This document shows, one piece after another, positions 1 to 64,000 of a stretch of DNA of 64,000 bases (position 1 is the stretch's first letter; every line of letters begins with the position of its first letter). The notes beneath the pieces were generated by a model. The model searched no databases. It was not told the origin of the DNA and saw only the letters and a program-made list of their open reading frames with translations. This DNA is from Ascidia mentula (Eukaryota; Chordata; Ascidiacea; Phlebobranchia; Ascidiidae), in assembly GCA_947561715.1 (NCBI GenBank), contig OX387197.1:22780266-22844265 (forward strand), read 5' to 3'. A program made the position numbers and the translations under genes.

Positions 1-3000
1 ACCAAATTGGTCTATGTACTCTAGTTTTTTGTTGCTTGCCGAAAACGCATGTTTGAAACTATGGTGGCTAATGTTCGGCGGATTTAACTAAACTTGACAG
101 TTGTCCGTCCGTGATTTCAACATTTTTATATCAAGCGACTTGAAATTTTGCACACAAATATTAGATGCCACTACAAAACGAGCAATGAAAACTAAATTGG
201 CGTCTGTCCTTTAGAATTTTATTTGTTTGAAACTATGGTGGCTAAGATTCGGCGGATTTAACTAAATTTGAAAGTTGTAAGCCTGTGATTCCAACATTTT
301 TCTTTCAAGCGATTTGAAGTTTTGCACACAAATATTAGATGCCACTACAAAACGAGCAATGAAAACCAAATTGGCATCTGTCCTTCAGAATTTTATTGCC
401 TGCCGAAAACGCATGTTTGAAACTATGGTGGCTAAGGTTCGGCGGATTTAACTAAATTTGACAGTTGTAAGCCTGTGATTCCAACATTTTTCTTTCAAGC
501 GACTTGAAGTTTTGCACACAAATATAAGATGCCACTACAAAACGAGCAATGGAAACTAAATTGGCATCTGTCCTTTAGAATTTTATTGCCTGCCGAAAAC
601 GCATGTTTAAAACTATGGTGGCTAAGGTTCGGCGGATTTAACTAAATTTGACAGTTGTAAGCCTGTGATTCAAACATTTTTCTTTCAAGCGACTTGAAGT
701 TTTGCACACAAATATATGATGCCACCACAAAGCGAGCAATGAAAACTAAATTGGCGTCTGTCGTTCAGAATTTTATTGCTTGCCAAAAACGCATGTTTGA
801 AACTATGGTGGCTAAGGTTCGGCGGATTTAACCAAATTTGACAGTTGTAAGCCTGTGATTTCAACATTTTTATATCAAGCGACTTGAAATTTTGCACACA
901 AATATTAGATGCCACTACAAAACGAGCAATGAAAACCAAATCGGCGTATGTACTCTAGTTTTCTGTTACTGCGCGAAAACGCATGTTACAAACAATGGTC
1001 GCTAAGGTCGTGCGGAATTAACTAATTTTGAGAATTCCCGCCTGCAATATACACAATTTTAAATCAAGAGACATGAAATTTTCCACACAAATACTAGGTG
1101 CCACTGCAAAACGAGTAATGAAAACCAAATTGGACTATGTCCTCTATTTTTTTATTGCTTGCAGAAAACGCTTGTTTGAAACTATGGTGGCTAAGGTTGG
1201 GCGGATTTAACTAAATTTGACAGTTGTAAGCCTGTGATTTCAACATTTTTGTATCAAGTGACCTGAAGTTTTGCACACAAGTATTAGATGCAAGTACAAA
1301 ACGAGCAATGAAAACCAAATTGGCGTATGTACTCTAGTTTTCTATTGCTGCTCGAAAACGCTTGTTACAAACAATGGTCGCTAAGGTCGTGCGGAATTGA
1401 CTAATTTTGAGAATTCCCGCCTGCAATATACACAATTTTAAATCAAGAGACATGATATTTTCCACACAAATACTAGGTGCCACTGCAAAACGAGTAATGA
1501 AAACTAAATTGGCGTCTGTCCTTTAGAATTTTATTGCTTGCCGAAAACGCATGTTTGAAACTATGGTGGCCAAGATTCGGCGGGTTTAACTAAATTTGAC
1601 AGTTGTAAGCCTGTGATTTCAACATTTTTATATCAAGCGACTTGAAATTTTGCACACAAATATTAGATGCCACTACAAAACGAGCAATGAAAACCAAATC
1701 GGCGTATGTACTCTAGTTTTTTGTTACTGCGCGAAAACGCATGTTACAAACAATGGTCGCTAAGGTCGTGCGGAATTAACTAATTTTGAGAATTCCCGCC
1801 TGCAATATACACAATTTTAAATCAAGAGACATGAAATTTTCCACACAAATACTAGGTGCCACTGCAAAACGAGTAGTGAAAACCAAATTGGACTATGTAC
1901 TCTAGTTTTTTGTTGCTTGCCGAAAACGCATGTTTGAAACTATGGTGGCTAATGTTCGGCGGATTTAACTAAACTTGACAGTTGTCCGTCCGTGATTTCA
2001 ACATTTTTATATCAAGCGACTTGAAATTTTGCACACAAATATTAGATGCCACTACAAAACGAGCAATGAAAACTAAATTGGCGTCTGTCCTTTAGAATTT
2101 TATTTGTTTGAAACTATGGTGGCTAAGATTCGGCGGATTTAACTAAATTCGAAAGTTGTAAGCCTGTGATTCCAACATTTTTCTTTCAAGCGATTTGAAG
2201 TTTTGCACACAAATATAAGATGCCACTACAAAACGAGCAATGGAAACTAAATTGGCATCTGTCCTTTAGAATTTTATTGCCTGCCGAAAACGCATGTTTA
2301 AAACTATGGTGGCTAAGGTTCGGCGGATTTAACTAAATTTGACAGTTGTAAGCCTGTGATTCAAACATTTTTCTTTCAAGCGACTTGAAGTTTTGCACAC
2401 AAATATATGATGCCACCACAAAGCGAGCAATGAAAACTAAATTGGCGTCTGTCGTTCAGAATTTTATTGCTTGCCAAAAACGCATGTTTGAAACTATGGT
2501 GGCTAAGGTTCGGCGGATTTAACCAAATTTGACAGTTGTAAGCCTGTGATTTCAACATTTTTATATCAAGCGACTTGAAATTTTGCACACAAATATTAGA
2601 TGCCACTACAAAACGAGCAATGAAAACCAAATTGGCGTATGTACTCTGGTTTTTTATTGCTGCACGAAAACGCATGTTACAAACAATGGTCGCTAAGGTC
2701 GTGCGGAATTAACTAATTTTGAGAATTCCCGCCTGCAATATACACAATTTTAAATCAAAAGACATGAAATTTTCCACACAAATACTAGGTGCCACTGCAA
2801 AACGAGTAGTGAAAACCAAATTGGACTATGTACTCTAGTTTTTTGTTGCTTGCCAAAAACGCATGTTTGAAACTATGGTGGCTAAGTTTCGGCGGATTTA
2901 ACTAAATTTGACAGTTGTCCGCCTGTGATTTCAACATTTTTATATCAAGCGACTTGAAATTTTGCACACAAATATAAGATGCCACTACGAAACGAGCAAT

Positions 3001-6000
3001 GAAAACTGAATTGGCGTCTGTCCTTTAGAATTTTATTGATTGCCGAAAACGCATGTTTGAAACTATGGTGGCCAAGATTCGGCGGATTTAACTAAATTTG
3101 ACAGTTGTAAGCCTGTGATTTCAACATTTTTATATCAAGCGACTTGAAATTTTGCACACAAATATAAGATGCCACTACGAAACGAGCAATGAAAACTGAA
3201 TTGGCGTCTGTCCTTTAGAATTTTATTGATTGCCGAAAACGCATGTTTGAAACTATGGTGGCTAAGTTTCGGCGGATTTAACTAAATTTGACAGTTGTCC
3301 GCCTGTGATTTCAACATTTTTATATCAAGCGACTTGAAATTTTGCACACAAATATAAGATGCCACTACGAAACGAGCAATGAAAACTGAATTGGCGTCTG
3401 TCCTTTAGAATTTTATTGCTTGCCGAAAACGCATGTTTGAAACTATGGTGGCCAAGATTCGGCGGATTTAACTAAATTTGACAGTTGTAAGCCTGTGATT
3501 TCAACATTTTTATATCAAGCGACTTGAAATTTTGCACACAAATATTAGATGCCACTATAAAACGAGCAATAAAAACCAAATTGGCGTATGTACTCTAGTT
3601 TTTTGTTACTGCGCGAAAACGCATGTTACAAACAATGGTCGCTAAGGTCGTGCGGAATTAACTAATTTTGAGAATTCCCGCCTGCAATATACACAATTTT
3701 AAATCAAAAGACATGAAATTTTCCACACAAATACTAGGTGCCACTGCAAAACGAGTAGTGAGAACCAAATTGGACTATGTACTCTAGTTTTTTGTTGCTT
3801 GCCGAAAACGCATGTTTGAAACTATGGTGGCCAAGATTCGGCGGATTTAACTAAATTTGACAGTTGTAAGCCTGTGATTTCAACATTTTTATATCAAGCG
3901 ACTTGAAATTTTGCACACAAATATTAGATGCCACTACAAAACGAGCAATGAAAACCAAATTGGCGTATGTACTCTAGTTTTTTATTGCTGCTCGAAAACG
4001 CTTGTTACAAACAATGGTCGCTAAGGTCGTGCAGAATTGACTAATTTTGAGAATTCCCGCCTGCAATATACACAATTTTAAATCAAGAGACATGATATTT
4101 TCCACACAAATACTAGGTGCCACTGCAAAACGAGCAATGGAAACTAAATTGGCATCTGTCCTTTAGAATTTTATTGCCTGCCGAAAACGCATGTTTAAAA
4201 CTATGGTGGCTAAGGTTCGGCGGATTTAACTAAATTTGACAGTTGTTAGCCTGTGATTCAAACATTTTTCTTTCAAGCGACTTGAAGTTTTGCACACAAA
4301 TATATGATGCCACCACAAAGCGAGGAATGAAAACTAAATTGGCGTCTGTCGTTCAGAATTTTATTGCTTGCCGAAAACGCATGTTTGAAACTATGGTGGC
4401 CAAGATTCGGCGGATTTAACTAAATTTGACAGTTGTAAGCCTGTGATTTCAACATTTTTATATCAAGCAACTTGAAATTTTGCACACAAATATTAGATGC
4501 CACTACAAAACGAGCAATGAAAACCAAATCGGCGTATGTACTCTAGTTTTTTGTTACTGCGCGAAAACGCATGTTACAAACAATGGTCGCTAAGGTCGTG
4601 CGGAATTAACTAATTTTGAGAATTCCCGCCTGCAATATACACAATTTTAAATCAAAAGACATGAAATTTTCCACACAAATACTAGGTGCCACTGCAAAAC
4701 GAGTAGTGAAAACCAAATTGGACTATGTACTCTAGTTTTTTGTTGCTTGCCAAAAACGCATGTTTGAAACTATGGTGGCTAAGTTTCGGCGGATTTAACT
4801 AAATTTGACAGTTGTCCGCCTGTGATTTCAACATTTTTATATCAAGCGACTTGAAATTTTGCACACAAATATAAGATGCCACTACGAAACGAGCAATGAA
4901 AACTAAATTGGCGTCTGTCCTTTAGAATTTTATTGCTTGCCGAAAACGCATGTTTGAAACTATGGTGGCCAAGATTCGGCGGATTTAACTAAATTTGACA
5001 GTTGTAAGCCTGTGATTTCAACATTTTTATATCAAGCGACTTGAAATTTTGCACACAAATATTAGATGCCACTACAAAACGAGCAATGAAAACCAAATTG
5101 GCGTATGTACTCTAGTTTTTTATTGCTGCTCGAAAACGCTTGTTACAAACAATGGTCGCTAAGGTCGTGCAGAATTGACTAATTTTGAGAATTCCCGCCT
5201 GCAATATACACAATTTTAAATCAAGAGACATGATATTTTCCACACAAATACTAGGTGCCACTGCAAAACGAGTAATGAAAACTAAATTGGCGTCTGTCCT
5301 TTAGAATTTTATTGCTTGCCGAAAACGCATGTTTGAAACTATGGTGGCCAAGATTCGGCGGATTTAACTAAATTTGACAGTTGTAAGCCTGTGATTTCAA
5401 CATTTTTGTATCAAGCAACTTGAAATTTTGCACACAAATATTAGATGCCACTACAAAACGAGCAATGAAAACCAAATCGGCGTATGTACTCTAGTTTTTT
5501 GTTACTGCGCGAAAACGCATGTTACAAACAATGGTCGCTAAGGTCGTGCGGAATTAACTAATTTTGAGAATTCCCGCCTGCAATATACACAATTTTAAAT
5601 CAAGAGACATGAAATTTTCCACACAAATACTAGGTGCCACTGCAAAACGAGTAGTGAAAACCAAATTGGACTATGTACTCTAGTTTTTTGTTGCTTGCCG
5701 AAAACGCATGTTTGAAACTATGGTGGCCAAGATTCGGCGGATTTAACTAAATTTGACAGTTGCAAGCCTGTGATTTCAACATTTTTATATCAAGCAACTT
5801 GAAATTTTGCACACAAATATTAGATGCCACTACAAAACAAGCAATGAAAACCAAATCGGCGTATGTACTCTAGTTTTTTGTTACTGCGCGAAAACGCATG
5901 TTACAAACAATGGTCGCTAAGGTCGTGCGGAATTAACTAATTTTGAGAATTCCCGCCTGCAATATACACAATTTTAAATCAAAAGACATGAAATTTTCCA

Positions 6001-9000
6001 CACAAATACTAGGTGCCACTGCAAAACGAGTAGTGAAAACCAAATTGGACTATGTACTCTAGTTTTTTGTTGCTTGCCAAAAACGAATGTTTGAAACTAT
6101 GGTGGCTAAGGTTCGGCGGATTTAACTAAATTTGACAGTTGTAAGCCTGTGATTCAAACATTTTTCTTTCAAGCGACTTGAAGTTTTGCACACAAATATA
6201 TGATGCCACCACAAAGCGAGCAATGAAAACTAAATTGGCGTCTGTCGTTCAGAATTTTATTGCTTGCCGAAAACGCATGTTTGAAACTATGGTGGCCAAG
6301 ATTCGGCGGATTTAACTAAATTTGACAGTTGTAAGCCTGTGATTTCAACATTTTTATATCAAGCAATTTGAAATTTTGCACACAAATATTAGATGCCACT
6401 ACAAAACGAGCAATGAAAACCAAATCGGCGTATGTACTCTAGTTTTTTGTTACTGCGCGAAAACGCATGTTACAAACAATGGTCGCTAAGGTCGTGCGAA
6501 ATTAACTAATTTTGAGAATTCCCGCCTGCAATAAACACAATTTTAAATCAAAAGACATGAAATTTTCCACACAAATACTAGGTGCCACTGCAAAACGAGT
6601 AGTGAAAACCAAATTGGACTATGTACTCTAGTTTTTTGTTGCTTGCCGAAAACGCATGTTTGAAACTATGGTGGCCAAGATTCGGCGGATTTAACTAAAT
6701 TTGACAGTTGTAAGCCTGTGATTTCAACATTTTTATATCAAGCGACTTGAAATTTTGCACACAAATATTAGATGCCACTACAAAACGAGCAATGAAAACC
6801 AAATTGGCGTATGTACTCTAGTTTTTTATTGCTGCTCGAAAACGCTTGTTACAAACAATGGTCGCTAAGGTCGTGCAGAATTGACTAATTTTGAGAATTC
6901 CCGCCTGCAATATACACAATTTTAAATCAAGAGACATGATATTTTCCACACAAATACTAGGTGCCACTGCAAAACGAGCAATGGAAACTAAATTGGCATC
7001 TGTCCTTTAGAATTTTTTTGCCTGCCGAAAACGCATGTTTGAAACTATGGTGGCTAAGGTTCGGCGGATTTAACTAAATTTGACAGTTGTAAGCCTGTGA
7101 TTCAAACATTTTTCTTTCAAGCGACTTGAAGTTTTGCACACAAATATATGATGCCACCACAAAGCGAGCAATGAAAACTAAATTGGCGTCTGTCGTTCAG
7201 AATTTTATTGCTTGCCGAAAACGCATGTTTGAAACTATGGTGGCCAAGATTCGGCGGATTTAACTAAATTTGACAGTTGTAAGCCTGTGATTTCAACATT
7301 TTTATATCAAGCAACTTGAAATTTTGCACACAAATATTAGATGCCACTACAAAACAAGCAATGAAAACCAAATCGGCGTATGTACTCTAGTTTTTTGTTA
7401 CTGCGCGAAAACGCATGTTACAAACAATGGTCGCTAAGGTCGTGCGGAATTAACTAATTTTGAGAATTCCCGCCTGCAATATACACAATTTTAAATCAAA
7501 AGACATGAAATTTTCCACACAAATACTAGGTGCCACTGCAAAACAAGTAGTGAAAACCAAATTGGACTATGTACTCTAGTTTTTTGTTGCTTGCCGAAAA
7601 CGCATGTTTGAAACTATGGTGGCTAAGTTTCGGCGGATTTAACTAAATTTGACAGTTGTCCGCCTGTGATTTCAACATTTTTATATCAAGCGACTTGAAA
7701 TTTTGCACACAAATATAAGATGCCACTACGAAACGAGCAATGAAAACTAAATTGGCGTCTGTCCTTTAGAATTTTATTGCTTGCCGAAAACGCATGTTTG
7801 AAACTATGGTGGCCAAGATTCGGCGGATTTAACTAAATTTGACCGTTGTAAGCCTGTGATTTCAACATTTTTATATCAAGCGACTTGAAATTTTGCACAC
7901 AAATATTAGATGCCACTACAAAACGAGCAATGAAAACCAAATTGGCGTATGTACTCTAGTTTTTTATTGCTGCTCGAAAACGCATGTTACAAACAATGGT
8001 CGCTAAGGTCGTGCAGAATTGACTAATTTTGAGAATTCCCGCCTGCAATATACACAATTTTAAATCAAGAGACATGATATTTTCCACACAAATACTAGGT
8101 GCCACTGCAAAACGAGTAATGAAAACTAAATTGGCGTCTGTCCTTTAGAATTTTATTGCTTGCCGAAAACGCATGTTTGAAACTATGGTGGCCAAGATTC
8201 GGCGGATTTAACTAAATTTGACAGTTGTAAGCCTGTGATTTCAACATTTTTATATCAAGCAACTTGAAATTTTGCACACAAATATTAGATGCCACAACAA
8301 AACGAGCAATGAAAACCAAATCGGCGTATGTACTCTAGTTTTTTGTTACTGCGCGAAAACGCATGTTACAAACAATGGTCGCTAAGGTCGTGCGGAATTA
8401 ACTAATTTTGAGAATTCCCGCCTGCAATATACACAATTTTAAATCAAGAGACATGAAATTTTCCACACAAATACTAGGTGCCACTGCAAAACGAGTAGTG
8501 AAAACCAAATTGGACTATGTACTCTAGTTTTTTGTTGCTTGCCGAAAACGCATGTTTGAAACTATGGTGGCTAATGTTCGGCGGATTTAACTAAACTTGA
8601 AAGTTGTCCGTCCGTGATTTCAACATTTTTATATCAAGCGACTTGAAATTTTGCACACAAATATTAGATGCCACTACAAAACGAGCAATGAAAACTAAAT
8701 TGGCGTCTGTCCTTTAGAATTTTATTTGTTTGAAACTATGGTGGCTAAGATTCGGCGGATTTAACTAAATTTGAAAGTTGTAAGCCTGTGATTCCAACAT
8801 TTTTCTTTCAAGCGATTTGAAGTTTTGCACACAAATATTAGATGCCACTACAAAACGAGCAATGAAAACCAAATTGGCATCTGTCCTTCAGAATTTTATT
8901 GCCTGCCGAAAACGCATGTTTGAAACTATGGTGGCTAAGGTTCGGCGGATTTAACTAAATTTGACAGTTGTAAGCTTGTGATTCCAAAATTTTTCTTTCA

Positions 9001-12000
9001 AGCGACTTGAAGTTTTGCACACAAATATAAGATGCCACTACAAAACGAGCAATGGAAACTAAATTGGCATCTGTCCTTTAGAATTTTATTGCCTGCCGAA
9101 AACGCATGTTTAAAACTATGGTGGCTAAGGTTCGGCGGATTTAACTAAATTTGACAGTTGTAAGCCTGTGATTCAAACATTTTTCTTTCAAGCGACTTGA
9201 AGTTTTGCACACAAATATATGATGCCACCACAAAGCGAGCAATGAAAACTAAATTGGCGTCTGTCGTTCAGAATTTTATTGCTTGCCAAAAACGCATGTT
9301 TGAAACTATGGTGGCTAAGGTTCGGCGGATTTAACCAAATTTGACAGTTGTAAGCCTGTGATTTCAACATTTTTATATCAAGCGACTTGAAATTTTGCAC
9401 ACAAATATTAGATGCCACTACAAAACGAGCAATGAAAACCAAATTGGCGTATGTACTCTGGTTTTTTATTGCTGCACGAAAACGCATGTTACAAACAATG
9501 GTCGCTAAGGTCGTGCGGAATTAACTAATTTTGAGAATTCCCGCCTGCAATATACACAATTTTAAATCAAAAGACATGAAATTTTCCACACAAATACTAG
9601 GTGCCACTGCAAAACGAGTAGTGAAAACCAAATTGGACTATGTACTCTAGTTTCTTGTTGCTTGCCAAAAACGCATGTTTGAAACTATGGTGGCTAAGTT
9701 TCGGCGGATTTAACTAAATTTGACAGTTGTCCGCCTGTGATTTCAACATTTTTATATCAAGCGACTTGAAATTTTGCACACAAATATAAGATGCCACTAC
9801 GAAACGAGCAATGAAAACTGAATTGGCGTCTGTCCTTTAGAATTTTATTGCTTGCCGAAAACGCATGTTTGAAACTATGGTGGCCAAGATTCGGCGGATT
9901 TAACTAAATTTGACAGTTGTAAGCCTGTGATTTCAACATTTTTATATCAAGCGACTTGAAATTTTGCACACAAATATTAGATGCCACTACAAAACGAGCA
10001 ATGAAGACCAAATTGGCGTATGTACTCTAGTTTTTTATTGCTGCTCGAAAACGCTTGTTACAAACAATGGTCGCTAAGGTCGTGCAGAATTGACTAATTT
10101 TGAGAATTCCCGCCTGCAATATACACAATTTTAAATCAAGAGACATGATATTTTCCACACAAATACTAGGTGCCACTGCAAAACGAGCAATGGAAACTAA
10201 ATTGGCATCTGTCCTTTAGAATTTTATTGCCTGCCGAAAACGCATGTTTAAAACTATGGTGGCTTAGGTTCGGCGGATTTAACTAAATTTGACAGTTGTA
10301 AGCCTGTGATTCAAACATTTTTCTTTCAAGCGACTTGAAGTTTTGCACACAAATATATGATGCCACCACAAAGCGAGCAATGAAAACTAAATTGGCGTCT
10401 GTCGTTCAGAATTTTATTGCTTGCCGAAAACGCATGTTTGAAACTATGGTGGCCAAGATTCGGCGGATTTAACTAAATTTGACAGTTGTAAGCCTGTGAT
10501 TTCAACATTTTTATATCAAGCAACTTGAAATTTTGCACACAAATATTAGATGCCACTACAAAACGAGCAATGAAAACCAAATCGGCGTATGTACTCTAGT
10601 TTTTTGTTGCTGCGCGAAAACGCATGTTACAAACAATGGTCGCTAAGGTCGTGCGGAATTAACTAATTTTGAGAATTCCCGCCTGCAATATACACAATTT
10701 TAAATCAAAAGACATGAAATTTTCCACACAAATACTAGGTGCCACTGCAAAACGAGTAGTGAAAACCAAATTGGACTATGTACTCTAGTTTTTTGTTGCT
10801 TGCCAAAAACGCATGTTTGAAACTATGGTGGCTAAGTTTCGGCGGATTTAACTAAATTTGACAGTTGTCCGCCTGTGATTTCAACATTTTTATATCAAGC
10901 GACTTGAAATTTTGCACACAAATATAAGATGCCACTACGAAACGAGCAATGAAAACTGAATTGGCGTCTGTCCTTCAGAATTTTATTGCTTGCCGAAAAC
11001 GCATGTTTGAAACTATTGTGGCCAAGATTCGGCGGATTTAACTAAATTTGACAGTTGTAAGCCTGTGATTTCAACATTTTTATATCAAGCGACTTGAAAT
11101 TTTGCACACAAATATTAGATGCCACTACAAAACGAGCAATGAAAACCAAATCGGCGTATGTACTCTAGCTTTTTGTTACTGCGCGAAAACGCATGTTACA
11201 AACAATGGTCGCTAAGGTCGTGCGGAATTAACTAATTTTGAGAATTCCCGCCTGCAATATACACAATTTTAAATCAAAAGACATGAAATTTTCCACACAA
11301 ATACTAGGTGCCACTGCAAAACGAGTAGTGAAAACCAAATTGGACTATGTACTCTAGTTTTTTGTTGCTTGCCGAAAACGCATGTTTGAAACTATGGTGG
11401 CTAATGTTCCGCGGATTTAACTAAACTTGACAGTTGTCCGTCCGTGATTTCAACATTTTTATATCAAGCGACTTGAAATTTTGCACACAAATATTAGATG
11501 CCACTACAAAACGAGCAATGAAAACTAAATTGGCGTCTGTCCTTTAAAATTTTATTTGTTTGAAACTATGGTGGCTAAGATTCGGCGGATTTAACTAAAT
11601 TTGGAAGTTGTAAGCCTGTGATTCCAACATTTTTCTTTCAAGCGATTTGAAGTTTTGCACACAAATATTAGATGCCACTACAAAACGAGCAATGAAAACC
11701 AAATTGGCATCTGTCCTTCAGAATTTTATTGCCTGCCGAAAACGCATGTTTGAAACTATGGTGGCTAAGGTTCGGCGGATTTAACTAAATTTGACAGTTG
11801 TAAGCCTGTGATTCCAACATTTTTCTTTCAAGCGACTTGAAGTTTTGCACACAAATATAAGATGCCACTACAAAACGAGCAATGGAAACTAAATTGGCAT
11901 CTGTCCTTTAGAATTTTATTGCCTGCCGAAAACGCATGTTTAAAACTATGGTGGCTAAGGTTCGGCGGATTTAACTAAATTTGACAGTTGTAAGCCTGTG

Positions 12001-15000
12001 ATTCAAACATTTTTCTTTCAAGCGACTTGAAGTTTTGCACACAAATATATGATGCCACCACAAAACGAGCAATGAAAACTAAATTGGCGTCTGTCGTTCA
12101 GAATTTTATTGCTTGCCAAAAACGCATGTTTAAAACTATGGTGGCTAAGGTTCGGCGGATTTAACCAAATTTGACAGTTGTAAGCCTGTGATTTCAACAT
12201 TTTTATATCAAGCGACTTGCAATTTTGCACACAAATATTAGATGCCACTACAAAACGAGCAATGAAAACCAAATTGGCGTATGTACTCTGGTTTTTTATT
12301 GCTGCACGAAAACGCATGTTACAAACAATGGTCGCTAAGGTCGTGCGGAATTAACTAATTTTGAGAATTCCCGCCTGCAATATACACAATTTTAAATCAA
12401 AAGACATGAAATTTTCCACACAAATACTAGGTGCCACTGCAAAACGAGTAGTGAAAACCAAATTGGACTATGTACTCTAGTTTTTTGTTGCTTGCCAAAA
12501 ACGCATGTTTGAAACTATGGTGGCTAAGTTTCGGCGGATTTAACTAAATTTGACAGTTGTCCGCCTGTGATTTCAACATTTTTATATCAAGCGACTTGAA
12601 ATTTTGCACACAAATATAAGATGCCACTACAAAACGAGCAATGGAAACTAAATTGGCATCTGTCCTTTAGAATTTTATTGCCTGCCGAAAACGCATGTTT
12701 AAAACTATGGTGGCTAAGGTTCGGCGGATTTAACTAAATTTGACAGTTGTAAGCCTGTGATTCAAACATTTTTCTTTCAAGCGACTTGAAGTTTTGCACA
12801 CAAATATTAGATGCCACTACAAAACGAGCAATGAAAACCAAATCGGCGTATGTACTCTAGCTTTTTGTTACTGCGCGAAAACGCATGTTACAAACAATGG
12901 TCGCTAAGGTCGTGCGGAATTAACTAATTTTGAGAATTCCCGCCTGCAATATACACAATTTTAAATCAAGAGACATGAAATTTTCCACACAAATACTAGG
13001 TGCCACTGCAAAACGAGTAATGAAAACCAAATTGGACTATGTCCTCTAGTTTTTTATTGCTTGCAGAAAACGCATGTTTGAAACTATGGTGGCTAATGTT
13101 CGGCGGATTTAACTAAACTTGACAGTTGTCCGTCCGTGATTTCAACATTTTTATATCAAGCGACTTGAAATTTTGCACACAAATATTAGATGCCACTACA
13201 AAACGAGCAATGAAAACTAAATTGGCGTCTGTCCTTTAAAATTTTATTTGTTTGAAACTATGGTGGCTAAGATTCGGCGGATTTAACTAAATTTGGAAGT
13301 TGTAAGCCTGTGATTCCAACATTTTTCTTTCAAGCGATTTGAAGTTTTGCACACAAATATTAGATGCCACTACAAAACGAGCAATGAAAACCAAATTGGC
13401 ATCTGTCCTTCAGAATTTTATTGCCTGCCGAAAACGCATGTTTGAAACTATGGTGGCTAAGGTTCGGCGGATTTAACTAAATTTGACAGTTGTAAGCCTG
13501 TGATTCCAACATTTTTCTTTCAAGCGACTTGAAGTTTTGCACACAAATATAAGATGCCACTACAAAACGAGCAATGGAAACTAAATTGGCATCTGTCCTT
13601 TAGAATTTTATTGCCTGCCGAAAACGCATGTTTAAAACTATGGTGGCTAAGGTTCGGCGGATTTAACTAAATTTGACAGTTGTAAGCCTGTGATTCAAAC
13701 ATTTTTCTTTCAAGCGACTTGAAGTTTTGCACACAAATATATGATGCCACCACAAAACGAGCAATGAAAACTAAATTGGCGTCTGTCGTTCAGAATTTTA
13801 TTGCTTGCCAAAAACGCATGTTTAAAACTATGGTGGCTAAGGTTCGTCGGATTTAACCAAATTTGACAGTTGTAAGCCTGTGATTTCAACATTTTTATAT
13901 CAAGCGACTTGAAATTTTGCACACAAATATTAGATGCCACTACAAAACGAGCAATGAAAACCAAATTGGCGTATGTACTCTGGTTTTTTATTGCTGCACG
14001 AAAACGCATGTTACAAACAATGGTCGCTAAGGTCGTGCGGAATTAACTAATTTTGAGAATTCCCGCCTGCAATATACACAATTTTAAATCAAAAGACATG
14101 AAATTTTCCACACAAATACTAGGTGCCACTGCAAAACGAGTAGTGAAAACCAAATTGGACTATGTACTCTAGTTTTTTGTTGCTTGCCAAAAACGCATGT
14201 TTGAAACTATGGTGGCTAAGTTTCGGCGGATTTAACTAAATTTGACAGTTGTCCGCCTGTGATTTCAACATTTTTATATCAAGCGACTTGAAATTTTGCA
14301 CACAAATATAAGATGCCACTACAAAACGAGCAATGGAAACTAAATTGGCATCTGTCCTTTAGAATTTTATTGCCTGCCGAAAACGCATGTTTAAAACTAT
14401 GGTGGCTAAGGTTCGGCGGATTTAACTAAATTTGACAGTTGTAAGCCTGTGATTCAAACATTTTTCTTTCAAGCGACTTGAAGTTTTGCACACAAATATT
14501 AGATGCCACTACAAAACGAGCAATGAAAACCAAATCGGCGTATGTACTCTAGCTTTTTGTTACTGCGCGAAAACGCATGTTACAAACAATGGTCGCTAAG
14601 GTCGTGCGGAATTAACTAATTTTGAGAATTCCCGCCTGCAATATACACAATTTTAAATCAAGAGACATGAAATTTTCCACACAAATACTAGGTGCCACTG
14701 CAAAACGAGTAATGAAAACCAAATTGGACTATGTCCTCTAGTTTTTTATTGCTTGCAGAAAACGCATGTTTGAAACTATGGTGGCTAAGGTTGGGCGGAT
14801 TTAACTAAATTTGACAGTTGTAAGCCTGTGATTTCAACATTTTTGTATCAAGTGACTTGAAGTTTTGCACACAAGTATTAGATGCAAGTACAAAACGAGC
14901 AATGAAAACCAAATTGGCGTATGTACTCTAGTTCTTTATTGCTGCTCGAAAAGGTTTGTTACAAGCAATGGTCGCTAAGGTCGTGCGGAATTAACTAATT

Positions 15001-18000
15001 TTGAGAATTCCCGCCTGCAATATACACAATTTTAAATCAAGAGACATGAAATTTTCCACACAAATACTAGGTGCCACTGCAAAACGAGTAGTGAAAACCA
15101 AATTGGACTATGTACTCTAGTTTTTTGTTGCTTGCCGAAAACGCATATTTGAAACTATGGTGGCTAATGTTCGGCGGATTTAACTAAACTTGACAGTTGT
15201 CCGTCCGTGATTTCAACATTTTTATATCAAGCGACTTGAAATTTTGCACACAAATATTAGATGCCACTACAAAACGAGCAATGAAAACTAAATTGGCGTC
15301 TGTCCTTTAGAATTTTATTTGTTTGAAACTATGGTGGCTAAGGTTCGGCGGATTTAACTAAATTTGAAAGTTGTAAGCCTGTGATTCCAACATTTTTCTT
15401 TCAAGCGATTTGAAGTTTTGCACACAAATATTAGATGCCACTACAAAACGAGCAATGAAAACCAAATTGGCATCTGTCCTTCAGAATTTTATTGCCTGCC
15501 GAAAACGCATGTTTGAAACTATGGTGGCTAAGGTTCGGCGGATTTAACTAAATTTGACAGTTGTAAGCCTGTGATTCCAACATTTTTCTTTCAAGCGACT
15601 TGAAGTTTTGCACACAAATATAAGATGCCACTACAAAACGAGCAATGGAAACTAAATTGGCATCTGTCCTTTAGAATTTTATTGCCTGCCGAAAACGCAT
15701 GTTTAAAACTATGGTGGCTAAGGTTCGGCGGATTTAACTAAATTTGACAGTTGTAAGCCTGTGATTCAAACATTTTTCTTTCAAGCGACTTGAAGTTTTG
15801 CACACAAATATATGATGCCACCACAAAACGAGCAATGAAAACTAAATTGGCGTCTGTCGTTCAGAATTTTATTGCTTGCCAAAAACGCATGTTTAAAACT
15901 ATGGTGGCTAAGGTTCGGCGGATTTAACCAAATTTGACAGTTGTAAGCCTGTGATTTCAACATTTTTATATCAAGCGACTTGAAATTTTGCACACAAATA
16001 TTAGATGCCACTACAAAACGAGCAATGAAAACCAAATTGGCGTATGTACTCTGGTTTTTTATTGCTGCACGAAAACGCATGTTACAAACAATGGTCGCTA
16101 AGGTTGTGCGGAATTAACTAATTTTGAGAATTCCCGCCTGCAATATACACAATTTTAAATCAAAAGACATGAAATTTTCCACACAAATACTAGGTGCCAC
16201 TGCAAAACGAGTAGTTAAAACCAAATTGGACTATGTACTCTAGTTTCTTGTTGCTTGCCAAAAACGCATGTTTGAAACTATGGTGGCTAAGTTTCGGCGG
16301 ATTTAACTAAATTTGACAGTTGTCCGCCTGTGATTTCAACATTTTTATATCAAGCGACTTGAAATTTTGAACACAAATATTAGATGCCACTACGAAACGA
16401 GCAATGAAAACTAAATTGGCGTCTGTCCTTTAGAATTTTATTGCTTGCCGAAAACGCATGTTTGAAACTATGGTGGCCAAGATTCGGCGGATTTAACTAA
16501 ATTTGACAGTTGTAAGCCTGTGATTTCAACATTTTTATATCAAGCGACTTGAAATTTTGCACACAAATATTAGATGCCACTACAAAACGAGCAATGAAAA
16601 CCAAATCGGCGTATGTACTCTAGCTTTTTGTTACTGCGCGAAAACGCATGTTACAAACAATGGTCGCTAAGGTCGTGCGGAATTAACTAATTTTGAGAAT
16701 TCCCGCCTGCAATATACACAATTTTAAATCAAGAGACATGAAATTTTCCACACAAATACTAGGTGCCACTGCAAAACGAGTAATGAAAACCAAATTGGAC
16801 TATGTCCTCTAGTTTTTTATTGCTTGCAGAAAACGCATGTTTGAAACTATGGTGGCTAAGGTTGGGCGGATTTAACTAAATTTGACAGTTGTAAGCCTGT
16901 GATTTCAACATTTTTGTATCAAGTGACTTGAAGTTTTGCACACAAGTATTAGATGCAAGTACAAAACGAGCAATGAAAACCAAATTGGCGTATGTACTCT
17001 AGTTTTTTATTGCTGCTCGAAAACGTTTGTTACAAGCAATGGTCGCTAAGGTCGTGCGGAATTAACTAATTTTGAGAATTCCCGCCTGCAATATACACAA
17101 TTTTAAATCAAGAGACATGAAATTTTCCACACAAATACTAGGTGCCACTGCAAAACGAGTAGTGAAAACCAAATTGGACTATGTACTCTAGTTTTTTGTT
17201 GCTTGCCGAAAACGCATATTTGAAACTATGGTGGCTAAGGTCGGGCGGATTTAACTAAATTTGACAGTTGTCCGCCTGTGGTTTCCACATTTTTATATCA
17301 AGCAACTTGAAATTTTGCACACAAATATTAGATGCCAGTACAAAAGGAGTAATGGAAACTAAATTGGCGTATACTCTAGTTTTTTATTACTGCACGAAAA
17401 CGCATATTTGAAACTATGGTGGCTAATGTTCGGCGGATTTAACTAAACTTGACAGTTGTCCGTCCGTGATTTCAACATTTTTATATCAAGCGACTTGAAA
17501 TTTTGCACACAAATATTAGATGCCACTACAAAACGAGCAATGAAAACTAAATTGGCGTCTGTCCTTTAGAATTTTATTTGTTTGAAACTATGGTGGCTAA
17601 GGTTCGGCGGATTTAACTAAATTTGAAAGTTGTAAGCCTGTGATTCCAACATTTTTCTTTCAAGCGATTTGAAGTTTTGCACACAAATATTAGATGCCAC
17701 TACAAAACGAGCAATGAAAACCAAATTGGCATCTGTCCTTCAGAATTTTATTGCCTGCCGAAAACGCATGTTTGAAACTATGGTGGCTAAGGTTCGGCGG
17801 ATTTAACTAAATTTGACAGTTGTAAGCCTGTGATTCCAACATTTTTCTTTCAAGCGACTTGAAGTTTTGCACACAAATATAAGATGCCACTACAAAACGA
17901 GCAATGGAAACTAAATTGGCATCTGTCCTTTAGAATTTTATTGCCTGCCGAAAACGCATGTTTAAAACTATGGTGGCTAAGGTTCGGCGGATTTAACTAA

Positions 18001-19362
18001 ATTTGACAGTTGTAAGCCTGTGATTCAAACATTTTTCTTTCAAGCGACTTGAAGTTTTGCACACAAATATATGATGCCACCACAAAACGAGCAATGAAAA
18101 CTAAATTGGCGTCTGTCCTTTAGAATTTTATTGCTTGCCGAAAACGCATGTTTGAAACTATGGTGGCAAGGTTCGGCGGATTTAACTAAATTTGACAGTT
18201 GTAAGCCTGTGATTTAAACATTTTTATATCAAGCGACTTGAAGTTTTGCACACAAATATTAGATGCCACTACAAAACGAGAAATGAAAACCAAATTGACG
18301 TATGTCTTTTAGTTTCTTATTGCTGCGCGAAAACGCATGTTACAAACAATGGTCGCTAAGGTCGTGCTGAATTAACTAATTTTGAGAATTCCCGAATGCA
18401 ATATACACAATTTTAAATCAAGAGACCTGAAATTATGCACACAAATACTAGGTGCCACTACAAAACGAGCAATCAAAACAAAATTGGCGTCTGTCCTTCA
18501 GAATTTTATTGCTTGCCGAAAACGCATGTTTGAAACTATTGTGGCAAGGTTCGGCGGATTTAACTAAATTTGACAGTTGTAAGCCTGTGATTTCAACATT
18601 TTTATATCAAGCGGCTTGAAGTTTTGCACACAAATATTAGATGCCACTACAAAACGTGAAATGAAAACCAAATTGACGTATGTCTTTTAGTTTCTTATTG
18701 CTGCGCGAAAACGCATGTTACAAACAATGGTCGCGAAGGTCGTGCGGATTTAACTAATTTTGAGAATTCCCGCCTGCAATATACACAATTTTAAATCAAG
18801 AGACATGAAATTTTCCACACAAATACTAGGTGCCACTGCAAAACGAGTAGTGAAAACCAAATTGGACTATGTACTCTAGTTTTTTGTTGCTTGCCGAAAA
18901 CGCATATTTGAAACTATGGTGGCTAAAGTCGGGCGGATTTAACTAAATTTTGTCCGCCTGTGATTTCAACATTTTTATATCAAGCGACTTGAAATTTTGC
19001 ACACAAATATTAGATGCCACTACAAAACGAACAATGAAAACTAAATTGGCGTCTGTCCTTTAGAATTTTATTGCTTGCCGAAAACGCATGTTTGAAACTA
19101 TATGGTGGCTAAGGTTGGGCGGATTTAACTAAATTTGACAGTTGTCCGCCTGTGGTTTCCACATTTTTATATCAAGCAACTTGAAATTTTGCACACAAAT
19201 ACTAGGTGCCACTGCAAAACGGGCAATAAAAACCAAATTGGCGTATGTACTCTAGTTTTTTATTGCTGCGCGAAAACGCATGTTACAAACAATGGTCGCT
19301 AAGGTTGGGCGGAATTAACTAATTTTGAGAATTCCCGCCAGCAATATACACAATTTTAAATC
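1..19362. repeat. 190-bp satellite array with higher-order repeats
   Basis: The whole stretch is a head-to-tail array of a monomer of about 190 bp. The marker GCATGTTTGA, or its variants GCATGTTTAA and GCATGTTACA, recurs at 411, 601, 791 and 981, exactly 190 bp apart. That gives about 102 monomers. Two main monomer types are mixed: one with GTTTGAAACTATGGTGG and one with GTTACAAACAATGGTCG followed by GAGAATTCCCGCC. A shortened monomer lacking about 19 bp recurs at 217, 2098, 8720, 11550, 13242, 15313 and 17572, marking higher-order repeats. Six near-identical minus-strand reading frames of 99 codons or less (for example 2376-2675) arise only because monomers lack stops in one frame; they are not genes. 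The array enters from the left edge and ends in decayed monomers near 19362. Confidence 0.95.
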
Positions 19363-19680
19363 AAGTAATTTCTTCCAATTAAGAGATTCGTAAAAAATGT
19401 TGGTGCAGCTAACACTTTTGGTAACGAGATCCAATTGATATACTTTACACCATGTATGAAAAATTCGCATCTAATGCACAAAAAAATATGGTAAAAAATT
19501 TTTTGTTACAGCCAATTTAACGATATATTTCACTTCAAAAAATTTTGTTACGACATACCAGAAATTTATCAAAATTTTCGTTCCGAAACGAAATTGTTCA
19601 ATTTGGAACGAAATTTTGTTACTCAGAACGGTTTTGCTAACGGTATTTTAGAGTGAATGGAAAATTGCATTATGCCCCAT
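19363..19680. other. Satellite-to-minisatellite transition, no gene seen
   Basis: AT-rich sequence following the last decayed satellite monomer. From about 19575 it carries degenerate GTTCCGAAACGAAAT-like words that foreshadow the 20-bp minisatellite to the right. No coding signal is visible. Confidence 0.6.
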
Positions 19681-20935
19681 TACCGTCTAAAAAGTCTATC
19701 CGAGGAACGAAAATATGTTCCAACATCAAAAATTATGTTCTCCGAAACGAAAATTAGGTTCGGGCAAAAAAAATTCAGTTCCTGAAACGGTAATTTTGTT
19801 CCGGGAACGAAAATTCTGTTCAAGCAAAAAATATTTCCTTCCAGTATCGAAAATTCTGTTCCCCTAACGAAACTTATGTTCCAGTAACGAAATTTCTCTT
19901 CCAGTAAAAAAATTCTGTTCCTGTAACGAAAATTCTGTTCCAAGATCAAAAAGTCACTTTTTTGACCGACATTTAGGTCGCGTATCAACAATTTTCTTGA
20001 AAGAACGACAATTGTGTCCATGGATCGAAAAAGTACCTTCGACGGAAATGTAATTATTCCTCACTGTACGATAATTATATTACAAAAACAAAATTTCTGT
20101 TCCAGTAACGAAAATTCCGTTCCCGTGACCAAAATTCTGTTCCAGTAACGAAAATTCTGTTCCAGTAACGAAAATTCCGTTCCCGTAAGGAAATTCCGTT
20201 CCCGTAACTAAAATTCTGTTCCAGTAACGAAAATTCTGTTCCAAGATCAAAAAGTCACTTTTTTGAACGACATTTAGGTCGCGTATCAACAATTTTCTTG
20301 AAAGAACGACAATTGTGTCCATGGATCGAAAAAGTACCTTCGACGGAAATATAATTATTCCTCACAGTACGATAATTATATTACAAAAACAAAATTTCTG
20401 TTCCAGTAACAAAAATTCTGTCCCAGTAACGAAAATTTTGTTCCCGTAACGAAAATTCCGTTACCGTAACGAAAATTCTGTTCCAGTAACGAAAATTCCA
20501 TTCCCGTAACTAAAATTCTGTTTCAGTAACGAAAATTCTGTTCCCGCAACGAAAATTCCGTTCCCGTAACGAAAATTCTGTTCCAGTAACGAAAATTCCG
20601 TTCCCGTGACTAAAATTCTGTTCCAGGATCAAAAAGTCACTTTATGAACGACATTTAGGTCGCGTATCAACAATTTTCTTGAAAGAACGACAATTGTGTC
20701 CTTGGATCGAAAAGGTACCTTCAACGGGAATGTAATTATTCCTCATAGTACGATAATTATGTTCCAAAAACGAAATTTCCCGTAACTAAAATTCTGTTCC
20801 AGTAACGAAAATTCTGTTCCCGTAACGAAAATTCCGTTCCCGTAACGAAAATTCCGTTCCCGTAACTAAAATTCTGTTCCAGTGACGAAAATTCTGTTCC
20901 AGTAACGAAAATTCCGTTCCCGAGAGTCAAAAACC
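19681..20935. repeat. Composite 20-bp minisatellite
   Basis: Tandem 20-bp units of the form TGTTCCAGTAACGAAAATTC or CGTTCCCGTAACGAAAATTC. The arrays are broken by a longer unique-like block that starts GATCAAAAAGTCACTTT and includes GTCGCGTATCAACAA and GTACGATAATTAT. This block occurs three times, near 19942, 20243 and 20628, so a larger unit of about 300-385 bp is itself repeated. Minus-strand reading frames such as 20080-20322 translate only this repeat (recurring FVTGTEF) and are rejected as genes. Confidence 0.9.
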
Positions 20936-20940
20936 GAGAG

Positions 20941-20996
20941 TTATGACCGAGAGTTAAAACCAAAGTCATTGTAATCACGCGTTCAACGCATGTCCA
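20941..20996. repeat. Dispersed 56-bp repeat, copy 1
   Basis: Fifty-six bases beginning TTATGACCGAGAG and ending CAACGCATGTCCA are identical to 30088-30143, inside the Harbinger element. Just upstream there are three tandem-like CCGAGAGT words. It may be the end of a dispersed element. Confidence 0.8.
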
Positions 20997-21435
20997 TATG
21001 ACCCAATCAACGTTGCTACACCATTCCTTAAAGCTAAAAAGTCATCCCTATTGTGTTGTTTATTTGTTGATATGTATTGTGCAACGTATTTGTCGAAACG
21101 TAGTTGTCATTTATATGCGCAAACTGATTATTAGCGACAATTTATGTAACGCAGAATGCTACTAGCTCGTTTCTAACTAAATACATTTTGTTACGCGGCA
21201 AAAGTTTCGGACAGCATAGATTTGGCAATTTGAGCACCTAAAATGTGTGTATATGTGGATTTGAGCAGTTGTTGTGACCTTCAAAAATTACTAGTGGTTA
21301 CTTGATAATTTTACTCGTGTACAATCTTTTTTTAATTCATAACCTATGGAGATTTTAAAAGCATTGAAGTCGTTGGGAAGTTTCTCACTATAAAAAGAGC
21401 TATTTTTGGGTACTTGCTTTGTACGTTGGCTGTGC
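20997..21435. other. Intergenic, no gene seen
   Basis: AT-rich DNA between the minisatellite and the first lectin-like fragment. No exon, RNA gene or terminal repeat was recognised. Confidence 0.5.
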
Positions 21436-21606
21436 TTGTGGCGAATCTTGGTACCAGTTCGATAAGTATCTGATAGTTTACGAGGAAACGTTTTGACCCG
21501 AAGTAGATTGTGATGAAAAAATGCCATTCTAGCAAATGTGAAGACAAATGAAACGTTGGCTTTCCCAGTTGACAAGATTTCCAAGCCGCTGGGTAATTGC
21601 ACAAGA
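21436..21606 (+). pseudogene. Decayed CTLD receptor exon 1 fragment
   Basis: A + strand fragment resembles exon 1 of the lectin receptors downstream: a WYQFDKYLIVYE-like stretch (compare WYKSGEYEYLIVYD), then LANVKTNET and a KISKPLG-like end next to a GGTAA donor. The middle is out of frame and the conserved cysteine region is lost. It is the leftmost trace of the receptor array; the other exons do not follow it. Confidence 0.6.
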
Positions 21607-21739
21607 GATTTAACTTAATTTTGTGCCACGTTTTTTAGTTCTATTTTGTGAAATGAGCATAGAAATGAAAATGTACATAAAATGCAACAAAGAAACCAAA
21701 AATTACACGTGGCTTCTAAAAGATACAATTCTTCGGTAC

Positions 21740-22431
21740 TTTAAATGCATAACACCATTCAGATGTGACGAATTCACACGTAAACGTTTCGCGTGTCAAT
21801 CGTGTCTATCAGTACGATTTGTTTCTATGTTTACAATATTCAGTCGCAGAAGATATTTTCCTGCATTCTTTCCCTTTTTTCGGTTTGAATGCCTTTGGAA
21901 ACTCAAAACAACGCAGCAGGGCGTTGCGATTCACAGCCAAACGTCGAACCGGAGATTGCGTTTGTTGATTTACCGCAAAGTAGTTTTTGTTATATTTTTG
22001 CTTTATTTTGCAAACAAGGGCAAACTTGATATCATTTGGATAATTAGCAATCTTCTATTGTTTACGAACAAGTGGCGACTCTTATACTAAAGCAGTATCT
22101 GGTTGTTCAGCATAAATCTCTATTGGTGGCAAATGTTAAGAAAACTAATATCTTCAACTACATTGTTAGCAAGATTGCAAATCAAGGTAAAGCAAGTCCT
22201 TGATCAATTAACTTATTGAAATTCTTTGCTGAAAACAACGTTTTTATTTTTTGCATTTCAAAGGACATTCGCATTCTTTCTACAACGATGCCACCAGAAC
22301 TGATATGAACAAGAACGAGAAAGTTTTAGTGACACAAGCGTAACCACTAGATAGTGATATACCTCAAACGGTGAACCAAACAACATGGGATAATGTTTTT
22401 CGTTCCAAGTCTGTATTTGGTCTAAACATAG
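21740..22431 (+). pseudogene. Second-family CTLD module, copy 1
   Basis: Copy 1 of a module seen five times. It holds a conserved unrecognised segment with LETQNNAAGR and EPEIAFVDLP (about 21893-21985), a diverged CTLD exon 1 (about 22037-22186) ending AAATCAAG before GTAAAGC, and an exon-2-like piece (22263-22431) whose translation begins HSHSFYNDATRTDMNKNE. That aligns with the TPYSFYIGATRIP start of exon 2 in the main family, but a stop follows and the last two CTLD cysteines are missing. No intact product can be made. Confidence 0.6.
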
Positions 22432-22789
22432 GTAGGTGCTGACTTTTTTGTTGTGTTGAATGGGTGTTGGCCTACGCATAACCAATATAGTGTTTTGCTG
22501 TGAAATATCTTTTTCAAATGTGGTGGAGTTTTGACACCGATCAATCTAACATCATGCTGGCAATGTTCTAATTCCCTGCACATGGTCTTAACAAACATTT
22601 CCTGTATGTTCTCTGCCATATTAGCTGGGGCATCGTAGCCAAGATTGGAAACCTTTTAGTGACGGAGATCTGCAAAATCAGGCTCCCGGTGAAGTTTGAA
22701 CACTCTGGCCTGATCTACGCACGAGAATCGTGACAAGGAGAATTAAAGAGTGCCTTGCGTTAATGAATGAAAGTTAGTTAAACAATTAA
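22432..22789. other. Conserved inter-locus DNA
   Basis: Sequence of the same kind recurs after every second-family module (GTTTTTGACACC, TTCTCTGCCAT and AGCCAAGATTGG words). Minus-strand reading frames here (22258-22485, 22422-22619) are not shared in frame among the copies and are taken as chance. Confidence 0.5.
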
Positions 22790-23202
22790 AAGCGATAAAA
22801 CACAATTTTAGCTACATATCCGACAGAAACACCATTTACACAAACATTTTTGACCAAAGTAAGTCAAATACTTTAGGTGAAAAAGACCTATAAAAATTAG
22901 ACACGTTATTCGTTGGCATTGTGGTTGGTGTGATCATTGTGCTCGTCTTATCTTTGGTTTGCAACGTTGTGTGTTTCGTTGTTATTTGGAAACTGCACAA
23001 AAAGACAAAAATGTTGCCTCCAGTTGGATAAATATAATAATAGAGTAACACAAACTTTCATTTAAAGCAATGCAGAATTTGTGACAGGAGCAAATGTTGC
23101 TCAAGAGCCGAATGAAACGAGACTCCCATCAAACCTAGAACTCAACCGAGATACGAAAACGCGCGAACATAAATTTTTGGACATGATTTTTGGACAAACA
23201 GC

Positions 23203-23255
23203 AGCTGCACTGATGAGACCTTTTAGGTCGAAACAGTGGCCATCTGTCTGCAGCT
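23203..23255 (+). ncRNA. Type I hammerhead ribozyme, intact
   Basis: All parts of a minimal hammerhead are present. Stem I is AGCTGCA (23203-23209) pairing perfectly with TGCAGCT (23249-23255). The core CTGATGA is at 23210-23216. Stem II is GACCT/AGGTC with a TTT loop (23217-23229), followed by GAAA (23230-23233). Stem III is ACAG/CTGT (23233-23236 with 23244-23247) and C at position 17 is 23248. The expected self-cleavage is after 23248. The ends lie in stem I, so it is type I, the form known from short animal retroelements and satellites. Activity is inferred from the fold. Confidence 0.9.
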
Positions 23256-23485
23256 TATACACAATTCATATTATTGGCTCCACATTGCTTATCATATGAT
23301 TATTGTGGCACGGGCCTGACGGCATTATTGGTTGAGGTTTGCTTGGCCATAGTGTTTCCACCTTGTTTTCTTTGTAAGGTTGCACGTAGTTTGGTGCCCA
23401 ACGGATGACGGTGATTGTATAGTCACCACAAAGTGGAAGTCTTTGCTTGGTCGTTTGGTCAGCAGAATCGTCTTATAGTCACACC

Positions 23486-23538
23486 AGCTGCACTGATCAG
23501 ACCTTTTAGGTCGAAACAGTGGCCATCTGTCTTCAGCT
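23486..23538 (+). ncRNA. Hammerhead ribozyme, core-mutated copy
   Basis: Same layout as the copy 283 bp upstream, but the core reads CTGATCA instead of CTGATGA, losing the conserved G8 that takes part in catalysis. The 3' strand of stem I is TTCAGCT, losing one pair. Stems II and III are intact. It is predicted to be inactive or very weak. Confidence 0.85.
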
Positions 23539-23730
23539 TATACACAATACATATTATTGGCACCACATTGCTTATAAATTTATTCATCCGTAATAAAATG
23601 TTTTATTAACTACATGTAACAGATTGTTCTTTTGTTTAAAGAAAGCGGTGAAGCAGTAAATGCAGCTTCGTACAGCAATGTGAACCCAACAAATGAGAAG
23701 TTGGAATCTTCCTGCGTTGTTTTATCGTAA

Positions 23731-24319
23731 ATGCAGAAAAACAAGTACTTTTTGACACCTACGAATGTAGAGGTTTTACTCGATATCCAACGAAGAGGAT
23801 AAATTAATATTCAAATATATATTTTTCCATTACTGTTTTCGTATGGTTTGCATTTTATTCTCAATAAACAAGCAGTCAAAATCATCGTGATTTGACTCAC
23901 ATAACCACTGAGCATGTGTCAAAGTACGTAGGACAGGATTAACAGTGTTAATAACAATATGGGCCAGTCTTTTTATACTCAGCATTATGAGAAAACCCGT
24001 GAGTTGTGTTCCTAGGATTAACTTGTTATGAGATATTACAAATTAAGACACTGCAAAATTTAGGAAAGGTCAAACAAATATTAACACGGAGTACTGAAAA
24101 TATTGAATAGCTAGTAATCATAAAGTGTAAGTGTCATATACGTGCCATTGTCGAATTTTTTGTACCCATCTGCTAGAGTGTTATGTTTGTGATGACCAAT
24201 TGCCCAAACACTTGGCACAAGTTCAATGTTTAACGATGGGCTTGACAACACACAACAATAAGCAATAAAGTTCTCTCAGCTAAGTGCAGCTATTTCAAAC
24301 CCTGTTATGACAACAAATA
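23731..24319. other. Downstream DNA of locus A, duplicated at 61 kb
   Basis: No gene is seen. The stretch is homologous to about 60969-62150 (shared GAAGAGGATAAATTAATATTC and GTTTGCATTTTATTCTCAAT words), which shows that the A-B and H-I intervals are a segmental duplication. An AATAAA near 23868 could serve as a polyadenylation signal. Confidence 0.55.
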
Positions 24320-24425
24320 TTTACGTCATAACATTAATAAGTGGGTGTAAGAAACGTTACCGGATGAAGTCGGTCTCAGCGTGTTGTTTACCAACAGTAA
24401 TAGTACCGTAATATACATTAATGTT
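24320..24425 (+). promoter_or_regulatory. Conserved upstream block of locus B
   Basis: A diverged member of a block found upstream of each receptor exon 1: TTTACGTCATAAC, AAGTGGGTGTAAG, GTTACCGGATGA and a run into CCGTAATA. It lies about 350-450 bp before the exon 1 remnant. It may be promoter or 5' untranslated sequence; the TACGTCAT core resembles an ATF/CREB-type site. Confidence 0.35.
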
Positions 24426-24931
24426 GAGAGAAAAGGATTTTCTTAGCAGTCGATAAAAGTTTGTTTATTTCTGTTTTAATTATGTCAGGATTTAAAAAAC
24501 CATAGACTTTGGCGTAAAGTATTGTTAGGAATTATCCTACCGTAGTTACACTTTACACAACATTAAACTGCAGCTTCAAGAAATGAGTCAAATTTCTAGG
24601 GCCTACGAATGCAAACAGCTTTATTTCAATGTTATGCTAGTCACTACTTGCGCCCTCTTGTAACAGCGTTTCGATGTTTGTCATGTTTACCCTTCAAAGG
24701 AAATGTTTAAAACTATTGGTAACCTAATTTTATTTGTGGTTAAGAGGCTTAATTCAATAATCAATAATGTTGAATTGTTCCTACGTCTCCGGACAAACCT
24801 GGTACAAATCTGGTGAATACGAATATATAATAGTCTACGATGTTGCAAGTAATCATGCTGGAGCCGTGACTGGTTGCGCTGCGCAAAATGCTCTTTTGGC
24901 AAATGTGAAGACAAACAACATATTTGATTTC

Positions 24932-25109
24932 TGTTGTTCGGTACCTAGTATAGGGTACCCTGCAGATCGACGTTGACCGAAAGGTACCACAAAGTGGAGA
25001 CTAGTGTGCCTGCTAGTGTGAAAGCTAGCACAGTGCCACACAACAGCTGCACTGATGAGACCTTACAGGTCGAAACAGTGCGTGTACACACCCTGTCTGC
25101 AGCTTTGCA
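24932..25109 (+). mobile_element. Hammerhead element (subfamily 2) inside exon 1 of locus B
   Basis: A 178-bp insertion interrupts coding exon 1 and is flanked by a 12-bp duplication ATATTTGATTTC (24920-24931 and 25110-25121). The inserted DNA shares ACCACAAAGTGGA with the longer element and ends with the ribozyme followed by TTTGCA. The duplication length and the 3' ribozyme point to LINE-type copying of an RNA, as for SINEs. Confidence 0.88.
25045..25104 (+). ncRNA. Type I hammerhead ribozyme, long stem III form
   Basis: Stem I AGCTGCA/TGCAGCT is perfect (25045-25051, 25098-25104). The core CTGATGA follows, stem II is GACCT/AGGTC with loop TAC, then GAAA. Stem III starts ACAG/CTGT and can extend through the inserted TGCGTGTACACACC (GTG with CAC around a TACA loop). 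The cleavable C is 25097. All conserved core positions are kept, so it should be active. The longer stem III distinguishes it from the 53-nt copies. Confidence 0.87.
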
Positions 25110-25739
25110 ATATTTGATTTCCTTGTTGGAAAAATTTCGAATCCAACATGTTTGTTGCTGTAAAAAACTTTTCAATTGGTTTAAATTTTGCTTGAAAAAG
25201 AAACAAGTTCTTGCAATGCATTTAGAAGTACCATATTCGTTGAACATCGGTAAATTTTGCTGGAAAAAAACAAGTTCTGTTAATGCTTTCAGGAACACCA
25301 TATTCATTTTACGTCGGTGCTACGAGAATACCACCCCCGCCCGATCACGTGTTTCAGTGGACAGATGGAACAAGTGTTAATGTTGAAAGTAATGAGTGGT
25401 ATGGTCATAACGAACCAAACAACTCTGGAGGAAATGAGGATTGTGTGATAATGGGTTGAATTTATGAACTTGATTCAACATATGCATGGAGAGATGTTCC
25501 CTGTTCATATTCATCAAGATATGTTTGTCAAAGAAACATTGCAGGTTGAAAATGTTTTGTTGCTTTAAACTTATTAAAAACGGATACTTTTGGAATGGTG
25601 CACATGGTGTTCCACTATATATTTAAACAGGCTATTCCTTACACGATTATTGTGTTCCAGCTTTTGAAACGAAGAACCTTATAACCACAACATATCAAAA
25701 AACCGCCCAAACTGTTGTTGGTAAGTACAACAATACATC

Positions 25740-26400
25740 AGTATGATATGTGTTTATTTACTTTTGCTCTTCTTTCGGCAGCTTTGCAATTAAGCGGTTA
25801 GATGTTTTTGGGTGGCGATGTTATCCCCCAATTAACCCTTCTGCATAATTCGGTACTTTGCACAAAACTGCCTCCCTAATTCTGATACTGCTCAGAACCC
25901 TGCAATAACGGCTCACCACAAAGCCAAAGTAACCCAGGCTGATTTAACTTATTGGACGTCGTGTTAAATTAAGACGATCAAAAACAATACGAAACGTTAC
26001 TGGCCAAGGTCTCGATCACTCACACACAACACTGTAGCAGAGGTGTTACCAACGCGACGCCCAGAAGAAGACTCCCGGTTTTAGAGAAAATCGTTTCGTA
26101 CTCAAAAAGCACCAACCAATCAGGATGCGCCTTCCCGACACGCGGCACATCCGGGGCATACAAAAATAAGTGGAGCGTTAAATAATAGGAAAAAGAGGGG
26201 AGTCGAAGGTTATAAATTAGTGTGGTGAAAGTAAGTGAAGTGCGAGGCAATGTACGTGGGTAAAACAATATGTTAAATGAAGTGGTACCAACGAAAGAAA
26301 ACAGTGAAATTACAAGGTGCCAGGAAGAAAGGTGAAAACAATGAAATACAAACAATAACAATAACTAACAAAAGTGTACGGTGACGTGGAGTAAATAAAA
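25740..26400. other. Enlarged intron 3 of locus B with unknown insert
   Basis: Intron 3 is about 720 bp here against 212 bp in locus C, and the extra DNA has no match elsewhere in the window. The stretch from about 25965 to 26408 is richer in GC, ends AATAAAATTCGTTACA, and could be a solo terminal repeat, but I could not find matching target duplications. The minus-strand frame at 26020-26361 has no recognisable domain. Confidence 0.4.
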
Positions 26401-27539
26401 TTCGTTACACTATGTTCACTAAGGTTTTTAGTTATTTTTAGCCACGACAAACAAGCATTTCAAATTGAGCTCCGGAAACAAATTAATGACTTCAACAACT
26501 GCAGAAGCAAGCAAGATACCGCGAAGAGGCAAGTAGTTATAAGAATATCATAGACACTTACGTCAGTGTTTCCATAAAAAATTACGTGGCGGAAAATTTG
26601 AAAACGTTTTTTTGGGCAAGAACATAATTAAAGTTGTGAATAAACGAAAAAAACATTTTTTCATTCACATTTTTGTGGATTAGTTTACTGACTAAAGGAA
26701 TTTAACATCTAGTGCATGTCTTTTGGAGCAATTACAGGCACACAGGCATTACTTTGTTAAATATATGAATAGATTCCTAAAAGTCGTAGGTTTTATTTAG
26801 GACACGAACACAATAGATGCCTGCAAACATTATACCTGCGCATAAAAAGCATTTTTCTATGAATAACAATAATTACAATGCCATTTTTTGCAGCCGAGGC
26901 AAACATGCATTTGACATTGAACAACTCAGGCAAATCAGTAACAACTGAAGAAAACAGCGTGGTGGTGTCCGAAAAGGGTAAGTGGGAATCAAGGCGTATA
27001 ATACCGCCACTCGAAATCTAGATCTAGAGAAATACAATGGTTTAACTTGTAATTAAATGCTCGCTGTTCGCTTTTGCTTGTGTGATGATCCGATAAAACC
27101 CACGCTTACATAGGGATAGTACCCTCTTTGACATGTTTATACTTTCAAAGTTAGTTTTGGAAACAGCACAAAAAGACAAAAATGTTTCTTCCAGTCGGGT
27201 AAGCTACGGTTATACTTGATGTGGGAAATTTACAAGTAACACAAACTTTCTTTTGAAGTAATGCAGAATTCCTGACACATACACAAGTTGCTCAAGAGAA
27301 AAATGAAACCAACTACGAAATTCCAATCAACGCTCGAACTCAACCGAGATACGAAAACGCACAAGCAGGTATCGTAAAGGACATAAATATGTGCTTACTT
27401 AAATTTTTGTTTTGTTACCTCTTAATGTTTAAAAAAGGTGCCGATGCAGTGAAAGCAGCTACGTACAGCAACATGGATGCAGCAGGGAAATTGGAACCTG
27501 CCTACGTCGCTTTATCGTAAATGCTAAAACATTTTTGGT

Positions 27540-27631
27540 TGTGCACTGATGAGACCTTTTAGGTCGAAACAGTAGCCATTTCTCTGCAGCTTATACACAA
27601 TTCATATTATTCGCTCCACATTCCTTATCAT
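27540..27631 (+). mobile_element. 92-bp hammerhead element, 5' end at the ribozyme
   Basis: A 92-bp insertion sits just after the stop of locus B, flanked by the 9-bp duplication ATTTTTGGT (27531-27539 and 27632-27640). The empty site is preserved after locus G (about 58174). The element begins at the ribozyme's stem I and ends CCTTATCAT. The ribozyme (27542-27591) keeps CTGATGA, stem II and GAAA, but the 3' strand of stem III is changed (TTCT for CTGT) and stem I is cut to TGCA, so it is predicted inactive. Confidence 0.85.
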
Positions 27632-27640
27632 ATTTTTGGT

Positions 27641-28335
27641 GGTGTTTGACAAGATTTGTGTTGGTTGTGCACTAGAATACACTGTCACAAACAAGTTACA
27701 CGAGTGAGAATGCAAGTAAAACTTGTTCCTGCTTTTGTATTTCATTTACATTTAACGTATAATTATAAGTATTTGTATCAAAGTGTGAAGAAAAATAAAT
27801 ATTGCAGTGTTGGTTTAGTTGTTTACGTCATTGCAATCCGAACTTAGTCCCGTGTGGGTGTATTACGTCATACGATGAAGTCAGTTCAGCTGCAAAAGTA
27901 AGACGGGTAAAGTTTATGATACATTTGTGAGGATCATGCATGTAATAAATATAGGAATACAAGGCATAAAAGCAAGGAAACAGCATGGTGATTGGCATAT
28001 AGGTGCCCGCAGGTAAAGTACAATTATGTTGCCGCGCCTGTAGGAACGCAAATATTACATACGTCGGACAATCAAATCAAAACACAGCACCTCTCCTATT
28101 AAGGTATGCGGAAACATGTGCAAATGTTCGTGCGACGTCTTGTGACATAATAAACGCCCACCTGAACTCTGTGGCCTTTTCATTGAATATAAATTTCCTA
28201 AACCAGTAAACACGCTTAACAAACTAAGTTGTTTGCGTTATAATTCCTGTTATCACCCAGTAAAAACGTATAGGTTCAATATGAAATGCTTCACTGAAGT
28301 TTTGAATGACATGTTTGTTAATTTAACATATAACA
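27641..28335. other. Downstream DNA of locus B
   Basis: Inter-locus DNA of the family type: TGTCACAAACAAGTTAC, a CCCGTGTGGG(T)GTATTACGTCATACGA block, an AATAAA near 27945, and GTTGCCGCGCCTGTAGGAACG. The same order recurs after loci C, D, F and G. Short open frames are not conserved. Confidence 0.5.
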
Positions 28336-29105
28336 ATGGATATGCAAACACGCCGACTACATAAACTCACACCGATGATTAAAATAAGTGGTGTCAATAT
28401 ACGCATTCATTTTATGAGAAATCTTTTCGCGTATGACGCACATGGAAAGATTCACGGTACTTTCAATGCACCAAATATAAATCTATCAGCACCAATTGTT
28501 CCTATGTTTACAATATTCAGTCGCAGAAGATATTTTCCTGCATTCTTCAACTTTTTTTCGGATTAAATGCCTTTGGAGGGCGTCGCGACGCACAACCAAT
28601 CGTCGAACCGGAGGTTGCGTTTGGTGATTTACCGCACGCGATTTACAAATAAAGGAACTTGTTTTATTCGTTTACTTACAAAGTAGTTTTTGATTTACTT
28701 AAAAAGTTTTTGATTCCTGTGTACTGTATTATTTTTTTGTTTTCTTTCAGAAAATTATAGATAGAAGGGCAAACTTGACATCATTTGGATAATTACCAAT
28801 CCTTTATTGTTTACGAACCAGTGGCGACTCTTATGCTGAAGCAGTATCTGGTTGTTCAGCATGGAACACTTTTGGTGGCAAATCTCAAGACAACTAATAT
28901 CTTCAACGACATTTTTGGCAAGATTGCAAATCAAGGTAAATGTGCTCAAAACAACGATTTTATTTGCATTGCAAACGACATTCGCATTCTTTCCATAACG
29001 TTGCCAAGATAGGTGATGTGAACAAGAACGAGAAACAGCTTTAATTTACAGATGGTGCAAGCGTAACCTCAAACGGTAAACCAAGCAACATGGGAGAAAG
29101 TTTTC
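28336..29105 (+). pseudogene. Second-family CTLD module, copy 2
   Basis: The module begins with an open frame of 76 codons (28336-28566) containing MQTRRLHKL, SGVNIRIHFMRNL and HGKIHGTFNAPNINLSAP, similar in copies 3 and 4 but matching no family I know. A diverged CTLD exon 1 follows (about 28785-28935) with FIVYEPVAT, LLVANLKTTNIFN and FGKIANQG before GTAAATG, an open match to LIVYDVAS/LLANVKTNNIFN/VGKISNPTG of the main family. An exon-2-like remnant (about 28970-29105) is out of frame but retains a GKPSNMGE-like stretch. Confidence 0.55.
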
Positions 29106-29264
29106 GTTCCTTTATGTAGTCTGGATAAATGCTGACTTATAGTTTTTTTTATATTACGCAATAATTGCATTGTTGAGTGGGTGTAGGCCTACGTTGCTTC
29201 ACTGACATAACCAATATAGTGTTTTGCTGTATAATCCCCTTTTTCGGTGTCGTGTGGAGTCTAG

Positions 29265-29315
29265 TACTACGTTTCCATGGCCACTTTTCAGGCGTAGTAC
29301 TCGGCCCGAAGCCAG
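29265..29315 (+). repeat. Left terminal inverted repeat of the Harbinger element
   Basis: Starts TACTACGTTTCCATGG, complementary to the right end, and is followed by GCGTAGTACTCGGCCCGAA. Confidence 0.85.
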
Positions 29316-30087
29316 AAAAACGGAAGTGACGTAGTAAAACGAGGCGCTTTACTGCGCCTGAACTGGCGATCGGTCGGGCGGTCTAGAAGGGGTTGCCTGA
29401 CGGAGTTGAGGCGGAGTATACTCGGCCCGACGGATTTTAGTTTTGTTGATGATGCAAGTCTGCAGGTGTTAAACTGGTCGTAAAAATTATGTCAACGCAG
29501 CGTTAAGTGCAGATGTTGGTTTTGTTGACGTTGCAAGTCTGCAAATGTTAAAGTAGTCGTAAAAGTCAACGCAGCATAAAGGCAGATAAGTCAACGCAGC
29601 ATAAAGGCAGATGTTCGCTAATATTTCTTTGCAAAAGGGTATATATAGGATATATTATTTATCCAGAAATAGTTCAGAAAGATGGCGAAAGTAGAAGGTG
29701 TTGTAAAAAAGTGGACTGACGCGCAAACCAACGATTTAATTGTTATTGCAAAGCAACTAAATTTGGTAGCGCAAACGGATAGCAAATCCAGAAGAAATAA
29801 AGATGTTATGCAGCAGGCAGCTGAAGAAATGAGAAAAAAGGGACACAATTTTGACATGTGTGAAGTATTTTTATTTAAATCGAAATTGTTTCCCACAATA
29901 GGCTCACTTGCACAACTGCAGGTTAACATTTTCAGACATCAAGTTCGACGGAAGTGGCGGCTACTTAAATCAAAGTATAACAAAATAAAAGGGGATTTAA
30001 ACAGATCAGGTGCTTCATCCAAAGGTTTATACTTGTCGCCGCACAACACATGTATATACTAAAAAAGGCCCAAAGCGTATAACTATA

Positions 30088-30143
30088 TTATGACCGAGAG
30101 TTAAAACCAAAGTCATTGTAATCACGCGTTCAACGCATGTCCA
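30088..30143. repeat. Dispersed 56-bp repeat, copy 2
   Basis: Identical over 56 bases to 20941-20996, at the left edge of the DNA inserted in the Myb-like gene. Confidence 0.8.
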
Positions 30144-31020
30144 AGTTGTGATATCCAATAAAACGACATGGGAAAAAAGAAGAACTCATTTCCGGTTTAG
30201 GTCAATTCCTGACCGGACAATTTAATGGGAAAAACCTGCCGAGCTGGTGGCAGGTGAAAAAATTGTAGCCGGTAGAAGCAGCCACATTATAGATGTGTTA
30301 TAAACCATGTAATTTGGGCAATAAAGTCATATAGGTAACTTAGGCAACCAAACTAACTATGTAAATCAAGTTAAAATAATTACAGGCATTTCTTTGGCAA
30401 ATAATAAATAAGGTTAATTTAAACTCAAGTACTTCTTTCGCAAATGATAAATAAAGCTAAAATAAACACATTTACTTTTAGTTATTCTGAAAACAAAGTC
30501 TACCTATACATAAATAACCTATTAGGGCACTTAGTTAATTAAGCTATATAAATAACTGACGTAATCGACCAAATCGGTCAACTTCAAGTTGCATTCAAGT
30601 TGCGCAACAACCGCAGACTATATAAGCAGAGCAACTAGTGTCTGCCAAATCAGTGTGTTTTAACTGTTGCTGTGTAAGGGTCTAGGCTGTTGGTTCTGCT
30701 TTAGTACACTGTATAGGAGCCCCAATTGTACTGTACTGTACTTGGATTTATTCGTTGGATTATATCAATAAATGGATTTATGAACAACTGTGGACTGGCT
30801 TGAAGCTTGGTGGATGTATGTGTTTAGTCGGGAGTTAGACTGTTTAGAAGACGCACAGACTTGTGTAAAGGAGTTCTTTAACTCCAACAGTAAACCTTGA
30901 GATAGAGAAGGCAAGTTGCCTACGAGGCCGAGTTGCCAACGAGACTCAGTCGGATCCCTGGGGGTGCGAGGCCGAGACGCAGTCGTACCCCACGGTCACC
31001 CAGCGGGGACATACCCCGAC
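30144..31020. mobile_element. LTR-like insertion in the Harbinger Myb gene
   Basis: DNA inserted between two parts of the Myb-like gene. A portion from about 30146 (TGTGATATCC) to about 30889 (CTCCAACA) has the layout of a retroelement terminal repeat: TG and CA ends, a CTATATAAGCAGAGC promoter-like word near 30620 and AATAAA near 30769. About 130 bp of GC-richer DNA follows. No matching target duplication was found, so limits and class are tentative. It is a fossil without coding capacity. Confidence 0.45.
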
Positions 31021-31877
31021 AACTGGTAAACCGACATACTGGAATCATTTTGAAAAAATGGATGAAATCCTCGGAACAAGACCTCGATCACTGGTATGTG
31101 TATATGTTTGCTATTACTTGCATTTACATATAACATAAAAAAATTCTTCTACCAGGCAATGCATCATGCCTCCGGGTTTGAGTCTGGTAAAGAACCTCTG
31201 CCACAGAGTCTTGAAGAGCATGAAGACTCTGAGGATGGTTTGTCAATAAGTGTGTGCACTTAATTGTCACAAAACTGAATTGCAATGTTTATTGTGCAGT
31301 GTACATACTTGATGAAATTCCATTGGATTTAACTGAACACCTAATAGACTCACAACCCCAATTTGTCACACCACCCGTGCATCCAGAAGAAGAGTCTGAA
31401 ACATTTCCACAATCCGAAGAATATCCCCAAGCACCAACAGAAGAGTCACATAGCTGCGAGGAGCCATGTAGTTCCCGAACTATTACAGGTAATGTTCCAT
31501 GAAACCATTTTGCTTTAGTAAATATTATATGGTCTTTTATCAGGTTCTTCAAGTAGAACAAGAAGAAGAAAACGGCAGAGTGCAGTGATGAAAAAAAGGA
31601 GAGTGCCAGCACTGAAAATATACTAATTTTTTTAAAAGACAGCCAAGAAACTAACCAAAAAAATATAGAAAGCATGGTTAATGTCCTGACACGTCTAGCT
31701 GATGTGCTCACCTCGTCTATTGATTCACAAAATACTTCAAAATAAGGCAAATTATTGCGAATTTCAAGTGCCATGTTTTCTTTCTTTTCTTCTTGTACTG
31801 TTGCAACAATGCAAACATTCAATTCGTATATCCATTTTATTAAAAGAACTGATGAAATGAAATTTGGTGCTACTTTA

Positions 31878-34049
31878 TTACAAATTACATAAATAATCTG
31901 CAATGGTGGTGCGAACTTGACTGTCCACTGCAGCATCTGGTTGTGAAGTGGACCCATGGGTCAGAGTAATTTCAGTATCCCTTGGGACAGGTGTTTGGGC
32001 CTCTTCGCACATGTTATGCATTATGCAACATGCTGCAATAATGAAAGGAGCTTCTTTAATGTCAACATCTAGTTGTCGCTTGAATATTCGCCAACGCGCC
32101 TTAAGCCTCCCAAAAGCATTCTCAACCACAATACGAACACTGCTATGGTGATATTAAATGTCTCCTGTTTGTCAGTTAAGCTAGACCCAGTGTACGGCCT
32201 CATGAGCCATTGTAACGTAATTTTACGTTACATAGCAACGATTGCATTCATGGAAATATGAACTATATGGTCACATAACAGCCAGTTTCGTCAACAACGT
32301 CCGGAATCTCTTCATGGGTTTTTGTCTTAAGGCATTTTAGGTAGCGTCTTGTCCAGCATCTCATTTCAAAATGTATAGCAACGGTTGCTTTCTCACGTGA
32401 TTTGATCTCGTTACTAGTTTCCACGCAACAGCTGTGTTTTTATGTGATTTGATTGGCCAGCTTAAATGTGTCGCCTTAGAGAAGTCCTTCATTGTTTTGT
32501 GTGAGAGTGCGTCTTTTGTTAACTGTTCGCTGACCGTTAGTCCTTGGATCGCCCTTCTTTTCAAAATCCTTCGTTCGCTTTGTTTCTCTCCGGTTTTAAA
32601 TAATGAAACTTTCCGTGTGCCTTTAGCTGAGGTGGAGCGGGGCAGTTCAGTGGTACTGTGCTCTCCTCAGTTCGTAAATTCACTTAGTTTGGCGTTGGTA
32701 TAATTGCGCATGTTAATTTCGTATCCAAAATTGTTCGTGGTAAATAAATATTGGTGTAGTGTTTGCATCGAGAGTTAATTAAGTCAGGTTAGGAAAACAC
32801 AACAATTAGAACTCACGTGCGATCTAATGTCAAATGCGCTAATCAAATAGGATTTCCATCAATCATAAATAATATTGTTAAGAGCCGATTCGAGACTCAT
32901 ATTTGACATAACGGAGGCGCAACACCATGGCAGCAAGGGACATGCAGAATCTCCAACAATCATCAAAGGAATCTGTACATTGTTGATGGTAATGGTGCCC
33001 TATTAAACACAAACATAACAACTTAAATTGGTTGAAGCATGGTGATATTAAAAACTTTGTACTTTTGGTAGGTTGGATGCATTTTTGTACAATTCAATTC
33101 AATTCATTTTATTTCTCGCAAACGTCAGCGAATACGCACAAAACATATATTAAATGTAATGAAATATAAACAGAATCATACAATCTTCACCTATACTGAT
33201 TATCAACCACTGCTTGAAGCACAAGAGATGGGAACCTTTTTCTGTTTATAAAATCTCTCATTCCATGTTTTGGTGGTTTTACATGTATATGGCATCCATC
33301 AATTGCCCCAAATACTTGTGGAAATCCAGACTTTTGATGATTCTGATTTGCTATTATTTGGGCTTCAGTGGATTTAGGAAGATAAATGAACTGTTTGTGT
33401 TTCTTGCAAAGAGCCTTACAAAACCTACAAGAAAAAAATTTTAGCTGCAATATATTTTCCTGCATTTGCTCAGTACCTGTGCAAACACCGGTGAACGGAT
33501 GTCTTGTGTATTCCGAAGGCAACTCCAACAACTCTAAATTCAGCTGCTTAAGCTAATTTATACAAAGCAACTACAATCCTTTTTTCAAGGGGTATTGGTG
33601 CCCTAACTGATCTATCATCTACAAATGACAATGTTTTTAAGTTTATAGAAAGTTCACAAAAAATCTAGTTCAAAATGTATAACCTGGTTTCAAATCTTCA
33701 CCAAGCAGCAAAATAAACTGTTGAAAAGTAGACTTTCTAATCCGGAAATGTTTTAGCCAATCGGAGTCATCGAAGTTTTTTCCAACAGTGTCCCACCAAT
33801 CAGTAGATCTGTATTATTATTAAGATAACATAAACTGTACTCATAGAAAGGAAGAAATATTCCTTCAAACCTTTGAAGCATCCAAAACCTTCTTTTTTTA
33901 ACTGTAGCCTGGCCACTGAGGTCATGTGCAATGAGCATACTTGTTGCCTGAAGGCATGTAGTTTGGTTTTGCACCATAACAATCAAAACAGCTAATTGTA
34001 ATGCAAAAACAGTTAACAGAACTAAATCTTGTGATGTTTGAGGTTCCAT
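31878..34049 (-). pseudogene. PIF/Harbinger DDE transposase, decayed
   Basis: Minus-strand pieces in order: an N-terminal segment from MEPQTSQDL (34049); the conserved DDSDWLKHFRIRKSTF region (near 33770-33680); EKRIVVALYKLA ending in an in-frame stop (near 33550) before EFRVVGVAFGIHKTSVHR; the first Asp in FGAIDGCHIHVKPP (33531-33187); the second Asp in MIVGDSACPLLPW (near 32950); and the Glu in VVENAFGRLKARWR (32129 onward), ending with a CIMHNMCEE motif. All three DDE residues are visible, but there is a stop, a frameshift near 32140 and an inserted solo LTR. An intron between 33190 and 33000 is likely. The protein would have cut and pasted the element. Confidence 0.85.
32211..32924. mobile_element. 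Solo LTR inserted in the Harbinger transposase
   Basis: 714 bp with TGTAACG at one end and GCAACA at the other, flanked by the four-base duplication CCAT (32207-32210, 32925-32928). Removing it and one CCAT rejoins the conserved transposase words PLLPW and LMRPY, which places the ends precisely. It has no internal coding region and is an old retroelement footprint, younger than the Harbinger copy it sits in. The superfamily (a four-base duplication fits Ty3/gypsy or retroviral kin) is not certain. Confidence 0.85.
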
Positions 34050-34184
34050 GGCACGTTTTGTTCAAAACCACTTTGTCCGATACTCTGCAAGACAGCATCT
34101 GCCAGCTGCCGCGCAAGGGAAATCCCAAAAATATATACGCCTGACCGGTCACAAAACGGCCATGGAAACGCGAGCGGTTATGCA

Positions 34185-34260
34185 CCTGTTCGTTCGGGCC
34201 GAGTATGCGATCGGGCCATGTTTTCGGGCTATGTGCGTAAGTGGCCATGGAAACGTAGCA
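34185..34260 (-). repeat. Right terminal inverted repeat of the Harbinger element
   Basis: Read on the minus strand it begins TGCTACGTTTCCATGGCCAC, matching the left end in 19 of 20 positions, and is followed by TAG on the + strand. Confidence 0.85.
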
Positions 34261-34310
34261 TAGAGGACACCAATTAATAGAGCCCTACAGTGTTTATCGA
34301 CAGTTTCATA

Positions 34311-34420
34311 CATTTACGTCATATCAGTTATAAGTGGGTGTAAGCTGCGTTACCGGATGAGGTCTGTCTCTGTGTGCAGTCGACTAACACTGGTAATAGT
34401 TCTGTAATAAATACTCATGC
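34311..34420 (+). promoter_or_regulatory. Conserved upstream block of locus C
   Basis: TTTACGTCATATCAG, TAAGTGGGTGTAAGCTGCG, TTACCGGATGAGGTCTG and a GTGTGCAGTCGAC word, in the order seen before every other receptor locus. It lies about 1 kb before exon 1. A possible promoter, enhancer or untranslated exon. Confidence 0.4.
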
Positions 34421-35418
34421 TTTGATAAAATCTTTTATTTTGCAGTGGGCAAACGCTTGCTTATATCAATATATGTACTATCCTAATGCTTGTAAGAAAA
34501 TTATTGCAAAGGAAACCTGGTTGAAAATAATTCATACATTTTGGGCACAGCACAATTTAGAGACAGTACTTTCACAAAGGTTCAAAATTATGTTAGAATT
34601 TAAGGAACGACAAGGCCAGAGAAGAAGTATCGCAGGCGATAAAACATGCAGTTTTGAACGTTTGAAACCGAGAAACAATCAGTGTTGGATCATTAGCATG
34701 TTAGTTGAATTCCAGTTCCCTTTGTTTAAGAGTGTAAATTACAATTATACATTATCACAACATTACATGTGAAAAGATTTGATTTTATTAGTTTTAAATT
34801 ATGGTTGGACGTCAAACGTAGGCGACACGTTTTTAAAATTTTTGGGACGCCATAAATGGAAAAGCTGTTGCCGGATATTACTCTTCTGTGTAATATTTAT
34901 TTGTTTTGCTTATTGTGAAAACAAATAAATTTTGTAATAAGGCTTACTTGACACCACGAGCGTGAAATCAGGTGTCTCTTCTAGGGTTTCACAAAGAGTT
35001 AGGCTACCCGCTTTCGTACTTTGCATAACACTAAACCACAGGTAATCAAGAAATCAGTGTAATATTTGTCGACTATAGTGACAGACAACTTTATTTTAAC
35101 AGTATTACACATTAAGCAAGCCACAATCCTGATATAAATGATAAACGTTTTGATACATTGCAATTACAAATAAAAGCAATTAATTAAACTCAGCTGAATT
35201 AGAAATAATAACTGTTCCGAATCTGGATAAAAAAGAGCTGCATTAGTGTATGCTTTTACGTCAGAAAAACAAAATAAATATTGAAAACGAATCTTAAAAC
35301 TTAATAGGCCTATACTACTTGCTCTGTCATGTAAAAGCGTAGTTTGTCAGACTAAAGGAAATTTTTAAACCTATTGGTAGGCTAATTCTACTTGTGGTTA
35401 AGAGGCTCGAAACCAACA
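34421..35418. other. 5' flank of locus C
   Basis: Conserved with the flanks of D, E and F (TTTTGCAGTGGGCAAACGCTTGC, AAATTTTGACGTCAAA-like words). The 132-codon open frame at 34374-34772 is broken in the other copies, so I do not call it a gene. Nearest to exon 1 is a block like TCATGTAAAAGCGT and GTTTGTCA (35327-35350), which also precedes the other genes. Confidence 0.45.
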
Positions 35419-37724
35419 ATGATTTTTCAAGCTGCTTTTATTCTGGTATTCTTGACTTGTTCCTTCGTCTCTGGACAAACGTGGTATAAATCTGGTGAAT
35501 ACGAGTATCTTATAGTCTATGATGTTGCAAGTAATCAAGCTGGAGCCGTGGCAGGTTGCGCTTCGAAAAATGCTCTGTTGGCAAATGTGAAGACAAACAA
35601 CATATTTAATTTCCTTGTTGGAAAGATTTCAAATCTGACGGGTTTGTTGTTAGATGAAACTTTTCAATTTGTTTCCGGTATTTTTGCCTGGGCACAATAT
35701 ATTTTTTTAATATAATTTCGGTAAAAATTTTGCTTTAAAAAGAAACAAGTTATGTTAATGCTTTCAGGAACCCCATATTCATTTTACATCGGTGCTACGA
35801 GAATACCAACCTCGCACGATCACGTGTTTCAGTGGACAGATGGAACAAGTGTTGATGTCAACAGGAATGAGTGGTTCGGTGATCAGGAACCAAGCAACGC
35901 AGGGGGAAATGAAGATTGTGTGATAATGGGTTGGATTTATGAACTTGATTCAACATTCGGATGGAGAGATGTTTCCTGTTCATATTCATTAAGATATATT
36001 TGCCAAAGAAGCATTGCAGGTTAAAAAATTGATGTTCTGTTGCTTATAATCTAAGTAAAACAGATACTTTTGGAATGGTGTAAACTGTAAATGGTGTTTC
36101 GCTGTCTATTTAAACAGACTATACCTTACATAACTATTGTATTTCAGTTTCTGCAACGAGTAACCTACCTACAACAAATCAAGAAACGACCATAACTGTT
36201 GTTGGTAAGTGGAACAATACATCAGTAGGGATGGTGAAAGCTCTGCAATAGTTGTATGAAATAATAAAGCGCGTGCTATAGGAGGGCAAAGCGGTTGGTT
36301 TGTTGTTTAAACGTCAGTAAATGTTACGTCATGGTTTACGAACCATCAGTAATGTGTGTTTTTGTATGCTACTGCTCTGTGAAACTATTTTCACTAAAGT
36401 TTTTAGTTATTTTCAGCCACGACAAACACGCAATTCACACTGACCTCTGGAAACAAATTAATAAATTCAAAAACCGCAGAAACAAGCAGGATGCCGCGAG
36501 GAGGAAGTAGTTATAAGAATTTCACAGAAACTTACGTCACTGTTTCTGTAAAACAATAAGGGGCAGAAAATTTGAAAATGTTTTTATTGGGCAAGAACAT
36601 AGTTGAAATTGTCAACGCAAAAAAACACTCAGTTTTGTAAATTATTGTTCTAACTAAAGAAATTTCAACATCTGGTACATACTATTGGGAATAATTTCAG
36701 GCACACAAGCTTTTTTCATTGTGTTTTATAAATTCGTAGGTTTTATGTCAAGACAGGAACTATAATGTTGCGTGTAAACATAATGCATGGGCATACAAAG
36801 CATTTATGAATAATAGTAAATACACTACGCTTTTTTTGCAGCCACGACAAGCGTGCATTTAACATTGAACAACTCAGAGAAATTAGCGACAACTGAAGAA
36901 ATCATTGTGGTGTCGGAAAAGGGTAAGTAGGAATCAAAGTATTAACCCGTCGCTCAAAGAACGTTTGGATATGAAATCTAGATCTACAGAAATACAATGG
37001 GTTAACTTGTCACTAAATGCTCTTTGTTCGCTTTTGCTTGTGTGGTGCTCTGACGTAATTCGAAGCAATAGAAAACACCAGTTTATATGTTCAAAAGTAT
37101 TTTTTTAAAACTATGTAAGATATAAATTTCACAGAAACTTTCCTGGGTTCATCGTCAGCAACATCAAGAGATATTGTATCCACAAATGGGATAAGTTTCC
37201 CACAGGAACATGTCCGAAAGATTAACCAAAGTAAGTAAAATACTTAAGGTGAAAAAGGCCTATGCAAATTAGACATGGTATTCGCAGGCGTTATAATACG
37301 GTTGTGATCAGTGTACTCCTGGTATTATCTTTGGTTTGCAACGTTGTCTGTTTCGTTGTTATTTGGAAACTGCACACAAAGACAAAAAAGGTGCCTTCAG
37401 TCGGGTAAGCTAGGGTAATGTTTGATATGAGAAATATACAAGTAACACAAACTTTCTTTAAAAGCAATAGAGAATTTGTGACAAGTGCTCACGTTGCTCA
37501 AGAGCCGAACGAAACCAACTACGAAATTCCAATCAACGCTCAACCGAGATACGAAAACGCACAAATAGATATCGTACATGACATAAAGATGTGTATGCTC
37601 GCCTGAATATTTGTTTTATTACCTCTTAATGTGTAAACAAGGTGCCGAAGCAGTGAAAGCAGCTACGTACAGCAACATGGATGCAGAAGGGAAATTTGAG
37701 TCTGCCTACGTCGCTTTATCGTAA
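35419..37724 (+). pseudogene. C-type lectin receptor locus C, nearly complete
   Basis: All nine exons are present: 35419-35641, 35768-36019, 36148-36204, 36417-about 36509, 36842-36922, 37135-37230, 37288-37404, 37465-37568, 37642-37724. Exon 1 starts MIFQAAFILVFLTCSFVSG, a good signal peptide; the TTG-initiated extension upstream is ignored. The CTLD has its four core cysteines, EPS in place of EPN, and WRD. Exons 3-6 give a Thr-rich stalk. Three defects: exon 4 ends at GAAGT where the others have GC or GT; exon 7 carries two extra bases (117 against 115) that stop the frame before the membrane span; exon 8 has lost its donor (ATATCG for GTATCG). If spliced anyway it would yield only a soluble lectin plus stalk, so it is either a pseudogene or a secreted form. 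Confidence 0.8.
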
Positions 37725-38454
37725 AAGTTAAAACATTTTTTGGGGTGTGACAAGATATGTGTTTAGTTTTGCACTAAAGTACACGGATATGATGGGTAGG
37801 ATTTAATTGCTGTCATAAACAAAGAGTTAAACGAGTGAGAATTCAGGTAAAACTCGTTTCTACCATGTACTAGTGTTGCTTTTATATTTAATGTATAATT
37901 GTATAGGAAGGCTGTAAAGATAGATAAACATTGCCGTGTTGATTTGATCGCTTACGTCATTGTAATCAATAGCCCATGTGGAGGTCTTGTGTTTTATGAT
38001 GCAGTAAACCCCGCTTTTTTATGTTAAAAGTATAGCATGTTGTGAAGTTTTTGACACCGTTGTAAAGATCCTGATTTTAATGAATATTGGAATAAAAGGA
38101 AGAAAAGCGAGGAAAGTGCATGGTGATTGGCTTATAGGCGTCCGCATGTTAAATTCCATTCTGTTGCCGTGCCTGCAGGAACGCAAACATTGCGTACGCC
38201 AGACAATAGAAATCAAAACACAGCACAACTCCTATTAAGGCATGAGGAAATATGAGCAAATGTTTGGGCGTCTTTCTATGACGTACTAAATGCCCACGGG
38301 AATTCTATGGCCTTTTCACTGAAAAATCCATAAACCAGTAAACATACTTAACAACCTGTGCCGTTTGAGAAAATTCTTCTTACTGCTTAGTAAAAACGTA
38401 GGGTTATATCAAATGCCTCATTGAAGTTTTTAGTAACATGATCGTTTACTTTAC
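37725..38454. other. 3' flank of locus C
   Basis: Family-type downstream DNA with AATAAA near 38090. The minus-strand frame 38019-38228 has homologues in the other flanks (52524-52718, 54779-54988), but these reflect duplicated DNA rather than a conserved protein. Confidence 0.45.
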
Positions 38455-39390
38455 AAATGCAAACACGTCCACTACCCAAGCTCCCATCGATGATTAAAAT
38501 GAGTGGTGTAAATATAAACATTAATTTTATGCGAAACCTTCGCGCGTATGACGCACATGGAAAGATTCACGGCACTTTCAACGCACCAAATATAAATCTA
38601 TCAGCACCATTTTTTCCTATGTTTACAATATTCAGTCGCAGAAGACTTAATCATACTGATATTTGCCTGCATTGTTCCACTTTTTTCAGTTTAAATGCCT
38701 TTGGAAACTCAAAACAATGCAGCAGGGCGTCGCGATGCACAACCAAATGTCGAACCGGAGATTGCGTTTGTTGATTTACCGCATCTAGAGTTACGCATAA
38801 AGCTGCTAGTTTTATTACAAGTGAAACAATTGTATTTCTCTAGATCTAGATTTCGTATCCGTAGGCCCTGTGAGTGGCGGGTATTACGCTTTGATTGCTA
38901 CTCTGCCTTTCTCGGACACAACGCTGTTTTTTCACTTGTTGGTAATTTGCCTGCGTTGTTTAATGTCAAATGCACGTTTGTCGTGGCTGTAAAATATCGT
39001 GTAGTGTATATATTGTTATTCATGTTATTTACTATTGGCATCATTTGGATAATTACCAATCGTTTATTGTTTATGAACCAGTGGCGACTCTTACGCCAAA
39101 TCTGACTGTTCAACATGGATCGCTATTGGTGGCAAATGTCTAAAAAACTAAAATCTTCAACTACATTGTTTGCAAGATTGCAAATCAAGGTACCGAAAGT
39201 CCTTGACTTATCCAATTATTGAATTTCTTTGTTCAAACAACGATTTATTTGCTTTTATTTGGATTGCAAAGAACAGTTTTTGTGGACAGATGGCACATGT
39301 GTAACCACTAGACATTGATAAACCACAAACGGTGAACCAAACAACATTGGAGAAAGTTTTTCGTCAGTATTTGGTGTAAACATAGGTAAG
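38455..39390 (+). pseudogene. Second-family CTLD module, copy 3
   Basis: Contains the unrecognised open frame with SGVNINI, AHGKIHGTFNAPNINLSAP (38457 onward). After a TTTTTTCAG acceptor-like run comes a segment starting MPLETQNNAAGRRDAQPN (38695) and running to VDLPHLELR. Next is an inverted copy of receptor exon 5, then a diverged CTLD exon 1 (about 39037-39188) that is out of frame, and an exon-2-like scrap (about 39270-39385). Not translatable as a CTLD. Confidence 0.5.
38906..38986 (-). pseudogene. Inverted copy of receptor exon 5
   Basis: Read on the minus strand this is an 81-nt match to exon 5 of the receptor (AT[T]NVHLTLNN at the start), preceded by an acceptor TTTTACAG. Intron-like DNA continues beyond it, including CTAGATCTAGAGAAATACAA, as found after exon 5 in loci B and C. 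It is inverted relative to every receptor gene. Confidence 0.75.
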
Positions 39391-39590
39391 TGCTTACTTT
39401 TACATGTTTTAGTATTAAGAAATAATTGCATTGTTGAGTGGGTGTAGGCCTACGTTGAGTAACTGACATAAACAATATAGTGTTTTACTGCAAAATGCTT
39501 TTTTAGGTATCCTGTGGAGTCTTTGACACCAATGAATGTAACATCATTGTGTTAATGTTCCAATTTCCTGCATAAAGAAACATTTTAACT

Positions 39591-39956
39591 TTCCTTTATG
39601 TTCTCTGCCATCCCAGCTACGACATTGCAGCCAAGATTGCAAACTTTTTAATGACGGAATCAAAATCAAGCTCCCGGCGAAGTTTGAACACCCTGGACTG
39701 AGCTTCTTGAGAAAACGTATTTTGCAACGTTTATGGAACGTATATTGCGATCACCATGCAGTAAATGTTATATCGCCGTAAGGAAAGGGCCTGCGCAGAA
39801 CGAAGATCTGTGCAGTGCTGTGCCTTTGTCATGCGATAGCAAGAAACACCATGTTAAGTTCCCTGTAAAATGATATGTTTTGTGGTTTTACAGCCCAACA
39901 ATGTCTATCGACCGTTTCATACATATCAGTTATAAGTGGGTGTAAGCTGCGTTTTA
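39591..39956. repeat. Flanking duplication, left copy
   Basis: From TTTCCTTTATGTTCTCTGCC to AAGTGGGTGTAAGCTGCGT this stretch matches 41801-42201. The retroelement fossil lies between the two copies. At other loci this sequence occurs once. Confidence 0.7.
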
Positions 39957-41800
39957 AATGTCGGGAGCTGTCCTATTTCACCGGTACCCAGACCGAAGCA
40001 AGCGTCCTATTGCAAATGCTTCAAAAACGTTAACCGAGAGTCAAAGAAACTACAGCTAGATTCAAAAGGAGGGCCTGGCCATTATATTTGCACTGAAAAA
40101 GTTTCAACAATATTTGTTCGGTCGGAAGTTTATACTGGTGACGGACCAAGCCGTGCCAAGCTTGGCAGCAAATCGATTGGCTCGATGGGCTTTATTAAAC
40201 CAGTTTGAGTACACAATTGAGTATCACAAAACAACGGAACACCAAAACGTCGATGTTTTGAGTCGATTACCAACTGCGCCGGACAATGCTTTTGACGAGG
40301 AAGAAAGGTGTCATGACGTGGATACAGTTTGCACGATTCGGTCAATTAGTCGTCAAGTGAAACCAGCGAATTCATTGGCTCTGAAAAGAGAGTCTGCAAA
40401 AGATCGTGTGTTATCGACGATCATGCGATACACTAAAGATGGTTGGCCCAGAAGTAAAACAGATTTGGCTGTTAAACCATTTCATAAGTTTTCGCAATCA
40501 CTCATTACCTGTCACGAGTGTTTGTTGTACGGTTCTCGCCTAGTCATTTCTGAGGTACTGCGACGTAAGGTTCTGGGATTACTTCACCAAGGATACTTTG
40601 TTATGCAGAAAATGAAGCAGCCAGCACGAACCGCGGTATATTGGCCTAACATCGACATCGACATTGTTGAATTATGTCGTAAATGTGAGTCATGTGCAAC
40701 ACATCAGAATGTTGGCCAGAAGTGCGCTCTTCATCACTGGGCACTTCCAGAGAAGCCGTGGAGCAGAATTCATATGGACCACGCAATCAACTTTATGGGT
40801 CAAAATTGGTTGGTCTTGATTGACAGCTACTGGAAGTATCCTGTGATTCATCCCACTCAGTCAATTACTGCAAAAGCCACGAAATGTGCGGCAGAAAGAC
40901 TTATTCAAACTTTTAAACAGTCATAGAAGAAGTCTTCAAAACTACCAAAACATGCTTTACAAGAGTTCCTAATGCAGTACAGAAGAACTCCTACGACGAA
41001 CAGCTATTCACCAAGTGAATTGTTAAACGGTCGCCAAATCCGCACAACTCTTGTCATCGCCTGTACACGTGACGCAAGGTCTGCAAACGAGACTTGCTTT
41101 GAAGTCAGAAGAAGCACGAAAAAATCGCAAGAAAATCTCGAATCAAGTCGGATATCCATGCTATACTTTGCATTTCAGTGCAAAAGATCGACGTCAAGCA
41201 CGATGGGTGCCTGCAACAGTCGTTAAACGTCACGGATCAGGCAGTGTTGATGTTCGCGTGTATCCAAATGGTAAGCAGTGTGGCGGAGACATGTGGAACA
41301 ACTCCGTCCACGATACACTTCCACAGAAGACGAGGAGCCTGGCAGTGAACCAGATCAGTACCAGGTGTCGTCTCCACCGAGTAACATTACTGACACACCG
41401 GTTGATGATCATGTTTCAGATCATGATGAGCCCGATGATGTAATTCATGATGGGCCCGAGGTAGTGGTTCCAGAGAGAGCTACTCTTCCGGTACTACCGG
41501 AGTATGGACCTTTGAACATTCGGCGTTCCATTCGCACGAGCAAACCGCGACAATTATTTCAAATGTAATCCAAGTGTTACATTATTATAATCTTATTGGG
41601 GAGGTGTTGTGATCATTGAAGTGTGACATTTTTCGTACCCTGTATGGTATAATTTCTCACCCTGTAAACATTTAACGTTAATTGTACAGGAATGTGATTA
41701 TCCGCATTCCCTATATAACCACAAATGTGCAGTCTTAATTTGTACGTGCTATTGCTTGATGCTTCAGTCGAATACAAGAATACAAAAATAAACAATTAGT
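39957..41800 (+). mobile_element. Ty3/gypsy-type retroelement fossil, 5'-truncated
   Basis: A fossil of the 3' half of a Ty3/gypsy-like element. Recognisable parts in order are the end of the RNase H region with the DVLSRLP motif (about 40250), the zinc-binding region and core of the integrase (about 40560-40920, YWPNIDIDI and PWSRIHMD motifs), the distal integrase region (about 40970-41560), a purine-rich tract and a short 3' terminal repeat. Gag, protease and most of the reverse transcriptase are missing, and the rest is broken in several places. It is flanked by copies of a 360-bp host segment. Age is probably moderate, since the motifs remain easy to read. Confidence 0.85.
41606..41800 (+). 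repeat. 3' terminal repeat of the Ty3/gypsy fossil
   Basis: Starts TGTTGTGATC right after the purine tract TTGGGGAGG. It contains CTATATAACC near 41709 and AATAAA near 41788, and ends where the duplicated host flank resumes. About 190 bp. No 5' partner is visible in the window. Confidence 0.65.
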
Positions 41801-42201
41801 TTCCTTTATGTTCTGTGCCATCCCTGCTAAGACATTGCAGCCAAGATTGGAAACTTTTTAATGACGGATATCTGCAAAAGCAAGCTCCCGGTGCAGTTTG
41901 GACACCCTGGACTATGCTGACCTAGAGAAAGTACATTGCAACGTTCGGAGAACGTATATTGCCACATTTAAAGAACGTATATTGCGACCACAATACAGTA
42001 AATGATATATCGCCAAGTAAGGTCACATATGCAGAAGGGAGATCTGTGCAGTGTGGAGCCTTTGTCATGAGATAGCATGAAACACCATGTTAAGTTCCGA
42101 AAAAAAATGATATGTTTTGTGGTTTTACAGCCCAACAATGTAGGCCTATATCCTCAGTTTCATACATTTACGTCATATCAGTTATAAGTGGGTGTAAGCT
42201 G
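41801..42201. repeat. Flanking duplication, right copy
   Basis: Matches 39591-39956 and continues into the normal upstream block of locus D. Confidence 0.7.
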
Positions 42202-42275
42202 CGTTACCGGATGAGGTATGTCTCTGTGTGCAGTCGACCAACACTAGTAATAGTTGCGTAATAAATATTCATGCT
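42159..42275 (+). promoter_or_regulatory. Conserved upstream block of gene D
   Basis: Carries TTTACGTCATATCAG, AAGTGGGTGTAAGCTGCG, TTACCGGATGAGG and TGTGTGCAGTCGACCAA, about 500 bp before the start codon of the only fully intact gene besides F. A second conserved block (TCATGTAAACGCGTTTCGAA, about 42628-42648) lies about 80-100 bp before the start. Confidence 0.4.
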
Positions 42276-42729
42276 GTGATAAAATCTAATGTGCAGTGGG
42301 CAACGCTTGCTCATATAAATATATTTAGGGCCCAGCACATTTCAGACAGTACTTGCAGCAAAGGTTTTAATTACGGAATCTGTTTTAAATCACATCAGGA
42401 TTTAAGAAAGAAATGACTAGATTTTGACGTCAAATATTGCCAAGAAGTATACGAGGCGATAAAACATGCAGCTTTACTTATGTTTATTTATATGACTGGG
42501 ATACCATTAGAATTGGGTCTATCATATTAGTATGCTAGTTCAATTACAGATCCCTTTGTCAAAAAATCTGTGAAAAATTTTTAAACACAAGCCTTCAAAA
42601 TTAGTAGGCCTATACTATTTGCACCGTCATGTAAACGCGTTTCGAATTTTTTTAGTGTTTAACCTGATGCTAGCTCAATTGATCATTGTTACGTAACACA
42701 ACATGTGGTTGCAGAGATTTCATCCGGCA

Positions 42730-45156
42730 ATGGCTTTTCAAGCTGTATTTATTATATGGTTGTTGAATTGTTTCTACGTCTCTGGGCAAACGTGGTATGG
42801 ATTTGGTGAAAGGGAGTATCTGATAGTCTACGATGTTGCAAGTAATCGAGCTGGAGCCGTGACAGGTTGCGCTTCGAACAATGCTGTCTTGGCAAATGTG
42901 AAGACAAACGAAATATTTAATTTTCTTGTTGGAAAAATTTCAAATCCAACAGGTTTGTTGTTGGAAAAAACTTGTTGTTTTGCCCGTACATTTGCACTGC
43001 CAAAATACAAATCAGGCAAAAGTTTTAGTTTAAAGAAAAGCAAGTTACCTTCTGTTAATGCTTGCAGAAACCCCATATTCATTTTACATCGGTGCTACGA
43101 GAATACCAACACCCCTGCACGAACACGCGTTTCAGTGGACCGATGGGACAAGTGTTGTTGTAACGCAGTGGTATGCAAACGAACCAACCAACCAAGGAGG
43201 AAATGAGGATTGTGTGATAATGGGCTGGATTTATGAACTTGATTCAACATTCAGATGGAGAGATGTTTCCTGTTCATACACATCAAGATATATTTGTCAA
43301 AGAAACTCTTCAGGTTATGATTGTTAATTTGAACAACTGCTATTGAATATTTTTGTTGGAATTGTTGGAAAATATTCTCTGTGTAATCAACTTACTGCGT
43401 AGAATATATCCAGGTGTGTGTTAAGAGCAAGAAACAGTATTTATCTGCTGAGTTAAGCAAATAATCCATTAAAAACTGTTTGCGCTAATGCATGTTTGCG
43501 TTACAGTTTCTTCAACAAGCAAACTTGTTTTGACAAGGAATACAGAAACAACGCAAACAATTGTTGGTAAGTGCAGCAATGTACACGGAATACTGTTGAA
43601 TGCTTTGTTTGATGAAACAATATAAAATTGTAAACATTGTAGTGTCGGCAAACACTGGTGCAGGTCAGTTGTTTGAACATCAGTAAGCTTGCCGTTACGA
43701 TTTAACAACCACCAATTATGTGCTTGTAATTAACCGCACCGTTGTCCTCTGTGCAGAGAATATTTAACTACACTTTTTTTCTTTTTGTTAGCTACGACAA
43801 TTATGTCGAACTCACCGACCACCCTAAGCACTTCAAGCAAATCAAAAACTCAAACAAATGCGGAAACAAACAGGATGCCACGTAAGGGCAAATATAGTAC
43901 TAGAAAAAAAAATTTGTGTCACATGGTTTCTTGGATTGTTACTTTTGGTTGAAATTGGAATATGGTTTGAAAAACCTTCGACAGACAATATTCTGGATTA
44001 GATATAATCTCGGTTCAAGGTTCTATACTCTATAGGACTTAATGGAAGCAATTATACGGTACCGCTATCACCACACAAGTAATTTTGTTGGTTGCTCATT
44101 TATGTTTTATGAAGTAAAGATATCAAAATACCATAGGGCTTAGGCGATGCCGCATGCTTAGGAGCGTCAATCAGCTTTACTCTATAACCACCAATGACTT
44201 ATTTGTTTTAGTTTACCACTTTGTATGGCACAATGAACTCTAAAGCATTATAATGCAAAACTAACTGCAAGTCTTTCTGTGTTATATTATAACTTAACTA
44301 TGATTATTGGCAGCAACGACTAACGTGAATTTAGCAATGAGCACTCCAGGCAAATCAGCAACAACCTCAACAACTGAACAAACAAGCGTGGGGTCGCAAA
44401 AAGGTAAGCAGCATTTAACATTATGCCACCACTATCAGTGGTTAGGAAAACTTTAATGTTTCATGTGTTCGTTTCAAACTATTACTCTCTAAACCCGTTA
44501 GCAGGGATTAGTCCTGGCCGTATGCTCTAACGAACTTGAAGGTTCTTTGTATTTTTTTGCCAGTGAGTTCCTTGAGTTCATCGGCCACGACAATGAGAGA
44601 AATTGTATCCGCAAATAAGATCAATTTCTTGCAGCAACATAACGGACAGAACAACTCAAGTAAGTCAAATACTGTACTTGCAAAAACATCTACAAAATTT
44701 ATACATGATATTCGTAGGCGCTACGGTTGTTGTGATCAGTGTGCTCCTTGCCTTATCTTTGGTTTCCAACGTTGTCTGTTTCGTTGTTAATTGGAAACTG
44801 CATAAAAAGACAAGATTGGTGCCTCCAGACGGGTAAGCTGTGATGATGTTAGATGTGTGAAAAATGTTAGTTACACAAACTTTCTTTCAAAGCAATACAG
44901 AACTTGTGATGCGTGATCATGTTTCTCAAGAACCGAATGAAACCAATTACGAAATTCCAATCAACGCTCGAACTCAACCGAGATACGAAAACGCACAAAC
45001 AGGTATATCTTAAAGGACATAAAGATGAGCTCGCCTGGATATTTGTTTTATTACCTCTTTATCGTTAACAAAGGTGCCGAAGCAGTGAAATCAGCTACGT
45101 ACAGCAACATGGATGCAGCAGGGAAATTGGAACCTGCCTACGTCACTTTATCGTAA
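42730..45156 (+). CDS. C-type lectin receptor, gene D, complete
   Basis: Nine exons: 42730-42952, 43068-43313, 43507-43566, 43792-43887, 44314-44403, 44564-44659, 44718-44832, 44893-45002, 45074-45156; 372 residues. Signal peptide 1-19 (MAFQAVFIIWLLNCFYVSG). CTLD about 20-156 with cysteines 47, 123, 143 and 151 and sugar-site positions E113-P-T and W138-R-D. Ser/Thr-rich stalk 157-270. Membrane span about 273-296 with LLALSLVSNVVCFVV. Tail 297-372 with Y328-EIP, Y340-ENA, Y355-SNM and Y368-VTL, which fit SH2 sites of the Crk, Grb2, PI3K/Grb2 and YxxL kinds. I chose ATG 42730 over 42703 because the paralogs start there. Every splice site is GT-AG except intron 4, which starts GCAAAT. A type I surface lectin; ligand unknown. 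Splicing is inferred from phases and paralogs. Confidence 0.85.
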
Positions 45157-45860
45157 AAGCTAAAAAAAAATTTGTTGATGTTTGAAAAAACTTCTGCTTA
45201 GTTTTGCACTAACGTATACAAATTTTACTGGTAGAATTTTATTGCTGTCACAAACCAGGAGTTACACTAGTGAGAAAGCAAGCAAAACTCGTTCCTACCT
45301 TCTTACTACTTTTTTATTGCATTTACATTTAATATACCTGTAAATATTTGTAAAGTGTGAAGAAAAGTAAATATTGTCGTGTTGGTTTAATCATTTACGT
45401 CATTACATTCAGAACTTAGTCCCGTGTGGGTGTATTACGTCATACGATGCAATCAACCCAGCTGCAAATGTAAAGCGTGTATATTTTTTGATACAGTTGT
45501 AAGTATCATGCATTTAATAAATGTTGGAATGCAAGGTAGAAAAGCAAGGAAACGGCAGTGTCCGCATGTAAAATACAATTATGTTGCCGCGCCTGTAGGA
45601 ACGCAAATATTGCATTCGTCAGACAATAGAAAACCAAAACACAGCACAACTCCTATTAAGGTATGAGGAAACATGAGCAAATGTTTGGGTGTCTTCCTGT
45701 GACGTAACAAATGCCCACGTGAATCCATAAAACCAGTAAACACACTTAACAGCCTGTGCTGTTTGCGTTATAATTCCTGTTATCGCGTAAAAACGTATAG
45801 GTTCAATATTAAATGCTCCATTGAAGTTTTAAATGACATGCTCGTTAATTCAAGAAATAA
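45157..45860. other. 3' flank of gene D
   Basis: Family-type downstream DNA: GTCACAAACCAGGAGTTAC, the CCCGTGTGGGTGTATTACG block at 45420 and AATAAA near 45517, a likely polyadenylation signal. Open frames are short and not conserved. Confidence 0.5.
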
Positions 45861-47783
45861 CAATGGACGTGCAAACACGCCGACTACATAAACTCACACC
45901 GATGAATAAAATGAGTGGTGTCAATATACGCATTCATTTTTTGGGAAACCTTTGCGCGTATGACGAACATGGAAAGATTCACGGTATTTTGGACGCACTA
46001 AATATAAATCTATCAGCACCATTTGTTCCTATGTTTACAATATTCAGTCGCAGAAGATATTTTCCTGCATTTTTCCACTTTTAAATGCTTCGATTCCCGT
46101 ACACTGCGTTATATTTTTGCTTTATTTTGCAAACAAGGGCAAATTTGGCATCATTTGAATAATTACCCATCATTTATTGTTCACGAACCAGTGGCGACAA
46201 TTATCCTAAAGCAGTATCTGCTTGTTCAGCATGGATCGTTATTGGTGGCAAATGTCAAGACAACTAAAATCTTCAACTACACTTTTGGCAAGATTGCAAA
46301 TCAAGGTAAAGCAAGTCTTTGACCAATCGAATTGTTGAATTTGTTTGCTCAAAACAAAGATTTTATTATCTTTTATTTATATTGCAAAGGACATCCGTAT
46401 TCTTTCTACAACGATGCCATCAGATCTACCACTAGACAGTAACCCTGTTTACATGGCCAAGTCGACTTGAGCATCAAGTCGACTCGTGACCGGGTCACGT
46501 GATTTTCAAATTCGACGCGCGAAAACGACGAATTTACATGGGGCTTTTAAGTCAGCTTAAGTTAAGCTGTCTCGGGCTGACAGGCTGTAAATTCAGACTC
46601 TGTACTAAATAAATTATCAATATTTCTAACCTAGGCATGCAAAGAAAAGTTATTGGCAGTTAGTTTACGCAAATGCTTGCTGCAAATTGGTCCTTGATTA
46701 TAATGTGAGTTTACTTTTCCAGATATAATAGATGATTTAACTAGAAAGCCTGCTGCAACCCATATTTTTTTAATTTCTGATTAAACTAAAAGGCTGCATT
46801 TTCCTGGAATGTGTTCACAACAACACCATGGTAAGAGTATTCAAGTGAAAATTTCATGTTTAGTAGTATTAATTATCTCTGTCCTTCTTCACAGGATCCT
46901 TTTCAGAAGCTGTCTAATCCCGTTATCCCATGTACAATTGAGTGTCAGAAAAGACTGAATGGAATGTTTCATACCAGCCCAATGTTAATTAATTTGAAAC
47001 AAATATACAGAAGATGTGATAGTTACATAATATAAACTTGTGTCAAACAGAAAAGGTTTACATAAGCCTGCTTTTGTATTTTATGGTTGATTGTTGTTCA
47101 CATAATCCTTGCATAAATAAGATGCAGTAGCCTAAATATGAATAAACAACCAGTTTGCATTGACTTGTTATATTATAGCACATCCAGCAGCAAATGAAAA
47201 CAGTTAACACAAGTGCATTCTTCTTTCAAACAAGTGTCAGCATTCCTGCAATGCATTTGTTTCCTTCAGGTCTCCAAAATGCAACTTAGGTCCTCAAAAC
47301 GAATGTTGCTTTTTTGTATCTTGATGCTTGTACAATTCATTTAACACTTGCGCAGTATTTATCAAAATTAACTCCAGTAAGCACATCCTTCTCGCCCCTG
47401 CAGCATAGAGCATAGTTGTACTAGAACTAGTTTATTACTTTTAAGGTTTATTGTAAACAGCAAACCCTCAACGCACAACCTCATAAACAAATTACCTAAT
47501 CCTAACTTCTTCGCGGCACTTGTCGCAACTGGGTTTAAGCTGACTTAATCGCTTAAGCTGTCCCGTAAACCACTCTCCGCGTTAGATCGAAGGCCGAGAC
47601 GGCTTAAGACGCTTGCCTTTTTCTCTTCGCCGAAAACGAGAGAGTCGGATCGGCGAGTCAGCTTCGAAGCCGTCTTAAACCGTCATGTAAACGGGGTTAG
47701 TGATAAACCTCAAACGGTGAACCAAGCAACAAAGGAGTAAGTTTTTTGTTCCAAGTCAGTATTTGGTCTAAACATAGGTGAAT
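45861..47783 (+). pseudogene. Second-family CTLD module, copy 4, split by a transposon
   Basis: Has the unrecognised open frame (45863 to about 46083; SGVNIRIHFLGNL, KIHGILDALNINLSAP) and an open diverged CTLD exon 1 (about 46160-46305) with FIVHEPVAT, LLVANVKTTKIFN and FGKIANQ before GTAAAGC. The exon-2-like part (46389-46440) is interrupted by the 1258-bp element and resumes at 47702 up to a GGTGAATGC donor-like site. The last CTLD cysteines are absent. Confidence 0.55.
46441..47698. mobile_element. 1258-bp non-autonomous DNA transposon
   Basis: Inverted ends AACCCYGTTTACATG (15 bp, one C/T difference) with a perfect AGT target duplication (46438-46440, 47699-47701). Homologous sites without the element near 22352 and 54437 read through, confirming the limits. 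Sub-terminal DNA is rich in GACTTAA and TTAAGC words near both ends and has a GTCGACTTGAGCATCAAGTC palindrome-like repeat at the left. No long reading frame is present, so it would depend on a transposase made elsewhere. The superfamily is uncertain; a three-base duplication allows PIF/Harbinger or CACTA kin. Confidence 0.88.
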
Positions 47784-48645
47784 GCTGACTTTTACATGTT
47801 TTGTTATGTTGTGTTGGTGTAAGTTGCGTCACTGACATAACCAATATAATGTTTTACTGTACAATGCCCTTGTTTAAGTGTCATGTGGATTTTTTGACAC
47901 CATAAGTGGGTGTAAGCTGCGTAACCGGATGAGGCCTGAATCTGTGTGCAGTCGACCAACGCTCGTAAATGCTCCGTAATAAATATTTCTGCTGTGATAA
48001 AATCTTTTGTTTTGCAGTGGGCAAACGCTTGCTCGTATCAATATATTTACTATTCTAATGCTTGTAAGATAATTGTTGTAAAGGATACCTGGTTAAAAAT
48101 AATTCATACATTCAGGACACAAGGCTAGATTTTGACGTCAAATGTTGTAAAGAAGTATCCAAGGCGATATAACAGCAGCTTTACTTATGCTTGTTTATAT
48201 AACCAAGATAGAATAAGTGTTGGATCTGTTGCACTAGCATTTTAGTTCAATAATCGATCCCTATGTTTAAAAGTGTAAATTACAACTACACATATCACAA
48301 CATTGCTTGTGAAAAAATTTTTTTCAAAAAAAAGGAGCAAAAGACGGTCAGCGCTAGTAAAATCTTTATTACAGAAATATTTATTTGGCCTATTGGCATC
48401 TTCAATTTTTCTTGTTGAAATAGAATCAACTATTTAATACAAAAATGCGTACTGCAGTAATGTACATTGTTATACGTCAGGGTAAAAAACAATGTTAAAA
48501 AGAAGCCTTAAAAATTAGTAGGCCTACTAATTACACCGTTACGTAAACACGTTTTGAAGTTTGTATTGGTGTTTAACCTGATGCTAGCTTAATTGATCTT
48601 TGTTACCTACCACTACATACGGTTGTAGGAAATTTTAGTCCCACA
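47784..48645. other. 5' flank of locus E
   Basis: Conserved upstream DNA with AAGTGGGTGTAAGCTGCG and ACCGGATGAGG (about 47902-47940). The TTTACGTCAT part present elsewhere is missing, and the flank joins the second-family module directly. No gene seen. Confidence 0.5.
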
Positions 48646-48868
48646 ATGTTTTTTCAAGCTGTTTTTATTCTGTTGTTGTCCAGTTGTTTCTTCGTCTTTG
48701 GACAAACGTGGCATAAATCTGGTGAGCACGAGTATCTGATGATCTACGATGTTGCAAGTAATCAAGCTGGAGTCGTGGCAGGTTGTGCTTCGAAAAATGC
48801 TGTCTTGGCAAATGTAAAGACAAACAGCATATTTAATTTCCTTGTTGGAAAGATTTCAAATCCAACAG
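48646..48868 (+). pseudogene. Lectin receptor locus E, solitary exon 1
   Basis: An open, correctly sized (223 nt, ending in phase 1) exon 1 encodes MFFQAVFILLLSSCFFVFG followed by QTWHKSGEHEYLMIYDVA and the first CTLD cysteine, ending at CAACAG before GTATATTG. No exon 2 or later exon follows: within about 80 bp the sequence changes to upstream flank of the next locus. A deletion removed exons 2-9, or the exon was left by unequal exchange. It might in principle splice to exon 2 of gene F 1.4 kb downstream, since phases match. Confidence 0.8.
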
Positions 48869-49185
48869 GTATATTGCTGTAAAAAACTTGTTATTCTTTG
48901 CCCGTGCACTTGTACTGTCATAATTCAAATCTGGCAGGTTACCTTATGTTATTGAAGTTTGAACACCCTGGGCTACTTGAGATAACGTACAATGCAACAT
49001 TTAGAGAACGTATATTGCGATTACAATACAGTAGATGATATATATATCGCCAAGTAAGAGCTTGTGCACTAAAGTGATCTGTGCAGTGCGGGGCCTTTGT
49101 TACGCGATAGCAAAAACACTATGTTAAGTTCCCCATAAAATGATATGTTTTGTGGTTAGACAGCCCAACAATGTCTATCCACAGT

Positions 49186-49300
49186 TTCATATATTTACGT
49201 CATATCAGTTATAAGTGGGTGTCAGCTGCGTTACCGGATGAGGTCTGTCTCTGTGTGCAGTCGACCAATGCTCGTAATAGTTCCGTATTAAATAATTGTG
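49186..49300 (+). promoter_or_regulatory. Conserved upstream block of gene F
   Basis: ATTTACGTCATATCAG, AAGTGGGTGTCAGCTGCG, TTACCGGATGAGG and GTGTGCAGTCGACCAA, about 700 bp before the start codon of F. A proximal conserved block, CCTGTAAAAGCGTTTCGAAG (about 49890), lies about 70 bp upstream of it. Confidence 0.4.
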
Positions 49301-49978
49301 CTGTGATAAAATGTTCTATTTTGCAGTTGGCAAAGCTTGCTCATATGAATATATGTACTATCCTAATGCTTGTAAGATAATTGTTGTAAAGGATACCTGG
49401 TTGAAAATAATTCAGACATTTAGGACACAAGGCTAGATTTTGACGTCAAACATTGTTAAGAAGTATCCCAGGCGATATAACATGCAGCTTTACTTATGTT
49501 TGTTTATATTACCGAGATAGAATCAGAGTAGGATCTGTTGCATTAGTATTTTAGTTCAATAATTGATCCCTATGTTTAAAGGTGTAAATTACAGTTACAC
49601 ATATCACAACACTGTGTGTGAAAAAAATGTTTAATTTAAATAGTATTTTGGATTATAATGTTGACTTGTCTATCATGGTTGGACGTCAAACCTTTTTACG
49701 TTTAAGCAAGTCACAAATCCTGATATAAATGACATACGATTGTAATTCATTAAACTCAGCTCAATTATAAATATCAATTATTCCGAATCTGGATACAAAC
49801 GTGCTGCAGTAGTGTATATTGTTTTGCGTCAGGTTAATAAAACAAATATTGAAAACGAGCCTTAAAACAAGTAGGACTACTTGCACCGTCCTGTAAAAGC
49901 GTTTCGAAGTTTGTCATATATTGCCGGAAGTGTTTTAACTTAACACTACATGTGGTTGTAGGATATTTTAATCCAACA

Positions 49979-52371
49979 ATGGATTTTCGAGCTGCTATTG
50001 TTTTGTGGTTGATAAATGGTTTCTTCGTCTCTGGACAAACGTGGTATAAATTTGGTGAATACGAGTATGTGATAGTTTACGATGCTGCAAGTAATCATGC
50101 TGAAGCCGTGACTGGTTGCGCTGCCAAAAATGCTCAGTTGGCAAATGTGAAGACAAACAACATATTTAATTTCCTTGTTGGAAAAATTACAAACCCAACA
50201 GGTTCGTTGTTTTAAGAAATTTTTAAATGTTGTCCCTATACTTTTTGCCCGTTTTCAACTGAATTTTGGTAAACATTTTGCTTGAAAAAGAAATAAGTTC
50301 TGTTAATGCTTTCAGGAGTACCATATTCATTTTACATCGGTGCTACGAGAGTATCAATCTCGCACGGTCACGTGTTTCAGTGGACAGATGGAACAAGTGT
50401 TGATGTCAACAGGAATGAGTGGTCCGGTCATGCGGAACCAAGCAACTCTGGAGGAAATGAGGATTGTGTGATAATGGGTTGGATTTATGAACTTGATTCA
50501 ACATTCGGATGGAGAGATGTTCCCTGTTCATATTCATCAAGATATATTTGTCAAAGAAAAATTCTAGGTTATGATTGTTAATTTTAACGACGGCTATCGA
50601 ATATTTTGTTAATTGTTGGAAAACATTCTCTGTGTAATCAAATTATTGCGTAGAATATGTCCAAGTGTGTGTTAAGTGCAAGAAACAGTATATATCTGCT
50701 GAGTTAGGCAAATAATCCAATAAAAACTGTTTACGCCAATGCATGTTTGAGTAACAGTTTCTTCAACGAGCAAATTTGTTTTGACAACGAATAAAGAAAT
50801 AACGCAAACCATTGTTGGTAGGTGCAACAAGGTACACAAGCAATACTATTGAATCCTTTGTTTAATGAAACAATACAAAACTGTAAACAGTGTAGTGTCG
50901 GATAACACTGCTGCCAGTCAGTTGCTTGAACATCAGTAAGCTTATGGCGTCACGATTTACCAACCACCAATTAACCGCACCGTTATCAGTTGTGCAGAAA
51001 CTATTTTAACCACAATTTTTTTTCTTTTTTAGCTACGACAATTATGTCAAACTTACTGACAACCTTGGGCACTTCAAGCAAATTGAAAACTCAAACAACT
51101 GCAGAAACAAACAGGATGCCACGTAAGGGCATATAGTACCAAAAAGACAATTTTGTCTCACATGGTTTCTGGATTGTGTATTTTTATGGTTGAAAGTAGA
51201 ATATGGTTTTAAAAACCTTCTGCAGACAATATTCTGGATTGGATCAAAACCTTAAGGTTTTATACTCTATAGGACCTAACGAGAGCAGTTACAATACCGC
51301 AATCATTAGACTAGTAAATTTGTTGGCTGCTCTCTTATGTTATGAAGCAAAGATAACATAATACCGTAGGGCTTCTATAGGAACGTCAATCAGTTTTTCT
51401 GTATGACTTTTATGTATTAATTCTTTGCATGGCACAATAAAGCATTGTGATGCGAAAGGTAATTGCAAGTCTTTCTGTGCTATATTATATTTAAACTATG
51501 ATTATTGGCAGATACGACCAACGTGAATTTAGCAATGAACACTCAAGGCAAATCAGCAAAAACCCCAACAACTGAACAAACAAGCGTGGGATCGCAAAAA
51601 GGTAAGCAGCATGTGAACATTATGCCGCCACTAACAGCAGTTTGCAAAACTTCAATGTTTAAGATCTACTTTTGATCATACGATCAGGACAAAGTGGACT
51701 TAACTAATCGCTGCTGGCGCTTTAAGAGACAAATAGTTTCAAACGAAAACATTAAAGGTTTTGTGTACTTATTTTGCCAGTGAGTTCCTTGAGTCCATCG
51801 GCCACGACAATGAAAGAAATTGCATCTACAAATGAGATTAATTTCCCGCAGCAACATAACGGACAGAACAACTCAAGTAAGTCAAATACAGTAGTTTCAA
51901 AAACATCCACATGGTTTGTACATGGTATTCGTAGGCGCTACGGTTGTTGTGATCAGTGTATTCCTCGCCTTAGCTTTGCTTTGCAACGTTGTGTGTTTTG
52001 TTGTTATTTGGAAACTGCACAAAAAGTTAAAAACGCCGCCTCTAGAGGGGTAAGTTGTGGTGATGTCAGATATGAGAAAAGTTCTAGTTACACAAACTTT
52101 CTTTCACAGCAATGCAGAATTTGTGACGCGTGCACAAGTTGCTCAAGAGCCAAATGAAACCAACTACGAAATTCCAATCAACGCTCGAACTCAACCGAGA
52201 TACGAAAACACACAAATAGGTATCGTTAAGAACAAAAAACTGTGTTCGCCTAAATGTAAGTTTTGAAAACTCTTAATGTTTAAAAAAGGTGCCAAAGCAG
52301 TGAAAGCAGCTACGTACAGCAACATGGATGCAGAAGGGAAATTGGAACCTGCCTACGGCGCTTTGTCGTAA
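49979..52371 (+). CDS. C-type lectin receptor, gene F, complete
   Basis: Nine exons: 49979-50201, 50316-50567, 50758-50817, 51033-51128, 51512-51601, 51781-51876, 51935-52049, 52110-52219, 52289-52371; 374 residues. It starts MDFRAAIVLWLINGFFVSG (signal peptide); the GTG-initiated extension upstream is ignored. The CTLD has four core cysteines, EPS and WRD. The stalk has TT/ST clusters. The membrane exon reads VFLALALLCNVVCFVVIWK. The tail keeps YEIP, YENT and YSNM, but the last motif is YGAL where the paralogs have YVAL or YVTL. Intron 4 starts GCATAT, a weak GC donor; reading through it would stop after PRKGI. Lengths match gene D exon by exon except exon 2 (252 against 246). Probably a functional type I surface lectin. 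Confidence 0.83.
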
Positions 52372-53574
52372 AAGATAAAATATTTGTTGGTGGTGTTTGA
52401 AAAGACGTGTGTTTAGTTTTGCTTTAAAATATACTGTCACAAACAATGGGTTACATAAGTGAAAATGCAAGTAAAACAGTCAGAATTTAGTCCCGTGTGG
52501 GGGTAGTACGTCATACGATTCAGTCAATCCAGCTGAAAAACGGAAGCGTGTGAAAATTTTGATTCATTTGTAAGTATCATGCATGCAATAAATGCAGAAA
52601 TACAAGGTAGAAAAGCAAGGAAACAGCATGGTGATTGGCATATAGGTGTTCGCATGAAAAATACAATTATGTTGCCGCTTGTAGGAACGTTAACATGGTA
52701 TATACGCCAGACAATCAAAACACAGCACGTTTCCTATTAAGGTATGAGGAAACATGAGCAATTGTTTGGGCGTCGTCCTGTCACGTACGAAATTCCCACG
52801 TGAATTAGGTTGCGTTTAATGTGTTACTATATGTATATCCCAAAATTTTATTGTTAAGTGGTAGCAGGCCTACGTTGCGTCACTGACATACGCAATATAG
52901 TGTTTACTGTTTAATGCCTTTTTGAAAGTGCCGTGTGGAGTTTTTTACACCAATCAATCTAACATCATGGTTATGATGTACCAATTTCCTGCACAGGGTC
53001 ATTAAATAACATTTATGTTTTTCCTTTATATTCTCTGCCATACTAGCTAAGGTATTGCAGTCAAGATTGGATTTTTTTTAATGACGAAGCTTTTCGTTAC
53101 GATTCACCAACCAACAATGTAGGCTTGTAATTAACCGCACCGTTGTCCTCTGAATCTGCAAAACCATGCTCCCGGTAAACACAGAGCTACTGGAGAGAAA
53201 CGTATATTGCAGCGTTTAGAGAACGTATAATGCGATTACAATACAGTAAATGATATATCGCCGTAAGGTAAGGGCCTGCAAAGTAGGGAGATCTGTGCAG
53301 TGCTTAGCCTTTGTCATGCGAGCATGACAAACACAATGTTAAGTTCCCTGAAAAATGACATTTCTTGTGGTTCTACAGCCCAACAATGTCTATCCACAGT
53401 TTCAAATATTTACGTCATATCAGTTATAAGTGGGTGTAAGCTGCGTTACCGGATGAGGTCTGTCTCTGCGTGCAGTCGACCTGTGCTGTTTGAGATATTT
53501 TTTGTTACGGCTCAGTAAAAACAAGAGTCAATTTCAAAAGCCTCATTGACAGTTTAAGTTACATTAGTTTATAA
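52372..53574. other. 3' flank of gene F, duplicated after locus G
   Basis: Nearly identical to 58165-59280 with a constant shift of about 5.79 kb. It contains AATAAA near 52587 and, at 53398-53475, another upstream-type block (TTTACGTCATATCAG, ACCGGATGAGG), so the upstream block is here present without a following exon 1. No gene seen. Confidence 0.6.
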
Positions 53575-54500
53575 ATGCAAACACGCCCACAAGCTCCTAC
53601 CGATGGGTTAAAACAAGTGGTGTCAATATACGCATGTATTTTATGGGAAATCTTTGCGCGTATGACGAACATGGAAAGATTCACGGTACTTTCGACACAC
53701 AAAATATAAATCTATTATCATGATTTGTTCCTATGTTTACAATTTTCAGTCGCAGAAGATATTTTCCTGCATTCTTCCACTTTTTTTCAGTTTTTAATGC
53801 ATTTGGAAACTCAAAACAACGCAGCCAGGGCGTTACGATGCACAACCAAACGTCGAAACGGAGATAGCGTTTGTTGATTTACCGCATCTGGAGTTAAGAA
53901 TAAAGCTGCTAGTTTCATTACAAGTGAAACCATTGTATTTCTCAAGATCTAGATTTCGTGTCCATACGCCCTGTGAGTGGCGGTATTACGTTCTGATTGC
54001 AACTTACCCTTTTCGGACACCACGCTGTTTTCTTCAGTTGTCGCTAATTTTCCTCAATTGTTTAATGTCAAATGCACGTTTGTCGAGGCTGCAAAAAATT
54101 TTAGTGTATTTATTGTGATTCATAGAAACTTGGCATCATTTGTATAATTACCAATCGTTTATTGCTTACGAACCAGTGGCGACTCAACGCTATTGGTGGC
54201 AAATGCCAAGCCAACTAAAATCGTCAACTACACATTGTTAGCAAAATTGCAAATCAAAGTAAAGCAAGTCCTTGACCAATCGAATTATTGAAATTCTTTG
54301 CTCAAAACAACGTTCTTATTCCCTTTTTTGCATTGCAAAGGACATCCGTATTCTTTTTACGACGATGCCACCAGAGCTGATGTGAACACGAACGAGAAAT
54401 AGTTGCAATGACACACGCGTAACCACTAAACAGTGATAAACTTTAAACGGTGAACCAAACAACATTGGAGAAAGTTTTTCGTTCCAAGTCTTCATGTAAT
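53575..54500 (+). pseudogene. Second-family CTLD module, copy 5
   Basis: The most decayed module. The SGVNI-type frame is broken. The LETQNN segment, an inverted receptor exon 5 (54008-54088), a CTLD exon-1 remnant (about 54141-54258) lacking its middle, and an exon-2 remnant (about 54340-54510) remain in the usual order. Confidence 0.5.
54008..54088 (-). pseudogene. Second inverted copy of receptor exon 5
   Basis: On the minus strand, 81 nt resemble exon 5 (ST[N]VHLTLNN, then ATTEENSVVSEK), with acceptor TTTTTTGCAG and a good donor GTAAGT. One in-frame stop lies in the middle. The flanking intron sequence is also inverted, so the whole intron-exon-intron piece was copied in reverse. Confidence 0.75.
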
Positions 54501-54718
54501 CTAAACATGGAAAGTGCCAACTTTTAGATGTTTTAGTATTACGCAATAATTGCATTGTTGTGTGGGTGTAGGCCTAACTTGCGTCACTGACATAACCAAT
54601 ATAGTGTTTGCTGTTTAATGCCCTTTTTACGTTTCATGTGCAGTTTTTGACACCAATCAATTTAACATCATGGAGATAATGTTACAATTTTGTAAGTATC
54701 ATGTATTTAATAAATGTT

Positions 54719-54852
54719 TAAATAATAAATGTTATACAACTCGATAACCTTTATGGTTTTATCGGTGCCCGTGCCATTTCATTTCCTTGTTTTCTGTTCG
54801 TCGCGTAGTTGCTTTTCTCGCAAAAATAAACATGATTTGATTTGATTTGATA
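54719..54852. mobile_element. Short interspersed insertion with GATTT tail
   Basis: About 130 bp interrupts a conserved flank (after TTAATAAATG, resuming at ATACAAGGCA). The insert ends in ATGATTTGATTTGATTTGAT, a short-unit tail like that of many SINEs. A CAATTCAATTCAATTC run at 33090 may be related. Its head shows no clear tRNA or 5S similarity to my eye. Confidence 0.5.
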
Positions 54853-55155
54853 TACAAGGCAAAAAAGCAAGGAAACGGCATGGTGATTGGCATATAGGTG
54901 TCCGCATGTAAAACACAATTATGTTGCCGCGCCTGTAGGAGCTCAAATATTGCCTACGTCTGACAATAGAAATCAAATCACACCACAACTCCTATTAAAA
55001 CTCATTAAGGTATGAGGAAACATGTGCAAATGTTTGGGCGACGACCTGCGTCGTACGAAATCTGCGCAGTGCTTAGCCTTTGTCATGTGAGCATGAAACA
55101 ATAATCTGCGCAGTGCTTAGCCCTGTAAAATGATATTTCTTGTGGTTTTACAGCC

Positions 55156-55340
55156 TGTAACGTATGATATCTATATTATAAAAATCTTGGGGTTGGGATT
55201 ATTGTGCGGTATAGGGTCTTAGAAAAACTGTCTTTGGATGTTGTCGTTGTTATCGAGACTATCGAGATTGATGGACTGTTTCATGAAAACAAACATTCGT
55301 TTCGGATTTGATGACGTACCTTCTTTGACAAAGCATTACA
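55156..55340. mobile_element. Unclassified insertion in an upstream flank
   Basis: About 185 bp between two ACAGCC words (near 55150 and 55341), where other copies read ACAGCCCAACAATG without interruption. The ACAGCC repeat may be a target duplication. No coding or family signal. Confidence 0.45.
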
Positions 55341-55409
55341 CAGCCCAACAATGTCTATCCGCAGTTTTCTGCATTTACATCAGTTATAAGTGGGTGAATT
55401 CCAATACTT

Positions 55410-55744
55410 CCGTTCTCGCGCATGAACAATCACAAATATTACGTCAAACAATAGAAATCAAATCACACCACATTTCCTAATAAGGAATGAGGAAACGTGA
55501 ATACTTGGTAGGGCTATGTACGTAATGAGCGCCCACATAAATATGTGCCCGTATACCACAATGATTAATTACTACTTTATGCAGTTGCTGGCTGCATTTT
55601 TCTCTTTATTTCGCATGTATCGTGTTTGTGTTTCTACTTTAACAACAGATAGGTTTCTCATAACATTATAAATATTCGTATAATAACATATAATTTAAAA
55701 ATATATATATATTGCTTACATAAGATTTTTTTGTTACGGATCCT
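55410..55744. other. AT-rich spacer
   Basis: No gene seen. Includes a run of TA dinucleotides near 55700-55715. Confidence 0.5.
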
Positions 55745-55965
55745 GGACGCAGTATTGGTTTTAGCAATTGCTGCAATGGCGTTTCCACCTTGGTTTACCC
55801 CAGTTGGTTGTACCTAAATGCATAATCAAGTCTGATGCCCAGCTGGTGTCAGCGATTACATAGACACCACAAACTGGATATCTGGTCGTTTTGCGGGCAG
55901 GATTTTCATGCAGTGAACAAAGCTACACTGATGCTTGTTCTGTCGTTCCTATTTAATGTTGTTTG
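55745..55965 (+). mobile_element. Old, diverged hammerhead-element relic
   Basis: Body words align in order with the intact element: GCGTTTCCACCTTGG, GTTGGTTGTACCTAA, GACACCACAAACTGGA, TGGTCGTTTTGCGGG. The ribozyme site is reduced to GCTACACTGATGCTTG with no stem II or GAAA. It lies where exon 1 of locus G should be. A piece of the same body (GTTGCGGGCAGGATTTTC) recurs at about 59828. Confidence 0.6.
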
Positions 55966-56128
55966 TATTTTAGTTGTTTAAAATTGTCATCAAAAAATGT
56001 AAAGTTTTACAAGGTCAAGCTGTTTGTTTGAATCAAGACATAACAAAAATGTAGCATTTTTCGCTTCTAGTGCATGGATCGTGAATGTTCACTTCTCACG
56101 AAGAGCCATTTTTGTCTGGTTTTTCAGG

Positions 56129-58164
56129 AGCACCATTCCATTTTACATCGATGTTACGAGAATACCAACCTCACACAGTCACGCGTTTTAGTGGACAGAT
56201 GGAACAAGTGTTAATGTTGCACAGTGGCATCGTTATAACCCAAACAACTCTGGAGGAAATGAGAATTGTCTGCGCTCTGATAATGGGTTGGATTTATGAA
56301 CTTGATTCAACATTCAGATGGAGAGATGTTCCCTGTTCATATTCATCAAGATATATTTGTCAAAGAAACTCTTCAGGTTATGATTGTTAATTTTAACGAC
56401 CGCTATCGAATATTTTGTTAATTGTTTGAAAACATCCTCTATGTAATCAACTTGCTGTATAGAATATGTCCAGGTGTGAGTTAAATGCAAGAAACAGTAT
56501 TTATCTGCTGAGTTAAGCAATTTATCCATACGCCAATGCATTTTGCGTTACAGCTTCTTCAACAAGCAAACTTGTTACAACAACGAACAAAGAAACGACA
56601 CAAACAGTTGTTGGTAAGTGCAACAATGTACACAAAAATGTGGTAGAATGCTTTTTTCGATAAAACAACATAATTGTAAACAGTGTGGTGTCCGTGTAAA
56701 GTGTTGATTGAACGTCAGTAAGCTTTAAGTCACGATTTAGGCACCAATAATATGCTTGTTATTAGCCATACCCTTGTCCTCTGTGCAGAGACTATTTAAA
56801 CGACACTTTTTTTCTTTTTTTACTACGACAATTGTGTTAAACTCACCGACCACCTTGAGCACTTCAAGCAAACTATAAACTCAAACAAAAACAAACATGA
56901 TACCACATAAGAGCATAGCTTATAGCACTATAAAAACAGTTTTGTCTCACATGGCTTCTGGATTGTGTATTGTTTTGGTTGAAAGTGGAGTATGGTTTCA
57001 AAAACCGTCCACAGACAATATTCTGGATTGGATAAAAACTCGGTTCAGGTTCTATATTGGACCTAATGGGAACAATTGCAATATCGCTATCATTACACAA
57101 GTAATTTGTTGGGTGATCTGTTATGTTTCATGAAGCAAAGATATCAAAATTCCATAGGGTTTAGGCGATGCCGAATGCTTTGATAGAAACGTCAAACAGT
57201 TTTAATGTGGCCTAAAACCACCAATGACTTTTTTGTATTAGTTCACTGCATGGTACAACAAACTGTAACGTATTATGATGCGAAAACTAATTGCAAGTCT
57301 TTCTGCGCTATATTATAATTAAACTATGATTATTGGCAGCCACAACTAACGTCAATGTAGCAACGAGCACTTCAGGCAAATCAGCAAAATCCTCAACAAC
57401 TGAACAAACAAGCGTGGGATCGCAAAAAGGTAAGCAGCATTTAAACATTATGCAGCCACTTACAGTGGTTTGTAAAACTTTAATTTTAATGTTTTCGTTT
57501 GAAATTATTAGTCTCCATATCCGCTAGCAGGGATTATAGTTAAGTTAAAGGTTCTGTATGTTTTTTGCCAGTGAGTTCCTTGAGTTCATCGGCCACAACA
57601 ATGAGAGGAATTCTATCCACAAATGAGATCAATTTCTCGCAGCAACCTAAAGGACAGAATGACTCAAGTAAGTCAAACCCTGCAGTTGCAAAAACATCTA
57701 CATAATTTATGCATGGTATGTTCGTAGGCGCTACCGTTGTTGTGAACGGTGTACTCCTCGCCTTATCTTTGGTTTGCAACGCTGTGTGTTTCGTTGTTAA
57801 TTGGAAACTGCATAAGAACACAAGATCGGTGCCACCAGACGGGTAAGCTGTGATGATGTTTGATATGAGAAATATGCAAGTTACACAAACTTTCTTTCAA
57901 AGCAATGCACAATTTGTGACGCATACACAAGTTGCTCAAGAGCCGAATGAAACCAATTACGAAATTCCAATCAACGCTCGAACTCAACCGAGATACGAAA
58001 ACACACAAACAGGTATCGTTAAGAACAAAAAACTGTGTTCGCTTAAATATAAGTTTTATTAACTCTTAATGTTTAAAAAAGGTGCCGAAGCAGTGAAAGC
58101 AGCTACTTACAGCAACATGGATGCAGAAGGGAAATTGGAACCTGCCTACGTCGCTTTGTCGTAA
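56129..58164 (+). pseudogene. Lectin receptor locus G, lacks exon 1
   Basis: Exon 2 (56129 to about 56375) has lost a base near its start and carries a stop where the paralogs read FQW; its NPNNSGG replaces EPNNSGG. Exon 3 (56554-56613) is open. Exon 4 (about 56822-56910) has no acceptor. Exons 5-9 (57340-57429, 57572-57667, 57728-57842, 57903-58012, 58082-58164) are all open with good sites and would encode stalk, span and a tail with YEIP, YENT, YSNM and YVAL. Exon 1 is absent. The 3' half is almost the same as gene F at a shift of 5793 bp. It cannot make a receptor alone, though its 3' exons are phase-compatible with upstream exons. Confidence 0.82.
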
Positions 58165-59300
58165 ATGCTAAAATATTTTTGGTGGTGTTTGACAAGACTT
58201 GTGTTTAGTTTTGCACTAAAATATACTGTCACAAACAAGGAGTTACATGAGTGAAAATGCAAGTAAAACAATCAGAATTTAGTCCCGTGTGGGGGTAGTA
58301 CGTCATACGATGCAGTCAATCCAGCTGAAAAACGAAAGCGTGTAAAATTTTCATTCATTTATAAGGATCATGCATGCAATAAATGTAGAAATACAAGGTA
58401 GAAAAGCAAAGAAACGGCATGGTGATTAGCATATAGGTGTCCGCATGAAAAATACAATTATGTTGCCGCTCTCGTAGGAACGTTAACATGGCACATACGC
58501 CAGACAATCAAAACACAGCACGTATCCTATTAAGGTATGAGGAAACATGAGCAATTGTTTGGGCGTTGTCCTGTCACGTACGAAATTCCCACCTGAATTA
58601 GGTTGCGTTTAATGTGTTGCTACATATATATCCAAAAAAATATTGTTGAGTGGTAGCAGGCCTACGTGGCGTCACTGACATACGCAATACAGTTTTTACT
58701 GTTTAATGCCTTTTTGAAAGTGCCGTGTGGAGTTTTTGACACCAATCAATCTAACATCATGGTGATAATATACCAATTTCCTGCACAGGGTCATTGAATA
58801 ACATTTATGTTTTTCCTTTATGTTCTCTGCCATACTAGCTAAGGTATTGCAGTCAAGATTGGATTTTTTTTAATGACGAAGCTTTTCGTTACGATTCACC
58901 AACCAACAATGTAGGCTTGTAATTAACCGCACCGTTGTCCTCTGAATCTGCAAAACCATGCTCCTGGTAAACACAGAGCTACTGGAGAGAAACGTATATT
59001 GCAGCGTTTAGAGAACGTATATTGCGATTACAATACAGTAAATGATATATCGCCGTAAGGTAAGGGCCTGCAAAGTAGGGAGATCTGTGCAGTGCTTAGC
59101 CTTTGTCATGCGAGCATGAAACACAATGTTAAATTCCCCGTAAATGACATTTCATGTGGTTCTACAGCCCAACAGTGTCTATCGAAGGTTTTATGTGTTT
59201 ACGTCATTTCAGTTACAAGTGGGTGTAAGATGCGTTACCGGATGAGGTCTGTCTCTGTGTGCAGTCGACCATCGTTCGTAATAGTTCGGTAATAACTATT
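58165..59300. other. 3' flank of locus G and orphan upstream block
   Basis: Tandem duplicate of 52372-53480. It ends with an upstream-type block (59195-59300: TTTACGTCATTTCAG, TTACCGGATGAGG, GTGTGCAGTCGACCA) that has no complete exon 1 behind it. No gene seen. Confidence 0.55.
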
Positions 59301-60360
59301 CATTCTATGAACCAGTAAACAAAATTAACAACCTGTGCTGTTTCAGATAGTTCTTGTTACGGCTCAGTAAAATCAAGGGTCAATATTATATACTTCATTG
59401 AAGTTTTAAGTTACATGCTCGTTTACAAATGCAAACACGCCGACTGCACAAGCTCCCACCGATGATTAAAATAAGTGACATGTGTTTAGTTTTGCACTAA
59501 AATATACTGTCACAAACAAGGAGTTGCATGAGTGAAAATGCAAGTAAAACTTGTTCCAACCTTCTTAGTACTTTTGTATTACATTTACATTTAATGTATA
59601 ATTGTAAGTATTTGTAAAGCGTGAAGAAAAGTAAATATTGCAATTAAACTTTTAGCATACAATGATTCATCTAAAAAGAATTCCGTCAGTATAAATTCCA
59701 ATAATTCCGTTGTCACATGAACAATCACAAATATTTCGTCAAACAATAGATATCACATTAAAGCACATATTCTATTGATGGATTAGGAAACGTGAATACT
59801 TGGTTGGACGACGTCCTGTAGGATTTCGTTGCGGGCAGGATTTTCCTGTGGTCAAAACTGAATGATTAATGCACATATTTTTTTGCCGTGGGCTGCCGAT
59901 ATCTGTGTAAACCAAAGTTTAGATCATCTGGTGGGTTGTAATATGATCAGAAGATGGTGGACTTAGGCTGTCGTATCGGATTAACCGTGTTTGTAGTCAA
60001 GCCATTTCATAATCATAAGTTTTTTTCTACAAAAATGTGGGTCTAAAGCGAAGCGAACAAATCAACAAACACGCTTTCGCCAGTTGTGATCATTGTTTTA
60101 AGCCCTCATTATAGTTTCGCACTGTGTTCTAGATTCCTCTGCGGATGTTTTAGTATTGTTGTTTGCATACATAGCGCTACAGCAAAGAAGAACAGGCAAT
60201 TTAAAAACAAATCAGAGAAAATTAGAATTGGTTTTACAGCATTCATGTGCATGACTTTTAAAGACTTTTGTGGGCCATGGTACCACATAATAAAATCTTT
60301 GCAGGATTTAATTTTAGAGTGGATAGTTTCAATGCTGTGTTTTCTGTAAAGCAATGTCCC
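59301..60360. other. Rearranged inter-locus DNA
   Basis: A patchwork: the start of a second-family module (59400-59480), a repeated 3' flank (59478-59640), then unique DNA. The overlapping frames at 60086-60349 and 60109-60402 have no recognisable domain. No gene supported. Confidence 0.45.
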
Positions 60361-60371
60361 AACAGGTTGGT

Positions 60372-60968
60372 TTATTTGCTGTTTTGGCAAATGTGAAGAC
60401 ATACTACATGTTTAATTTCCTTCTAGTAACAATTCCAAACCCAACAGGATGGTTTATATGTGCAAAAAAGCCATATTATTGCAAAGCTGCAGATTGGGTG
60501 TGTACACGCACTGTTTGGACCTGTAAGGATGGTTTATGTTTATGTTAAAAATAAAAATATGCGTACTTATTTTGTGTTAAACATATTTGCTTTTTATAAA
60601 CAATGTATCTTTTTCAGCTGTATCCAACTCGTTATACATCGGTGCCACAATAGTACCAACAGAAGCAGTTCACTATTTTCAGTGGTCAGATGGAACAAGA
60701 GTTGGTATAGCACAATGGAATGCAGGGGAACCAAACAACCATAGAGGAAATGAAGATTGTGTGATAATGGGAAAATGGATAATGGACATCTGTATGCAGC
60801 TTATACACAATAAATTTATTTATTCGTAAATAAATATTTTATTACCTTTGTAATAATATATCTTTGCTTTTTTGTTTAAAGAAAGCGGTGAAGCAGTAAA
60901 TGCAGCTTCGTACAGCAACATGAACCCAAGAAATGAAAAATTGAAACCTGCCTACGTCGTTTACCGTA
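60372..60968 (+). pseudogene. Lectin receptor locus H, fragmentary
   Basis: Part of exon 1 (about 60372-60447, AVLANVKTYYMFNF), exon 2 (60618-60771) and exon 9 (60882-60968). Exon 2 is the most divergent in the array (VSNSLYIGATIVPTEAVHYF) and keeps EPNNHRGNEDC, but ends before the last two cysteines. A deletion carrying a hammerhead-element scrap (GGACATCTGTATGCAGC) joins it to exon 9, whose tail reads ESGEAVNAASYSNMNP and then runs past the usual stop (VVYRK for VVLS). A minus-strand hammerhead element lies between exons 1 and 2. Not functional. Confidence 0.75.
60458..60526 (-). mobile_element. 5'-truncated hammerhead element in locus H
   Basis: A 69-bp minus-strand insertion with an 11-bp duplication GGATGGTTTAT (60447-60457, 60527-60537). 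In its own sense it begins inside stem II of the subfamily 2 ribozyme (TTACAGGTC), has CAAAC for GAAAC, keeps the GTGCGTGTACACACC stem III insert and ends with a TTTGCA-containing tail. Truncated and mutated, so inactive. Confidence 0.82.
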
Positions 60969-61669
60969 AATCCTGGACGAAAAAGATTATGATTGTGGAT
61001 AATACACTATATAGCCTAAATATAAATATTTCACAGATTACGCGCCTGTGATAAGGTTAATCTTATTTCGAATGATTCCAAAGTTTCTGGTAATAATGTA
61101 ACCAAAACCATTATATAGTATGTAACGAAACAAGTGTGAAACAATGTTACACTTCTGTGCTTTATTTTGAATGTCATGCGCAAACCTCAGCGCTGTTTCA
61201 GTTTTATTCCAAGTATTGGTTTAGTTTAAATATGTTGGTAAATGCTAATTTTATTTTTTGAGACATTTTGCCATCACGTTATGATTCTGTGGTTATCGGG
61301 TAGGCGGACGTTGGGTCACACGACATATAAACAATAGATTAATAGTTCCCTTGTTTATGCAAGTACTTTGCGACACATACAAGTGTAGAGGTTTTTCTCG
61401 ATGTCTAACGAAGAGGATAAATTAATATTCACAACCAGTGAATATATTTTCCCATTACTGTTTTCGTGTGGTTTGCATTTTATTCTCAATAAACGAGCAA
61501 TCGAGAATACTTCGAGAATCGAGAAAAGTGATCAGCCTCACATAACCCCTGAACATATTTCAAGTATGCAGGACAGGATTAACTTATCATGAGGTATTAG
61601 AAATGACGACACGGGTCAAGCAAATATAACCACGGAGTGCTGAAAATATTGAATAACTACTAATCGTAA
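60969..61669. other. 3' flank of locus H
   Basis: Homologous to the DNA after locus A (AGGATAAATTAATATTCA, TTCTCAATAAACGAGCAA with AATAAA near 61488). No gene seen. Confidence 0.5.
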
Positions 61670-61938
61670 GATAAGCAATGTGGAGCCAATAATATGAATT
61701 GTGTATAAGCTGCAGACAGATGGCCACTGTTTCGACCTAAAAGGTCTCATCAGTGCAGCTGGTGTGACTATAAGACGACTTTGCTGACCAAACGGCCAAG
61801 CAAAGACTTCCATTTTGTGGTGACTATACAATCACCGTCATCCGTTGGGCACCAAACTAGATGCAACCTTACAAAGAAAACAAGGTGGAAACACTATGGC
61901 CAAGCAAAGCGCGACCAATAGTGCCGTTAGGCCCCGAA
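61670..61938 (-). mobile_element. Full-length hammerhead element, minus strand
   Basis: A 269-bp insertion bounded by AATCGTAA (61662-61669) and AATCATAA (61939-61946). The empty site is seen near 24117. In its own sense it starts TTTTCGGGGCCTAACGGC, runs through CTTGGCCATAGTGTTTCC and GGTGCCCAACGGATGACG, carries the ribozyme about 180 bp in, and ends CACATTGCTTATC. It has no reading frame of note. CTTGGCCATAGTG is weakly like a pol III A box, but no convincing B box is seen. Confidence 0.85.
61708..61760 (-). ncRNA. Type I hammerhead ribozyme, intact
   Basis: On the minus strand all 53 nt equal the copy at 23203-23255: stem I AGCTGCA/TGCAGCT, core CTGATGA, stem II GACCT/AGGTC, GAAA, stem III ACAG/CTGT and C17. 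The expected cut follows the base complementary to 61715. Complete identity with a copy 38 kb away, in an element whose body has diverged, suggests recent spread or constraint on the ribozyme. Confidence 0.9.
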
Positions 61939-61946
61939 AATCATAA

Positions 61947-62666
61947 TACATAAGTGTCAAATACGTGCCATTGTCGAATTTTTAAGAACCATCATCTAGA
62001 ATGTTGTGTTTGTGATGGCCAATTGCCCAAATACTTGGCACAAGTTCAATGTTTAGCGTTGGGACTTGACAACACACAACAATAAGCAATACTGTTTTCT
62101 CAGAGTGCAGCTATTTCAAACCCTGTTATGACAACAAATATTTACGTCATAGCATTAATAAGTGGGTGTAATATGCGTTACTGGATGAAGTCGGTCTTTG
62201 TTTGTTGTCTACCAACACTCGTAATAGTACCGTAATAAACATTAATGCTGAGAGAAAAGGATTTTCTTAGCAGTCTATAAAAGTTTGTTTATTTCTGTTT
62301 CAAATTATGTCAGGATTTAAAAAACCATAGACTTTGGCGTTAAGTATTGTCAAGAATTATCCTCCCGTAGTTGCACTTTACACAACTAGTCACAAGTTCT
62401 GTAAAAGTGCTTGAGGACAAATGCTTTGATAAAGTGCAATTGCAAATAGACTAATTAATTAGATTAGCTCAATTACAAATTAAAATTATTCCGAATCTTG
62501 TTACAAAAGAGTAGTGTGCTGTTTTACGTCAGGTTATTATCAGAAATAGGCCAAATACTAACGCCTACTTGTTGAAGCATTTCGATGTTTGTCATATTGA
62601 AGGAAATGTTTGAACCTACTGGTAATCAAATTCTACTTATGGTTAAGAGGCTTGAAACCAAAAATA
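61947..62666 (+). promoter_or_regulatory. 5' flank of gene I with conserved block
   Basis: Contains the block at 62143-62255 (TTTACGTCATAGC, AAGTGGGTGTAATATGCG, CCGTAATAAAC), and near 62575 a proximal block GCATTTCGATGTTTGTCAT. The flank matches that of locus B over about 700 bp. Confidence 0.4.
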
Positions 62667-63924
62667 ATGTTTCAAGCTGCTTTTATTCTGTGGTTGTTAA
62701 ATTGTTCCTACGTCTCTGGACAAACGTGGTACAAATCTGGTGAATACGAATATCTAATAGTCTACGATGTTGCAAGTAATCATGCTGGAGCCGTGACTGG
62801 TTGCGCTTCGAAAAATGCTGTCTTGGCAAATGTGAAGACAAACAACATATTTAATTTCCTTGTTGGAAAAATTTCAAATACAACAGGTTTGTTATGTTTG
62901 AAAAATACGTTTCGGTAAGAACTTATGCCATCATCAGTTTGAAACAGGTTTGTTGTTGTAAAAAAATTAATTTTAATAATTGCCCTGTACATTTGTACCC
63001 ATATAATCTAATTCTGGTAAATATTTTAGTTTAAAGAAAAGCAAACTGCCTTCTGTTAATGTCTTTCAGGGATACCATATTCATTTTACATCGGTGCTAC
63101 AAGAATACCAACACCCCCGCTCGAACACCTGTTTCAGTGGACAGATGGAACAAGTGTCGACGTCAACCGGGATGAGTGGTTCGGTCATGCGGAACCAAAC
63201 AACAAGGGAGGAAATGAGGATTGTGTGATAATGGGTTGGGTTTATGAACTTGAATTAGCATTCAGATGGAGAGATATTCCCTGTTCATATTCATCAAAAT
63301 ATATTTGTCAAAAGAAAACTACTGGTTAGAATGTTGATGTTTCTTTGCTTACAACTCTCTTACCCGAATATTGTATTGAAGGTTTTGCAACAAGTCACCT
63401 TGCCACCACAACAAATCAAGAAACGGCCAAAACGTTTGTTGGTAAGTGCAAGAACACATCCGTAAGGTTGGTGGAAGCTCTGCAATGAATGAGCAACTTA
63501 AAGCTCTGCAGTGACCTGTAAACTCGTCATAAATACTTAAATTAGAGCGTGTGCGCAATGCTAAAGGTATGTAGTATAAACGTCGGATAGTTTGACGACA
63601 CTCTGTGTTGTAAAGCATTCAAAAACATTCTAATCTTTTCATCTCTTATTCAAAATAGCTCCAAGTTTTTGTCTTCCAGCCAAGACAAGTCAGCTTTTCC
63701 ATTTGACCACTTTAAGCAAATTAGTTGTACCAGCAACTGCAGCAGAGAGCAAGATGCCGCACACGGGCAAGTATTTTAAAGATTTTATGTAACAGAACAG
63801 TTTTCAGCGACTAACTATAATTACAACACGATCATTTCAGCCGCGACTGACCTGCATTTTGCAAGAAACACTTCAGGCAAATCAACAACAACTGAAGAAC
63901 AAACAAACGTGCTGTCGCAAAACG
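62667..63924 (+). CDS. C-type lectin receptor, gene I, 5' part
   Basis: Five exons before the window ends: 62667-62886, 63070-63324, 63382-63441, 63680-63766, 63841-63924; exons 6-9 would lie beyond. Signal peptide MFQAAFILWLLNCSYVSG. The CTLD has the four core cysteines, the classical EPN triplet and WRD. Exon 2 has one extra Pro (255 nt). The stalk exons are Thr-rich and open. The exon 3 acceptor is weak (TATTGAAG in place of TATTTCAG). Introns 4 and 5 both begin GCAAGT, so two GC-AG introns occur in a row; intron 4 is only 74 bp. All exon ends are phase 1, as in D and F. The gene looks intact as far as seen. It is the best candidate for mannose-type sugar binding. Confidence 0.8.
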
Positions 63925-64000
63925 GCAAGTATCAAAGCATTAAAGCATTATTCAGTGGGAAAAAAATTTAAATTTAAATCTTAGGTGTTGAATTTTAAGG

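What the first reader, a model, noticed from the sequence alone, without database searches (positions are those of the whole stretch)
23203..23255. Intact hammerhead ribozyme hidden in a non-coding repeat beside receptor exons
The sequence shows a complete type I hammerhead: perfect 7-bp stem I, CTGATGA core, 5-bp stem II, GAAA, 4-bp stem III and a cleavable C at 23248. An identical copy occurs on the opposite strand at 61708-61760. Hammerheads of this type are known from short animal retroelements and satellites, but the element body here does not match any family I recognise. RNA cleavage inside a receptor locus could affect host transcripts that read through it.
Basis: partly seen in the sequence, partly recalled or inferred. 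Interest (0 to 1): 0.88.

Follow-up and report, generated by a model that had tools for sequence, protein, structure and literature searches.

The report
Sea-squirt retrozyme moved by Penelope machinery
The hammerhead ribozyme belongs to a small mobile RNA element repeated across a sea-squirt genome, and the way its copies sit in the DNA suggests that they were inserted by the enzymes of a larger jumping gene, a Penelope-like element.

Summary
A complete type I hammerhead lies at 23203-23255 (cleavage C at 23248), with an identical one at 61760-61708. My descriptor finds three in the window and none in 200 shuffles. Rfam scores it at background.
The host is the ascidian Ascidia mentula: chromosome lengths match, mitochondrial AGR reads as Gly.
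The hammerhead is the processing ribozyme of a 285-nt tandem element, a non-LTR metazoan retrozyme; a 290-nt sister family is also in the window. The core occurs 1,549 times in the genome, reversed control 0.
New here: retrozyme insertions carry the integration signature of Penelope-like elements (PLEs). Many are head-to-head double arms with about 12-bp target duplications, one outer end at site A and the other at site B: 18 of 19 family-1 insertions with a target duplication (16 with narrow zones), 7 of 7 independent family-2 events, 18 of 19 autonomous PLE insertions. In family 1, units of both arms of one insertion differ by 0.59%, units of different insertions by 2.24%, suggesting one RNA template.
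Family-1 copies in the window are old. Self-cleavage, circular RNA and effects on the lectin genes are untested.

The parts
23198..23575 (+). retrozyme family 1, 1.34 units (HHR - body - HHR), 3' end at monomer position 45 (site B)
   Evidence: monomer 235->45, 93.5% identity; no adjacent TSD found
23203..23255 (+). intact type I hammerhead ribozyme; predicted cut after C 23248
   Evidence: sequence; 3 real vs 0 in 200 shuffles
23486..23538 (+). second hammerhead of the same insertion, G8 changed to C (CTGATCA) and one stem-I change; expected inactive
24930..25114 (+). retrozyme family 2, single partial copy, 100% identical to the family-2 monomer used (so probably recent), ends at monomer-2 position 12-17 (site A), TSD ATATTTGATTTC at 24920-24931 and 25110-25121
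25045..25104 (+). intact family-2 hammerhead (stems I 7, II 5, III 4 bp)
   Evidence: its MFE fold is the hammerhead fold
27542..27633 (+). retrozyme family 1, short old copy about 20 nt after the stop codon of a receptor-like ORF; stem III damaged
   Evidence: (9-nt TSD, end 48-50)
60455..60528 (-). retrozyme family 2 fragment, ends at site B (34-37), TSD AGGATGGTTTAT at 60446-60457 and 60526-60537
60783..60810 (+). 28-nt family 1 fragment
61661..61936 (-). retrozyme family 1, about one unit; no TSD found
61708..61760 (-). intact hammerhead identical to 23203-23255

Best explanation
A non-LTR retrozyme. Shown by sequence: one type I hammerhead per 285-nt (or 290-nt) unit; insertions with about 12-bp target duplications, often head-to-head double arms; outer ends at two positions downstream of the hammerhead cut (family 1 about +17 and +44; family 2 about +12 and +34), one of each in nearly every double-arm insertion that could be resolved; autonomous PLEs (reverse transcriptase + GIY-YIG) in the same genome with the same three features. 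Inferred: hammerheads cut a multimeric transcript to monomers, a host ligase closes these into circles, and a PLE protein makes a 12-bp staggered cut in the target. Each target 3' end then primes reverse transcription on the circle, one at site A and the other at site B. Each cDNA runs round the circle for a variable distance, and the two cDNA ends are joined head-to-head, often at 2-6 nt of microhomology. The ribozyme's job is unit-length RNA processing for the element; the copies in this window are remnants of such insertions.
For: Tandem array of identical 285-bp units bounded by a TSD (L009). Element maps of 28 loci plus the window (L001 repeats the window, L013 overlaps L008). TSD of 8 nt or more in 41 of 53 element groups, 12 bp the commonest (19 of 41). 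Reciprocal ends, family 1: 21 head-to-head copies, 19 with TSD; of these 16 have one A and one B end with the zones written into the script after seeing (an end counts if its ambiguity interval overlaps the zone), 18 if zone B is read as 40-60; 0 A/A or B/B; 1 other, L019. Family 2: 17 head-to-head copies, 10 with TSD, 9 of these A/B (L071, L077 and L078 copies of one event; L081 needs zone A read as about 5-20) and 1 not (L114, a further copy of the L071 event); 7 of 7 independent events. PLEs: 5 independent double-arm insertions of a 2,870-bp PLE, all with one end in +57-70 and the other in +98-105 and a 12-bp TSD; 14 more from several PLE families, 13 with one end 28-44 bp longer than the other, TSD 12-15 nt. 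RT and GIY-YIG in 3 of 3 PLE ORFs tested, two of them of one family. Single template: family-1 unit divergence 0.66% within an arm, 0.59% between the two arms of one insertion, 2.24% between insertions. Junction overlap of 2 nt or more in 14 of 25 against 15.5% by simulation. Orientation: among the roughly 100 places listed on C1 of 1,549, 11 of 11 opposite-strand neighbours within 1.2 kb are head-to-head (counted by eye). The family-2 hammerhead's MFE is the hammerhead fold. Published parallels: PLE RT starts at two internal RNA sites and both target strands are extended (PMC11167929, parts 1-2 of 4 read); PLE 'tail' at one of the inverted pLTRs (PMC3846280, passages).
Against: No RNA data. 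Rfam scores the hammerhead at background. For the family-1 53-mer the energy model prefers another fold by 1.4 kcal/mol, and I see no stem-I bulge or large loop II for the usual loop-loop contact. Site A/B regions of the two retrozymes and of four PLE families share no significant sequence (8 comparisons; in the best, 11 of 300 shuffles reach the observed score), so the recognition signal is unknown. Copies that break the rule or could not be resolved: family 1 L019, and without TSD L003/L004 (51/264, duplicates) and L028 (four arms); family 2 L114 (B / 270, 8-nt low-complexity TSD), and without TSD L075, L076 (37/36, i.e. B/B), L106-L108 (85/42, one event), L109 (37/231) and L116 (cut by the fetched piece); PLE L102 (65 bp), the single-arm L032 (end at 39), and L050 (cut). 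Two of the counted family-2 TSDs are only 8 nt (L078, L118). Family 2 does not show the within-insertion homogeneity (1.89%, 1.71%, 1.02%; few data, duplicated loci). Gene conversion could also homogenise units.
Confidence: 0.82

Rival explanations
1. The repeats are a plain satellite that spread by unequal crossing-over or segmental duplication; the hammerhead is a passenger.
For: Tandem 285-bp units; several loci look like segmental duplicates (L003/L004, L071/L077/L078/L114, L106-L108).
Against: Dispersed copies with target duplications of about 12 bp, recurrent end sites, head-to-head arms, and many separate places on several chromosomes.
Confidence: 0.04
2. They are retroposons of a LINE rather than of a PLE.
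For: LINEs can give inverted copies by twin priming and make TSDs (recalled); retrozyme papers name LINEs as candidates (PMC7229834, parts 1-4; PMC11722881, passage).
Against: The A/B one-each ends, 12-bp TSDs and outward-facing 3' ends on both sides match the autonomous PLEs of this genome. No poly-A stretch is seen in the end sequences printed. LINEs of this genome were not examined.
Confidence: 0.08
3. The retrozymes are solo pLTRs of an unseen autonomous PLE, i.e. the same element with its ORF lost.
For: Four PLE families here carry minimal hammerheads upstream of their A/B sites in the same order (read by eye in the sequences printed); a review proposes that retrozymes arose by reduction of PLEs (PMC11722881, passage).
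Against: In 53 PLE pieces searched, family 1 or 2 matches occur in 5 (L048, L058, L081, L082, L101), outside the mapped PLE arms in the four pieces whose arms were mapped (L058 was not mapped). The hammerhead here has a looped 4-bp stem III, the PLE ones a 4-nt palindrome. One search lists 121 GIY-YIG places and only part of them was read.
Confidence: 0.2
4. The hammerhead at 23203 was kept because it regulates the receptor transcript.
For: It lies on the same strand as the neighbouring exon and is intact, while the HHR 283 bp on is broken.
Against: The same core occurs at 1,549 places; the other intact family-1 hammerhead in the window is on the opposite strand; conservation of the position was not tested.
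Confidence: 0.03

Closest known systems
Metazoan non-LTR retrozymes (Cervera and de la Pena 2020, PMC7229834)
   Same: Type I hammerhead, 170-400 nt monomer, tandem dimers to multimers, no ORF, TSD longer than 4 bp, PLEs present in the same genome
   Different: Here double-arm head-to-head insertions with two reciprocal end sites are common; the paper text I read (parts 1-4 of 6) describes tandem repeats and offers PLEs as a candidate from shared hammerheads, tandem copies and co-existence. GC 47-49% lies above the '<45%' of its Figure 1C. Canonical loop-loop contact not evident.
Penelope-like elements with pLTR, tail and minimal hammerhead (PMC3846280 passages, PMC11167929 parts 1-2; Cervera 2014 and Lunse 2017 known only from citations and recall)
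   Same: Inverted partial copy, tail at one end, TSD, hammerhead upstream of the ends
   Different: Retrozymes encode no protein, and their stem III is a 4-bp hairpin with a loop rather than a 4-nt palindrome; A-B distance about 22-27 bp against about 28-44 bp in the PLEs here
Plant LTR retrozymes (PMC4918200, search listing only)
   Same: Hammerhead-flanked non-coding circRNA element
   Different: Plant ones have type III hammerheads, LTRs and 4-bp TSDs (from PMC7229834 and PMC7761336 passages)

Membership tests
metazoan non-LTR retrozyme | type I hammerhead, complete core | tested here: met
metazoan non-LTR retrozyme | monomer of 170-400 nt in tandem | tested here: met
   285 and 290 nt; up to 5.5 units in one array
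metazoan non-LTR retrozyme | no protein-coding region | tested here: met
   longest ATG ORF on the repeated monomer 46 aa in both families
metazoan non-LTR retrozyme | TSD longer than 4 bp | tested here: met
metazoan non-LTR retrozyme | low GC (<50% in text, <45% in figure legend) | tested here: inconclusive
   47.0% and 48.6%: under 50%, over 45%
metazoan non-LTR retrozyme | absence of LTR, PBS and PPT | not tested
   no dedicated search made
metazoan non-LTR retrozyme | loop 1-loop 2 tertiary contact of canonical type I | tested here: inconclusive
   3-nt loop II and an unbroken 7-bp stem I seen; no 3D test. Mussel retrozymes also lack most of these nucleotides (PMC7229834)
metazoan non-LTR retrozyme | monomeric linear and circular RNA in tissue | not testable with these tools
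   no RNA data
Rfam Hammerhead_1 / Hammerhead_3 / RAGATH-1 models | score above gathering cut-off | tested here: not met
Penelope-like element (autonomous) | RT + GIY-YIG ORF | tested here: not met
   retrozyme units have no ORF over 46 aa; the autonomous PLEs of the genome have the domains
PLE-mobilised element | inverted arm, tail at one end only, TSD as in the resident PLEs | tested here: met
   exceptions listed in the Against line

The most novel reading that the evidence does not exclude
One circular RNA, held by a PLE protein dimer, is reverse transcribed from both cut strands of the target at once, each strand starting at its own fixed site (one at A, one at B). The double-arm, one-tail structure is thus the rule of PLE-type integration, and retrozymes are its non-coding, circle-templated users.
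Probability: 0.5. Interest if true: 0.75.

Novelty: new member of a known kind. Interest (0 to 1): 0.55.

Why it matters
How animal retrozymes get back into DNA is open; PLEs were proposed because both occur together and share hammerheads and tandem copies. Here the insertions themselves carry the PLE signature, including the unusual one-A-one-B end rule, in the same genome as PLEs that do the same. That makes the question directly testable with purified PLE protein and a 285-nt RNA circle, and gives a constraint on PLE integration: two start sites used once each per event.

Tried and rejected
Chance hammerhead: rejected. Rfam identification: not reached at any family's cut-off. Sequence similarity between retrozyme and PLE tail regions as a recruitment signal: none significant. 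Hammerheads with a stem III of 3 bp or more in the 30 PLE loci L029-L058: none found; the PLE hammerheads have a palindromic 4-nt stem III (AGCT or ACGT), seen only on reading the sequence. Circular folds of the monomers are more stable than shuffles (z -3.1 and -2.9) but their MFE does not show the hammerhead fold; not used as evidence. Family 1 or 2 as the pLTR of a PLE: not seen in 53 PLE pieces. Literature: searches (listings, plus passages or parts of seven papers: PMC7229834, PMC11167929, PMC3846280, PMC7761336, PMC8704543, PMC11722881, PMC8969392) showed no statement of the one-tail, double-arm structure for retrozymes; Cervera 2014, Lunse 2017 and Craig 2021 are not held (tried by PubMed Central id only), so a statement there cannot be excluded.

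Full report
What was checked. The hammerhead at 23203-23255 is exactly as described, including C17 at 23248, and the reverse copy 61760-61708 is identical. A descriptor of the same stem lengths finds three in the window, the third at 25045-25104 belonging to a sister family, and none in 200 dinucleotide shuffles. Rfam does not recognise it: nothing at gathering, RAGATH-1 hammerhead 21.5 of 56.3 bits and Hammerhead_3 18.4 of 48.5, Hammerhead_1 nothing above cut-off in the genome search.

Host. The genome handled as G000 has 195.8 Mb in 79 contigs. Its COX1 reads AGR as glycine (18 codons) and TGA as Trp, the ascidian mitochondrial code (that the positions are conserved glycines is recalled). 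Nine contig lengths seen in the calls (27.92, 19.88, 23.17, 22.72, 22.34, 21.17, 19.87, 19.66, 15.45 Mb) equal the nine chromosomes of Ascidia mentula kaAscMent1.1 to within 0.01 Mb in PMC11109543 (passages). The totals differ a little: the paper gives 197.0 Mb in 95 scaffolds. The window is chromosome 1, 22,780,266-22,844,265.

The element. Its unit is 285 nt (family 1). L009 holds 5.5 units; the five whole units printed are identical and the array is bounded by a 12-13-nt TSD. Family 2 has a 290-nt unit. In a forced global alignment the two families agree at 52 of 66 columns in the hammerhead region and at 100 of 238 elsewhere; local alignment finds two stretches, the hammerhead region (93% over 42 nt) and one in the body (75% over 57 nt). 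So the families are related and the hammerhead is their best-kept part. The ribozyme core with any 3-nt loop II occurs at 774 + 775 places, the reversed control at 0. Of the window's copies, 23198-23575 is 1.34 units with one good and one G8-mutated hammerhead, 61661-61936 (minus) is about one unit, 27542-27633 is short and decayed, all about 93% identical to the family-1 unit used; 24930-25114 (100% identical to the family-2 unit used) and 60455-60528 are family 2.

The integration signature. Many insertions consist of an inverted arm followed by a forward arm, head-to-head. Outer ends fall in two zones downstream of the hammerhead cut. Family 1: 21 head-to-head copies, 19 with a TSD. Of the 19, 16 have one A and one B end under the narrow zones of the script (written; an end counts if its ambiguity interval overlaps the zone), 18 if zone B is read as 40-60 (L015, L020); none is A/A or B/B; L019 deviates. 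The strength lies in the absence of like pairs, not in the zones. Family 2: 17 head-to-head copies with a TSD; 9 of the 10 are A/B, the tenth (L114) is a copy of the L071 event with a deviating right end. Counting L071, L077, L078 and L114 once, seven of seven independent events have an A/B copy; L081 needs zone A read as about 5-20, and the TSD of L118 is only 8 nt. Set aside for lack of a TSD: L003/L004, L028, L075, L076 (B/B), L106-L108, L109, L116. TSDs of at least 8 nt were found for 41 of 53 element groups, 12 bp in 19.

Autonomous PLEs do the same. The GIY-YIG search lists 121 places. A 2,870-bp PLE forms a head-to-head tandem array on C67; its ORF has RT and GIY-YIG. Five independent double-arm insertions of this PLE (L039, L047, L048, L052, the array) have one end in +57-70 and the other in +98-105 from its hammerhead cut and 12-bp TSDs; L040 is the same place as L039, L056 a duplicate of L047, L050 was cut, L032 is a single arm ending at 39. 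Fourteen further double-arm PLE insertions of several families: 13 have one end 28-44 bp longer, L102 65 bp; TSD 12-15 nt. So 18 of 19 resolved.

One template per insertion. In family 1, units differ by 0.66% within an arm, 0.59% between the two arms of an insertion, and 2.24% between insertions (L003, L004, L058, L070, L075 and the window copies were left out; L006 alone shows 13.6% within its arm). L008 shows 0 differences in 1,944 positions compared within arms and 2,246 between arms. This fits both arms being copied from one RNA. Family 2 gave 1.89, 1.71 and 1.02% on few, partly duplicated data and does not support it. Gene conversion remains possible. Arms longer than one unit, although every whole unit carries a hammerhead, suggest a circle as template (inference).

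Mechanism and literature. A PLE protein of Anolis cuts and extends both target strands and starts reverse transcription at two internal sites that explain the PLE 'tail' (PMC11167929, parts 1-2 of 4 read). [quoted passage not shown] Metazoan retrozymes make circular RNA and PLEs are offered as 'a strong candidate' for their mobilisation from shared hammerheads, tandem copies and co-existence (PMC7229834, parts 1-4 of 6). A curation guide and a plant review repeat that possibility (PMC8969392, PMC11722881, passages). An earlier ascidian genome paper lists nine type I hammerhead loci in Didemnum (PMC8704543, one passage). The searches and the passages read showed no double-arm one-tail structure for retrozymes; key PLE papers are not held.

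Limits. No cleavage, RNA or expression data. How the PLE protein would recognise the retrozyme RNA is unknown, as no sequence similarity was found. LINEs of this genome were not examined. The receptor-effect idea stays untested.

Noticed in passing
window 1-19371: Satellite of 190-bp units (379-bp higher-order period), about 101 copies; then a 20-60-bp minisatellite region at 19706-20920.
   Followed up: no
window 21800-63600: Cluster of paralogous exons with C-type lectin domains, e.g. 35725-36024, 50297-50581, 60581-60829, and TM and cytoplasmic-type exons by eye; the lectin exon near 25370-25550 has an in-frame stop (read by eye).
   Followed up: partly
window 23066-23299: The frame of the receptor's cytoplasmic-type exon runs on without a stop through the hammerhead to 23299; probably chance.
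   Followed up: no
window 40060-41443: Remnant with Integrase_H2C2 and RT_RNaseH domains in 40060-40926, of Gypsy type by recall.
   Followed up: no
window 29673-30062 and 31878-33552: Myb/SANT-like ORF and, on the other strand, ORFs that look like a Harbinger transposase by recall (no Pfam match for 33187-33552).
   Followed up: no
G000:C67 6133.7-6147.2 kb (L041-L045): Head-to-head tandem array of an autonomous PLE with identical 2,870-bp units and open 892-aa frames.
   Followed up: partly
PLE loci (sequences printed): Four PLE families each have, by eye, a minimal hammerhead with a palindromic 4-nt stem III (AGCT or ACGT) and differing but paired stems I and II; site A lies within what looks like a stem-loop in each.
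   Followed up: partly
L081 6281-6340, L082 116-170, one search list: Further hammerhead variants (loop II GAC, AAC, TTC, TAT) point to more retrozyme subfamilies.
   Followed up: no
L048 499-729: An old family-1-like copy (70-86% identical) about 300 bp from a PLE insertion.
   Followed up: no
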